Shown here piece by piece: positions 1 to 64,000 of a DNA stretch of 64,000 bases (positions are counted from its first letter, which is position 1; every line of letters begins with the position of its first letter). The stretch covers positions 75,987,992 through 76,051,991 of the forward strand of contig NC_060253.1 of NCBI RefSeq assembly GCF_921293095.1, read 5' to 3'. A program made the position numbers and the translations under genes. This DNA is from Ischnura elegans. Its lineage: Eukaryota > Arthropoda > Insecta > Odonata > Coenagrionidae. The notes beneath the pieces were generated by a model. It searched no databases. It worked only from the letters and a program-made list of their open reading frames with translations, and was not told the DNA's origin.

Positions 1-1160
1 TTTCTGCAGTACAGTGGAACCTTGATCTATCGTTCCTGCATTCATCGTTCGCCGTTCTTGGTCCCAAATAAAGTCCGATTCAGGCACTGTCATTTTTTTT
101 CTCATCTATCGATCCCCTATGTACTGTTTTCTCGCATTGATTGTTTGAAGATCGCTGTCCTGATGTATTGTTTTCCTGCATCCATTGTTTGACGAAAGGA
201 GACAGTATTTACAATGTGTCATCTATTACTAATAAAGACAGAAACATATTTTGAGTATTCCCCAAGAGATGGAACTACCATAGGGAGAAACTCAGTGCCA
301 TGGGATAGTATCTACAATGCACATTTACCAAATCCACTTTCCCCCTCCCATCAGCCCTCGGCCCCCCTTCCCGAAATTAATCAAAAGGCCCCAGCTTGCA
401 CAGGCTTTGTATTATGGAGATATCAAGTTACACGAGAATAATAGAAATGTGTTTCACCCTTCCTTCTTTCTCCAACACTGACCATTTTCAGCCTACCTGC
501 GTCTAAGTTTCCAGTTTCTGAAGTTCAACTGCTGCTTGAGTTATCTATTAGCCCAAAAGGTGTCTAACAACGACTTTTGGCAATTGGTATTACACTTTTA
601 TTGGATTGAAATATTAGCAATGTGTACGTAATTAAAAAAGAATGAGACCAAAAACGACTTATTTCTCTCATTATTTAAGCATTTTAAGCAAGGAAATGGC
701 TGGCAAAATTCGACGGAGACTTAACATTCTGGCAAAACTCAATATCCTTGCAGCTGAGCTTCTCAGCAGTTGATGCAGCATTTTTTTCCAAAAACAGATA
801 TCAAGTTACAATTTAAGAGTTGTACTATAAATTTCCCTTTTCACAGTCACTGACAAGAGGATATCTTCTCTGGATATATATTTTGTTTCTCCCTACTAGC
901 CATTTGAATTCACCTTCTTATCTGGTGCTAGGATACTTGGAACTGAGTGTGTAAGTTGCCTCACTTTAGAACGAAAAATTATGTGGTGCAATCATGAGGT
1001 CATAGGTGGATTTAGGGGGGGCACGTGCCCCAGTGCCCCCTCCAGACGCTTGAAAAATAGGCAAGATTTTTAATATGGTTACCATTACATTCGTTTTTGT
1101 CTATTTGGGAGCCTCAATCATTTAATTTAATAATTATGACTCTTGTTAAAATAAAGAGAG

Positions 1161-2838
1161 TACCGTATAAGCGTGTGTAAGAGGGGCACCTTTTTTCCCA
1201 GAAATTGCAGCCGAAAGTGAGGGTGTGCCTCATACACAAACTTCTTATCTTCCCCCCTCCCCTTCACTGGTCGCAAGTCCAAGGGTAACTGAATGGCCTT
1301 AGTTTTCCACGTGAGTCAGTCATCTGAAACCCTAGGTCAAAAACAAGGGGAGTTTCTCCCTTAGTGACGTATTTTTAAAATGCTCCTGTTTGCTTTTCTT
1401 GTAAGCATCGCGCCGTCACGTCGGTACCCCAGATGTGAACATGGAAAAGATCACGCGGGGTTTTTCGCTCCGGAGGGCGCGCTAAATTTACTGCCACGAG
1501 TGGGCCTCCCACGGCATTTAAACTGCATATAGTAATCGCTTATCAAACGTAGAGGAACGCGTAGTTTTGAAGGACATACCTGGTTGATAGTTAACATCTG
1601 TCTATCCGAGCAGTTTCCATTACGCTGAGGACCTGATTTTTCAAAAATCATCTACAGACGCTAATATGAGGGTTATTGAAACTGAAAATTATAATGGTGT
1701 CAAAACCTGTGGTTTAAAAAATTCGAACGAGTGTGTTCATTGTAAGACTAAATGGTGGATAGAAGAAATCGGAAATGCTTATAAGTGAAGAGCGTGGAAG
1801 GAGAGGTCGAGGGGAAGGAGCGCGATCCCTCCGTCTTCGAAACAACGAGGCTATGAGCGAAGGAGCAAGGGAACAACACGTCCGATCTTGCATGTGACGC
1901 CGTTGCCTTCATAGTGAAGGGGCGAAGGCGCAGCTATGTGATATACGCAGTTTGCATTGCCTGAAGTTTCCAGTCCGTCACGTCTTGTTTGAATGCGCTT
2001 ATGCTACGCTTGTTTCTTCCGAAATTGTGCTGTTTGGACTATGGTGAATACTAGTAGCCTTGTTTTAACTATAAATCTTTGTGTCAATCAATTAGAGCTT
2101 AAAAAAAATTTAAATTCTGTCAGATATAAGTCGCGTTAGGTCTCATTCTTTTTAGAACCTCGTGCTTGTCATACAATTGCTCATCGAGATATCTTCGAGC
2201 TCAGTAGGTGACTCACCTAGCATTTGGCCTCCAGAAACTAGGAGAATTTAACCTGGTAGACCGAAAAAGGTCAGTTAATGAGATGGGGTAGGGATGAAAC
2301 ACATTTCCATTGTTTTCCTGGAACTTGATATTTTTCTGTGGGGTCTCGGAAAGGAAAAAAAACGGCAGAGGCATTGGCTGAAGGCGGGCCGAGTGTGGTT
2401 CCGTTAAATCTACGACGTGGTTATTATCCTACAGCGCTGAGATTGCCCCTATTGTTGTGCAATCTCTTGGCAAGGTTCATGCTATGTGCCTGTCGTGTTT
2501 TGCCTTAAAATTTTCCACGGCTGCAATTCTATTGCAATACTCCTGTGAGAGCTTTTGAACAAAAGTGTGCGTGAGTAGAACAAGCATCATAGAGCAACGG
2601 CGTATGCGAAGAGAGGATCGGAACTCTTTCTACTCCCTCTTATGCCGCTGTTACCACCGCAGTTATGAAAATGTCCTCTTTCAAATAGTATTGAAAGAGG
2701 AAATTTTGATAACTGTCGAAATTCCAGGCATACGTCTGCAACACCGCACGATAAGATAAAAATATGCCGCCATTTTTTTTTCTTCATAACTTCGATGCTC
2801 AAAATAGGGGTGCGCCTCTTACACACGCTTATACGGTA
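1161..2838. mobile_element. TIR element (TA-flanked), about 1.68 kb
   Basis: Thirty-base terminal inverted repeats begin TACCGTATAAGCGTGTGTAA at 1161-1190 and recur inverted at 2809-2838 with one mismatch. Both ends start with TA, so the TA may be the target duplication of a Tc1/mariner-type transposon. No transposase is visible. The interior from about 1790 to 2636 resembles 50160-51058, which lies in a different element. Confidence 0.75.
1790..2636 (+). repeat. Dispersed repeat, copy 1 (shared with 50160-51058)
   Basis: This stretch aligns by eye along its length with 50160-51058. Shared words include ggagaggt.gag, ccgttgccttca, gtgctgtttgga, aaaaggtcagtt and gaagagagratcggaactct. It is non-coding as far as can be seen. 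The two copies sit inside unrelated TIR elements. Confidence 0.7.
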
Positions 2839-3993
2839 TATTGTACAGTAATTATTGTTTGTTGTTCTTAACCTCAAATGTGAGAAGACCGTTTGCCTGT
2901 CAGATTCGTAAGCCCTCCCTCCCCACCCCCAGAAAAATATCCTGGATCCGCCCTTGCATATGGTCATGCTTCACCCTCCGCTGTCGGTTCTGCGTATTCC
3001 AGGCGAAACAGTGTCAGTTCCGAACTTCACCTCTTACGAGTGGTTTTGTACTTTCCTGTTTGTGTTGACGTCAAACCAGCGAGTGTTTACAGTGTGGGTT
3101 TAATAAAGTCAGGCTTAATTTTTATTTGTGGTATTTTTACGTGTCTTGGGACCGTAGCCCTTCCGAAGAAGCAGGTGAGAATTTTAAAAGATGGGACTGA
3201 AAATAATTGCAGAAGAAGAAAAGAATCAGGGGCAGAAGCACGTGAATATTACGAAATGCCTTGGGTTTTCCGCTAGCACATAGGTAATGATAGGAGTGAG
3301 GGTAGAGTTAGCTACCTGTTGAAAACAAAAATTTGGATGAAGCTGAAGCAAAGCATTGCAGAAATTACTGTTTGCCTGCACATGAGATGTGCTTTTTTGT
3401 GAAAATTTGCCTGAAATATAGGATGAGAATTTGGTGCCAATACTCTTTTTGCCATCCAGAGATTTGATGGAAGATATGTTTATCTTCCTCTCTAAATGCA
3501 CCCTTCTTTACTTTCTCTTAATGAAAGAGTCATCATGAACTTCAATCAGAGATGTATGCAGGGGAAAAAAAAAGTGCTGTGAAGCGGCAGTTAATGTCTA
3601 GTGAATTTTCCATTTAGATTGAAAATGATTTTGGTCTACATGGTGGCGAGCGTGCACTTGTGCTACTGCAGTGCTTGGCACTGTTTAGAGTATGTAGTGT
3701 ATGTACTTAATTTAAAATTGGTCCTCGCTCATGAATTCATTATTGTCTTTCCTGTGGAATCTCTCAGAACAGTATAATGAAAATAGTAATCACAAAGCTA
3801 CACCACCCTAATTCAGTGAAATTCAAACTATGATCTCAAGTTTACCTTCAAGTTTTTCCTTGACATTTTCTAATTGCAGCTGTTTATTGGTCATGCAAGA
3901 CCGTTACATTAAACCTCCCTAAGTGGTATAAGAGATGATTTTGTTGATCCTGAGAGTTATTGGTTCATGATTGTAATTTTTGATGTTTCATAG

Positions 3994-4086
3994 GAAATTG
4001 ATGAGGTGGAAGGCAGCCAAGGTTACGATGATGATGGCGATAATGGGGCAGGTTACCTTGGAGGCTATGACAGGGAGGAGGATCAG
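3994..4086 (+). CDS. Tpr (Mtor): TPR exon a (acidic Gly/Asp segment)
   Basis: This is the first TPR coding exon in the window, 93 nt, phase 0 at both ends. It begins after a tttcatag acceptor and ends at cag|gtgatc. It encodes EIDEVEGSQGYDDDGDNG and a Gly/Tyr/Asp tail, typical of the acidic stretch that follows the TPR coiled coil. It is the least conserved and shortest-supported exon. The frame agrees with the next exon. The preceding exon is not in the window. Confidence 0.75.
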
Positions 4087-7000
4087 GTGATCTCTCGTCT
4101 CTTCTCCCTTTTGCCCCATTAATCTTAGTGCAGATCATGAGTGCTTTTCATTACTATCACAAAGTGGTGTAGGCTTTTAGTAACATCTACTGTCGGCACC
4201 AAAATCTTACTGGCTCAATTTTGACTACTTATAAATTAATAAAGAAAAAGGATGCAAAAAACTATTTCATGAAAAAAGAGCTGATGCTTTCCCGGCGTGT
4301 GCTGGTAGTGAGGGCTGTTCAGGTGCTCCAATGGGTAATCTCCTCATTGGCTGCCGATGTTTTGGGGTATGTTCGGGATGAGACGAATACCTTCTGACCC
4401 ACGGCATTCAATCCTGAGGATGAAGTAGGACTCGTACGCTGAAACATCGGCAGCCAATGAGGAGATTACCCGGTAGAGCCCCCGAGCAGCCTTTACAACC
4501 GTGTTACATCCTAATTTTCCTTGCACTATTCTATGCTCCAGCACCCCAGTTTTGACATGCTCACACTTAATAAATTTGATTATCCCTCATTTTTTTAATT
4601 AAAGATATTTCACTGAAACTTGTAAGATATCCAGGAAACATGTGTATCTAGCATGTGCTTGACCTTGGGGCAATTGAATGACTTGTTTCTAGGTTATAAA
4701 CTATCAAAATCACTGTTTTGTTCAAAAGCACCCTTGAAAAATTGTATAAAATAGTTTCAGGCTTGATTTTGTGGAATATTACTATGTCCATGATAAAAAC
4801 ACAAATGGTAATTTCCACACTATTTAATTTAACACTCAATGACCGACCATGGTTTCAACACTTTGTGTCATTTTCAAGGTAATTCAACCAACTCTCTTGG
4901 TATTTATACCCAGGCCAAGGTAGGAGGTAGGGGCATATAGAATTGGAGTGAGGGGAATGGGAGGGGGGAAAGTTAAGGTGAACAAATGAATAGAGGCCGA
5001 AACCAGAAGACATACAGCAAGAGGAGCGTGAGTGAAGGTCAGGGCTTTGACATCATGGGGAAGTTTAACTTTAACAAAGTTGAGTCAGTGCAAAATAAAA
5101 CATCATAACAAATTCCATCCGGGCTATTGGCAATTTCAAATTTTTCCATAAAATCTAATTTAAGCCCTTTGTCAATACAATGTAAAGTGTCCATGTCAAA
5201 ATTGCAAAAATGGTTATTCAGGCATAAATGACTAGCAATGCTTTGTAATTGTGCAAGGAAAATTAGGCCGGTCGTTGAGTGTTAAATTAAATAGTGTGGA
5301 AGTTACCATTTGTGTTATTATCATGGATCTTGAAAAATTGGTCCATATTTTGCTGCAACTCTAATAAAAAATATTAAAATGTTCCTAACTATGGGCCTAA
5401 CTAGGCAGAATTAAACAAGGAAATTTTTTTTAATATTTGATTTAAGCGATGCATTCTGTATCCTTTTTTTGTTATTTGGCTCTTGGTATCCAAATTTGAG
5501 TCTACAAGATTTTGGAGACAACAGTTATCTACTTTGCAGGCATGTTCCATTTGTTTTGCATATTATTTTGGGTTGGGCAATCATTGCAAGCCTTTGAAAG
5601 TGGAGGCTTGTATGGTTTAGGTGCGTTGGAGACCAGCAGGAAACCATTTGGATTTGATTTCATAATAATGTATATGTATTATGCTATACATATTACTGAC
5701 GTGAAACTAGTTTAAAAAATCTGGGATCTAATGATATGCTGTAGAGCCTCATTTAACATCATAGTGGACAATGTGACTTCCTATTTAATGTTTGTCAGTG
5801 ACAGAAAGGATATTCTCTCTTTTTTCATTTTTATGTTTGGGATTCATATTGTAGCTTCTTTCTCTAATCATTATGTCAGAAGATCAATTTTAGAGTATCA
5901 TTGGAATAATGATTTTTTAAATCAAAAAGTGCTTTTACTCAGTACCACATAAATAATGTGTTCCAACTTACATATTCGTCATCATGTACAAGATAATATC
6001 TCTTGTGAATGGAGATGCATTGTGAGGAACATAAATCTAAAAAGTGCCTTTTTTTTAAAAAACCAATGACACTTTTCACCATATTAATTCTTAATACATT
6101 GATTTAATTAAAATTTTCCTTGAAAAGGGGCATTAAAAATATATTTCTGATATGGGCGAATATTTGGAATCTAATTTGCATTACCTTTTCCTATGAACTT
6201 TAATGTTTTGTATAGCATTATTTTGCTTAACAAGTTTTTTAGGATCTGCAGTAGCCATTAAATAATTACCCATGGTGTATAAGCAGCCTTTAACTCTTTT
6301 TGCTACTGATTATGTTGTTAGTAAAATCCAACAAAAATAATTTACTAATGAACTAATGTGATTAATATTAACATGTAGATTTTTACTTAACCCTTTCTGA
6401 TATGAACTAGTCAGGCTAAAATGAATCCTGTCATGAATACGTTATCTTTTTAATATAGATCTTAAATATTAGCCTTCCAGGGTGAATTTGTATTATTATC
6501 CCCTTTCTAAATGCTGTTGTTGACATTTACTTTTCAATCAGTGATAATTGTGACCCATTAATTGTGCTTGATATGTTAGTGTGAGCTACCAGGAATTAGG
6601 CTTATATCTTCCCTTATGCAAGTTTTATGTTTGTTTCTTGGAAGGAAATCTGATTAAATACACGTCTTGTAACTACCTACCTTTAAGCAACGATTTAAAT
6701 ATGAGGCAAACAAAACTTATACTATTATAATTTCAATGGAACCAGTATTTTTCATTGTATAGGGTATTCCATGATTAGTACGCGATCCTCCCTAGAAGTT
6801 ATATCAGGCTACCTGTGATCACTCAAGTTCTTTTTGTAGTATCCCTTACATTTTCATATCACATATGAATAGACATTTTAGCTCAAAGGCTTTAGTTGAA
6901 ACTATATTTTAGTGGGCATAATTCTTGTGATTTTGATTCTTGGAACATTGGAAGGAACTACTGCAGAAATGTTGAATTGAACCAAACTTAACTTCCCAGT

Positions 7001-10000
7001 TTAAACATCACTTTAGGAAGAGGAGAGATTATTTCACTCAAATATTATCTCTTATCATTCATGCTCGGGTGGTGGAGTGGAAAACAGGGCTTAAGACTTG
7101 ACAAGGTTCAACTGTTATGTATTCATGTATGTGTATGTGCAACTGAGGTGTTACTGAAGTGATTACTAATTTGTTTTTGGTTTTGAGTGCTTGATAATTG
7201 CATGATATTGGATGTATACGAGTGTGTTTGGCTGCTTGGATAGTGAATTCTTTCACTCTTTTGTTCAGTTTATTCTTCAAAATTGGATTTTTGCTGGAAT
7301 AACTGTTAAGAAGAATATACTTAAAGGTTAGATTTTGAGACAGTTGTAATAGAGATCACTTGAAAGTGGGAGCAGAAATTTAGAACTGTATTTTTGAGGA
7401 ATCTTAATAAAAGATATTTAGATTGCTGATTTCCCAAATCTAGATTAACCTTTTGAATTATGACCTTAAGCATAAAATTTTGAATTCACAATATTTTTCT
7501 TTGCTCTGCATCCTGACTTTGCTCCAAGCCACAAAAAAATAAAGCAGTGTAGCTGCTTTATTGACCTGTTAGTGCCCTAAAAATTTCATCTCACATTAAA
7601 TTTTCATTCATTCAAGGGCCAGCTAAAGTGAGTCTTAAAATCATGAATATGTAATTAACTTTGAAGTGCATAACTGCAAGACTCAAATTCCTTGCCAGTT
7701 TTTGTAAGAGAAATATTAATGCCCCTTTTATTTGCTTGGAGTTGCTTATTAGGTTACTTCTTTCTTTCTAGGAGCTAGTTTATGAAGGAGAAGTAGCTGA
7801 CGATGGTGGTAGGGATGGTGTGTCAACCATGGCTGAAGAACAGGAAGCTGAGAGGCGTGATGGAGCTGGAATGTCCTCAGACGATGTAGTCTTTGTGGGT
7901 ATGTATTGATTGTATTTTGTATTTTCCATATTTTCTATCGGTAACCCACAGCTTTTAAAATTTTCTCATTGCTTAGTTTTATTTCTTTTGGTCATATGCT
8001 TATGTTCTTATTTTTTAAGCTTTGTTGGAAATTTGTCAATTGTCCAAGGGGAAGCATACCTTGGATTTCAAGCAAATTTCCTATAGTAAAATGGAAGTGC
8101 CGACTGCTTTTCACTGAGCACAGAAAGGCTGTGCGATTGTTCCAAACATTATTTATTTTAACTCCTCTGTTTTGGTTGATTTATCTATGTAATGTGGGAC
8201 CTACAGTACAGTGGTGCAGCGAGTGGGGGGCTTTTGGGGGATAAAACCCCCCAGAGCTCAGAAAATTTTTTAAGTTAAATCTATTTTACTTAATTGCATC
8301 TATATTAATTATAGACTAGTGTAAGGATTCGTAAAATATCCCTCAGAAAGCCGTAAAACTTACTATTTATCCTAAAGTTTTTCTGGGGAGGGCCCCTGCA
8401 CCTCCTGCTTACCCTGACAGGTATTCTATACCCCCAGACACCCCAGTATTAGTTGTGCCTAAAACCCCCCCTAGTCTTAATTCCTGGCTGTGCCCCTGCT
8501 ACAGTACACTCCTGATTATCTGGGCTAATGATTTAAATTTGGGGAATATATTTTTTTTTCTTTGCTAATTTGTCACTAAAATTAGTAAAAGGGTATGTAC
8601 ATAAAATAATATGCTGCTTTATTTTTGATTTACCAGTTTTGGTTATTTTATGGCAATCCATGGACATGATTTTGTGCGATTGTGGGAGAATGACCCTACG
8701 CCATGACCAGTCAAGGTCAGTCTGAAGGGGAAGGGAATAGTAGAAGTGAAGGCAGCGAGGGAAGTGGAAGTAGAGATAGAGTAAGCATGAGTCATAGCCA
8801 GGCACTTGCTTGCGTAGACAGTTTGCCATAGCTCTGGTTTCCTAAAACCATTTCTGGGCGATTGGGTGATTGCGTGCCACTTGCTATCACAGGAGTTCCG
8901 TGTTCCTGTTTTCCAAGCATCTCTGTGCACGGTTGAGCTCAGTGATCACGGATCTGCATTCTGGGCAACTTGTGTGAGATGCGGTGTGGTGCCTGACGGT
9001 ATACGAGGGTCATCCAGAAAATAAGTTCCGTTTTTCTTTTTTAAATCGAGTTTTTATTGAAAAAAATTCAAACTTGCAGGAAACGTTTTTGACAATATGC
9101 ATTATTTTTCCACATAATCTCCAAAGACCTCGATACACTTCGTATACGGAGAAATCAGCTTTGAAATCCCCTCCTCATAGAAGCTTCCCGCCACCACCTT
9201 GGTCCAGTTGGTGACTGCTTCTTTCACTTCCTCGTCACTTGTGAAACGTTCTCCGGCTAATCCCTCCTTCATTTTGGTGAACAGATGAAAGTCTGAAGGG
9301 GCCAAGTCGGGACTGTAAGGTGAATGGGTCAGAACATCCCAACCGAACTGATCCAAAAGTTCCGTAGTGGATCGAGCGACGTGAGGCCTTGCGTTGTCGT
9401 GGAGAAGGCACACACCAGAGGTCAGCATTCCTCTTCTCTTGTTTTGGATTGCCCGACGAAGCTTCTTCAGAGTCTCACAATACCGGGAGGCGTTAATTGT
9501 TTCTCCTTGAGGCAAGAAATCAATCAGGAGTATCCGTTTTTGGTCTCAGAAAACAGAGGCCATGATCTTCCTGGTGGACTTGACAACTTTGAATTTTTTC
9601 GCACTTGGGGAGGTGGCGTGTTTCCACTGCATGGATTGTCTTTTGTTCTCTGAGGTATAGTGTGATACCCAGGTTTCATCTCCAGTGACTATGGACTTGA
9701 GAAAAGGATCCCCTTCCATTCTGTAGCAGCCCAAAAATTCACGAGCTGCAGCCACTCGTTGTGACTTGTGTTCGGGCGTCAGCTCTTTCGGAACCCATCG
9801 GGCGCAAACTTTTCGAAAATCGAGTTTATCCGAGACAATCTCATGAATAAAGGATCGTGAGATCTCAGGGAAACACTCATGAAATTCGTCCACAGTGGAA
9901 CGGCGATCTCCGCGTACAGCACTGTCGACTTTTGCCACAAGTTGGTCCGTGACAACTGAGGGTCTGCCTCTTCCACTTTCATCCTCAAGTGAATGTCTTC

Positions 10001-13000
10001 CCGCCTTAAATTCACGAACCCATCTCCTCACCATTGATTCACTCATTACACCCTCTCCATACACAGAAAGAAGCTGTTAATGAATTTCAACCGATTTGAA
10101 ACCACGGGCATGAAGAAATTGAATCACTCCGTGCACAACAACTCGAGACGGAACAGGCACCGAGGTGGCGGGACGCGACGTCGAGGACTCCATTTCAACG
10201 AGTTGCTTTGACTCTGTTTTCAAGGCTACTGAGCCTATCTCCCTCTCATTCTATTCAGAAGATTCCCCTCTTTTGTACAATGTAGCCACATTTGTCAAAA
10301 AGTGCCTCTAGCGATCTACACACCAAAACGGAACTTATTTTCTGGATGACCCTCATAGTTTCCTACATTGCCAGGGTTCCCACTCAACTGTGAAAACCTT
10401 AAAACCGTGAATAAGCCATGAATTCTGTCTACCATGAAAAAACCTGGAAATAGATGTGAAATTCGTCATAAAAGCTTAAAAACCTCTTAAAATTGATTGT
10501 AGATCTAAGATTGATGGATCAAAAGAAAAATTTCGATTTGTCAATCCTATTACAAGGTCTGTCACGTGCAAAAACTGTCCACGCATTTATCTGCTCAGGC
10601 ATATTCCAAGCGCATTTATTGGTCCATGTGGCAAGACGACACACAGACCTTAAGGCTGTGATTGGAAGACCGTTAGCCAAAGTGATTATTAATCCTGGCG
10701 AGAAATCGGACACCTCTTCACTTCCCTGTCACCCTCCATTTTCCCACTCACAACCTTCAGCCGGCCCTAAATTTTGCTAACGATAGGTGACTTCATAAGA
10801 GCACTTCCATTGCTGCATAAGCATTACTGGCGTTTTTCGCGTTTGCAATATTTTTAGTCAACGTGTGGCCTGTGATTGTTATATGATCAATATTTCTTCC
10901 TAAAATAGCTTATCAACAGACCGTGAATTTGACTCAATTTAGACAGTGAAAACCTGGAAAAAACAGTGAATTTTATAATGCAGTTAGAGTGGGAACCCTG
11001 ATTGCTTAGTGCTTTTGAAGCGTTTGTGCAAACAACATTTCTGAATCTGTGATCTCGCAGTCGGTGCGCGCTGTTCGGAAACTAGGCATTACACAGAGCA
11101 GTAAGAATACGAGTGCAATCACGTTATCACCGCTAAAAAGGTCACAGTCGTGAAAACAAAGCTGTTATTAATTCTGGAAAGCAATCTAAAATAGCATAAA
11201 ATGTGCGTGGATAATAATAAATTGATTGATTTATGTATGTGATAAAAATTACAAGAAATTTAAGTGAAAGTTTGGATTATTTGTGTTTTTCGATTATTTG
11301 TACAGCCTCTCCCCATCATAGGCCTTGATAATTGGGAGTATGCTGTAATAGTAAAATGCCACACGCACTTCACTGAAATTAAGTTGTTTCTTATCTACCT
11401 TGACGTCTTTTCAGAAGTTTACTTCTCCTTTCCATGTAAAATTCATGTTTATTTTTATCCCAAGAGCATGTCCTCTTCCATGATTCATGAATTCAGTTTA
11501 CAAAAATGGATGAAAAGTACTTGAAGCAAATGGTTACAAATCTGCATGTTTCAAAAATTTCCTGTTAATTTGAAATCAAGTACCCCACTCTAATATTTTG
11601 ATTTTTTCACCATTTTGCCATTTGCTCAGGTACCAATTTCCCGGTCCCATCTAATATGTTACTTGGAGGTTTTACTTTGTTTAATAAATAGGATACGGTA
11701 TCTGAGCCAGCTTGTGCCTTGAAATAAATTGGCCGTGTAAAATTTTGAACGATGTTACCAAAAGTCATCCATTCAAGTATGAAATATGCTCAGTGGAAAA
11801 ATTCATTTGCCTTGACTTGGATATGAAGCCATTTTACAAGAAGTTGCCTAGTATTCCCACCAATTGGAGTCCTGGTCAAGGCAAATGAATTTTTCCCCTT
11901 TGAAATATCTTCACCTTTTGTCCACTTGCAATGTGCTTGGAAAGGTGTCCTGCTGGCTTGTCCAACATTGTTTCCTTCTCAAAGATGGCAATAATGTAAA
12001 TTTCAGGATTTCCACTAACTTTGAAAACAAGGGAAACATTAAATACCCAGAGAATATCTGTCTTCTTGAAAAACTATGGGAATTAGGAAAATTCGACCTT
12101 CGACACATTCAGCATATAGGGAAATTCAACCCAGTGGATTCAATTCCCGCTATGCTCCCAGAGAAGGCACCAAAAAAAGCAACATTAGGACAATTTTAAT
12201 CATATGTCTATTCTAATTTTCCTGGAAATGAAAATTCATTTAATGGCATTACCTCTTCCAGTTACTTTCCATTACAAGAATTATCTGTAATGATATAACG
12301 ATCATTACAGAATATTTATATTGCATGTTTGATGTTCTTCACTTTTTCACATTCAGCTCATTTGTATTTGTAAACTAGTTTGTATAACTGTCTCTGTACT
12401 TGACTTCAGTTTTAGGTCAATGCATTTTTTTATTAGGGTTATATCATGGGTAAATTAAAAAGAAGAACTTTGTGCTTTCATATTAATATTTATTCACGAC
12501 CATGGTTTCAACGTTAGACGTCATCATCAGGTAATGATGACGTCTAACGTTGAAACCATGGTCATGAATAAATATTAGTGATGGGTCGGTTCGATTCCTC
12601 GATTCTTCGATTCCTCGATTCTCGGTCAAGAACCGGAATCGAAAACGAGTACTTGCCAAGGTGAAAAATCGATTCCGATTCCAGTAGTACTTCAAACCAC
12701 AAAATATACGACCGCGTTTCCAAAAGTCATTTGAATTTTCGCGCCTCGTAATTGTGATAACAAAACACATATCTTCCTGGGATCTGCGAGTACTCGAAAA
12801 TTCAAGTCGAGTCGAGTAGTTGGTACTCGACTTGAGCGTTTCGAGTAGCATTACGAATGTCGAGTAGTTAAGGTTATAGAGCTTTCGATTATAGTAGGTC
12901 CAGCGATCTGCCGACAGGAAGCGCTATCATGAACTCATGTAATAATGCAGTTTTTAAAGCCGATAAGTCATCCTAATGCCTTGGCCTGGTAGTTTTAGCT

Positions 13001-16000
13001 TGCCGAATGCACTATAGTTGTCGACATGGGCGCCGAATACCTTTACGGGAGCCGCGGCGGCCGATCGTCTTCCCACCCGGCGTGCACTGGTCCGAAATCG
13101 GAAAAAGCTGGAATGAAGTCCAAAATGACCTTTTTGGGGATAGAGACTTGAAACTTAGCGTAAATACTCATAAAGTATTACCAGATATAGATTTATATGC
13201 CGTTTTACGTAAATACGACCCTTTAGTGAGATACAGTGGCCCAAACATGACCAATTTTTCAATGCCACGCGAGATATCGTTTTTCCTCAAAAAATCTTTG
13301 AATTTATCCTGGTGGTTTTGCGTTGGTATGAGTTTAATGGAATAAAAAAATGCAATATTCCTTTGACCTGGTGCTTTTCCTATATTTTCAATGACTTTTG
13401 AAGATTTTGGCTCTCATCTGTCTGGTTTTACAACGCAAAATGGCTGACCCGTTTTCACGTGAAATTTGACATAAAGTAGACATTATCTTTCGTTTACGAA
13501 AAATATAACTCGGAAAATTTGAACCACGATACAAAGTAGAGATTTCTAAAGATTACTAAGTAGAAATCTTGGAAAAAAGTTTGCGACGAAGGAAATAAGA
13601 GCGATTTTTCAATCGCGCGTCAAGGCTGACCTACACGCCGCGGACCTCTGAGGCTCGGTAACTGAGGCCGATTTTTCATGTTTTTTAAAATATTAGTCTT
13701 GAAAATCGTCATGTAAAGCATGGATAATCGTCTTACTTGACTTAAAAGACTAAACTGAGGATGTTAAAAAGGATTATGTATAGATCGACGAGACCATTTA
13801 GCGCATTCTTCGAGTGAAAATACTAATGATTGGATATTTTTCGGAACCATCCCACGCGTAAGAAATATGCCTCGGGTATTGAAGTAAAGTGAAGAGTTTA
13901 AGTCAGCATGCATAAGATAGAGAAAAATGAACTGTTTCCGTGAAAGGCAACAACCGATACCCTTTTTCCCTTTCCACCTTCGCCGAGGTGAGTCGTGCGG
14001 AAGGGGCAGTTTTCATATTACAAGGCATCTTTTAGCCTTTTTTATTACTGCATCCGTCCGATGTGATATTCATTTGTAGCGTTTAGTTTCTTTCTTGAAC
14101 TTAAAAAAAGCAAGAGATTTTAACGCTGATTAAGGAGGAACCATCATTTCAAACATGCCCGAAAACCTCCCCTTATTTTGACATATGTTGTTGCTCATTA
14201 TTTTTTCTATCGAATAGTGAAAAAATATTACTATGTCACCGGCCATTTAAGAAAGATTTATGGATTTGAAAATGACGGATTTCCACCTTGAAATACATTG
14301 TCTTTATGGGAGAATGATGACCTTCCCTTGTGAAACATTTTTTATCTCAAATTTGGCCCGAAATTTATCGTTGAAAAATTAGCACAGCATAGAATAGACA
14401 TCGATGCTTAATATATGTATTTTTTTAGAAGGGGTTACCGGTATGTTAGCGCCAGTATTTAAGTTTAAAGAACATACTTCCGGTTTTCTGCAGAGCGAGC
14501 AGCCATTATGCGGCGGAGGTAGTGGCAACGTTGCAAATATACGGAGGTTAACTATGAAGAGCGATATTGCACCTGTCGACCGCTGCATAAATTCAGTGAA
14601 TTGGATTTTTCGGAGTCATTTTTATACGTATTCATTAAACGAATATTCAGTTCATCTCGAAACGTGCTATACACCGAAGTATGAAATTTATCAGTGCTGG
14701 TTGTTAAAGTAATTCCTATATGCGACTACATTTTATTAAACATGCGAATAATCATGACCGAAATTCAATACATCCCTTGAAATTGTCGGCGTATCGCTTC
14801 AAAAGCGAAAATGATAGAATATAATGAGACTTGCGATAGTTTATCTGTTCTTCTGAATACTACTTCAAATTTTTTCACGTTTATTTAGAAAAATATGCAT
14901 CGTTTTCAACTTGTAGAAAATACTTATTTTAATAGAAGTTCTAAGCGTAAAGTAGAAAATCTAGCGCATTATGTATTTAATCATCAGTTTAATTGATATT
15001 AAATGTCTAGAATAAGGTTTACAGGTAAAGGAATATACCACGAGACAAGCATATTGCCGTTGGGTACCGACTATGTAGTATTTGGAAATACAACTTCGCG
15101 AACGTACTAATTAATCAAATACTCACCCATGTAATTCTTCGAAAGTATAAAATAAAATAGACAAGAGTACTTCCTTTTTCACTGACCAAACAATTTACTT
15201 TGATATGTTTTCCAAAGGTCCAATTAGCATAATTTGAAAAAACAACAGTAAATACATTTACCTATTCATGAAGTCATTGCAGGAGGATAAAAATTAGGAT
15301 GCATTCCTGAACAATCGATGGCAGCTGACATAAGTGAGTCCGTAGAAGTTGCAATGCCAGCCTTCCAAATTTACTGAAACTTCGGCACTAGGAACAAGTA
15401 TTATTTAATTATCCTGATACTAATGATTCGAATTACATTTGGGTTATAACTGACACATTAGTTTCTAATTTTCACTAATCAACTCCTTATTAATAGTATG
15501 GATGAGGCTATTGAATGGAAAATCTACAAAGAAATAAACATTAAAGAGCTTTGTGTCAGTCATTCGACAAGGACTTTAATCTTCATAAATCAAGACATAA
15601 ACATTGATTATTTAAACAATGATGGACACTTTATGTTGGGAAATATTGCAAAAATTTCTTAAGAAATTGAAAATGCACGTAAACGATTCGGTATCCTTCA
15701 ACAGATGCACTCGTTGAAATCGCTTCGATGGATTTGATGGATTCACTTTCGGCCACATTTCGTTTCCTCAAATAATCCAAGCTCTTACCTTTACCTTCAG
15801 ACACAAATTTGCCTTTAAATCGGCATAAAGACGCCATCACTTCAGCCCAAAGGTATATTTAATAACTTAAGGCTAAGTAAAAGGGATAATAAAACGAGTA
15901 ATATTGTCACAATGCAACGTAACTCTACGAGGTAACGTAAACAAACAAAGGTGCTCAACCGCTGTGAAACTACGATATGTTGGCAGCGTTGTCAAGTTGG

Positions 16001-19000
16001 TGGTCAGCAATTATAAATAAACCATTTTTCCAAATTAGGTTGAAATTAACAGAGCAAAAGGTCTCATTAGTTAAGTTCATTTTATTCATCACAAATGATG
16101 TAGTTATAAAGCTTTGCTGTATTTCCAGAGAAAGTATTTAAATTCTTCCGATACCTAAGAGTCAATATAACAGCCATTCTTCATATCACTAGATTATTCC
16201 ATTTTAAGTAAAATTCATGCATTGTACAGCTATTTTGATTGATTTAGCATTACTTTTAATTTTTATGAATGACTAATTTAGCGATTTTAACTCGTTGTTA
16301 TCGAGTTTATCTAACTAATGAAAGCAGTATTTCGAAGCGCAGGTTCCTCCTTAAATGGCGTGAGAAGTATAGAATTATTTTGGCTCTACAAAACTAAAGT
16401 TTAGTTCTATAGTTTGTTCGCTTCGTCCACTTGAATTCCATGAAGATTCAAGGTCCAAATAAATCGTTGATATAATTTTTAATAAAAATTCCAAAGTCAT
16501 ATATATAATAATATATGTATGACTTTGGAATAATACATATATAATAACCATCAACGATATATTTTCCTTCTTACATTAGGCTAGACATTCATCTTAGAAA
16601 ATTGGAGTAGAATATATTGTAGTAAGCATTGTTGTATTGCCTGGTTCAGAAATTATCATACTCGACTCGATACTTGCGAGTAATTTTAAACTCGACTCGA
16701 GATCAAAAAGTGCTACTTGGAAATCCCTTTTATATTCCAAAGGAGAAAATGCAGACTAGGTAGCCTGTGACTGGTATATAGTCAAGATACAGTGATGCAT
16801 TTGGAAAGTACCCAAAGTCACCATAGCAAACACTGTTGAAGCTGAAGTGGAAGCTTATTTATCATAGATGCACCACCAAATTCCTTCCCTGGGAAATACT
16901 GAAAGACTTGTATCTCCTACCCAAGGCTGAAAGTATTAGCGAAGAGGTTTCTTGCCATACCGCCATCCACTGTGTTCAGTGAAAGACATTTAGTTCTGCA
17001 GGAAAAATATGTGATGTAAAATGTAACAGGCTTTATCCTAGGATATCCTAGGCTATCCTAAAAAGCAAAGCATCTTCACTCTTGAGCAAGCAAAAATTTA
17101 AAGTCTGTAAAAGGAGACTAAATTTGTGAGACATTATTGATAATGATAAGATATTATCAATAAAAGATAAATATTAAAGGAGAATCTTTTATTTTAAATT
17201 TAAACATGAGTGCTAATATTCTAAAGTAATACCTATCATGTAACATCACTTTTCGGGTATGTTCTGTTTTGAAATTTAGCTATTATATTTTAATTACATA
17301 GTGATGATATGAAAGATGCTTTTGTTTGACTGACTCTTTCACAGAGTAATATTTTTTTAAGTGGTTTTCTTGTTGCCTGGAATTAAGTGATATTTTTCTT
17401 GGAGACTATGGCATCAGAATCGATGGAATCGGTATCGGTAGAATCGGAATCGAAATGTCAGAATCGGAATCGGGATCGGAATCGATAAAATTTTGGAATC
17501 GACCCATCACTAATAATATTAATGTGAAAGCACAAAGTTCTTCTTTTTAATTTAATTATAAATCGCTTTCACCAAGTTACGCCTCAAACAATCAATTTTA
17601 TATCATGGGGTAAAATTTTTTGTCGTGTTGTGCATATCTAAGGTAGACATTTTTTTTTCATTTTCCAATGAATTTAACCTATCATTGCTAAATCACCAGG
17701 TGAGCCTGGTGTATCATCTCGGGAAAGGATTGGAGGTGGTGAGGTGCCTGACCAATCATCTGGGGACACAAGGACCTCCATTAGTCATAGCACCAGTGGC
17801 CAAGTGACCGTTCTGGCAGCTACTTCTACTGCTCCAACTGTGCCTACTTCCTCTTCGTCTTCCCCTGCTGTCACTGTAGTTGGAGCCACCCCCAGAATAG
17901 CCCCCACTGCAGCATCCCCAGTTTGTGGCACTAGAACTCTGAATCCAATTGGTCGGTTGCAGGCACATCAGCATGGGTCCCACCACCACCCCCAGCAGCA
18001 ACAGCTTTTGCTGGTAAGGATTGGCTGAAATTTTCTTGGTATTGTGTCCTACCTATGTGATGATATTCTTAGAGTTGATCTAAGGACTTTTGTTTACCAG
18101 TCATGATGTTAGCTGAAGGGCAGAATAATTTTGAACCTAATTGCAAGAGGCAAAAGGGGATGACACAATGACATTTAAATATGTACTTGGCAAATTAATG
18201 AAGGAACAGAGAATAGAAAGGGTGGGAAAATGTAGTTTTAGTCACATTTAATGCCAGAGATGTGATCACGATGTCAACTTATCATAATTACAAATGGTAA
18301 AGGTGGGGAATCAAGCCATTATCGCCAATAAGAATTTATTTTACATGTAAATCATAAGGATTAAAGTGGTTCCTTGGGTAGCTTTCGCGGGTAGCCTTGA
18401 TGGGCATAAAATTGTGTCATCATCATCATCTTTAGGTGTTCTGCCCGCCGGCAGGTCCCCCATGCCAATGCAGTCTCCATTTCATCCCGTCTCCGGCCAT
18501 CTCCTTGAATTCTCCATATCTTCCAATTTTTACGTTGCCAATAAACTTCAGCCTTCTCCTTCCCCTTCTTCTGATCCCTTCCACCGTTCCTTCCAAAGCT
18601 ACTTTCAAAATTCCATTCCTTCTCATCAAATGTCCCAGCCACTTACCCTTCCTTTGATTTATTTTGTTCATTAAAAATTAAAAAAATAAATTATTAAAAA
18701 ATTAAAATTTTGAAATTGTGTAGCAATGTGGAAAAACCTCACCAGTTGATGCAAATATAGTGTCAGATTTGGTCACCATAATGTTATTATGTCTGGTGGA
18801 TTCTGATTTCTCATTCTTACCTGTGATGCATGAGTTATTGAAAATTATTTAATGCAATTCTTCAGAATTATTTTGCATGACAGTACATAGTTGATGATTT
18901 CTCTATCAGCCCCATCTCCATTTGACCTAATGTTAAATTGTTGTCTTAATTTGCGTGAGGGTTAGGATTACTGAAAAATTTTAGACCCTAGGTGGTTCTA

Positions 19001-22000
19001 ATTATGATTATGATTTACTGCATGACATTTTATATTCTGTCACTTGGTAAATATGAAATACATCCATGATGTGATTCATTTAAGTGCTACTAAATTGTTT
19101 TTGAAGGTAATATTTTGAAATTTGTTCATTGAATTGAAGATTAGCCATTCATTCCGACCAACTATACTTTTTTCCAGCCCCCTCAGTCCTTTGAAGAAAG
19201 TGTAGATGATAGTATTGTCCCAAGTACACCAACCCTCTTTGTTCCTCGTCGCACTGATGGGTTTGGAGAAGCTGTTAGTTCACCCCAAGTTCCTACTGCA
19301 AGATTTACCTTTGCTTCCACATCAGACAACCAGCAGCCAGTAGCTGTTGCTCCTGTGTCTGTCACTCCCTCAGCTGCCCGGACAGGTGGGTAGTCTCAGT
19401 TCTTATTTCAGTTAATCCAGGACTTTCATGCCTGTTGTTTGTCATTGTTTGAAGTGTAGTAAAACATTTAGTAGCATATGTATTGCTACTTTGAAATATC
19501 CAAACATTATGTCTATTTATGTAACAATTTACAGTCATAAATGGTCATTGTTGAGTCCATAGTGGAGATAACTGAATGCTTGTTTTTCCAGTTGTTATTG
19601 ATATCGGAAATTTGAGATAAGGTATTCAAGCTATATATGTAATTGGGAACAAGGAATCAAGTGTTGAGCCTATCACATATTTTTCCTAATTAGCTCACAC
19701 GTAACATATTGCATGGTTATTTTTATCTTGCAGGAGGTCTTGCCCAAGTTGCATCGGAAGGTATTGATGACACCAGGATGGATCTCTCCCAACTAGAGGA
19801 GTCAGGCACTGGACGAAGTGTGCCTACCACTCCTTTACAAGTTTCTCCTCAAGGTATTATTCTCATGTGCAATTTCCTGCTAATTGCGATAACTTCTTCT
19901 TTGTGCATCTTACTTGGGTATTTTTAGACTCAGAATTCAGTTAGGGCTGGCTTTCTTGTTAAGAATGTGGCATCAATATGTATGTAAGGCATTTACACTT
20001 ATGTATAACTTAAGTTTCTGAGAAATAGTTGAAAAATGTATTGAAGTTTAAGACCAAAGGAAAAAATTTGCTGTATTAAAAAAATTTACTATCCATCCCC
20101 ATAGCACCGAATCATATCACCCAATTTCTAGTTTTAGGAATGTAAACCTACCTACAGTAGACTCTCGTTTATACGGACAGCTTTATTGCGAATCTTTTTG
20201 TTATTTTGAAATTAAGTCATGGTCCTGACCAAAGGGGTATTGAAGTTTTCATTTGAGGACCCTAGAAGCTAATGGGTACGAGTACAATTTTTTAAATTTT
20301 GTAGATAAGTACAGATTTTTGATTTTGATATTGTTGTGGCAAAGGGATTGAAGTGAATCAGTTAATATGTATATACTTATCTGAGATTCACTTATAGCAC
20401 TTTGCCACATCAGTATTCTAGCTCACCAACCATTATCTGCGCTTATTTATGCGACAAACTCACTTACAAACTTCTTTTTGGGCATATGAAAGAAAATACC
20501 TTATGTATACAGCAAGTAAATAGAATCTTTTGCTCATGCACATCATTCATCATCTGGTATCACGTATTGAGTGTCCTTTGTTTACACTACAAGGTCGAAC
20601 AAAACTCTTTCTTTTCACTCATCAACTCAACAAAACCCTCTTTCTTGGTATTTTCACTCATGTATGAAACTATGTACAAATTCTCTTGTTTTTACTGTTC
20701 TTTAAATGAAGTTGCTATATCCTATGCATAGACAAACATTTTTTCAACATTGCTTTCATCTTTGTCTGATCTCTCCTGCTCTGTTTACTAAGGAGATGCA
20801 ACCCCAGTTGAAATGTCTTCAGAAGTGACCCAGACCGTCAGCAGTCAGTTGGAGGAACAAGAGCAGAGACGTGAGCAGCAAATGTCTTTGGGAGGTCATG
20901 TTGGTGACGGAGAGGGTGCAACATCATCGTCATCGTTAGAAGCTCCCAGCTCAACCAATCGGGAAGAGGGTGGTCTCAACAGTAGTGCGAGTGGGAGTAA
21001 CGTAGGCATCCCATCAATAAGGGTAACAGCTGCTCCAGCGGAGGAGAGTGGTGATATTCAAGTGGAAGGTGGTGTTGGACGGGATGATAGCATAGAAGAG
21101 CTTGGATCTGGCCTACCTCCATCTCAGTCACAGATCTCAGGTTGGTGATTTCTCGAAAGCTATCGTGTATGCATGATTGTGGCCAGAGAATTTTGCTATG
21201 GGCATTATGGGACTGCCCACCCTGTGGCAGAGTCCAAGGAGTAACCCTCTTTAGAAACTGGGGTGTTCCGTCCTTGGCAATTTTTAAAATCCAATCTTCT
21301 CAGAACTTGAATTTTAATTTGTGATGCCATTTCTGTAGAAAACTGAAGTGGATTACTTCAATATGGAAAATAGAAGGCTCTTATTTTTCAACTAGGACTC
21401 ACATTTTCTGAGGGACTATAGTAAACTTAGGGATAGTTATTTGTCAATAAATTAAATGCTCACAACTTCAATATCAGTGTGGCCACCTATATCGTATATG
21501 TCTGAATATAGTCCCCCTTTGTTTCCAAAAATGCCTGTGGTAAAAGTAAAGGGGGGACTATATTCAAATGCATTTTTAATAACTTTTTCCAAAACTGAAG
21601 CCTCAAAATTAGGGGAGAGGGACTGTATTCGGAGAAATATGGTACAGTGGAACCTCGTTAAAGCGAGTATGGGCTATAGCGACACCCCCGCTATTACGAG
21701 AAATAGCTGATGCACCGTCAATTGACCCTATAATAAGCGTGTTAAAGAATTCGTTTTTACGAGACCCTTTCGGTGTTGGCTCTCGCCATAGCGAGGGTTT
21801 TACCGCCGGAAGACTTTCATGAAGACTCCTTAACCTCTGTAATTGCTAGCGATCTGTTAGAAATGAAGTTAATGGAGTGCTCAGTCTCAAATTTATGTGG
21901 TAAACTGTCGTTCGATAAATATAATGATGACGAAACAATGCTTTGCATGATTTTTATTCAGTGCGGCGCTTATAAATTGTTTGAATAGTTAGTCGTTATT

Positions 22001-25000
22001 TGAGTAAGGAAATTTAGTGATGCAAAAAAACATCGCCTTTCGTCTGGATTTATGCTTATGTTTATTGGATAGATGTTTATCTGTCGCCGCACGACTCCTG
22101 TTCCTGTATATCTGTTTGCAACAGGTATATTGGCTATTATTTGCTCCACCTCCGGTAAAGCGACAATTCGCTATAGCGAGTGTTTATTAGTGCACCGTGG
22201 GGTGTCGTTATATCGAGGTTTCACTGTACATATTTCCATTTGCCAATTTTTTTTAAGGTAGGGGTGTAAGCCTTCCTGGGGGCTCAGGCTCCCCCACCCT
22301 CTCTCAGGGCCTCTCTGGCTATGCCCATGTTTGATTGCCATTCTTGAATTTGATTAGGCAATGTATGGCTAGTTTTTGTGGGTTGCCCTTTATTTTCATA
22401 AATGACTCATTTTGAGGGCTACCAAATAGTTCTTCTGCCAACAATCCCTTCCTGGTTCATCTGCTAATTCTTACTTCTTTCTTAGCTACCGTTTTGTGGA
22501 CTTCTATCCCCCACCTCTTCCTTGCCTCCATACTTACTCCCACCTCTCCATTTCTAATGACACACGGCCCTTCCTACCCTTCTATTTCCCTTCCTGCTCT
22601 TCTCCACCCCTTTGGCCTTCCCGTTTCCTTGGTTCTTTCCCCATTGTCTCTACAGGTATGACTGGAGTCATCCTTCCACCCCTGGTTCTCCCCTTATCTC
22701 TTAAGTTGAATGTTTCTTTCAATCTCTCCACTGTACGCCTGTTTCCTACCCCTTCCTCAAACATGTTTTACAGTGTCTAGTACCTGCGGATGGCTCCGTG
22801 AGCCAAAACGCATCGTACGCATTAAATTCTTGCGGAAAAGTGCAAATTCATATTATTTCAATATGCTACAGAGTAGTGTTAATATTGCTTTACTCAAGTT
22901 GGTCTCAATGTATTTGCCTGTAAATTTTTTAAAATCATCTTTGAGATGATGTGCATTTCAGGGGGGTCTGTTTGGAAGGTATCACTTAAATGTGTATCTG
23001 TAAAATTTCAAGGCAATTTGGACTTCTTGTTCCCTACCCATTACTGATTTGGTATATCTCTGTACAGTTAAGTCTTATTGATTAATCATGCAAAAGTGTG
23101 AAAAGTCGTAACATAGATTTTTAATTCTTGTCATCAACTAATACTAACTGTTAAAAAATTTGTATCTTTCTTTTGCAATTACAGAAGGTGATGATCAGTC
23201 ACGTGAAGCCTCAGGTGGTGAACATGATGATGACCTTGGAGAAGGCAGTGAAGGTGAGTTTTTTTTAGAAAATGCTTAATTCTATATTCTGGTCAATGAT
23301 TGTTCTGTAGAGGAAAATCTTGTATGTAGCTACAAAATTTACCAAAATATGTAGTAAGGCTAAGCCTGGTGAGCAACCTGTTGAAACCCCTAATGAGTGA
23401 AGGGAAGAGATGGGGGCATCTCCATTAAGTTTTTCATGAATTACTGGAAAACTGTGACACGTGGCAAAATAGTGCAAAAATTCAATGTTGAAGTGGACAA
23501 AATTTACTGCATGTACAGTCCGAAGTATTTTTTTGGCAAAATTAATAGTCATGAATTACTGAAGATTTGGATTTTGCAGTTTCAAATATCATATGATATT
23601 AGTGTTGAATCAATGTTAATTATAAAAAAAATCTTCAGACTGACTGAAAACAATTTTCTCGAAGGCACACTGACGTCAAGTATTATGATAACTCCAGGTG
23701 TATTGTCAAGCACTTCTGTATAATGCAAATTACCTCTCAGTAAATACATAATTTTCATCTGCTGTCATATGTATATTAATGCTTTCTCTGTTTTCCTTAG
23801 CACTCATCTTCAAGCTATCTTAAATCATCATTTTACCATCCTGACATTGAAATTATTTATTTTATCCATAGGAGTAAAAAGTATAATTTTATAATTCGAA
23901 AGTAATTTATGACATTGTTTTTTTCATGGGCTAAAACTTAACTGGTGACAGGATCACAGAAAAGTTACTTATTTGCTCTTTTTGGGAGGGAAGCTTCATT
24001 GTTCAAAGTAATTTGTCACTTTTGTTTTATAGATTGTATTTAATTTTTCCAGGTGGTGTTCAAGAAGTGACACCATCTTCATCTGGCAGTGATACGCCCA
24101 ATGCCAGGGGAACTTGGCGGGGTCAGCAAACAGCCCGGCGCAGTGGTGGTGTGGCACGCCGCTCCACTCGCGTTGGCTTCAACCGAAGACAAGAAAGTAT
24201 TCGTCCCGTTCCTATCGTGTGGAGTGAGCCCAGCCATGGGGAAAGCTCATTTAGAGGAGGTAGGAGGACTAGGACTAGGAGGTATTGTATTGTGCTTTTT
24301 CTGTTTCCTCACATACCTAGATTATTTGCTATTAACTTGCTGCTAATCTATTTTAGTGCTTTACTAATTATGCTAACGACTTTATTTCCAACCAACGAAA
24401 TGGCTTCCGACATATTTAAACATGAGGGGTGTTGATAATATTTATTGGCTTTGCTGAGTTGGTTTCGTAGTACCAGAATCGAGAGCACTCTTGCATGAAG
24501 TATGTATGTATCTTTTGTTGCCATTTCAGTGGCTCTTGTAAATTTGACCTAGAAATTAAATGATTACTTCAAGACCACTCTTTTCAATAACTAAGAAATG
24601 TCTAGGAGGCATGGAGGCATATATGTACAAGTGCAGTATGTAGTTAGAATTATTACGCAGCATGCATATAGATGATCACGTTTCAACAAGCAATAACATG
24701 AAAGAGTTTCTTGTAACTTGTTTCTACAATACTAGAATATCTCAAATTTCGAATACCTCGAATACTAGAATTGCACAAAGCATATTTAATGTTATTCGTC
24801 TATTTCACTTGATGAATGTATATGTAAAAAGGTATAAAGTAGACTCTCGTTATTACGAAGCAAATTGTAGGTCCTGACCAAAAGGCCTATCCAAGCTATA
24901 GTATAAGAAACGTTATTACGAAATCTTCATTTTTACGAAATTATGAACCTCAGTCCCGGCCCCGGCGGTTATAAAATGAAGTTTTTAATAAAGTTCCACG

Positions 25001-28000
25001 CATAAGTATGGCATTTAGGTTGATATTCAATACACTAAGTTTGAATAATCGCGCCCTGTTTAAGTTCTTCTCGTGTACTGTGCCCAAGAGCATCAATTAT
25101 GGTTCTTTATTCAGTTTACATGCAACATCAGATAATAAGCTTCATTTCTGTGGTGCCATGGTGACCTACTCGTAAATTGGACGTACAGTTAGTCCTTTTC
25201 CAGTAGGTTTATCAACTTAGGAACAAAGTCTAGGAACACATCCAGTTGGTATATTGGACTTACTGTATTCTGGAAGAATATCAACCCTCGATTGCGTTGT
25301 GTTGCATTCTTCTGTTGAGAAACTGAAACAAATTTTCCTTTTTATATATATTTCTTTGTAATATAACCGCATTTATTTTATACTGTCTTTTTTCCAACGA
25401 TTCCTAAAAGAAACATTCGTACAAACTTCGTTATTACGAACCTCCAGTTTTCGGTCCTGCGAACTTTGTAATAACTAGTCTACTGTATACCATATACATT
25501 TTATAAATCAACTTCTATTTATTTCAAATTTAATGAAATCATTTGCATCAATAACATCATTAAAAACCGTAATTAAAAATAACAACATTAAAGTGAAGAA
25601 TCGTTAAAAAACATAATCTAAAACAGGTTTTTATTTAGAAATACAGTAAAACCTATATGTAGTGAACTTCTTTACATCATAAACCTCAGTACTTCATACC
25701 ACCCCTACGGTCCCGTCCAATTTTCATGTAAATTTATGGGCAAACCTCCGTGATTCGTACCTCTTTATCTCATAAAACCTCCACTTATCATGGCAAGGAG
25801 GCACCCATGAGACGGCCTAACTACCTCCGCAAATTGTACTAAGACAACTAGAGACAATCCTGCTGCAATTAGGTACATGGAGTAACATTTTCAATGATAA
25901 ATGTTTCACGCTTATTTTTTTCATATGCACCTTTAACTTGATGTAATTTTCATGTTAACCATTCGTTGTAGCTTTTTTGCTCCATATGAGAGCATACCAA
26001 ACAGTAAATAAGAAAAAGATATCCAACTATCCCAATCATTTTAAGTGACTGTAGAATTAAGAGAGAACATATCGTTTTCTCTTGGTAATGGTAAAAATCG
26101 CACAATATCGTTCGCTTTCTGTTATCTATGGCTTTTAGGAAATGTTTCTTTTTGCACTCTATTTCCGATCTTTTTTATAACACCATTTATTTTACTGCTG
26201 CATTTTGTACAACAACAACAATAGTACCAAAAACATGACAATTAAATAAACAACCATTCAAGTATACTTGAGCTATTTTACATCCTGATTAGCGAACTGA
26301 AAAAGTCTAATTTATTTTCTAATTAATGGTCAATTAAATGCGTTCATATTTGACTTTCTATAAATATTGCAACAGTAAGCTTCTGAGTTGAGTTTAGAAA
26401 CTCTTAGGTTACTAACTATGTACTTATGAAAGCACACCACATTTAGAAGAGAAGGTGCATTTTTAAAATCAGTGATGCAAATGTATTAAGTGTTGCAAAA
26501 GTTTTTATTCTTCAAGAATTGACTGATAGAGAAAATAATGGTAATGCTTACAAATAGTTTCAACTTTGCATCAGGACTGAATTACATGTACAATACATAC
26601 AATGAAAATACAATTATTCTTACTGCTAAAATTTTGACAACAGCCCAGGAACGTACCTTTGCACAAACTTTCTTCAACTGTGAACGAAATCAGCTCTGTA
26701 AAAACATATGGATAGACAAAATAGTAAGACATTTACAGAGAACAACAGAATAGCAGGAGAACGATATCTATTCACCACTTTTAACCACAAATTTGATGTA
26801 GTTAGTCAACTTGCCTAAAATGGCACTGTATATACTCAACAACCAGAGTCCTCTGTGTTGTTTCCAAGTCGAGTACCAAGGACGTGCATGCGACAGTGTA
26901 TGGCACGAAAATTCAATGTATTCGAGGTATCTGAGATTGTACTTCTAGCATAATTATTCGAGATCTCAAATATTGAATACTATCTAGTATTTGAGTATTC
27001 GTAGATACTATTCGCATATCTCTAGTCTTAATGCATTTGGTCATCCAGGCTGGTGCTAAGTTTTAGTAGGCAAAACGAGCAGCACTGATGTATTCATGCT
27101 AGGTTCTGGTGAACACAATGCTGTTGCCTAGGGAACGAGGTAACTCCACGCATATTTGAAATCAGTTTCAGGTCAAGGTGTTGAACGTGATATGCACTAA
27201 ACACATCATAGCAACTAATCAGGTATCACTGCTAAGTTCTTGAGCACAGGAAAATTTTGCGATTGAAAATGGTGTCCACTGAAGGTAGTGAACTCCTAGT
27301 GGTCAATCCCTAATTGCTCTGTCTGCATTAGCTTGGATGAATGCACTCAATACCTATTCGTTTTGTGTGTGTACTTGGCATGGCAGCCATTGCACAAGAC
27401 ATATGTATTGCGTAATGATTTGGTTTGGTTTATTTTGTTGATGTATGCGTTATCATTAGGGAGTAATTGTTATGTCTAATTAAACATTGTTGATCTGAGA
27501 ATCTAATCATCTTCAATACATATCTGTAATTACCAATTTCTCTTGCCCCTGAATTGTTTAAGTTTCCTAAAATTTGAGACAGATGGCGTAAGGTTTGTGC
27601 CATCATTTCTACAGAAGAAAGACTTTGAAGGGAAAGTTTTTTTTTTGTAAAAGAGGAAGAAAGAAATCTGGTATTGGAGTTTTTGAGGCCAATATGTAAT
27701 GAATACTTCTACGTCTACTAGGGGTGATATCAAAGAAAAACATTATTTTTGGGCTCTGATGTTTAATGTCAAAGAAGTCTAGCTCCAGATTGGGCTGCCT
27801 CTAGATCACAGCTTGCAGTTCTGCAGACTATGGGGCTATGGCATTATCCCTTTCTGAACATAAGCCACACAAATGGTATTTTTGGATCCTAGCAGTTGAA
27901 TTTCACTGGGGACAATTTTGGTCTGTATGATTTAATTTCCAAGCAATTTCAATAACATTGCATTCTCCTGCATTTGTACGACTAATGTTTGCAATTTGAT

Positions 28001-30163
28001 TTACCCTTGCATTCGACTATGTTTTGAGAACAAACTTTATCTTGACCTTCCTCTCAATGCTGCATGATTGCATTATTTCTGTCTTCTGTTTCCCATTGTT
28101 TGCCTGCCAAATCTTTTAAAATGAAATAAATAAACATATCCATTATAGGTATATCACAACCCTTCATATGTGATGTTCAAAGACAGAAAGTAAAAATGTT
28201 CTTGGTAGAGGGTGAAGCAGGAGGGGAGGGAAATGTGCATAAATTTGCCAGTGCAAAAGTGGTGTGAATATGGATTGATGGCCAAAAATAACAATCTCGG
28301 TATTGATGTGTCCCAGGCACGTGAGCTTATATTTACGCTCTTTCGTGGCCGCGTTAAATTTCTTCCAGGTTTTTATTGATTCAGAATATCTAATTCTTCA
28401 GGAGGGAAAGTACGATATTCTATACATTTCCGAGAATTTCAGGATCAGGCAAAGAGAAAGGCTGTGATTAATTTAACAGCAAATTCTGGCGGAGACATCA
28501 CTATAGTGTGCGATATTATGCGAATTCAATTTGCACGAGACAAAACAAGCCCATCGACCTTGAAATTGTGATAAAATAGATTGAATGAACGTCTGCAGCG
28601 TTAAACAATGAAGGCTTAGGCTTTAATAGATTATGACTTATTAGATGTGATTTTATGCTAATTCACCTAAAATCGCAAAAAAGGCGAAATTTCGTTTTTA
28701 TTTACTGATATTGCGTAATATCATGTTATTTTGCGTTATTTCACCATATCGCGTCTCGCAAATTTTTACAGATCTCTACCAATAAGTTTTCCAGATTATT
28801 TTAACCAGTGCTTTAATTTAGTGGGGATTTGAGTTAATGCCTCTTAATATAGCTAGTAGTTGGCACTGTTGCATGCTATCAATTCACCAGTTGATAGGAT
28901 GAGACAGAGATAGGCTGTTATTCTGGCTTGTGCGCATTTTGTGAAAGTGAATGAATTGAATTGAATCCAAATTGAATGCAATCATTAGTCATAAATTTGC
29001 TTTTCTAAAAAAAGCTTATAAATCGTGGATTTAAATCAATTTATGTGAATTAAATGAAACAGAGACCAATGTCACTGGTTTTGAATTCTTTCATATGTTC
29101 ATTGTTTAATGAAAGTCAAACATTTACAAATGAATGGTTGTGAAGTCAAAATTGAAATCCTATCAAATTGGAAGAGAGTATATCTATGTATCTCGATTTT
29201 GTATTGATTGGTGCTACGTTGAAAACTACAAGAGGAATTTTTAGTTGTGCATAGCAAGTAAATCTGTGTTCTAGACAATTTTTTCTGCCTTGCCAAGGAG
29301 TGCTCTGCTTTAGAGTGCATGTAGCTCATGGGCTGCCTCTTTCCCATCTCAGGAATAGGACATAATATAGTAGATGAAGGGTAAGGGAAGTGATTGCTCT
29401 GGCAGAAGAACAGTATTAAAGATTAAGCACGTATGTGAAGGAGTATTCTATTACCATTCCAACCATTTGACTCATGACTGCCTAATTGTGTCTCCAGTTA
29501 CCTAAATGGGCAATTTTCTTGTGTGTTTTATGCTATCATTCCTTCTCCTTGCCACTGTTGTGTTTATTCATTAACAACTTTTGTTTATTCTCCTAATGAG
29601 TCACGAACATATTTCTCTTTATTTGAATGGTGCATTTACAAAACGTAGTAAATGCCAAAATTAGAAAATATTACTTTTCATACTAAAACACGTGGTAACT
29701 GTGAATAGAATTTTCATTTTTTTAAATAACAGGTACAATTCCTACTTAAAAAATAGTTCAATGTGTTATTCACCTACTTAATAATGATTTTTTTCGTTAT
29801 GAAATATATGTACTATTTCTTCTAGTAAAGTTTTACATTTTGCACTTTCAACATTTTGGAAATGCACGATTCATTTAATGATTTTTATGACTTTAAAGCT
29901 ACAGGTGAGTTGTGTTCTCAGTCAGCTTGCTGTGAAAGGTATTTCCCATTTGAAATTAGTGCCCTGTCAGTCTTTTGCTGACTTTTTTTCTTGCTTCTTC
30001 AGGTCGGGAATCCATTGGCGGGAGAGGTAGAGGGGCTTTGTCCCATAGAGGTGGTGTTCAAGAAGTAAGAGGTGGTCCTGGAGCATTTAGAACATCACCA
30101 CCAAGTCGAAGAATGCGTGGGAAACCCAAGGGTTCATTCACTGTCTATCAGATGCGATACTGA
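3994..30163 (+). CDS. Tpr (Mtor): TPR/Megator nucleoporin, C-terminal part (9 exons, gene span)
   Basis: This span encodes the last 548 residues of the nuclear pore basket protein TPR, called Megator in flies. The protein lines the nuclear basket and acts in mRNA export quality control and spindle checkpoint anchoring; those roles are family knowledge. The long N-terminal coiled coil lies upstream of the window. What is visible is the acidic, Ser/Thr/Pro/Gly-rich disordered tail. Nine exons (3994-4086, 7772-7898, 17700-18013, 19178-19385, 19734-19853, 20793-21140, 23185-23253, 24053-24259, 30003-30163) total 1647 nt and join in one frame. Recognition rests on VPSTPTLFVPRRTDGFGEA, SSPQVP and SGTGRSVPTTPLQV, which match the vertebrate TPR tail in order. 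The end is rich in Arg/Gly and finishes TVYQMRY. Introns are large and filled with mobile elements. Identity is secure; exact splice sites are read by eye. Confidence 0.93.
4306..4500. repeat. PLE-type terminal palindrome
   Basis: A perfect 30-bp inverted repeat (GGGTAATCTCCTCATTGGCT at 4333, continuing to 4362; reverse complement at 4442-4471) surrounds a loop of about 80 bp. Imperfect homology extends outward about 25 bp on each side. The loop contains cctgaggatga, a hairpin and gctgaaac, a motif typical of Penelope-like element ends. A related fragment is inverted at about 31150-31230. Confidence 0.65.
4780..5330 (-). mobile_element. Penelope-like element 3' fragment with inverted ends
   Basis: Arms of about 62 bp (4780-4846 and 5269-5335, the latter inverted) enclose a truncated PLE on the minus strand. 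The inner part encodes the C-terminal end of the endonuclease ORF. A terminal hairpin motif, gtgttgaaaccatggtc, follows on the minus strand at about 4845-4870. Such inverted terminal pieces are typical of PLE insertions. Confidence 0.7.
5039..5240 (-). pseudogene. PLE polyprotein C-terminus (fragment)
   Basis: The minus strand reads HLCLNNHFCNFDMDTLHCID then KGLKLDFMEKFEIAN and stops at 5039-5041. The pattern (HL..NH, LH..DKG.KLDF.E..EI) matches the segment after the GIY-YIG domain in the better-preserved PLE at 37239-38390, which has the equivalent [13 protein letters not shown]. It is a 5'-truncated, dead fragment. Confidence 0.65.
7772..7898 (+). CDS. Tpr (Mtor): TPR exon b (acidic linker)
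   Basis: This 127-nt exon runs from a pyrimidine-rich acceptor (tttctttctag) to a consensus gtatgt donor. It enters in phase 0 and leaves with one base of a split Gly codon. The encoded segment is acidic (ELVYEGEVADDGG, then MSSDDVVFV) and low in complexity, as expected for the disordered TPR tail. No domain is present. Confidence 0.82.
8209..8498. mobile_element. Small hAT-like MITE with 8-bp target duplication
   Basis: This 290-bp element starts CAGTGGTGCAGC and ends GCTGTGCCCCTG. It is flanked on both sides by CTACAGTA (8201-8208 and 8499-8506). The short imperfect TIRs beginning CAG and the 8-bp duplication fit the hAT superfamily. The interior has C- and G-runs (gggggataaaacccccc). A related partial copy lies at about 43974-44040. 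Confidence 0.75.
9004..10355 (-). mobile_element. Mariner transposon, nearly full length
   Basis: This 1352-bp element has terminal inverted repeats of about 30 bp (GAGGGTCATCCAGAAAATAA at 9005, mirrored at 10354) and a TA duplication (9002-9003 and 10356-10357). It carries one transposase ORF on the minus strand with two nonsense codons. The structure is that of an autonomous mariner that died recently. Confidence 0.95.
9102..10193 (-). pseudogene. Mariner transposase (DD34D), two in-frame stops
   Basis: Reading leftward from the ATG at 10193, 363 codons stay in one frame to the stop at 9102. The N-terminal helix-turn-helix part contains SESMVRRWVREFKAGR. The catalytic core shows GDETWVSHY, HDNARPHVAR and HSPYSPDLAPSDFHLF, with exactly 34 residues between the second and third catalytic aspartates. 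The C-terminus ends GDYVEK, as in the family. Length is close to the usual 345-355 residues. Two codons break it: TAA at codon 39 (10077-10079) and TGA at codon 216 (9546-9548), where the family has a tryptophan after ASVF. No frameshift was found. It is inactive as it stands. Confidence 0.93.
10372..11000. mobile_element. TIR element with 5-bp target duplication (hAT5-like)
   Basis: This 629-bp element begins CAGGGTTCCCACTC and ends with the exact inverse, GAGTGGGAACCCTG. It is flanked directly by ATTGC on both sides (10367-10371 and 11001-11005). The TIR is hAT-like, but a 5-bp duplication is shorter than the usual 8 and recalls the hAT5 group. The subterminal regions carry repeated gtgaaaacc words. 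No transposase is encoded. It lies only 16 bp from the mariner end. Confidence 0.72.
12485..12576. repeat. 43-bp arm perfect-type palindrome (PLE hairpin core)
   Basis: The arms 12485-12527 and 12534-12576 are complementary with one mismatch around the 6-bp loop caggta. On the minus strand the core reads cctgatgatga, a hairpin (acgt-cta-acgt), then tgaaaccatggtc. The hairpin is part of the larger split palindrome. Confidence 0.85.
12576..17512 (+). mobile_element. hAT element, about 4.9 kb, degraded
   Basis: The left end is TAGTGATGGGTCGGTTCG and the right end is GGAATCGACCCATCACTA. The flanks are ATAAATAT (12568-12575) and ATAATAT (17513-17519), an 8-bp duplication with one base lost. Subterminal regions are rich in gattc/gaatc repeats. 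Near the right end the + strand still codes for the hAT C-terminal dimerisation domain. A second layer of actcgactcg words at about 12.8 and 16.7 kb suggests another nested insertion. Most of 13-16.7 kb is unrecognised. Confidence 0.8.
16890..17100 (+). pseudogene. hAT transposase C-terminal dimerisation domain, broken
   Basis: One frame reads YPRLKVLAKRFLAIPPSTVF then SER. After a one-base shift the next frame gives FSSAGKICDVKCNRLYP. Together they match the hAT family signature (LA..fLaiP.sS..SER.FS.aG.i....R). Further in-frame stops occur upstream, so this is a relic. Its position just inside the right TIR is as expected for a hAT transposase. Confidence 0.82.
17700..18013 (+). CDS. Tpr (Mtor): TPR exon c (Ser/Thr/Pro-rich, His-Gln tract)
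   Basis: This 314-nt exon completes the split Gly codon of exon b and ends in phase 0 at a gtaagg donor. It encodes a Ser/Thr/Ala/Pro-rich segment followed by LNPIGRLQAHQHG and a short His/Gln tract. This lies just before the conserved VPSTPTL block, as in other TPR proteins. The acceptor is about 100 bp downstream of the composite PLE/hAT insertion that fills the preceding intron. Confidence 0.88.
18014..19177. other. TPR intron c-d
   Basis: This intron carries the LINE tail at 18361-18671. The rest is AT-rich with no recognised feature. Confidence 0.5.
18361..18671 (-). pseudogene. Non-LTR retrotransposon C-terminal fragment
   Basis: The minus strand reads RKGKWLGHLMRRNGILKVAL, then EGTVEGIRRRGRRRLKFI and MKWRLHWHGG. 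This Trp-Leu-Gly-His, LEGTVEG..GRGRRR, W pattern is typical of the C-terminal end of insect LINE reverse transcriptase ORFs. A short (atg)n-type run follows at about 18420, consistent with a LINE 3' tail. The 5' part is absent. Confidence 0.6.
19178..19385 (+). CDS. Tpr (Mtor): TPR exon d (conserved VPSTPTL / RTDGF block)
   Basis: This 208-nt exon follows a strong polypyrimidine acceptor (ctttttttccag). It encodes the most diagnostic part of the gene, DDSIVPSTPTLFVPRRTDGF then GEAVSSPQVP. Vertebrate TPR has VPSTPTLVVPHRTDGFAEA at the same place. It leaves in phase 1 at gtgggt. Confidence 0.96.
19734..19853 (+). CDS. Tpr (Mtor): TPR exon e (SVPTTPLQV block)
   Basis: This 120-nt exon is phase 1 at both ends. 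It encodes GGLAQVASEGIDDTRMDLSQ and then SGTGRSVPTTPLQVSPQ. The latter aligns with GGRSVPTTPLQV of vertebrate TPR. The acceptor is ttatcttgcag and the donor is gtatta. Confidence 0.95.
19854..20792. other. TPR intron e-f with a pogo-like element end
   Basis: At 20155, CAGTAGACTCTCGT preceded by TA matches the left end of the MITE at 24837. No right end was found, so the copy is truncated or strongly diverged. The remainder shows nothing recognisable. Confidence 0.45.
20793..21140 (+). CDS. Tpr (Mtor): TPR exon f (Glu/Gln/Ser-rich)
   Basis: This 348-nt exon is symmetric, phase 1-1. It encodes a low-complexity Glu/Gln/Ser/Gly segment (EEQEQRREQQMSLGG; DDSIEELGSGLPPSQSQIS) corresponding to the variable acidic region of the TPR tail. 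The donor, cag|gttggt, is weak (T at +3). The acceptor is actaag rather than cag. Frame continuity with exons e and g supports both borders. Confidence 0.86.
21141..23184. other. TPR intron f-g
   Basis: This intron holds the complete pogo-like MITE at 21645-22226. A pyrimidine-rich stretch lies at about 22440-22780; its minus strand has an open Arg/Glu/Gly-rich frame that I could not assign. Nothing else was recognised. Confidence 0.45.
21645..22226 (+). mobile_element. pogo/Tigger-like MITE, copy 1
   Basis: This 582-bp element starts CAGTGGAACCTCGTTAAAGC and ends ATATCGAGGTTTCACTG. TA flanks both ends (21643-21644 and 22227-22228). CAGTGGAACC-type ends plus TA duplication are typical of pogo/Tigger derivatives. 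The interior repeats short gctatagcga words. It has no transposase. A near-identical inverted copy lies at 49517-50099 and a deleted one at 56770-56942. Confidence 0.85.
23185..23253 (+). CDS. Tpr (Mtor): TPR exon g (small acidic exon)
   Basis: This 69-nt symmetric (phase 1-1) exon runs from ttgcaattacag to a consensus gtgagt donor. It encodes EGDDQSREASGGEHDDDLGE and GSE. Length and phase make it a natural cassette exon. Confidence 0.85.
24053..24259 (+). CDS. Tpr (Mtor): TPR exon h (Arg/Gly basic tail)
   Basis: This 207-nt symmetric exon follows taatttttccag and ends at a gtagga donor. It encodes GGVQEVTPSSSGSDTPNARG followed by an Arg-rich stretch (TARRSGGVARRSTRVGFNRR). This parallels the Arg/Gly-rich C-terminus of vertebrate TPR. 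An 18-nt block at its start recurs in exon i. Confidence 0.9.
24837..25485. mobile_element. pogo-like MITE (AGTAGACT family)
   Basis: This element of about 649 bp begins AGTAGACTCTCGTTATTACG and ends TAATAACTAGTCTACTG. TA flanks both ends (24835-24836 and 25486-25487). Motifs gttattacgaa recur near both termini. No coding capacity is seen. A left end of the same family lies at 20155. Confidence 0.72.
25644..25800. mobile_element. Solo end of a pogo-like element
   Basis: CAGTAAAACCTATATGTAGT preceded by TA resembles the ends of the neighbouring pogo-like MITEs. Its subterminal sequence repeats ttcat/tcataaacct words. No matching right end was found, so the boundary at 25800 is arbitrary. Confidence 0.4.
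30003..30163 (+). CDS. Tpr (Mtor): TPR terminal coding exon i
   Basis: This 161-nt last coding exon follows a cttgcttcttcag acceptor and ends at TGA (30161-30163). It encodes GRGRGALSHRGGVQEVRGG, then PPSRRMRGKPKG and the terminus TVYQMRY. The Gly/Arg-rich composition matches the far end of the TPR family. Confidence 0.92.
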
Positions 30164-30487
30164 GGGACAGGATTGTGTTTGATTATCAACCTATTGTAAA
30201 TGACTGTGGTTGAACTTGGCAGATGATAGAATTTGTTTTCCGAGTGAGATCATTTTTACCATGTTTGTAAAATTTTAATGCCAGCTCTTAAGCTTTGTGT
30301 TTGTTCTTTACATGAGTGATTAAGATAAGTGATTGGTGTGATAGTTTGAATTGGGTGCATGAGAAATTGAATGTGCGTCATTGCAAATTTTACAGATATT
30401 GTTTTTTTTTGGTTAACATCAGTTTTGTTGTAACTTGTCTCTTAAAGAGTTACACCAAAACTTGTGCCTCTTGTTGTAATGCCGACA

Positions 30488-30493
30488 AATAAA
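30488..30493 (+). terminator. Proximal poly(A) signal of TPR
   Basis: A canonical AATAAA hexamer lies 325 nt after the TPR stop codon. The next bases are AT/GT-rich, as is usual for a cleavage region. Confidence 0.6.
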
Positions 30494-30794
30494 TACTTGC
30501 ATTTAAGTATCAAAATGTGAATGTTTTAGATTTTGCCATGGAGTTTCATAGGTCATCAGTCTACACATTTTTATTTTGTTTAATCAAGATGGTTCTTAAT
30601 TCATGGTGACTCTGAATTACTGTGGACATAGCCCAAAAGTAATGGATTTTTTAATGGAATGAAATTTTTGCGTAGGACTTTTAATTTCTCGTACTGTGTC
30701 CTCTGCATGAATTTCACAGACGTATTGTTGACACTGTTGCTACATTGTGATGGTAGATCATTGTAATAATTGTGAAAGTGACTTGTGAATTGAA

Positions 30795-30800
30795 AATAAA
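30795..30800 (+). terminator. Distal poly(A) signal of TPR
   Basis: A second AATAAA hexamer lies about 630 nt after the stop codon. It is the last one before the intergenic region, so it probably defines the longer transcript. Confidence 0.5.
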
Positions 30801-31149
30801 ATTATGCACATTTTTATAGTTTTTGGCGGTAGTTAACAAGTTTTTTAACGAGTAAACAATGTAGAAATCATTTTGCAATAAGTTGTGATATTACCTTGAA
30901 AGTTTGTTGTGGAACAGTCTTTATTTAGGGCTGAGTAAACCAACAAATGCACCTTATAATGTTACCCATACCCATGTTAATGAAATATGTCGCAACTACA
31001 GTTTTTCTTGAGAGGATCCATATGATAAACCTACAGTGGAAGTTATGTTCATCTCAAAGAAAAAAAATCTGTGTATGAAAATTCCTTTGAGCATTGAGCA
31101 TTCCTTTGAGCTGTAGTTTTTGGAACATGATATTCATGAAATAATTAGA

Positions 31150-31230
31150 GATTGGCAATGGAGGCGATTACCCGGTGAAGCACCTGAGTGGCCGTCGCTG
31201 CCAGTTACTGCTGGGAAAGCATCGGATCTT
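31150..31230 (-). repeat. PLE-end fragment related to 4280-4360
   Basis: Reversed, this stretch reads gatgctttcccagcagta, then cactcaggtgcttcaccggg and taatcgcctccattgcc. It aligns with 4282-4355 at most positions. It is a short orphan fragment between the two genes. Confidence 0.55.
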
Positions 31231-31499
31231 TTTTCTATGCAATAGTTGGTCACCTAGAGTTCAATGTGTAATGAAAATGTTATCCTTGATACTTCTAAAT
31301 GTGCATGACTACTAGGCTGATTCTGTTTCTGGGCTTCCTGTCAGATATGTCATTTTATTTTGAGGATGATATTGTGTTAGGTGGTCTTCTAGATTATGTA
31401 GGCCTTATTGATCTAAGTAGCTTGTTAATGCCCTGCAGGCTTACACACACATTTACATCAAGAGACAGAAATTTGGAGTCAGTAGTTAAGGCTTTTTTT

Positions 31500-31790
31500 T
31501 AAATAAAGTGATTTATGGAATTGCCTGAGCCTCCCTTGTCAGATTGATAGATGATTATTGGAATCTGGGTTTGGTGTTCCACGTGACATAATCCTGAGAA
31601 AAACCCTATTGTAATGTATGGAGGAAATAATGATACAACCCTCAAGCAAGGATTGGGTGATCTCTGAAAAACTTCTGCTACTGCCAGGATTTCAACTTGG
31701 GCCCACGGTGTATGCTCAGCCTGTAGTTGGACACAACACCAACATGATTCCCTTGCAAATGGTAAGATGATAGTAGACATCAGATGTTGA
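31500..31790 (-). repeat. tRNA-derived SINE, copy 1
   Basis: On the minus strand a degenerate B-box, agttgaaatcctggc, is followed by agtagcagaagtttttcaga and gatc.cccaatccttgcttg. The same word order occurs on the + strand at 42340-42440. A Pol III B-box head with a shared body supports a SINE family. Ends are not defined. Confidence 0.55.
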
Positions 31791-32865
31791 TGCTGATGTT
31801 AGAGATTGTGGTAAACCCACTAAATATATAATGGTCATAAGGGTGTATACCAATTAGCTTCCAGGGGAGGAGTTGGAGGTGAAAAAGAAATTACACCAAG
31901 TCCGACTGACAGCTAGGGAAGAAAAGGATTGACATGTAGTTCCACAAACACGGTAATGCATGCGGGAGTGTATAAGAATTATACATATTATAATTATTGT
32001 GGAAAACTACACGTTTTTACTTTTATCTCAATATGGTTATTGTCTTGTCACTGATTGATAGCGTGCATATCATATGAGTTGGTGCTTGGCAGAATCTGGT
32101 GCGAGACACTACTGTTGCGGGGAGGCAACTAAATTTTTATGGAGAAATTATTTAATTAAAGCCAAGATTTTGTATGTGTATTGCAGTTTTCCTAGATCTG
32201 TACAGATTCTAATAATCATGGTACTTATAATATAATTAATCCAATTCGAAATACCCGCCATGATTTACCTCATCTTTTCGACATCAGCGCCAACCACTGA
32301 GGTAAAGACGGGAGAGATTGGAACTTGAGAGTAATGTTACCGGTTGTTGTTGTTCAACAGTGCATAACACTTTCTCGGCACTTACCTTTGTTTTCATGTG
32401 GTTCTAATAAGTTTAATTGGGGAAATTGGATGTGCTCTCTAATATTAGACGATAGAAGTGCTTCCACAAGGAGAAAAACTGTGCATTACTACAGAAAACT
32501 TGAATGAATGTTGTTTTAAGGACATCTGTGATATATACGATACTGCGTGTTTCCGGTCATTTTACGTTGTGAGCAATAATAATGAACGGATTATCTAATC
32601 AGCAGGTACTGATGACATTCCTTCTTCAATTTTCTTATGTTTAGTGTTATTTTCCTTTCATTTTCGATGCGTTTCTTGACTTACAAAAAAATAATATCAC
32701 TTGTATTGAAGCGGCCTCTAGCGAGAGTTATGTAACATTGAGTTCATTCACAGACGGCCGTGGAAATGGTTATCTTAAACACGGTTAATATTTATTCTTA
32801 TTCTCGATTTTGATTTTCCTCACTATACTTGCGAAACCAGCTTTGAAATCATTTAACGCATTATA

Positions 32866-32934
32866 ATGAATTTAAATCCTTTAGAGATTCATGAATACGC
32901 AGCCCAGCCCTGCGACTTTGCAGTCAACCGTTGA
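32866..32934 (+). promoter_or_regulatory. Possible upstream ORF overlapping the CNOT9 start
   Basis: An ATG at 32866 opens a 22-codon ORF that overlaps the CNOT9 ATG in another frame and stops at 32934. If the mRNA includes this stretch, it could lower CNOT9 translation. If cctttag (32878-32884) is used as a splice acceptor, the upstream ATG is removed. No transcript evidence is available. Confidence 0.3.
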
Positions 32935-33009
32935 CAGAGAGAAGATTTATCAATGGATAGTCGAGCTTTCTAATCCAGAAACCCGAGAAAACGCACTTCT
33001 TGAACTCAG
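32891..33009 (+). CDS. CNOT9 (Rcd-1): CNOT9 exon 1 (start codon)
   Basis: This exon encodes 119 nt from the [17 protein letters not shown] then [20 protein letters not shown] and ALLEL. The conserved family block begins at DREKIYQW. It leaves two bases of a Ser codon completed in exon 2, restoring ELSKKRE. The donor cag|gttggt is weak at +3. The start is supported by an in-frame stop nine bases upstream. The bases cctttag just before may instead be an acceptor for a 5' UTR intron. Confidence 0.95.
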
Positions 33010-36000
33010 GTTGGTTCAATTTGATATGTAATTGAATGATGTTCAAAACGTTTATATGCATGATTCGAGAATATTATAAACCCATGCATGAGGGAGTGTG
33101 ACGGGATGTATCGTTGGGGACAGCAACTTCTTTTTATTATTATCTCGAAATTGATTTAATTTTGCCTCGCTGCTGAGCTATTGCGTGTTTATCTCGTGAG
33201 ATAATGACCGTATGCTTGGCAGTAACCGTGGCATGCTCGTGGACACCAAAGGGTAAGTATCCATTTATTTTGGCCTAATAAGGTAAAATGTGCCATGAGT
33301 TTCCGGCGTTGGTTGTACTTGCATCCTTTCGGACGGAATAGCAAAGGTGATGTAGTCGTTGGACATAAATTGGATGCAAAATTTATTTAGGCTGTGCTTG
33401 AGTAATTTGTAGGTATTCCGAGATTTCATTTGGTAGTGTTATTGTGGAACCGTGACTGTGATGTAAATGAAATGTGAAATTGTGCGCACAGTGTTTATAT
33501 ACTGAGAATTTTTTGCATGCAATATTTTAGGTAGACATTTATGTAATCCCATATTGATAAGATTTCTCTTTGTTCGGACAACTTCATATGCGTTTTTTTT
33601 TGTTGCTGAGATTTTAATAGATAAAAGTGAAAGGTCAATCCCATCTAGGGTTCTTGGTCAATCCTATGGAAATCCGTAACCATCTCCCTCCTCCCTGTGT
33701 GTATTTCATAATAAGATAGAACTTTTGGCGTAATTATGCTGTATACCTAGCGTGATTTCTTTTGCTACTTCGACGACTCATCACCGGAACTGGTAAGAGA
33801 CTTGTTATAAGTATTAAAAAAATGTTAATTGTACCTGCGGAAGTGAGGTAGATGCCATCGTTGTTTCATTTGGTATCGTGTGTTTGCAGTTCGCAGTTTT
33901 TCAAAGTGAAAAATATTCGGAAGTTTAATTTTTATTCATCAAGACAGAGAGTTAATTATTTTTATTTAAGCCCAATTATTTTTTCTGTAGGTGTAGACTA
34001 GTGATTTTTATCTTTAATGATCCAAGGTCTTGTGCCGCAACCTATGCAATCTATCATAGAAATTGGTTCTCTGTTCTGTAACTTGTAATTTATGGAAAGC
34101 TTGCGTCTTCTATAATCAAAGAAATCCTAAAAAAATTAGTACTTCCGTAATTGATTTTGGATGGATTGGATTTTGGAATTGGATGGATTGATTAATCACA
34201 TAAATGTAAGGTACGATTTGTGTTCAGTTATAATCAATTCAGTTTTACCTATGAAGTGTGATACTCTATCAATAAGCGAAACTTGGAATTTTTAAGAGCC
34301 CAGTGTCAGGAGAACTTGAAAAATTTGCCTATTTCCATGTGGAGAATTTTATCACAGTATTGTGTTAAAAATCTTCTCTAATCTAAAATTTAAGCTGATG
34401 ATTCATAGGGTACACTGAGTTACTATCAATCCTTTTATATTATTCTCATCATTTTGGCTGCATTAGCATTGATAGATATTATTATGTTAGAAGTCAATTT
34501 TTTAGGCTTTGAAGGTAAATGCTACTTAGTATAGGAATGGCATGATGCATTTGCTGCAGCCAAAATGGTTACTTGCCATTTTCAAGTGATAATTAGGTAG
34601 AAATTTAATCATGTTAGATGTGAGACTAACCATTCATTTTTAGGTAAAACTACTTGCCCATAAGGTGGCTTTTCTTTTAATTTTTCGTAAAGGCTTATTG
34701 GTAAAAGGTACATTGGTATTATGCCTTTTCTGTATTGGAATAGCAACAATATGCATGAGATTCTAAAAATAATGAGACCAAACACGATGTATTTCTGACT
34801 TCATTTAAGCATACTAAGCAAGAAAAGTGTGAAATAGTGTAGGCTTTCCCAACAAGTACTATTGATAAAATCTTCTCATGTTTGCTGTGTGTTCTGAACC
34901 CAGTGCTGAACTGGAGAAGATCTTATTTAGAAGATAGTAGTCCCAAAAATAATTATGGATGGAAATGAATTGGAGTGATGGAAGGGAAAGAGCCCAGAGC
35001 TCCTCTTGAGAAAGGATCCTATACAAAGACTGGCCTCTGAAGGCACTTGTACCTGCTGAGGAAAATAAATTGTCATATTCTTATTTTTCATCCATTTCTC
35101 ATGAAAGTTAGCAGGTTTATTAAAATATGCATGAGGATTTCAAAAAAAATTAATTGAGAAGTCCTCAGAAATGTTGAACATTTTCTTAACCTTCATTTCT
35201 CAAAATATCTTAGGGTGCGATTCATAGACGACACTGAAATTGCTCACTTTACAAAGTCTCTCTTTACGGTAAAGTGAGACTTAATTTAAAGTTCGTTTCA
35301 TAATCGTCCCAATGATCTCACTTTATGAAGGGGAACTTTATCTGCTGAAGTCTCAATCAGGCATTGAAATTTTGAGTGTTGGCAATGAATGCTGCGAAAA
35401 AGTGAAGAAAAAGTTGAGACACGATATTAATTGCGTACTTGTTTACATGTTTCTGGCGACTGGGTTTCCGTGCTGTATTTTGATAAGATTTTATTAAGCT
35501 GCATTTTCTCGTTCTCTCATATTGTGTGCAAATCTAAATTAATACTGCATTATTGAAAGCTTTTCCCCACTAAATTTTTGTACGTTAATGACTGAGTTGT
35601 CTGAATAAAAGCTCACTTTTAATTAGCTTCGTGCATTGGTAATGCTCTTCGATGTTTCCAGCGAAGTAAATATTCAAGTGCTGATATTTTCATGTCATTT
35701 TATGATCATCTTGTGTGATTAACTGCATACGGTTGTTTGGACTACATGGTAGTCGAAGTTTGATGGTATACGTTCATTGAAGTTGGGTGAAATAGTGAAA
35801 TTCTCTCGCGTGAACTTGAAACTGAACAAATTAATTTGAAGAGTTACCAATCAGTGGTTGTTTCTTGTGGATGCATATCTTGAAGGAGGTATGGGTGTGT
35901 ATTGAATTCTTTTATGCTTACCAATATTTTAATTCTTGGAATGCTGACCTAGGGGCTTTTTATACCAGAGAAATGAAAACTCAGGAATACCTATATTATC

Positions 36001-39000
36001 GAAACCAAAGAATGAATGGCCATGCAATGAAACATGTTAAATATGAGAATGGATTTATATCAATAAATATCTCTTTGCCAACTTCAAATGATGCATTGAC
36101 ATATGTGAATACCTGACCCGAGCATCCGTTCACAAATTTTGTAGTAAAAAATTCCAAAGAAGTCTGTGATGCTGTGTAAAGAAAATTTCATAACAATCCT
36201 ATATCCTCGAGAAAATATTGCTTTGCTGCAGATAATATGACTGTAAAGGGAAGTATGTTTTACTTTTTTATTGCTGCCTTTCATGAGGACATCCTGTATC
36301 ATCATTGTAAACATTCAAATGCATAGTTGAAAAACGAAACAAAAACTCTCTAGTTTCAAAATGGCGGAAACAGGAAAATGTTAAACGTGATATGAATGAA
36401 AACACTTAAAATACAATGAAACGTAGAGAAACTAGCATTTGGATGGCCAAAAGACATGAAAATCAATTCTTTGCTTACGAAGACCATTGACGCCAATGTT
36501 AACAGAATTTCGCGATCATTTCAGATATCTTGAATGGAAATTCTAGAAAATAATCACATAAATAACCTAAGAACTTAATAATTAGCTTGTATTCAAAATC
36601 AATGTATATGATGCCAACCTGTTCAACCACTTACTGAGCTGTAATAATCACATAATCATAAAAATTTCCTCGGTAATATAACAACCAGTAGAGTTCAACT
36701 GCAGAGTTTAAGCAATGGGTCATCTCCATCAATACTGACTCGATATATTTTTAGGGAAAAAAGGCATATTACGTGTCTGGTTATTTCTTGAAATGCGCCT
36801 GTTTGCTGCTGCGTTCTCACCAAAAAATTAGTTCCTATTCATTTCCGTAACACAAATATCTTCATATTTCAACTTTAACAACAGCCGGTGCGGCCATATT
36901 TATTCATCCGTAAAGGACACTTTAGCCCTAAAGTGAGCTCCGGTTGGGCACTTTATGGTAATTCATGGTTAAATAAAAACACAGTACTATTCCACAACCT
37001 TATATTTTTGCAGTCTACTAGTTTCAACGTTACAACGTCATTATCAAGACTAACTGAGAAAAGCATACAACATCCAGCCTTATTTATCCAACAATAGTGT
37101 GAGGGAAGGAGGAGGGGGGGAACTAAATGAGAAGGAGCATTGAGCATTGTTGGTTGGATAGGAGGTTCAAAACAAAAAGTATAAAAGTTTGGGGAGGTGG
37201 GGTGGGGGCAGGCAGATAAAAGTCAGGTGGTAACGAGGTTAATGAGAAGGGGAGGAGAAAGGATTGTCAAGGAAGAAGTCAGATTTTAAAACAGTAGATA
37301 AAAAGTTAGAACATTTGAATACAGTCATATCATTAAAAATTTCGATGTTACGTGCAAGAGTGCATTTGGTGATTTCTAAAATATCCAGTTTTACCCTTTT
37401 GTCATGTACATGTAAAATTTTAATATTAAAATCACTGTTGTGGCCGGATTCGGACAGGTGTTTAGAAAAGTGGGAAATGGAGTCTTTCAAACGAGCACTT
37501 CTTTTGTGTTCATCGACACGAGTTTTAAACTTGCGGCCCGTTTGACCAACGTACACACCGTTGCACTCGTCGCATGTCAGGGCATAGACACCACTTTTGT
37601 CTTCAGGATTCACTTTGTCCTTGGAGTTAAAAATCACTTTACCAAGGGAGGTCGGGGAGTAAAAACACACTCTGTATTTGTCTTTGGGTATGAGGTTGTG
37701 AACACTGTAAGACAGGGGGCCAAGGAAAGGTAATTTGCACCACCGTTTGGGTTCTGTTTTGGGGACCGGCAGCAAACTGGTTAGGGTGGGCGATACTCTT
37801 ATTCGGGTTTTTTTTGCCAGTAATTTACGGATGAGGTCATCATGATAGCCGTTATTAGAACATATCGATTTAATAACATCAAGTTCCTGGTTGAAACTTG
37901 AAGCAGTCATTGGTATACAAAGGAGTCTGTTTAGCATAGAGTTAATGCCTGCAATCTTGTGGGAGTAAGGATGGTTTGAGTCTGCAGGGATAAGTACATC
38001 CGTAAAGGTACTTTTCCGGTAGATTGAGAAGTCATGTTTGCCTTCTTTGAGGGAAATCGTAAGATCTAGGAAGTGGATTGAGTCACCTCCGAGTTCAGTT
38101 GTAAAATTGCTGGATCGGTGGAGGGAATTGAGTAGCCCAAGGAAGGAGGCCAGCTGTCTCTTGCTACCGGTCCATAAGCAAATAATGTCATCCACATATC
38201 TAAAGTAGTAGCACAAGTTTTTTAAAAGAGGGTGATGAGAGCTGAACAGTTTACTTTCCAGGTTATCCATAAAGATATCAGCCAGGATAGGCGAGAGAGG
38301 AGAGCCCATAGAGAGACCGTGGTTTTGTCTATAAAACTGGTGATTGAATTGAAAATAATTTTGGTCCATGCACACTGATAATAGTTTTACACTCATACGG
38401 TCCCTCTCAGGTTTCAAGCCTACGCACAGCATTGAAAATTCCTCTGAGCTAGCAAAACGTCTTTCAACAATAACCCCCCCACCAAATGGAAAACTGGTAC
38501 ATATCATTTGATGTTTCCAACCTTTTTACCTCCGTACCTGCCAAAGAAGCCATAGATATAACTCTAGATTGGCTCAGAAAATCATCCGTCAATGACGACT
38601 TAGTGAGTGACTTCAAAAAACTATTTGAAAATAATTTTGGTCCATGCACACTGATAATGCCCGGCTAAAATATACTTTAGCCTAAAGTGCTGTCTGTGAA
38701 TCGCATCCTTAGACTATGAAACATCAAATAATGACAAAAGGGTTACATTTTTTGGGCACACAACCTTTTTTTTCTATCCAAGCAGGCAAAAAGCCATGAA
38801 TTTTATTTTAATGGGTGGTGTTTCCTACCTTTGAGATTGTTAGGAGAGAAAAAATAAATTTATAACATATTGATTTTTGTCTCTATTTGATATTTCATTG
38901 AACCATGTTTTTTGCATAAAATTTTCTAAAATATTTTGCTACAAAAGGTTTTGAAAATGTTAAATATCTATGACGTAATTTCTGTATTAATATGTGAAAC

Positions 39001-42000
39001 TTTCATGCTCTCTGTAATAAACCTGCAAAGCCTAGTTAGTTAAGATATCATTATCATATCAGGGTAGAATACAAGTACATATGTAGATTTACTTCATTGT
39101 AACAATGTAAAGGCAGTGAATAGTGCTGATACAGGAAAAATTTGATGCACTTATGTTTTTGGCATGCGAAAAAAGTGTTCTCCTTAAAAAATGCTGGAAT
39201 GGGCATGAAAAGCGGCCTTATACTGCGAAAAGAATCACCTATCGGGGACTGTAGAAGTAAAATATTTGATATGAACGAGAATAAGGAACTAGGAACTCTC
39301 CACTCCTGAATGAGAAAAAATTTCTATTCCTCCCATATAATGCAATATTTTTTGGCTCTGGCTAGTATTACATGAAAGGCGATGTTGTATAAGACATCAT
39401 CGATCTTTAATTTTTCAAAATTTTCCCGTACTTGGTTTATTGTAAATTAAAGATCTCTTTTCAAGCTGACATCTTCAAAGCTAATTTCCTTAATGTTCTT
39501 TTTCCTCCACCTTGTAGTAGGCAAGGATTCCAATTTCCTTGAGTAATAAGAGGCATTATCTACCACTATAATTGATCCTTCGGGTAATTTTGCAAGAAGT
39601 GAGTGCTCAAACCATCTCTCGTAACACTAGCCACCCACTTCTTCAGGCTCATACATCGAGTTCTTTTTGCACAAGAACACATGCAATGCTCCTTTCATGA
39701 ACCCATTTTCCGTTCCTGCGTGTACAATTCCTCGGGAAGTGGGGGCCAAGCCCAGTATTTAGTCCAGCAAGAAAAAGCTTGACACGGATTTTCTAATTGT
39801 TTGTTTCGCAAACTAATGTTCACTATTTGTCCAACATTAATCCAACTTTCGCCTGTGAATACACTCGTCCTGTGTTCGCGACGATATTTTTTTAGTTGCC
39901 TTAAATAATTAATTGTGCCACCAACGAATAATATCATCCTAGGATACTTCTTTTCCCCCTGTGTTCGTACACGAAGCCTATGTCCAAAAGAAGACGATAT
40001 AGTGTTGTCCTTTTGTAATCTGGGAGAATACTATCATATTTACCGAGTTTAAGATGGATTTAAAGTCGGAGGAATATTTTTCACGAAGGATTCATGTACC
40101 TTCCTTCTAATTCCCGATCTCACCAAACTGTCGAAAATCACTGCTCTCGAATTTTTGTAAGGCTGTCTAATTTCTTTAGTTTTTGAAGGAGTTACCAATG
40201 GACCACGGGAGCTTTCCTTTCTCACTCTGTAAATAGTGAACTCCTAGCACCCAGTAGCCCTCGAAGTTTCTTGGCAGGCCGCACTAATGCTGAGAGATTT
40301 CCTGAAGTACGAGAAGACTTTGAGCACCAACTGTCTTTCGCGGCTTATGAGCTTCTCACCTTTTCTCCTCTTCTTTGTATCGGACATATTGATTTGGCGT
40401 GTTACAGCATAGATAAGTGTAAAACACACTTCACAATTCTCAAATTCAGCAGACCACACAACACTTGTTCACTCCAAAAAAATGCAATGACAAACTGAAC
40501 GTCTTCGTAAATTCTTCCCACGCCCCTTTCGGCTAGGGTCGCTTTTGGTGCAGGTCTTATGGTACCCTATGAAAGGAACTCAGAAAAAGCCCAAGCCCCC
40601 TTTTGTAAAAGGCGTGCACTGGATGGGGTAGTGTTTCGCACAGATTATGAGATTCTTTTTCTTGGTTTCTGCGATGGGACCGAAACACCCAAGGCGAAAT
40701 TTGCGTCTTATTTCCAAGCCGTTAAAATTTGCTTGCTTTCGTGTATCAATGTATTGAAATAAAAACACTGCTGTTACGACGTATGAGCATTCTCTGTTCA
40801 GGATATCAAACGAATAGATATATATTTCATAGTATGCATTGACAAAAAACTCCTTTTCCTCCCGAGAATTTTCCCTCTGCGGGCAAGTAGCCCGGCCCAG
40901 CGGCACCGTAATATTTTTTCTTAAGATCAAAACCTTGTAACTCGCTTCAGAATTGAAGTAAGTTAATGATTTTTTCACTAAAAATAACTTTGTAGTTTTC
41001 TCCAAATTTGATATGCAGGATATGGGGACCTACGACGTATAAAACGTAAGTTAGTAGGCGACTACTTTTTACCTCGCAGAAATCAATTTTTTCTTGTCCT
41101 AAAGGGTGTTAAGTCGGCATAACAACATTTTAACTCAATATTTGTACAATTGCTGAAGACCTGAAAAGAGAAAATAGTGTGAAGAATTTTGTCCAGAAGA
41201 TTCAATTCAATACAGACAATGGTCAGGCAGAAATTGCGAGAAGAAGACAAAGTAAAAAAATACACATTTCTGACGGAAATCGAAGGAAATGTTTTTTACG
41301 GCTTTTGTTACAATTTTTATCGAAAAACTATTAAAAGCAATGAATGCAGCATCTCTTTCTACATTAGAATTCAATTTTTAATCAGTGCATAACGCAACAT
41401 TAATTTTCGTGTTGTTATTGACAACACCGCGCTCCTGGCCTTATGGAGATTAACATGGGAAACGATTCTCCATAAGAGCCCATACTGTCAACTAATGTGG
41501 AACGCTCTATACACATCATTTAATTAATTAATTGGTTGTAGTAAATTGCTCACATACATTATACTTGCCAGTTTACAGTCACACAATTTAACAAACAAAT
41601 GATGCAAACACATGAAAGCATAATGAATAATATTTATGTATAATAATTAATTTAAGTTATCAAACAATTTCAGCTCAGAATTTATATTCAACGCTTCTGT
41701 GACCTACATCTGACCTATAAGGTTCTACATATGAATAAAAGAACTTCTTCTTTCTTCTTGTAGTGATACTTTTTCCACGAACCAAATGTTGGTGCATCGT
41801 GAGTATTATGGAAACAACAGTAGAACCTCACTAATGAAACTTTCAGTGGAGAACCAAAAATCGTTTTGTATGTGAGGCTTGGTATTTAGCATGAAATCCT
41901 CTTCAATAGGGGCCGGTTTGTTTCCAGGATGTAATTATTCATCTGGAGGCGTTAAATTGAAGGCTAATAATCTTATTTACTCACAAGCAACACCACAGAC

Positions 42001-45000
42001 AATGTGTTACTTTAAGAGAAACAAACTTTGAATTTCTGAACAACATTACCCTCGGTTGAGCGTCTTGGTCGAATTGCTAGTATTTCTGGCACTTAAGCCG
42101 CAAGGCTATCATGCTGGAGAAATTTCAGAATGGTGATACTAAAGGTTCACAGAGAAGCCAATTTTCGAAAAAAGTTGGCTCATTAACAGCAGTTTCCAGG
42201 AAATTCATTTTACCTCCTACAGACAAACCAAGATAGGAGATTGAAGAAATGAGATACCCGAGGATAGTGATCCAAATTAACCCCATAATTAGGGAGCAAA
42301 ATTTCACTAATGAATCACGAAGGCTTCACACCCTGTGGACCCTGGTTTAAGTCCTGGCAGTGGCAGAAACTTTTCGGAGATGGCCGTATCCCTGCTTGAG
42401 AGTAGTGTGGAGGGAACTTCCAGGGCAGCACACTGTCCGGCAGTTGTGACGTTAAGCCTATCGTTGCAACCTGGCTATTTCCAACACGTTTCTTTGTACT
42501 ATACCATGTAGTACAGAGCACACGGCACCCGGCTGTGGCATTAGTATGGAGGGGATAGATCCCCCCTTAAGTCCTCAGAAATGTTGAACGTTTTCTTAAC
42601 CTTCATTTCTCAAAATATCTTAGGGTGCGATTCATAGACGACACTGAAATTGCTCACTTTACAAAGTCTCTCTTTACGGTAAAGTGAGACTTAATTTAAA
42701 GTTCGTTTCATAATCCTCCCAAAGATCTCACTTTATAAAGGGAAACTTTAGCTGCTGAAGTCTCGATCAGGCATTGAAATTTTGAGTGTTGGCAATGAAT
42801 GCTGCGAAAAAGTGAATTAAGCCTAAGAGAAATTTAAAACAACTGTCTAGTTTTGATATATAGCAACTGCACCTGCTTAAAGTTAAATTTTAAGTGCCAA
42901 AATGATGTAAAATATATTTACTCGCATGACATTTTTTTTTTCAATTTTCCGGGAATCCCTGTTGCCTCCCGGGGGGGAGCCGCCTCTCCAGGTACTACCT
43001 TCCCCCTCCTCCCCAAAGCATATTCCTAATTACGCCACTGGCACCTGGGATATTCCGTAACCAAGATTTTTCCGGTGCTTAGATCACTTCTTTCAACTTA
43101 GCAATTTAGGTAACCCTGCAACTTCCGTCAGTGATGAATGAGCAAAAATAGATGAAAAGCCCGGAAAAAACTCCCCCCTCTGTAATTTTTACGCACTATA
43201 AAGGAATTTTCCCCTGAAATTTCAGCAATAGCAGATTGAATCTACCGGGTATAGCTTCACTGTCGGCATTCTTCCGCGAATTTAGCGCCGGGAACTTCGA
43301 CTCACAAGCCGCGTGATTTGTCGTCACGGAATTAGGTATTTACTTTCCCTTGTCTGATAACAACACCGGACACTTTTTGTACTTCGATACAATAATAAGC
43401 CATTCCTGAGTCGAAAGGAACTGCCTTAGCTTTCACGTGTTGAATTTGACTTAAACGATTACGTGACGACTGACGATGCGAGTTATCTCTGAGGGCATTC
43501 TCACTAACTCTCGTTCTGTTAAAAAAGTAAACGCTTGCCACCAGGCAGTGTTAAGCTAATGGATATTCAAGGTCCAACTGTGTTTCATTTAAACCCACCA
43601 AGTTACAAGTTGGGTCAGTCTGCGCGCCGCGTAAATAACTTTCCTCTGGTGCAATTCGTCGCGCATAGCTGGGATTAGCCCGAGGAATGAGACCACGTGT
43701 GCTGTTTTTGCCATCGGGTAGAATCTCTGTCGACATACATCTGCAAGTACATACATAAAATTTTTTTGGATGACCTTGGAAGCCAAAACTTTGGTACGGT
43801 AGGATTTTTAACGGCGCATTTGGCAATTATTTCGCTGAGGCGATGGAAAACATGACCTTGGAAAAGTTCTAGGAAATATTCCGTTTGAGATTTAAATTCC
43901 GTAGTTCATTATTCCGGATTGACGATCATCTGCTATAGTTAAAATTAATGTATAATAAACAGCATCGCTCATCAGTGGCGCAGCAAGGGGGGTTTTGGGG
44001 GATAAAACCCCCCTAGTCTTAATTCCTAGCTTTTGAAACTATTTATTGAAACTTATTATTATTTATTGACATATCTATGTAATGAGCACATACTACTCCT
44101 GCTCTTGTGACTCAAATCTGCATGCATACCGCAGTCTTCTCGTAGAGCAGTTCTTTGACAAGTCGTAAAAATGAGGTATTTTATCTCATTGGACTGGAAA
44201 AATATGTTTCGTAGAAAAGGTCGTCGCATAAGGGAAAAGGTAAACTGAGGTTGGATATACATGGGTTCATATGGGGTTATTCACTGGACCAAAGTAAATG
44301 GTGCATAAGTGAGGTCTTCGTATAACTGAGGTTCTACTGTAATTATTTCATCCAATATTAGCAAGTAAGGATTCTCCACCAAGACTTGCCTAATGCACCA
44401 TCACCATCTTGATTGACTTTGAAGGATTAGGAAGAAAACTGCATGCCATCATTTTAAGCAGAGTAAACTATCATCATGTTAGAATGATGTTAAAAAATGA
44501 AGAGTACACACAACATGAAGAAAAAGGTACTATACTTATTTAGTATCAATTTTGAAATTACTTCATTAATTGTGGTATTTGTGTTATAGGGAATTCTACA
44601 AATAATTAAAACGTTTGCTTGGATTATGTACGTATTTGATACCTTTTGATTTGATTTTTTTTGGCTATTTTCTTTTTGATTAAAATACATGATTCTGGTT
44701 ATTTTATATTTATCTTTTTGAGTATACTCAGTAAACAAATGCGATAAAGGTTTATACTCTTGGTGCTAGATATTGCACTGAGCAACTGAGGACTACGGAA
44801 TATAGAATATTGTTGAAGCAGGCGTCAGAGGGTTGATTTAGAGCTAAAAGCTATAACAATTAATTGCTCTCATGTTGATTTCATAAATTTTAGTGATAAT
44901 GCTGAGAGGTTTTTCAGCCAGTACAATCTAGTGGTGACTGACAGACACAACCAGTGGAAGGAATAAAGTGTTGAAACTTGTTCTATGTTGATGTTCAACT

Positions 45001-48000
45001 AGTGTAAATGATATTCAGACTACTAAGCTCATATCTAATAATTAATTATATATCATACTACTTAATTTATTATTTTACTTCCCCATAATTATTTAAACTA
45101 ATCTGTATTTTGTCAAATGACTGTGTATCACCACACTTTGGCGTCATCTTCTAATGATACATTCTGAAAATGATGAAAAAAAATAAATACTTTTAACTGT
45201 ATAAGTGAAAGTGCTATAAAATTGAAATTAAAGTGCTATTTACACATGTCTTTAAGCATGAATATTTAAAATTTCCACAGAGTCAAACCTGAAGAATTAA
45301 TTTTAATCATATCTGGCTTATTTTACATTGCAGCAAGAAACGGGAAGTTGTTCCAGATCTGGCCCCCACTCTTTGGCACTCTTTTGGCACCACAGCAGCT
45401 CTACTGCAAGAGATTGTCCACATATACCCCGCTGTGAACCCGGCCACGCTCACTGCCCATCAGTCGAATCGTGTGTGCAACGCTTTGGCCCTCTTGCAGT
45501 GTGTTGCCTCTCACCCAGAAACTCGATCTGCATTCCTCCAAGCACATATCCCCCTCTTTCTCTACCCATTCCTGCATACTGTTAGCAAGACACGCCCCTT
45601 TGAGTACTTACGACTGACCAGCCTTGGTGTCATTGGTGCTCTGGTGAAAGTAAGTATCATTTTGTTGGCATAGCACAAACGGAACTCCTTGTAGAAGTCT
45701 GGCATTTTATATGATATGTGGTAACCTTCTTCTTTTAGGTAATCAAACCTCAAGTTGCTCCCATGATTGATAGTGGCTCAACAGTGTATTTTATTGTTGC
45801 ATGTAAAACATTGGATAATCTCACCCATCTCTTAGGGCTTCCTACCAAGATGTGAGGTGTAGGTTTCTTCTCAGTCCATTCACCTGATAATAGCAGTTAT
45901 GTCATGTTACTTATGGTGAAATTTAGTAGTATGCAATGAGTAAAATTACATGTGCTGGGAATCCAATCCTAAGCTATTGGCATTTTTGCCCAGCAAGTTA
46001 AAACAAGTGATTTTTCGGGGATCTTCAGCAATCTTTATAACAAACTCCTTCTGGAACAACTAGGTACTTAAAAGTGTTGTTTGTGCTAACAAAATCATTA
46101 CATTTTCATTTATTAAATTGTAATACCTAATAGTTTGTATCCTGCATTGAGCTCAAAGTATTTATTTGATGTCTAATTGTTTGGTATGGTTGTTTAGAAA
46201 TGGCTCAGCTGAAGTTAGTAGTACTCTTTTGAACTTGCCCCAAAATTTTAGCTCTGTTAAATAATGAATGATTGCATATAAAGGAATAAGAAATATTTTT
46301 TCATTTGATTCTTTATAGACTGATGAACAGGAGGTGATAACGTTTTTGCTGACCACCGAAATCATCCCACTATGTCTACGAATAATGGAATCTGGGTCCG
46401 AGTTGTCGAAGACAGTTGCCACATTTATTCTGCAAAAGATTCTCCTGGATGACAGTGGGCTCTCCTACATTTGCCAAACTTATGACCGATTTTCTCATGT
46501 TGCCATGATTTTGGTGAGTATTTGACTAATTCCGTGGAATTTTCATCATTGTCAATGCATTTAGATTTCCTCAACTGCCTTTAATTAGTATTATGAGAGA
46601 AGGTACAGCATTGTTACGGAATGAAGAAGGGTGCAAAAAAAAAAGTTAAACAATGCTGGGGGAGGCAAGGCCACCCCTCCAAGTCTTTATTTGCATTTAC
46701 CTATGGTCACCGAATTTTGCACTATACCATCTTTAACCTGACCCATAATTATGGGCTCTGCGATTACATATTGTTCATTAAGGGTTTACAGGGTTTACTA
46801 TAATTTATCCCTCTCTGCATCGTAAATTAAACAAAACTTAAGATATTTACATCTTGCAAGGTTAAGTTAAAGTTTCGGTGCATAGTTTAACATCTGATTT
46901 TAATTATACTGTCTGAACTAATTGCGAGGGTCGTTCAGGAAGAAATAGAAATTATATTGAGTAAGATTTTTTTTTTCTTTTTCAACACAGTCTCCTTTCA
47001 GCTCTATATATTTTTCTAAGCATTTTTCCTAACACTACAAAGCCATCCGAAAAGTAAAATTTTGGAATCTCCTCAAAACAGGCATTTGTTTGGGAAATGA
47101 ACTCCTCGTTAGGTGTAACATTTTATGGCCAAGCCATATGTATAAGTTGGGAATTAGAAAAAGTCTCTGGTAGACAAATCTGATGAATACGGCAAATTTT
47201 GTCATAATTGGAATTTTAAACCTGTAATTTTGGCCATTGCAACTGCTCAGATTTATGCCCATATGTTGTCTTATTGAAAGAGGAATTTTTTGTTTCAAAA
47301 GAGGATGCTTTCCTTGATATTAAACACAATCGGTCCAATAACGATGCATTAAATTATCTTGCAATTGTGTTTCTCTTTTTCAAGTAATCAGTGTTGATAA
47401 CTTCACAATTATCCGAAAAGATTAGGGCCGTAACCTGGCTTGCCCATTTCACCATGCTTTGGAGCCATTTTACCTTCAAAATTCCATTGTTTTGTGTGTG
47501 CTTTTGTCTCTGTAGTGTAGAGATGAATCCATATTTAATCTATAGTTGTGTGTCAATGCAGAATGTTTTCAGGATTGTGACAGAAAAGTGTCAAAACATC
47601 CTCAGAGTTGGCCACACCCTTCTATTTATTCTCCACTATAAGCAAACATGGCATCCATTTTGTCGAGATTCATCCATCTTGCTGAGATCTCATTCGGTTT
47701 TTCTTGTAAAATTAATGTGGTTGTGTAAATGTCAAATGTATTGGGGCTTCAAGTCATGCCTACGATTGTTGACAGTGCACTGCGGACAATGCATGGCTTA
47801 AAACCACCCTTCTCAAAATGCATAGCTTCACTCACCCCGTTTTTTATGGCAACAAGGTTGGTTTAACAATGGTGCAGGGTCATCTGGGTCTTGCTACAGC
47901 CATATTTTTTACATGTTAATCATAGGCCTAGTGACGGCACACTGCCCATCACTCATTGTAATGTGATTCTTGCCATATGCTGTACGTTTCGAAAAAAAGC

Positions 48001-51000
48001 TTTCAATGCAGTACTATTGGAAATTAGATGGTTAAAAAGTTTATTGTTTTTAGCATATTTTGTCTCCATGTGTAATATTACTACTTATTTCTTTTCAAGG
48101 GAAAAATGGTGCTTTCCTTGGCAAAGGAACCCTCTGCACGTCTCCTGAAGCATGTTGTGCGTTGTTATTTGCGACTCTCGGATAATCCTAGGTAAGTAAT
48201 ATCTAATATGCTCCTTTAAATAAAATAATGTTTTTCCAAGTTCTTTATCTTATGTTAATATTTTTATTAGGGATGTTACCTTTGAATAGTATAATCTAGG
48301 GATGAGTCGATTCCACTTTTTTTCGATTCCGATTCCAATTTCGATTCCTTCAAATCGATTCCCGATTCTCGATTCCGATTCCATCGATTCTTGTACATTC
48401 TAACTGGTGGGATTTTGATTTATCTGTAGCATCGCTGTCATTAAAATTTAAGAATTGAATGGAATAAAATAACTAGGGATGGACAGATCCAGGATTTTTG
48501 GAGCGAGATCTTTCGAATCGGATATTTTCGAATCCAAATGCATTTTCAAATTCCTGCCATTAAACAAAGTCATTATTCGTTTATTGTGGGTACATACAAT
48601 CAATGGAATGCTTCTTAGATTTTCATTCACATTCTAATATTTTTATAACTTAAAAATTATTTTATGGGCTTTCAAGTTGTTTTTTAAAAACATCTTCACA
48701 TACTCAGGGCCTAAACTGTTACGCTTGGGTTTGGAAATGAAAATAGAAAAAATCTTAGGATGAACCACTGACCAGTGGCGTAGCGAGAGGAATATAAATA
48801 TAAAAAACACAATTACTTTCCTTCATAAAAGGAAACAAAATATTTAAAAATCATGAATTTACAAAAATGAAAAAAATGACTCTTTGAAAAATGAAGTTTT
48901 TCTATTATGAAGGGCGTTAAAATTAGTTTGAAACCCTCTCCTTTGTACCCTGTTGTTTAAAAATTTTCCCCTGGTTTTGGATCCCCCCTTAACAAAATTC
49001 CTGGGTACCCCCCTGCCATCGACTGAATTCCAATTTTCCTCATGCACGTTTCCCCCGAATTTTACTTTCTCATCACTTACGGACTTGTGTTTCATCCGAA
49101 AATGCTTTAGTATGGTGAGGTCATTGGTTCTCCTTATCTCAGGGGAAATGTTTACACGCAATACATTTTTATCGGCGTATCATTAAATTGAATTGCAACT
49201 GTGCAATTAGCAACACAATTAACTGTATTTAAAACGGCATTAACGTCATGTGTGACGAGGTGCTCAACCGCTTAGCATGAGGAAGAAGTGGGCAGCAGAA
49301 GCACGTAAAGGAGAGGTGGAGGGGTGGCGTAGCCAGGAATTTCGTTCGGGGGGGATTCAAAACCAGGGGGGAAATTTAAAAAAAAAACCGGGCGCTAAAT
49401 AATGGGTTTTAAACTAATTTTAACACTTTTTATAATCGAAAAACTTAATTTGCTAAAGAAAAATTTTGTAAATTCCTGATTTTTCAATAATTTGTTTTCT
49501 TTTGTGAAGGACAATACAGTGCAACCTCGATATAACGACACCCCACGGTGCACTAATAAACACTCGCTATAGCGAATTGTCGCTTTACCGGATGTGGAGC
49601 AAATAATAGCCAATATACCTGTTGCGAACAGATATACAGGAACAGGAGTGGTGCTGCGACAGATAAACATCTATCCGATAAACGTAAGCATAAATCCAGA
49701 TGAAAGGCGATGTTTTTTTGCATCACTAAATTTCCTTACACAAATAACGACTAACTATTCAAACAATTTATAAGCGCCGCACTGAATAAAAATCATGCAA
49801 AGCATTGTTTTGTCAATCATTATATTTATCGAACGACAGTTTACCACATAAATTTGAGACTGAGCACTCCATTAACTTCATTTTTAACAGATCGCTAGCA
49901 GTTACAGAGGTTAAGGAGTCTTGATGAAAGTTTTCCGGCGGTGAAACCCTCGCTATGGCGAGAGCCAACGCCGAAAGGGTCTCGTAAAAACGAATTTTTT
50001 AACACGCTTATTATAGGGTCAATTGACGGTGCATCGGCTATCTCTCGTTATAGCGGGGGTGTCGCTATAGCCCGTACTCGCTTTAACGAGGTTCCACTGT
50101 AACTGTGTTTTTATATTTCGGGGGGTGAGGTCCGGACCATCCCCATGGCTACGCCACTGGGAAGGAGCACGTGAAGGAGAGGTGGAGAGGAAGGAGCCCG
50201 CTCCCTCCGTATTTCAAACAACAAGGCATCAAATGAGGGAGTCGGACGAAGAAATCAGATCTTACTTCAGTGACGTCGTTGCCTTCAAAGCGAAGCCGGG
50301 CACGCTACGTGATATATGTAGTTGGCGTTTCCAATCCGTCTCTAGTTGTTTGAGGGGTTAATGCTGCGCTTGTTTCTTTGAAAATTATGCTGTTTGGACA
50401 ATCAGTAAAGTGTAATTGTAGAATTGTAGATAGAAAACTGAGTGGCAATCAATTAGAGCTGAAAAATAAACAGAAATATCGTCAGGAATGCGTCTCGTTT
50501 GGTCTAATTCTTTTTTAAATCCCGTGCATATCATCTAATTGTCGAGGCTATCAAGATATCTTCGGGCCCAAAAAGTCACTCTTCTAGCATCTGTCGTCTA
50601 GAAACAGAGAATTGAAGCAGGTAGGCCAAAAAAGGTCAGTTGGTGAGGCGAGTTAGGGATGAAACACGCTTCAATTGTTTTCATGTGATTTGATATTTTC
50701 CTTAGAAGACAATGATTTTTGGTCCGTGTGATTTCGGATACAAAAAAAAACAACAGAGGCACGGGCTGGTGGACGGCCGAAGGTGGTTTTCTGAAATCTG
50801 CGACGTAGTTACTTTTGACGTGGTTATTATCCTACGGCGCTGAAATTCCTCCGATGATTGTTCAATCTCTTGGGAAGAGTCACACTATGTGCCAGTCGTA
50901 TTTTGCCTTTTTTATTTTCTGGCTGAAAATCCTAGCCACGGCTGAAATTCTTCTCGCAACCTCTGCGAGAGCTTTCAAACAAAATGGTTCATGAGTAGGA

Positions 51001-54000
51001 CAAGAATCGCATGCGACGACGCATTCGAAGAGAGAATCGGAACTCTTTCCACCCTGATGGGGCGTTGCATTCACTGAATCTATTATTTAAAATTTCGGAT
51101 CCAGATCCGATGTCTTCCGCGACTTTGGATCCGATGTATCCGATGAAGGGCAATATCCGCGGATATTTGGATCCGAGGTATCCGATCCGACCATCCCTAA
51201 AAATAACAATAGCCGCGGTGGCTACATTCTCGTTTGGCCGCGGTGGCTAAACAAGAATGTAGCATTCATTGCGTCCATACACACTAGAGCAGCCTGGCGG
51301 GTGCGCGGTGGCGGCCGAACGCAACCTGTCGAGTCCGCCCGGAGGCCGCGGCGGCTTATGCCAAGCAAGTATCAACTTCCTCAAGGGTTGCATTGATGAC
51401 ACTGGGCTATACAAACGCGAATATGTCTAATTTTTTTATTATTGACGCAGACGCGTGTTAGTCTAAAAAAGTTACGTATACAAAAAAACCCGCTCTCAGC
51501 GCGTATTTATAAGAAACTTTTTTCACAGGAAAACTCGCTCTCTGCACGTTTTTATTATCAGCAGACTTCAAATATCATTCGAAAATTAAAAAATATATAT
51601 TTCGATCTATTATACTTTAAAATTGGTGGTCGAGATGAATTCTCCGAATGTGATTCATAATCGCAATACTTTGATTTGCCGTGACCAGCGGCTAATAAAA
51701 GAACGGAAAGCGCATGCATTGCTTCCCGATCCCGAGGTTTCCAATTTTTTTTTCTCTTAGAGTTGCTCATGATCACGCGCCATTTCAGGGTTCGTCGGTT
51801 TGTCGCTCTTGCCGACTTTTTCATGTTTCCGAGGCCGCTTAGGTATGTTAGTCGCAGCACCCGCGTGACGGGCGTATCCTCCGCGCGGGCAAGGCTGACA
51901 CCGCGGCCGCTTAGATGTGTGGCAGCCTTTGTGCCCCAAACTTATAGTCTATGCTCAAAACATTTATCTTCCTGGAATCGATGGAATCGGAATCGACTTT
52001 AGGCGATCGATTCTCGATTCCGATTCCGTGCCCGAGAATCGGTGGAATCGAGAATCGACATTTGGAATCGACTCATCCCTAGTATAATCAAATACCTCAA
52101 ATAATGAGCTTTTTACACTATTCAATATTCAATGACTCAAATTTATCAATTATTTGAATTTCGAATGCACAGCACATATTGTCCTTGATTCTAATTAAAT
52201 CCGTTGGCTATGGTTGGGTCTTACATGAAAGTTTCCACTCTAGGTTAGTTAAATTCTTTAATACTACTTCTAAAAATACCTATCACTAAATTAATCATAA
52301 AGACATATGTATAATGCTGATGATTCTACGAGAACAACATTAAGATGAATGCATGTGTACTTTCAAATGTACGCGACATTGGCTTTTCCTTTTACGGCAC
52401 CCTGTTGCATAGCAAAATTTATGTTTTACAAATTCTAATTTTAAAGTATTTGTCAATTCTTAATTTCATTTAAGGTTTGCAATAAATGCAGTGAAGCATA
52501 ATTTATAATATACAGGCATCCCCCGAGTTACGTAAGAGATGCGTTCCGGCAGACTGCGTAAGTCGAAATTTACGTAAGTCGAACCTTTGCGTTAGTGCTT
52601 CAGAGATTGCGATCGGCGAGGTGAAATTCTCAGCGGAGAAATGCGCGGTAATTTCTCGGTGAAGTTTCATTCAGTTCACTGCGATATTCATTAACTCTAC
52701 CGCGTATTCTTACGTTAATAGATACAAAATTGGTAAACATTAATATAGTCTGAGAGTTGAATCTCGAGCATTGCCAATCAAAATGCGTAATATTATTCCC
52801 AGAGTTGACCGATCGCGTGGATTCGGGAAAGTACGGTATCTCAACGCTACATTACTTAACTGAATACAAATTTGATTCATTATGTTATACTGCGATCCAA
52901 GGGCCCAAAGAATGCATCGTCTACCTACCTATAATCATTATATCTTCTGCCTTTTATATATTACGTTGATCGATGAATCTGGTGGTTTCACTGTCACAGT
53001 TAATACACGTAGGAGTGTCTAGAATTACGAGCAAATAACACACAAAAAATACCAGTAAATTACTTTATTCTTAGATACATTCACACGCACATACACTCAA
53101 TCTTTCACGCATGGAAACATACTTTCATTCTCTCATATCTCAATAAAAAACTTGAAAATATCATCATTTGAATATATGCATCGCTGGAAACATCGAAGAG
53201 TATTTCCAAAGCACGAAGCTAATTAAAAGTGAGCTTTTATTCAGCCAACTCCGTCATTAACGTGCAACAAAGTTGGTGGGGAAAAGCTTTTAATGACGCA
53301 ATATTCATTTACAGTTGCACACAAAATGAGAGAAAGAGAAAATGCAGCTTAATAAAATTTTCCGCCAGAAACATGTAAACAATTGCGCAATTAATATCGT
53401 GTGTCAACTTTTTCTTAACTTTTTCGCGGCGTTAATTGCTAACACTCAAAATTTCAATGCCGTTACGTGGGTACTAAACAATTCTTTTCCACCATAAAGA
53501 TTTCTGCTTGAACTTCATTTTCTTTTAATTCCACAGATGGAAATGTCCAAACTTAAGGATACAATTTTTAAATAGTTGAAAGTCGCAGTTCGGGTGTGCA
53601 TGCTGTATAACAAGTTGTATCGTATAGGAATGAGCGCAACCAAATCCATCGCTAGAACTGCAAATTTTCACGTTGATTGCTGACTTGGGATTTATAAGCG
53701 ATTTTTCTACAGAAATTGATGAAAATTCCTTCGAGGAATGACAAAAATGGGTCACATTGTTATTTTTAGTGCGTAAAAAACTCGATAACTATTCGATATT
53801 TTTTCTACCATAGGTTGTACGAGCGAATATCTACTTCTTCGCGCTCTCATTCGAAAATTAACGTAATCATTTGAAATACGGATATCGCTTACGTAAGTAC
53901 GGATTTACGTAAGTCGAGACATACGTAACTCGGGGGATGCCTGTATGCTTATAATATGTGAATATAACTTTCAAGATGTGTATAGTAAAAAACAAAAGAA

Positions 54001-57000
54001 TAACAGTTCTCGCCAGGTGCGCAAGTTTGATGTAATCGTGGATGACAGCACAGACATAATTCAGGAGAGGTATTGAAGTAGAATGACTTGCAAAGTGTTC
54101 AGCATTCTTTATTTTTTTTTGCCGTTTGTATTTCAAACTGGTGGAAAAATGCATTTTCAGTATTCAGTAATGCAGTATTCAATATTTGAGTGAATTTTCG
54201 GGAAAAAATTAGTTATTCGTATTCGATATTCATATTTGAGAAAAAAGCTATTCGACCCATCTCTAATTTTCATGAATGGGCCTTGGAAAAGACAGGGTAA
54301 GGCCTCGGGTACGATACGAGCGGCACGTGAGCGGCAGGGGTGGCTACAATACAAGCGGCAATTTTCTAACCGCTCAGGTTTCTCACCTTTTCTAACTTCA
54401 GTCTTCCTTTGTTTGGCCGTATTTTCACTACTTTGATGTTTCTCTGCTCACATTTTCAACTACACTGAAGGATGAATCTACTGAGCGGTGAGTGGCAGTG
54501 GAAAAGAAATCGGTCTGGACTTCGAACCATGAGTGGCACTGGGCGGCGCCGCTCAAACATATCGCACCCACCCTCAATGGATTTACACGCAACTAAATGA
54601 GGACCGATATCAGAGCGGCGCCGCTCGTATCGTACCCGGGGCCTAAGGCAGGGGACGAGAATGTGGTGCAATGATAACTGGAGAAATAAACAGCTTGTTT
54701 GATTCAGAGTCCTTTTGAAATTTGCTTCCTCAGGTGGTTTGATAATACAACTGGTAGCGTTGTCGACAAGAAATGAGGACACTAGGATTCAAATTCTGGT
54801 CATGTTAGATTTCATTTTTTGGTGTTAATACATAAATGGATCTGCAATACTTGTATATGACTCTTTCCAGGTAGTTTTTAGCTTATTTACCTTGGAGTGA
54901 TAAGCTTTTTCCACTTACGCAAGTTTAAATGGTTGAAACGTAGATCTTCACTAACTCCTGTATGCATTCATTTATTTTGATTTTTTTTTGGATGTGAAAG
55001 AGATGTAGTTGATCAATTACCAGAATCATGGAAAAGCAGTTTATTGTCAATTACATTCTTACCTAAAAGTTGGGGAATGGAATCATCTTTTATGAGGACA
55101 TTACATTTTTCCTCAAAAATGCCTTGGTGATGAGATAATTGATTATTTTTGCCCGGATTGATAGATTTGATTGACAGATTTGTGGCAGTTGTAGTTTGTA
55201 ATGGTGGTTTTGCTACCACTTTCAAAAGTTTACTCATTTAAGTGGAAAACAAAACCTAAGTATCCGTTGCGTTGTCCATAAAAATGCATAACTGAGCAGA
55301 GTAAGATACAGTGGATGTGCGGTTTATGGAGTACAGCAATTTGCGAGAATCATATTTTAGCGAGTGATAGTCTTTGTAGTGGCAGACGGCCTATGTGTTA
55401 CATGTAAAATAAATCGGATTTAGTGAGGTCAAAAAGTTCCTTCCACAGTTAATGCTCGGTATTATGGCAGATATTTCTCGAGGGCAATGCACTACTGAGC
55501 AAGCATTAATTATTGTTTTGTATTATCTGTTTATTAAACTAAAAATACAAGATGTGTGTCATATCTACAACGCATAAAGCCAATTATGCTCAAGCATTTA
55601 TGTGATTTACGGCCTTGAGTATGCTCTGTGAGCTCCCATTTTAGGTTCTTCTTTTGTTAGGCTCAGTTATCAGTGGGAAGGAAATGGGAGGAAGATGACA
55701 GTGGGAGTTATTTCCCCCCCATCCCCCTTGGTTGGTTTCGTCACTATAATAATATTATAGGATAGGCTAAGTGTTAGAACTTACTTGTGTTGAAACCCCC
55801 TCCATATTTTTCCGCTATAAGTATGGAAGTTGAAAGTGCAATATTGTCATAGTTAAATTGGCACCCTTACATTGAATTTCCACTAATGGAAAGCTAGAGA
55901 AACGTTACCTGCCGTTGTATGCTATCCGGCGATGTATATTTTGATATTTCAAATATGCATAGGAATGTAGTTCGATCAAGACATTGTCAGCTATTGCCAT
56001 GTAGTAAAATCACAATTATTACCAAGATGGTAAAACAACAATCAACCTTAGCTTAGCAAGCGAGGACTCAGCACCGCCGAGTAATCAACTATAAAACAAA
56101 TTTGTAAAAGCCGAGTTACTCTGTTGATAGTAGAAATCCTCTTCTTAGCAAGCATCAGCAAAACTTTGACGCACTTCTGTGCAATCCCTTAAATTTCTTT
56201 AAACAAATGGCTTAATTTAGATGTGGGTTACCCTCAAGGGCTATGTACTATGAGAGTGCATGACTCCTGTGTCAAAAATAATATTTTGCTCCGAATTTTG
56301 CGACACAGCATATGCTTTTTCACTAATCCATTCCCACGAGGTGCTTTTATCGTAGGTATGGAAACAGCCCAGGGATTTGGAGAACTGAAGATTTTTGAAC
56401 CACCAAAACAAAGGGTTGTTCCTTTGAGTCCTTGAAGGTCATCGTCCCTTACGGTTTCCTTCTTCACGGGAGCATTCTGTTTACATGTATTGTGGGCGTT
56501 TCCCTTTCTTACCTGGCAACCTTACCCCCTACCCCGGAATAGGCCCTTCTGCCTGTCATGTCTGATGTATTCGCAAAATTATCCAAAAACTTCCGCCGCA
56601 TACCAAACATATTGATTCAGACTCGTTGCACTGTTTTTACAGTTTTATTCTGCATTAAAAAATGCAAGAAAAGTAATAAAATCGCCGAAACACCGTAACT
56701 TGGGTAATTAATATATTATAAAATTGTACATCTGCCATTTATTTCTTTAAATGTGTTGTTACTCAACTACAGTAGAACCGCATTAAAGCGTATACGGGCT
56801 AATCAATCCAATCCTATTCCTATATGAGTGTTGACTATGGGTTTATTGACTCTTATTTACTCCACCTCCGGTAAAACGACAACTCGCCGTAGCGAGAGTT
56901 TATTTGAGCACCGTGGGGTCTTGTTTTATCGAGGTTGCACTGTAGATTGTGCCTGATAATGACTCTTTGGATGATTAACTTCGTTAAATACCGCAGAAAC

Positions 57001-60000
57001 AAAAGAAAAACTGTAAATATGGACGATTCTGAGACTTTGGTGGGTTAATTCAACACCTTCAGATACAATGAGTGCTCAGTTTAGCAAGTAATTTCCTATG
57101 GATTATGAACAGTCATTAAACTGGGCTTCTACTGTAGTTTGAGTGATATACTTCCATAAAAAATGTGGAAATATTTGAATTTTTGTTTACCCTTTGGTGG
57201 AACCTCTATCTATCATTACTGCTAGAGATGGGTCGGTTCCGGTACCCGGTTCTTGGTTCTCACAGTTCTTGGCTTGTAGAACCAATATTGAGAACCGATT
57301 GCATAATGTCGGTTCTTTGGAACAGGCCCGGAACGGTCACTAGGATTTGAATTTGGCTCCCCAAAGTGGAAATGGTCTAGATTGTATTCAACACCAAAAA
57401 GTGAAAAAAATATTTAAAAAATGCATATATTACTTTGCGATTGCATGGTGTCCACGTTTTTTTAAATTGAGAGTTGCTCGCTAACACACACACTTGCGTC
57501 GGTTTGTCGCTCTTGCCAGCATAGTAACATAACCGTAGCCTTTCAAACGAGCTGGCTTTTCGCCAGCTGCCTTCCACGGTATGGTGCCATTCCTTCAACT
57601 TACCATAGGTCTCCGTGGATGTCTTCAAACGAGTCGAATCATGTCATTGACAGCACGGCACCCATTTCAGTCCGGCCTGGCGATGCGTAAAGGCAAATGG
57701 CGTGAAATACGGACAATGCTACATTGAGACTGCTTTCAGTCGAAACGACTTTTCACCCACCGCCATTCACATGAAATTCAGATGGCTTACAGACGAGACA
57801 ACTCTCTCTCTGCAACGCCGTGTGCTGTGCTGTGAACGGTGGGCGGCAATAAATCATTTAGTCTGAAAGCGGTCTTGCTATTAAATCATGTGCATATGCA
57901 GTAATTCTTCAACATACGAGCTAGATGCTTTCTGAGAGCTTGTTCTTTAGTTGACAAACCTATGTAAGGCATCGAGAAGTGTGGTTATTCTGCAGAATGC
58001 AGCACTGCATTACAATTTTGCATTAACTCATAGCCGCTCGGTTTATCTAGGGTGTCGCTGTACCAGTGTGTTGCACAATCTGTTGTTGATGTTATGAGAA
58101 CTGTGACTGTGAAGCATGTGAATAAGTTGTCTATGTAAGTAACAAGTTAAGCAGAATACAGAATGTATTTTGAGCTGACTCACAAGTTACTACAAATTCC
58201 GGATTCATTCGGATTTGGAAATTCCGGAACAACGGATTCCGAAAAGGTAGATCACGTGAAACACAGCTCATGCTCTTTCTTCAAGATGTTCTCAAATCTT
58301 GGGAATCAAAAAGACAAGTTGATGCATTATTTCCAGATTTTAAGATAGCTTTCGACACAGTACCTCAAAATAAACTTTTTACAAATTACAGTCCTGTGGA
58401 TTAAACGAAACAGTGGTAAACGGGATACATGACTTTCTAAATGATCGTAAACAAAATATAATTATTGACGGAATCAGCTCTGATGTAGTCAAAGTGACAT
58501 GAGGTGTTCCACAAGGAAGCATAATCGGTCCACTTTTGTTCATTATATACAGTAATGATCTCTGCTCCCGAATTAGCAGTAAAATATGTTTATTTGCTGA
58601 CAACGCTGTCTTATATTGTGAAATTAGTGATCACTCTATGAAATTCTATCATTGGATTTAAACAACGTTTATTTGTGGAGCCAAGAATGGGGACTCAAAA
58701 TTAATCTGAGCAAATGCATGTCGGTACATTTTTTGCTTAGTTTGTACCTATCCTATCTTTCTAGGTAAGATTTGTGCTTACCCCAGACTGGGCCACTCTC
58801 CCCTCTTTTCCTTCCTCATCCCCTATCATCTGTCTCAGTTCAAACCTGTGCTAATGCAGTGACAAATTGATAATTTTTACCCTCCAAAATGACTCACTTA
58901 AAGCAAGAAATTCAACTTCTCACAATCACTCTGTGATTTAAGGGGGCATCCATCGATTACGAGAGGTGATTTTGGCAATTTTTGGACCCTAACTCCTCTC
59001 TTATTGAGATAACGAGAGATTTGGCTCTACCTTCTCCTCCCACTCCCTTTAATCTCACGTGAGATTGTTCAAAATATGTATTTATTGGTGTATGTTAATC
59101 ATTTTTTCTTTGCATTGCATTGGAGAATCGATTTGACCCCTGGCCCCCCCTAACGCCTTATGTAATTAATCCTTTATGGTCCAAGAGACATATATGCTCC
59201 AAATTTTTTAAATTCTCTCAAAATTAAATGAGTTGTATGATTGTAAGAATTGGTTGTATAGAAGAATAAGCTTTGACTTCTAGTTTTAAATTCTTTTTGT
59301 GATATCCTTTAGATATTGTAGTTCCCACATTGTTAAGAATGGTCACTAAAAATGCTGTTTTCGAAGCGGAAATTTGATAGTTTATAACAAATCAATGAGA
59401 AGGTCAATTATTACGGGACTTTTGTGTATCCTGTATGTGTACCTAGCTTGTAGAATAAGTATTAGTCCCCTCAAAAATTGGTTATGGGTGTGGCTAAAAA
59501 ATGTGTCAGGCTTATCGATTTTCCCCGGAGTGTCCAGATATCGAGATAAGAGTTATCAGGGTTCTAATGTTGATCATATGACTCTTCTAAAATGCTTAAA
59601 ACTAAAAACTCACTACTATTAAAATTCCCGTATAAAATCCCCGGTTTGGGCCCCCCCAATATTATTTATAAGTCAGCACCCCTGTCCCTGTGCACCATAA
59701 GGGAGCTAGCATTGGTATTATTTCTCGTCCCAGACTATACCTCGGGAACTATTAGAGACATCGCTTTCATATTAATGTTTTTGGAATCTACGCATTAATA
59801 TTAGCCTAAAATCATATTTTGTTCTGCAATCAAATGGCTGCAATCGTTATGGACATGAAAGGGTTAATGGATGCCCCCTGACCTGTAGGTTGATTTTGGT
59901 AGCTTAGCCTTGACTTGGCTTCAGGCTTGTCTAGTCCCATATTCTGAAATGAGCCAGTTCATTTCCCTTGGACACTTAGCACTTGAGGATATTTATTTCG

Positions 60001-60481
60001 TGTGTCTTTAGGCTTTGCCTAGGATTTGAACCTCAGTCAGCAGTTCAACGCTCTGCTTTATGGCCACTATGCTCTCTAATTCGACTGAACATCTTCATAT
60101 TTGTTGGAAAATGTGGATTCAAGTTAATTTGGAATTTCAATGCATAAACCTTGATAGTATATGGAAAAGAGCCTGGATACAACTCTAGTTTTTTGTGCTA
60201 AAATTTTAGATGTCATGCACATAGAATCCTCCCCTGTATTTATTTCTGGTGTCAATCCATTTGTTATCTCTAATGAGAGGAATTCTTTTATTACTAGGGC
60301 TCGTGAAGCATTGAGGCAATGCCTGCCAGACCAACTGAAGGACAGCACATTTGCAGGATGTTTGACAGATGATAAATCAACTAAGCATTGGCTGTCGCAG
60401 CTGCTAAAGAATTTGGAGACTGCAGGACCTGGTGTTGGCACTGACCCACGTGTCGGCATTTCTCCTCTTGCTGTCCAGTAG
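32891..60481 (+). CDS. CNOT9 (Rcd-1): CCR4-NOT subunit 9 (CNOT9/Rcd-1), complete, 5 exons (gene span)
   Basis: This gene encodes the armadillo-repeat subunit of the CCR4-NOT deadenylase complex. It binds the NOT1 scaffold and docks GW182-type and other tryptophan-containing partners, recruiting the complex to mRNAs; that is family knowledge. Five exons (32891-33009, 45334-45649, 46319-46513, 48100-48191, 60298-60481) total 906 nt and give 301 residues, against about 299 in vertebrates. The product is collinear with the family: [20 protein letters not shown], then [80 protein letters not shown] and [11 protein letters not shown]. Only the termini and a few positions are variable. An in-frame TAG at 32882 precedes the ATG. 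Introns 1 and 4 (each about 12 kb) are packed with mobile DNA, while the coding sequence is intact. Confidence 0.98.
35157..35405 (+). repeat. Duplicated block, copy 1 (with flank)
   Basis: About 245 bp, beginning aagtcctcagaaatgttgaa, recurs at 42569-42820 with few differences. The block includes about 55 bp outside the Harbinger-like TIR plus the first 190 bp of the element. It is therefore not a simple second insertion of that element. Confidence 0.85.
37239..38390 (-). pseudogene. PLE reverse transcriptase (C half) + GIY-YIG endonuclease
   Basis: About 383 codons are open on the minus strand. Reverse transcriptase motifs are visible in order: [17 protein letters not shown] (motif B), [12 protein letters not shown] (catalytic YVDD) and [12 protein letters not shown] linker follows, then a GIY-YIG nuclease with [20 protein letters not shown] and [11 protein letters not shown]; the C-terminus contains [13 protein letters not shown]. 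This combination defines Penelope-like elements, which prime on target DNA with their own nuclease. The N-terminal half, including catalytic motif A, is missing from this frame and lies inverted upstream. The open frame beyond 38390 (to 38507) is a chance antisense reading of that inverted piece. Confidence 0.92.
38384..38625 (+). pseudogene. Inverted PLE reverse transcriptase segment (motif A)
   Basis: The + strand codes for the missing part of the same reverse transcriptase. One frame gives [20 protein letters not shown]. After a one-base shift the next gives [20 protein letters not shown], carrying catalytic motif A (FDV), then VSDFKKLF. It should lie on the minus strand directly upstream of 38390. 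The segment is bounded by 34-bp direct repeats (38349-38382 and 38625-38658). Confidence 0.85.
38709..39440. other. Unassigned intronic stretch
   Basis: This AT-rich stretch between the Harbinger-like element and the DDE transposase relic shows no gene, clear repeat or TIR by eye. Confidence 0.4.
39447..40387 (-). pseudogene. Decayed DDE transposase (insect DDE-endonuclease type)
   Basis: The minus strand starts [20 protein letters not shown], continues with [32 protein letters not shown] and [20 protein letters not shown], then WINVG. After frame changes come [40 protein letters not shown] and [10 protein letters not shown]. The order matches a large insect family annotated as DDE superfamily endonuclease: HTH start, YLDESW, HAG..GF, VVDNASYH. 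Here the first catalytic Asp (D-E-S/T-W) is replaced by Gly (TGESW), at least one nonsense codon and several shifts occur, and the expected third acidic motif is not found. Flanking TIRs were not identified. It is clearly a relic. Confidence 0.65.
42320..42545 (+). repeat. tRNA-derived SINE, copy 2
   Basis: A B-box-like word, ggtttaagtcctggc, is followed by agtggcagaaacttttcgga and gatggccgtatccctgcttg. This parallels 31790-31500 on the other strand. The head resembles a tRNA-derived promoter; the tail is unclear. Confidence 0.55.
42569..42820 (+). repeat. Duplicated block, copy 2
   Basis: This copy matches 35157-35405 from aagtcctcagaaatgttgaa to the word gctgcgaaaaagtgaa, where homology stops abruptly. 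It includes the left Harbinger-like TIR and its outer flank, but no right end is present. Confidence 0.85.
43974..44040. mobile_element. Partial copy of the hAT-like MITE at 8209
   Basis: CAGTGGCGCAGC is followed by ggggttttgggggataaaac and ccccctagtcttaattccta. This matches both end regions of the 8209-8498 element with the middle missing. No target duplication was found. Confidence 0.55.
45334..45649 (+). CDS. CNOT9 (Rcd-1): CNOT9 exon 2 (ARM repeats 1-3)
   Basis: This 316-nt exon runs from tttacattgcag to aaa|gtaagt. It encodes [20 protein letters not shown] through [11 protein letters not shown], nearly identical to the family. It forms the first armadillo repeats, whose concave surface is basic and reported to bind nucleic acid. 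The exon ends in phase 0. Confidence 0.98.
45650..46318. other. CNOT9 intron 2
   Basis: This short AT-rich intron contains no recognised element. It is the only CNOT9 intron without visible mobile DNA. Confidence 0.5.
46319..46513 (+). CDS. CNOT9 (Rcd-1): CNOT9 exon 3 (ARM repeats 4-5)
   Basis: This 195-nt exon, phase 0 at both ends, runs from ctttatag to a consensus gtgagt. It encodes [20 protein letters not shown] through [11 protein letters not shown]. This is the region that carries the tryptophan-pocket and NOT1-facing helices in the known structure. Confidence 0.98.
46514..48099. other. CNOT9 intron 3
   Basis: The intron is mostly occupied by the decayed mariner at about 46.9-48.05 kb. 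The initial 400 bp shows nothing recognisable. Confidence 0.5.
46925..48050 (-). pseudogene. Heavily decayed mariner transposon
   Basis: The left end gagggtcgttcaggaagaaa resembles a mariner TIR. The minus strand retains scrambled mariner transposase blocks: [16 protein letters not shown] (the DETWIHHY region), [16 protein letters not shown] followed by KFYFSDG, and a final ELKGD / VEK-like end. Many stops and shifts occur, and the right TIR was not found. It differs from the 9004-10355 mariner and is much older. It fills most of CNOT9 intron 3. Confidence 0.65.
48100..48191 (+). CDS. CNOT9 (Rcd-1): CNOT9 exon 4
   Basis: This 92-nt exon runs from a polypyrimidine acceptor (cttttcaag) to ag|gtaagt. 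It encodes [20 protein letters not shown] and [11 protein letters not shown], with the final Arg codon split across intron 4. The nested-hAT region begins only 77 bp downstream of this exon. Confidence 0.98.
49322..50160. mobile_element. CAGTGGCGTAGC-type MITE, interrupted
   Basis: gtggcgtagccaggaatttc at 49324 and the inverted ggctacgccactg at 50147-50159 look like paired ends, with G-runs just inside. The pogo-like MITE copy 2 is inserted in it. Its flanks repeat agcacgtraaggagaggtgg on both sides. A second possible left end, ccagtggcgtagc, lies at 48772. Confidence 0.5.
49517..50099 (-). mobile_element. pogo/Tigger-like MITE, copy 2
   Basis: This 583-bp element is the inverted counterpart of 21645-22226. 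TA flanks both ends (49515-49516 and 50100-50101), and the ends are CAGTGCAACCTCGATATAAC and CTTTAACGAGGTTCCACTG. Internal words such as gcaccgtcaattgaccctat (on the minus strand) are shared. High similarity to copy 1 suggests recent spread. Confidence 0.87.
50160..51058 (+). repeat. Dispersed repeat, copy 2 (shared with 1790-2636)
   Basis: This segment resembles 1790-2636 over about 0.85 kb, ending at the shared word atcggaactcttt. Here it lies inside the inner hAT element, whereas copy 1 lies in a TA-flanked TIR element. Confidence 0.7.
52513..53943. mobile_element. pogo/Tigger-like element, 1.43 kb
   Basis: The TIRs read CAGGCATCCCCCGAGTTACG at 52513 and its inverse, CGTAACTCGGGGGATGCCTG, ending at 53943. 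TA flanks both ends (52511-52512 and 53944-53945). Subterminal words acgtaagtcga repeat at both ends. No pogo transposase is present. About 330 bp of the interior matches the Harbinger-like element in the other orientation. It is inserted in the right part of the outer hAT. Confidence 0.9.
53140..53470 (-). repeat. Shared internal cassette (matches 35362-35690)
   Basis: Read on the minus strand, this segment aligns with 35362-35690. It begins ggcattgaaattttgagtgt and passes through gcagcttaataaaa-complement and ctcttcgatgtttccagcga. Homology stops short of both TIR systems. Confidence 0.82.
54301..54643. mobile_element. PIF/Harbinger-type MITE, GC-rich
   Basis: This 343-bp element has 24-bp inverted ends (GGCCTCGGGTACGATACGAG, continuing CGGC, and its inverse). 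TAA flanks both sides (54298-54300 and 54644-54646). GG-starting TIRs and a TAA duplication fit PIF/Harbinger. It is noticeably GC-rich (gagcggc words) compared with its surroundings. It lies 35 bp beyond the outer hAT. Confidence 0.82.
54644..56769. other. Unassigned part of CNOT9 intron 4
   Basis: AT-rich sequence with no gene. Words such as tttatggagtacagcaattt near 55.32 kb recall pogo-like element interiors, but no ends were found. Confidence 0.35.
56770..56942 (+). mobile_element. pogo/Tigger-like MITE, copy 3 (internally deleted)
   Basis: Only 173 bp remain. The ends are CAGTAGAACCGCATTAAAGC and TATCGAGGTTGCACTG, with TA on both sides (56768-56769 and 56943-56944). The right half (ccggtaaaacgacaactcgc) matches copies 1 and 2. 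The central 400 bp are missing. Confidence 0.75.
57223..57640. mobile_element. hAT left end, truncated
   Basis: TAGAGATGGGTCGGTTCCGG opens a stretch of ggttc/gaacc subterminal words. Inside, gagttgctc and gtcggtttgtcgctcttgcc match 51757-51810 in the middle hAT. It is thus another member of the same TIR family. No right end was found; the end coordinate is approximate. Confidence 0.55.
58250..58740 (+). pseudogene. Non-LTR retrotransposon reverse transcriptase fragment
   Basis: Three + frames together give [20 protein letters not shown] and [13 protein letters not shown] (motif A), [20 protein letters not shown] (motif B), [10 protein letters not shown] (the FADD box with the second Asp replaced by Asn) and [15 protein letters not shown]. 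Stops and frameshifts interrupt it, and the catalytic box is altered. The family is a LINE of the Jockey/CR1-like type; the exact clade is not certain. Neither a 5' ORF nor a 3' tail was found. Confidence 0.88.
60005..60080 (-). repeat. tRNA-like sequence (SINE head or tRNA pseudogene)
   Basis: On the minus strand a perfect Pol III B-box, ggttcaaatcc (60022-60032), lies downstream of tagtggccataaagcagagc, an A-box-like part, and gttgaactgctgac. The spacing is tRNA-like, but I could not fold a proper acceptor stem. It sits about 220 bp before CNOT9 exon 5. Confidence 0.45.
60298..60481 (+). CDS. CNOT9 (Rcd-1): CNOT9 exon 5 (stop codon)
   Basis: This 184-nt exon follows tattactag and ends at TAG (60479-60481). 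It encodes [20 protein letters not shown], then a family-typical [17 protein letters not shown], and a variable end terminating [12 protein letters not shown]. The last dozen residues differ from vertebrates, as is common for this protein. Confidence 0.97.
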
Positions 60482-61827
60482 AATGCTTAGCAATGGCTAG
60501 CTCAAATCTGGATCTGTGTTACCACAATCAAAGTGTGTGTTCTAGTATTGCGATATACTCATGTTGTAATTAGGGGACGTTTTAAGGAGGCTGTTGAGTT
60601 TTGTAGCTATTCCACCCATAATTACATGCCCGAGTTTCGGCATGATCTCAAAGTGATTGTAAAGAAGTATTCACGATTACTTTTTAGCAAGTAATGGATT
60701 CTTTTTCTCTTAAGAATTTCATGTATGTCCATCATGTGCCATGTCACAGTTTTTGTAATTTATTTTGATGCTGCATGGTAACACTTTTTGAGATGACTCA
60801 AGAGAGTATATCTACTCCAAAACACCAAATGGTTCAACTTTCTTCCTTTGTCCAGAAGTGCCTGTGACTAATTTTGTACAAATGACACTAGTATTTGCCT
60901 CAATAATGGCAGTCCTTCATGTTAACGAGTTTTAGTGCTCTTACCTGTGGCAGATGAAGCCATATGTGCATTGGAAGATGATGGTTATTCCAAGGATGGA
61001 ATTTTGAGTAACTGAACATGTGAGTGTGTAGTGCTTCTCTTACCTGAAGCCAATCGTTACTCCTCAGTTGAGTTGTAGTGGTGAGTTGATAGTTCAATGC
61101 TGTTGCATTTTAAAAATATTGGTGATGTATCTATTTGTAAATTGTTTTGTTTAAGTTCATATTTTAGAAATTTATGATTGTTGATAGCATCTTTTTTTTC
61201 CAAGACTTTCCTTCCGTCTTCTGTCAATCAATCATATTTAGTAGTGTCCAAAAGTGGATAATACTTTTATGCCATTCTAAATGAAATGTTTTTCAATTAT
61301 TATGTTCCAAAGTGTCCGCTCTCGAGTCTGTTTATATTTCATATCATCACTATCAAGAGACAACTAGAAATCAAAGAACTTTATTTTCATGTGACATCAC
61401 TTGTGAATATAATGTGAGAGTTGTTGTTTATGAAAGTTAATGACTATGATTTTTAAAAGAAATCTTTTTGACTGTATTTTTGTATATGTATGTGTATATT
61501 TAATTTTAAAAATACTTTTCTTTTGGTTTGGGATTCTAAGATGTACATATTCACCATTGTGTTGGACCCTAGAGCCTGAAGCTCATAAAGTGGGCTGCTT
61601 TTTTCGTTAATAGAATAAGTATTTCACTCATATATTTTCTGAAGCATTGGCTTATTCAATTCTTCCCCAGTCATATCCATGCAAATTTCATTATTGGAAA
61701 TGAATTTATCCATGAGCCAAGGTTAAATTATTTAGAAAAATATAGGAGGTTAATTTATTTGATGTGTTGAAGTTGCTGTGTGAAATACAGTTTTGTGACC
61801 CAGTGCCACGAGAAAGCCTTTTGTCGC

Positions 61828-61833
61828 AATAAA
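61828..61833 (+). terminator. Poly(A) signal of CNOT9
   Basis: This canonical AATAAA lies about 1.35 kb after the stop codon. A second signal (61883-61888) lies 55 nt further on, so cleavage may be heterogeneous. Confidence 0.5.
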
Positions 61834-61882
61834 TAGCTTATGGTTAATTACAGTGTGAATATTTTTTGGAAAGTGATGTAAA

Positions 61883-61888
61883 AATAAA
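61883..61888 (+). terminator. Second poly(A) signal of CNOT9
   Basis: This AATAAA follows the 61828 signal closely and is followed by T-rich sequence. Confidence 0.45.
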
Positions 61889-61910
61889 GAAGATGAAATA
61901 ATTTAAATTT

Positions 61911-64000
61911 TTTTCATTCAGTAAGGAATCCAGTTGTGTTATTGTGGGCACAGTGGTCATGGTAGTGTCCTTGATGGAAGGTAATGTGAAACAAGTGGTT
62001 TGAATAGTAAAGTGTGGTCATTGCACATGAATTATTTTTATCCATAAATGTTTGCTGAGGAGGAATGCAATTGCTATGTTTCTTTTGTCACTCTCAGAGT
62101 TTGATAGTGATGTTTTGCTGTGCACCCGGAAGAGTGGAGGAGTGTCTGCCTTGACTGGATTGTCATGACAACTGTCACCACTGAGGCGTCTTGTCGTTCA
62201 CAGTTCTGTTGTCCAATTTGTTGTGGTAGGGTTCATCTTAATTTCTGCTTCACAACAGCATAATTCACCACATTAGTTATTCAGGTTAGACTCTTTACTT
62301 ATTAGAACCAGCCCAGGTAGCAATCTGTCATTAAACTTTTGCTGGTCATGTCACATGTTTTCTGTGCTTCCATCAACTCTGATTTGCAACAAGATGACTG
62401 GTTTCATCCTCTTATATTTTTCTATGGAACTACACATTCATAAACCAAGTCTTTTGCTGAGGATCACATAAAATCATAGTATGTTTGAATATTTCTGCTT
62501 CCAATTCAAAATTGCACCTCTTCTAATGCATATTTCTTTACACCTTAGCGAACAGTTGTAATTCTGTCAGCATTCCTTGCTTCATTTTATTTCCATCTAT
62601 CATCCAGTGTAGGAGGCCACCTCATCTCTTGGATATATATGCCTTTATGTCCTTAATCACCAATTCTATTTCTCCTACAGCTCGATGAGTGTAATTCTTC
62701 ATCTCATCCACTTCCAAAAGACCAGTTCTTTGTGTTCATCTTCTGTGCTTGCCTAATATTTTCCTGGTCTTCATTTTGGCATTGAGTTGTCCTCCAATAT
62801 ACTTTTCCTTATTTCTTCTTTGTTTATTTTATTCCTCATTTCTTTCTCATATTAATAACTGCCACTTTGTTCTTCTTTCTCTCTCTCTTTTTCTCCTGTG
62901 TACATATCGAAAGCAGAAAAGTTCTCTTCTTGGATTGTGAGAATAGTTTTGAGTATAAAATGGAGGTGGTTGATTTATTCGGAAGAAATTTTTTAATGGA
63001 TAATTCCTGAAATTTTCTTTCTGAATATTATATACGAGTTCCCCTGCGGGTAGGGGGATAGAGAATACTCCCGCAGTTTCCCTGCTTGTCGTAAGAGGCG
63101 ACTAAAAGGGTGAATCCCATTGGTTGGGTACATTTTTAGAGTAGGAATTGTGGTGAAATGCAAGCTGGATGGCTAATGGTGTGCCAAACACCCATGTTGA
63201 CCACAGATGTGCTCATACATGTTTATTGCTTGAGTTTCTGGTGACAACCTATCGCAGATCTGATAAATACTGCTGTTTGATGTGTTTTGAATTGGTTAAA
63301 AGTATAAGTAACTTGTGTCATAGCTCATGTAAGACTGAATTCTGCTCTTACACCCAGTGATCCATTTGTGTTGCCCAAGCATGACAGTAGCGGCTCAACT
63401 GCAACCATAGCTTGGCTGGCAGTCTTCTGCGGACAGAGAGAAACTCTATCAGCTCCTCTTGCCAGTCAGTGCGTTTTCCAATAGATGTAACTTTAGTAGA
63501 TACAAGAGAAGTTGTGAGACAGCTTAGAAATCATAGTATCCCATGACATGGTTGTGAAGTAAAATTTCAATGTCATACTGACTAGGTAAATCATTTGCGT
63601 GAATATCGTTCTGAAGGTGTAATTGTGGAAGAACATAATTTTAAAGATGTCAGAATTTCGGTTTTAGATGAGTGATGTCTATAGGGAAACAAACATCTAT
63701 GGCTAAGCATTCAGGAGTAGAGGAGTAGTTTCCCATGGTAGTGGTTCAGTGCAGTATTTTGTTGGTAAATTTAATAACAATCAGAAAAAAGATCTTAAGT
63801 AACTACGATGCCTGGGAATCCAGACTTAGGGCAAATGCCTCATTCATCCTTTGAAACTCCTCCCCTAATGGCCAAATTATGACGCAGGGCAGTGGAGAGC
63901 ATAGGAAACCAGGTGGATGTTTAGGATGAATCCCTGCCCCACATCGAAATTTTCACACGCCACATTCCAATGGGAATAGGCACAGCTCCATGCAGCAGTG
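61911..64000. other. Region downstream of CNOT9
   Basis: No gene was recognised. The stretch ccctgcttgtcgtaagaggc at about 63080 and the final 150 bp look like parts of dispersed repeats, but I could not assign a family. The rest is AT-rich. Confidence 0.35.

Follow-up and report, generated by a model that had tools for sequence, protein, structure and literature searches.

A hAT-in-hAT composite family and its nested copy in an intron of CNOT9

How did three hAT-type elements come to lie one inside another within a single intron, and can the order of their arrival be read directly from the locus, as the first-pass annotation proposed? Here, we examine the nest within the 64-kb stretch of DNA that was analyzed (hereafter the window) and compare it with copies of its components elsewhere in the genome.

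Three nested end pairs and the element that hosts them

The window was scanned for YARRGRTG left ends with a mirror-image right end at a distance of under 12 kb. Of the 67 candidate pairs, three were flanked by an 8-bp repeat with no more than one mismatch, and the scan thus recovered, at identical coordinates, the three nested elements already reported. The nest lies in the CNOT9 intron that precedes the exon at 60296..60400, and the features concerned are as follows.

48115..48194, forward strand: CNOT9 (Rcd-1) exon upstream of the nest, by PDB sequence match (E 2.7e-14)
48260..48267, no strand: left target duplication of level 1 (ATTTTTAT), one mismatch against the right copy
48268..54265, forward strand: level 1, an old non-autonomous hAT-type element, recognized by its ends, its octamer and relatives that share the ends without the inserts
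48289..48296, no strand: left target duplication of the composite (GTATAATC), made in level 1
48297..52081, forward strand: composite of levels 2 and 3, established from 40 fetched copies and the window
48466..48473, no strand: left target duplication of level 3 (AAAATAAC), inherited; inner left junction with at most one mismatch in 41/41 copies
48474..51199, forward strand: level 3, a second hAT-type element fossilized inside level 2; both ends recur in a separate ~450-bp family
49517..50099, forward strand: pogo-like element in TA, present in no other composite read
51200..51207, no strand: right target duplication of level 3 (AAAATAAC), inherited, in 36/41 copies; a single AAAATAAC in L052 and L053
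52082..52089, no strand: right target duplication of the composite (GTATAATC)
52513..53943, forward strand: Pogo/Tigger-like element, inserted at a TA of level 1; its inverted repeats are perfect, with 25-nt arms including flanking bases
54266..54273, no strand: right target duplication of level 1 (ATTTTCAT)
60296..60400 (approximate bounds), forward strand: next exon found downstream, by translation, which we take to be a CNOT9 exon and probably the last

The ends of all three elements are of the TAGRGATG type, and over their first 16 bases they agree at 16 positions in level 2, 14 in level 3 and 9 in level 1. Ends of the YARNG type are characteristic of hAT elements; the nested elements have short terminal inverted repeats of this kind, and the 8-bp target duplications of the hAT superfamily were found in the composite and in relatives of levels 1-3, which upholds the original assignment of the ends to hAT. 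The duplications of the nest are exact at levels 2 and 3 and carry a mismatch at level 1. No exact octamer pair arose in 300 dinucleotide shuffles, in agreement with the claim that these are real target duplications, nor at any of ten offsets of the left octamer. Pairs within one mismatch appeared in 12 of the 300 shuffles and once each at offsets +20 and +30; because of these controls, the window alone supports levels 2 and 3 but not level 1.

Level 1 is rescued as an element by its relatives, which share its ends and one of which (L063) has an exact CTAAAAAT duplication. Among the best 40 scored matches 23 begin at query base 1 (that is, 48268), and the predicted right end, 54265, is reached by 5 of the 11 fetched relatives (L061-L071). 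Level 1 therefore also exists as an independent family. In the window copy the two inserts are the composite and a pogo-like element, and without them it measures ~730-770 bp. The site of the composite is empty, in a one-piece alignment, in 35 of the 39 other level-1 matches among the best 40 scored, and the insertion of level 2 into level 1 that had been proposed is thereby confirmed.

The composite and its outer ends

Levels 2 and 3 form a composite of ~3.2 kb, the pogo-like insert excluded. Composite loci were sighted at 53 places, of which 41 were read (40 fetched copies and the window). Each DNA search scored only its best 40 candidates, here the best 40 of 1332 ranked by similarity to the window copy, with a query that extended 7 bases into level 3; both the extension and the ranking favored composites among the matches. 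In each of the 41, level 3 interrupts level 2 at an identical base. The outer duplication is exact in 39 of them and different in every one; L020 has an outer octamer with one mismatch and L017 no matching octamer (5 mismatches). Inner and outer sequences that always travel together, an observation that the first-pass annotation had set against its own account, were thus found for levels 2 and 3 in every copy read (41/41), but not for level 1.

The inner left junction is kept in all 41 composites and the inner right one in 36. Of the remaining five, L039 has lost the octamer through a 23-bp deletion, and L009, L018, L038 and L045 share a common deletion that removes the inner right end. These four cluster in the tree, and their outer duplications are exact and different; since they moved without the inner right end, the outer ends must be those used. 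Such use is seen in 41 of 41 copies read, all found by similarity to the composite, and the inner right end is dispensable in one subfamily.

Relatives, ages and the history of the nest

Level 2 is also found without its guest. When level 2 was joined across the site of level 3 and used as query, the best 40 scored matches all crossed the junction, and none lay at any of the composite loci sighted. The nine such copies that were fetched all run through the insertion site, and L052 and L053 carry AAAATAAC once only; where both ends were read (n = 4), the flanking octamer was exact in L058 and had one mismatch in L054, two in L053 and three in L056. Level 3 likewise exists as an independent family: a 446-bp element that shares its ends gave 40 scored matches, L064 itself included. 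Both flanks were read in 10 of the 39 others, and the octamers were exact in five, with one mismatch in three, two in one and five in one.

Divergence from consensus at non-CpG sites was 1.20% for the level-2 parts and 1.26% for the level-3 parts in 39 of the 41 composites (L019 and L042, which have extra insertions, were left out); the level-2 arms on either side are thus no older than level 3 (Wilcoxon p = 0.48). It had been predicted that ages would fall in nesting order. This was so for level 1 (mean 11.1%, 12 sequences), for level-2 copies lacking level 3 (5.6%) and for the composite (~1.3%), but not for level 3, which is as old as its surrounding arms. Every young copy among the matches examined is a composite, and every level-2 copy that lacks the insert is older, matching the window copy at 92% at most across the full joined query and at 95% at most across part of it.

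The same inner base, the different outer duplications, the equal divergence and the uninterrupted older level-2 copies together establish that level 3 inserted a single time, at another place in the genome, and that the composite was then amplified. With a common inner junction, different outer flanks and older copies that lack the insert, as expected of a composite MITE, this is a clear and fairly young hAT-in-hAT family. The full insertion order is consequently not legible at the locus, since the AAAATAAC duplication arose a single time, in an ancestral copy at another site, and was inherited. A nested target duplication by itself neither dates nor places an insertion; levels 2 and 3 came as one package, and to annotate them as two hAT insertions would double-count one burst and could suggest a false target preference.

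A genuine preference of hAT elements for the subterminal region of other hAT elements is possible but unlikely. Three insertions do fall less than 200 bp from a left end: level 3 at 177 bp in level 2, the composite at 29 bp in level 1 and L012 at 106 bp in an element related to the one at 12576 in the window. However, as a raw count, just 2 of the 41 composite insertions (the window and L012) are near a hAT end; in L041 sequence related to the 12576 element is ~345 bp from the insertion, an approximate position. Among the 41 loci, with left flanks read over 17-330 bp, both hAT ends with a duplication were found around the composite at the window locus only.

It is very improbable that the three elements inserted here independently in the order 1, 2, 3. 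Nested octamer pairs in one place, two of them exact and one nearly so, would suit such a series, but the identical position of level 3 in all 41 copies at unrelated places, and its equality in age with the level-2 part, rule out its independent insertion here; for level 2 inside level 1 independent insertion holds. Still less credible is an undivided origin of levels 2 and 3, with the inner ends as subterminal repeats internal to a single element. Every composite read has both parts, and the two sets of ends are related, both starting TAGGGATG; but this origin fails to account for the inner octamer repeat or for level-3-type elements elsewhere that share these ends but have different target duplications, and it is ruled out by the empty sites of the older level-2 copies, L052 and L053 among them. 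Segmental duplication of a single nested block, without transposition, is the least tenable origin of the copies, for although inner and outer parts occur together in each copy, there are 39 different exact outer duplications, and the flanks of the 41, when compared, gave only 4 matching pairs (50-205 bp, 81-86% identity) and so rule it out.

We consider it very probable that level 3 entered level 2 once, that the composite was amplified by its outer ends and that one copy reached level 1 in the CNOT9 intron. Level 2, a non-autonomous hAT element of ~1.05 kb, was invaded a single time, 177 bp from its left end, with the AAAATAAC duplication as the result. The composite, one hAT end pair within another, was mobilized by the outer pair and multiplied, presumably cut and pasted by a hAT transposase supplied from another locus; one copy entered the old level-1 element, and a pogo-like element later entered that copy. 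It is a rather doubtful proposal that level 3, by inserting beside the left end, supplied a declining level-2 family with fresh sequence for transposase binding and thereby set off the composite burst; if true, a mobile element would have been rejuvenated through invasion by a relative.

Transposase, known systems and later passengers

The hAT dimerization domain (PF05699) gave 150 scored matches of 1723 candidates in the genome, some in open frames of 520-660 aa, which points to many hAT transposase-like genes. The TAGGGATG-type end was absent from three 450-bp 3' flanks of such genes (two of one family), and in these three flanks no transposase-like gene could be tied to TAGGGATGAGTCGATTCC-type ends. 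Pfam gave no match for ten open frames in the nest, of 20 listed, or for seven in or overlapping the 12576-17512 element. The octamers of the composites have T at position 2 in 28/39 and A at position 7 in 28/39, with both (nTnnnnAn) in 21/39; nnnTAnnn, the target of the Buster branch, fits 15/39.

The 8-bp duplications and the short inverted repeats resemble those of Hermes-type hAT elements (PMC10368747 and PMC2803484), and a leaning of the duplications towards T2/A7 may be shared as well. Hermes requires ~220 bp at each end (PMC10368747); unlike it, level 2 has a left arm interrupted at 177 bp, and no transposase domain was found in the ten open frames of the nest compared with Pfam. In the mammalian MER6/MER6A, a SINE inserted into a Tc1/mariner-derived MITE and the composite spread as a new family (PMC6887750). 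Here too a non-autonomous DNA transposon was invaded by a mobile element and the composite spread; in contrast to a SINE in a MITE, this is a hAT in a hAT, and its related ends form two pairs, one nested in the other. The AgaP2-P12MITE of Anopheles gambiae is a composite with one end from each of two P-element subfamilies (PMC1562414). It is likewise a composite non-autonomous element of two related sources with 8-bp duplications, but the family described here retains the two ends of each element, one pair enclosed by the other. Having two compatible end pairs, this family offers a natural experiment on the choice that a hAT transposase makes between them.

Pogo-like elements had been placed at two levels of the nest, and both proved to be TA-flanked insertions, with TA duplications and matching inverted ends, whose sites are empty in relatives; the pogo/Tigger family name is our presumption for both. 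The element at 52513-53943 is missing from 7 of 11 level-1 relatives in one-piece alignments, and the alignments of the other 4 are broken or partial. The site of the element at 49517-50099 is empty in 34 of the 34 fetched composites that keep it (17/20 by reading and 17/20 by alignment), 6 of the 40 being without the surrounding sequence, and a 96% copy of this element occurs at 21643-22228.

The nest and its setting

The host genome measures 1.72 Gb, and in it the window occupies C8:75987992-76051991, C8 being our handle for one of the genome sequences. Three nested hAT-type elements are housed there in an intron of CNOT9/Rcd-1.

48115-48194, CNOT9 exon (PDB match to CNOT9, E 2.7e-14)
48268-54265, level 1, the outer element
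48297-52081, level 2
48474-51199, level 3
49517-50099, pogo-like element inside level 3
52513-53943, pogo/Tigger-like element in level 1
near 60311, next downstream exon found, read by translation

An exon further upstream gives a Pfam Rcd1 match at 1.7e-51. Judging from the protein's known end, we take the exon near 60311 to be the final one of CNOT9; the intron bearing the nest is probably the last.

The three nested TAGRGATG-type end pairs with 8-bp flanking repeats are present where the first-pass annotation had placed them, and an end-pair scan found no others in the window. That two exact octamer pairs are unlikely by chance, as had also been claimed, was upheld: 67 candidate end pairs in the window include two with an exact octamer and one more with at most one mismatch, and 300 dinucleotide shuffles gave no exact pair and a pair with at most one mismatch in 12 (shifted-octamer controls on the real sequence, 2 of 10). 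Levels 2 and 3 are thus supported by the window alone; for level 1, relatives beyond the window were needed.

Levels 2 and 3 as a single travelling unit

Levels 2 and 3 travel together as one composite. When the level-1/level-2 left end was used as query (best 40 of 1332 candidates scored), the matches began at the predicted level-2 boundary or as much as about 20 bases ahead of it, and extended into level 3; with the level-3 left end (best 40 of 1319), 27 matches adjoined those of the first query and 13 were new. Pooled, the two queries sighted at least 53 distinct loci, window included. Forty of the 52 non-window loci were fetched and, together with the window, all 41 have the composite structure; the earlier reading of level 3 as a separate local insertion fails, since it lies at one and the same base of level 2 in every copy read. 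The outer octamers are exact in 39 of 41 composites, every one different (one mismatch at locus L020, five at L017). The inner left junction is kept with at most one mismatch in 41 of 41 and the inner right junction in 36. Four loci that cluster in the tree (L009, L018, L038 and L045) share a deletion of 51101-51371, which shows that the inner right end is dispensable for movement; at L039 a 23-bp deletion removed the octamer at this junction. The window copy clusters with L011 and L012. A stretch of 53 bp at 49120 is missing from this trio, and three additional composites have lost it within a larger deletion.

Composite non-autonomous elements are already known, and this hAT-in-hAT element with both end pairs is a further case. 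MER6 likewise spread as a non-autonomous composite after one element had entered another (PMC6887750). The related Anopheles P MITE has mixed ends (PMC1562414), whereas the present composite retains both pairs. A bolder reading, that the invading level-3 ends revived the host level-2 element, strikes us as improbable.

The separate families and the order of events

Solo copies or empty sites, for which the first-pass annotation had proposed a search, turned up for each level. With level 1 joined as query (best 40 of 199 candidates scored, window among them), 35 of the 39 non-window matches align unbroken across the composite's insertion point. These relatives share 78-85% identity with the window copy; five of L061-L071 reach the predicted right end, and the duplication at L063 is exact. 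When both sides of the level-3 insertion were joined (best 40 of 1350 scored), all 40 matches spanned the junction at 83-95% identity, and none fell at any composite locus seen. Level-2 copies without level 3 are uninterrupted in nine of nine read, with AAAATAAC present once at the junction in L052 and L053; where both ends were read (n = 4), the duplication is exact at L058 and has 1-3 mismatches in the other three. A young uninterrupted copy would be expected at the top of this ranking and is absent; these 40 matches therefore include no composite that has cleanly lost level 3. Elements with level-3 ends also occur independently of level 2. Locus L064, a level-1 locus, contains one of 446 bp, with octamers GTTTTTGA and GTTTTAAA that disagree at two bases; used as query (best 40 of 2767 scored, itself included), it gave mostly full-length matches of 88-100% identity. 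The flanks of ten other such copies carry an octamer that is exact in five, with one mismatch in three, two in one and five in one. Recurring with other octamers, level-3 ends mark a family of their own; among the copies read, every long level-3 copy sits within level 2.

Divergence from consensus averages 11.1% for level 1 (12 sequences), is 5.6% for uninterrupted level-2 copies and, with the majority consensus of 39 composites as reference, averages 1.26% for the level-2 part and 1.43% for the level-3 part, values that likely underestimate whole families because best-matching copies were used. Without CpG sites the values for the two parts are 1.20% and 1.26% (39 composites; Wilcoxon p = 0.48); they are of equal age, a single event. 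Two older composites, L026 and L049, are 4-6% diverged. The ages predicted from nesting order therefore hold for levels 1 and 2, and level 3 is as old as the level-2 part around it; similarly, of the proposed insertion order, level 2 inside level 1 stands, and level 3 predates arrival at the locus. By divergence, the level-1 family is the oldest and the level-2 family next; a single level-2 copy was invaded by level 3, the resulting composite multiplied, and one composite inserted into level 1 within the CNOT9 intron, the window composite afterwards receiving the pogo-like element 49517-50099. At some stage the pogo/Tigger-like element also joined level 1. Pogo-like passengers at two nest levels, as first annotated, are confirmed by relatives without them: all 34 of the fetched composites that retain the 49517-50099 site have it unoccupied, and 52513-53943 is missing from 7 of 11 level-1 relatives. 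The former has a second copy at 21643-22228 (-), 96% identical, and a partial third at 56768-56944.

Transposition, target choice and neighbouring elements

Composite octamers have T at position 2 in 28 of 39, A at position 7 in 28 and both in 21. The 8-bp duplications and short inverted repeats agree with hAT transposition as known from Hermes (PMC10368747, PMC2803484), and the T2/A7 enrichment may do so too. Pfam recognised no protein domain in ten open frames from the nest, so the transposase is most likely supplied in trans; genes resembling hAT transposases are plentiful in the genome (hAT dimerisation domain, best 150 of 1723 candidates), and three 450-bp flanks of such genes, two of one family, contained no matching end. 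Ten matches to this domain, each in a 129-aa open frame, score an identical 75.2 bits; they lie at C6:91.47-91.75 Mb, C9:4.46-4.89 Mb and C15:8.68 Mb in the genome, and nine of the ten form two runs at spacings of about 60-200 kb.

Two of the 41 composites have landed inside a different hAT element, at distances of 29 and 106 bp from the left end of that element, and level 3 sits 177 bp from the level-2 left end; at L041 related hAT sequence is about 345 bp away, its exact position ambiguous. These cases, picked after the fact, hint at a possible preference for hAT subterminal DNA. At 12576-17512 lies one more element, whose hAT-type ends (TAGTGATGGGTCG... / ...CGACCCATCACTA) are related and whose flanking octamers (ATAAATAT / ATAATATT) match imperfectly; its longer open frames have no Pfam domains, and the target of the L012 composite is its 94% relative over 692 bp.

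A repeat with GGCGTAGCC-type ends occurs inside level 3 as two inverted copies (48772-49020 and 49325-50160), the second with a 28-bp direct repeat on both sides (49297-49324, 50163-50190; 89%); a 70% relative at 1797-2633 apparently has a single copy of the 28-bp site. As a target duplication this would be unusually long for an inverted-end element. Elsewhere in the window are:

9102-10076 (-), two adjacent open frames encoding a mariner-type transposase (Pfam Transposase_1)
37239-38525 (-), 428-aa open frame
54301-54643, small element bounded by inverted arms of 25 nt (GGCCTCGGGTACGATACGAGCGGC), with TAA flanking both sides

The small element is presumably PIF/Harbinger-like, and the 428-aa frame looks to us like a reverse transcriptase with a GIY-YIG-like stretch after it, the layout of a Penelope-like element.
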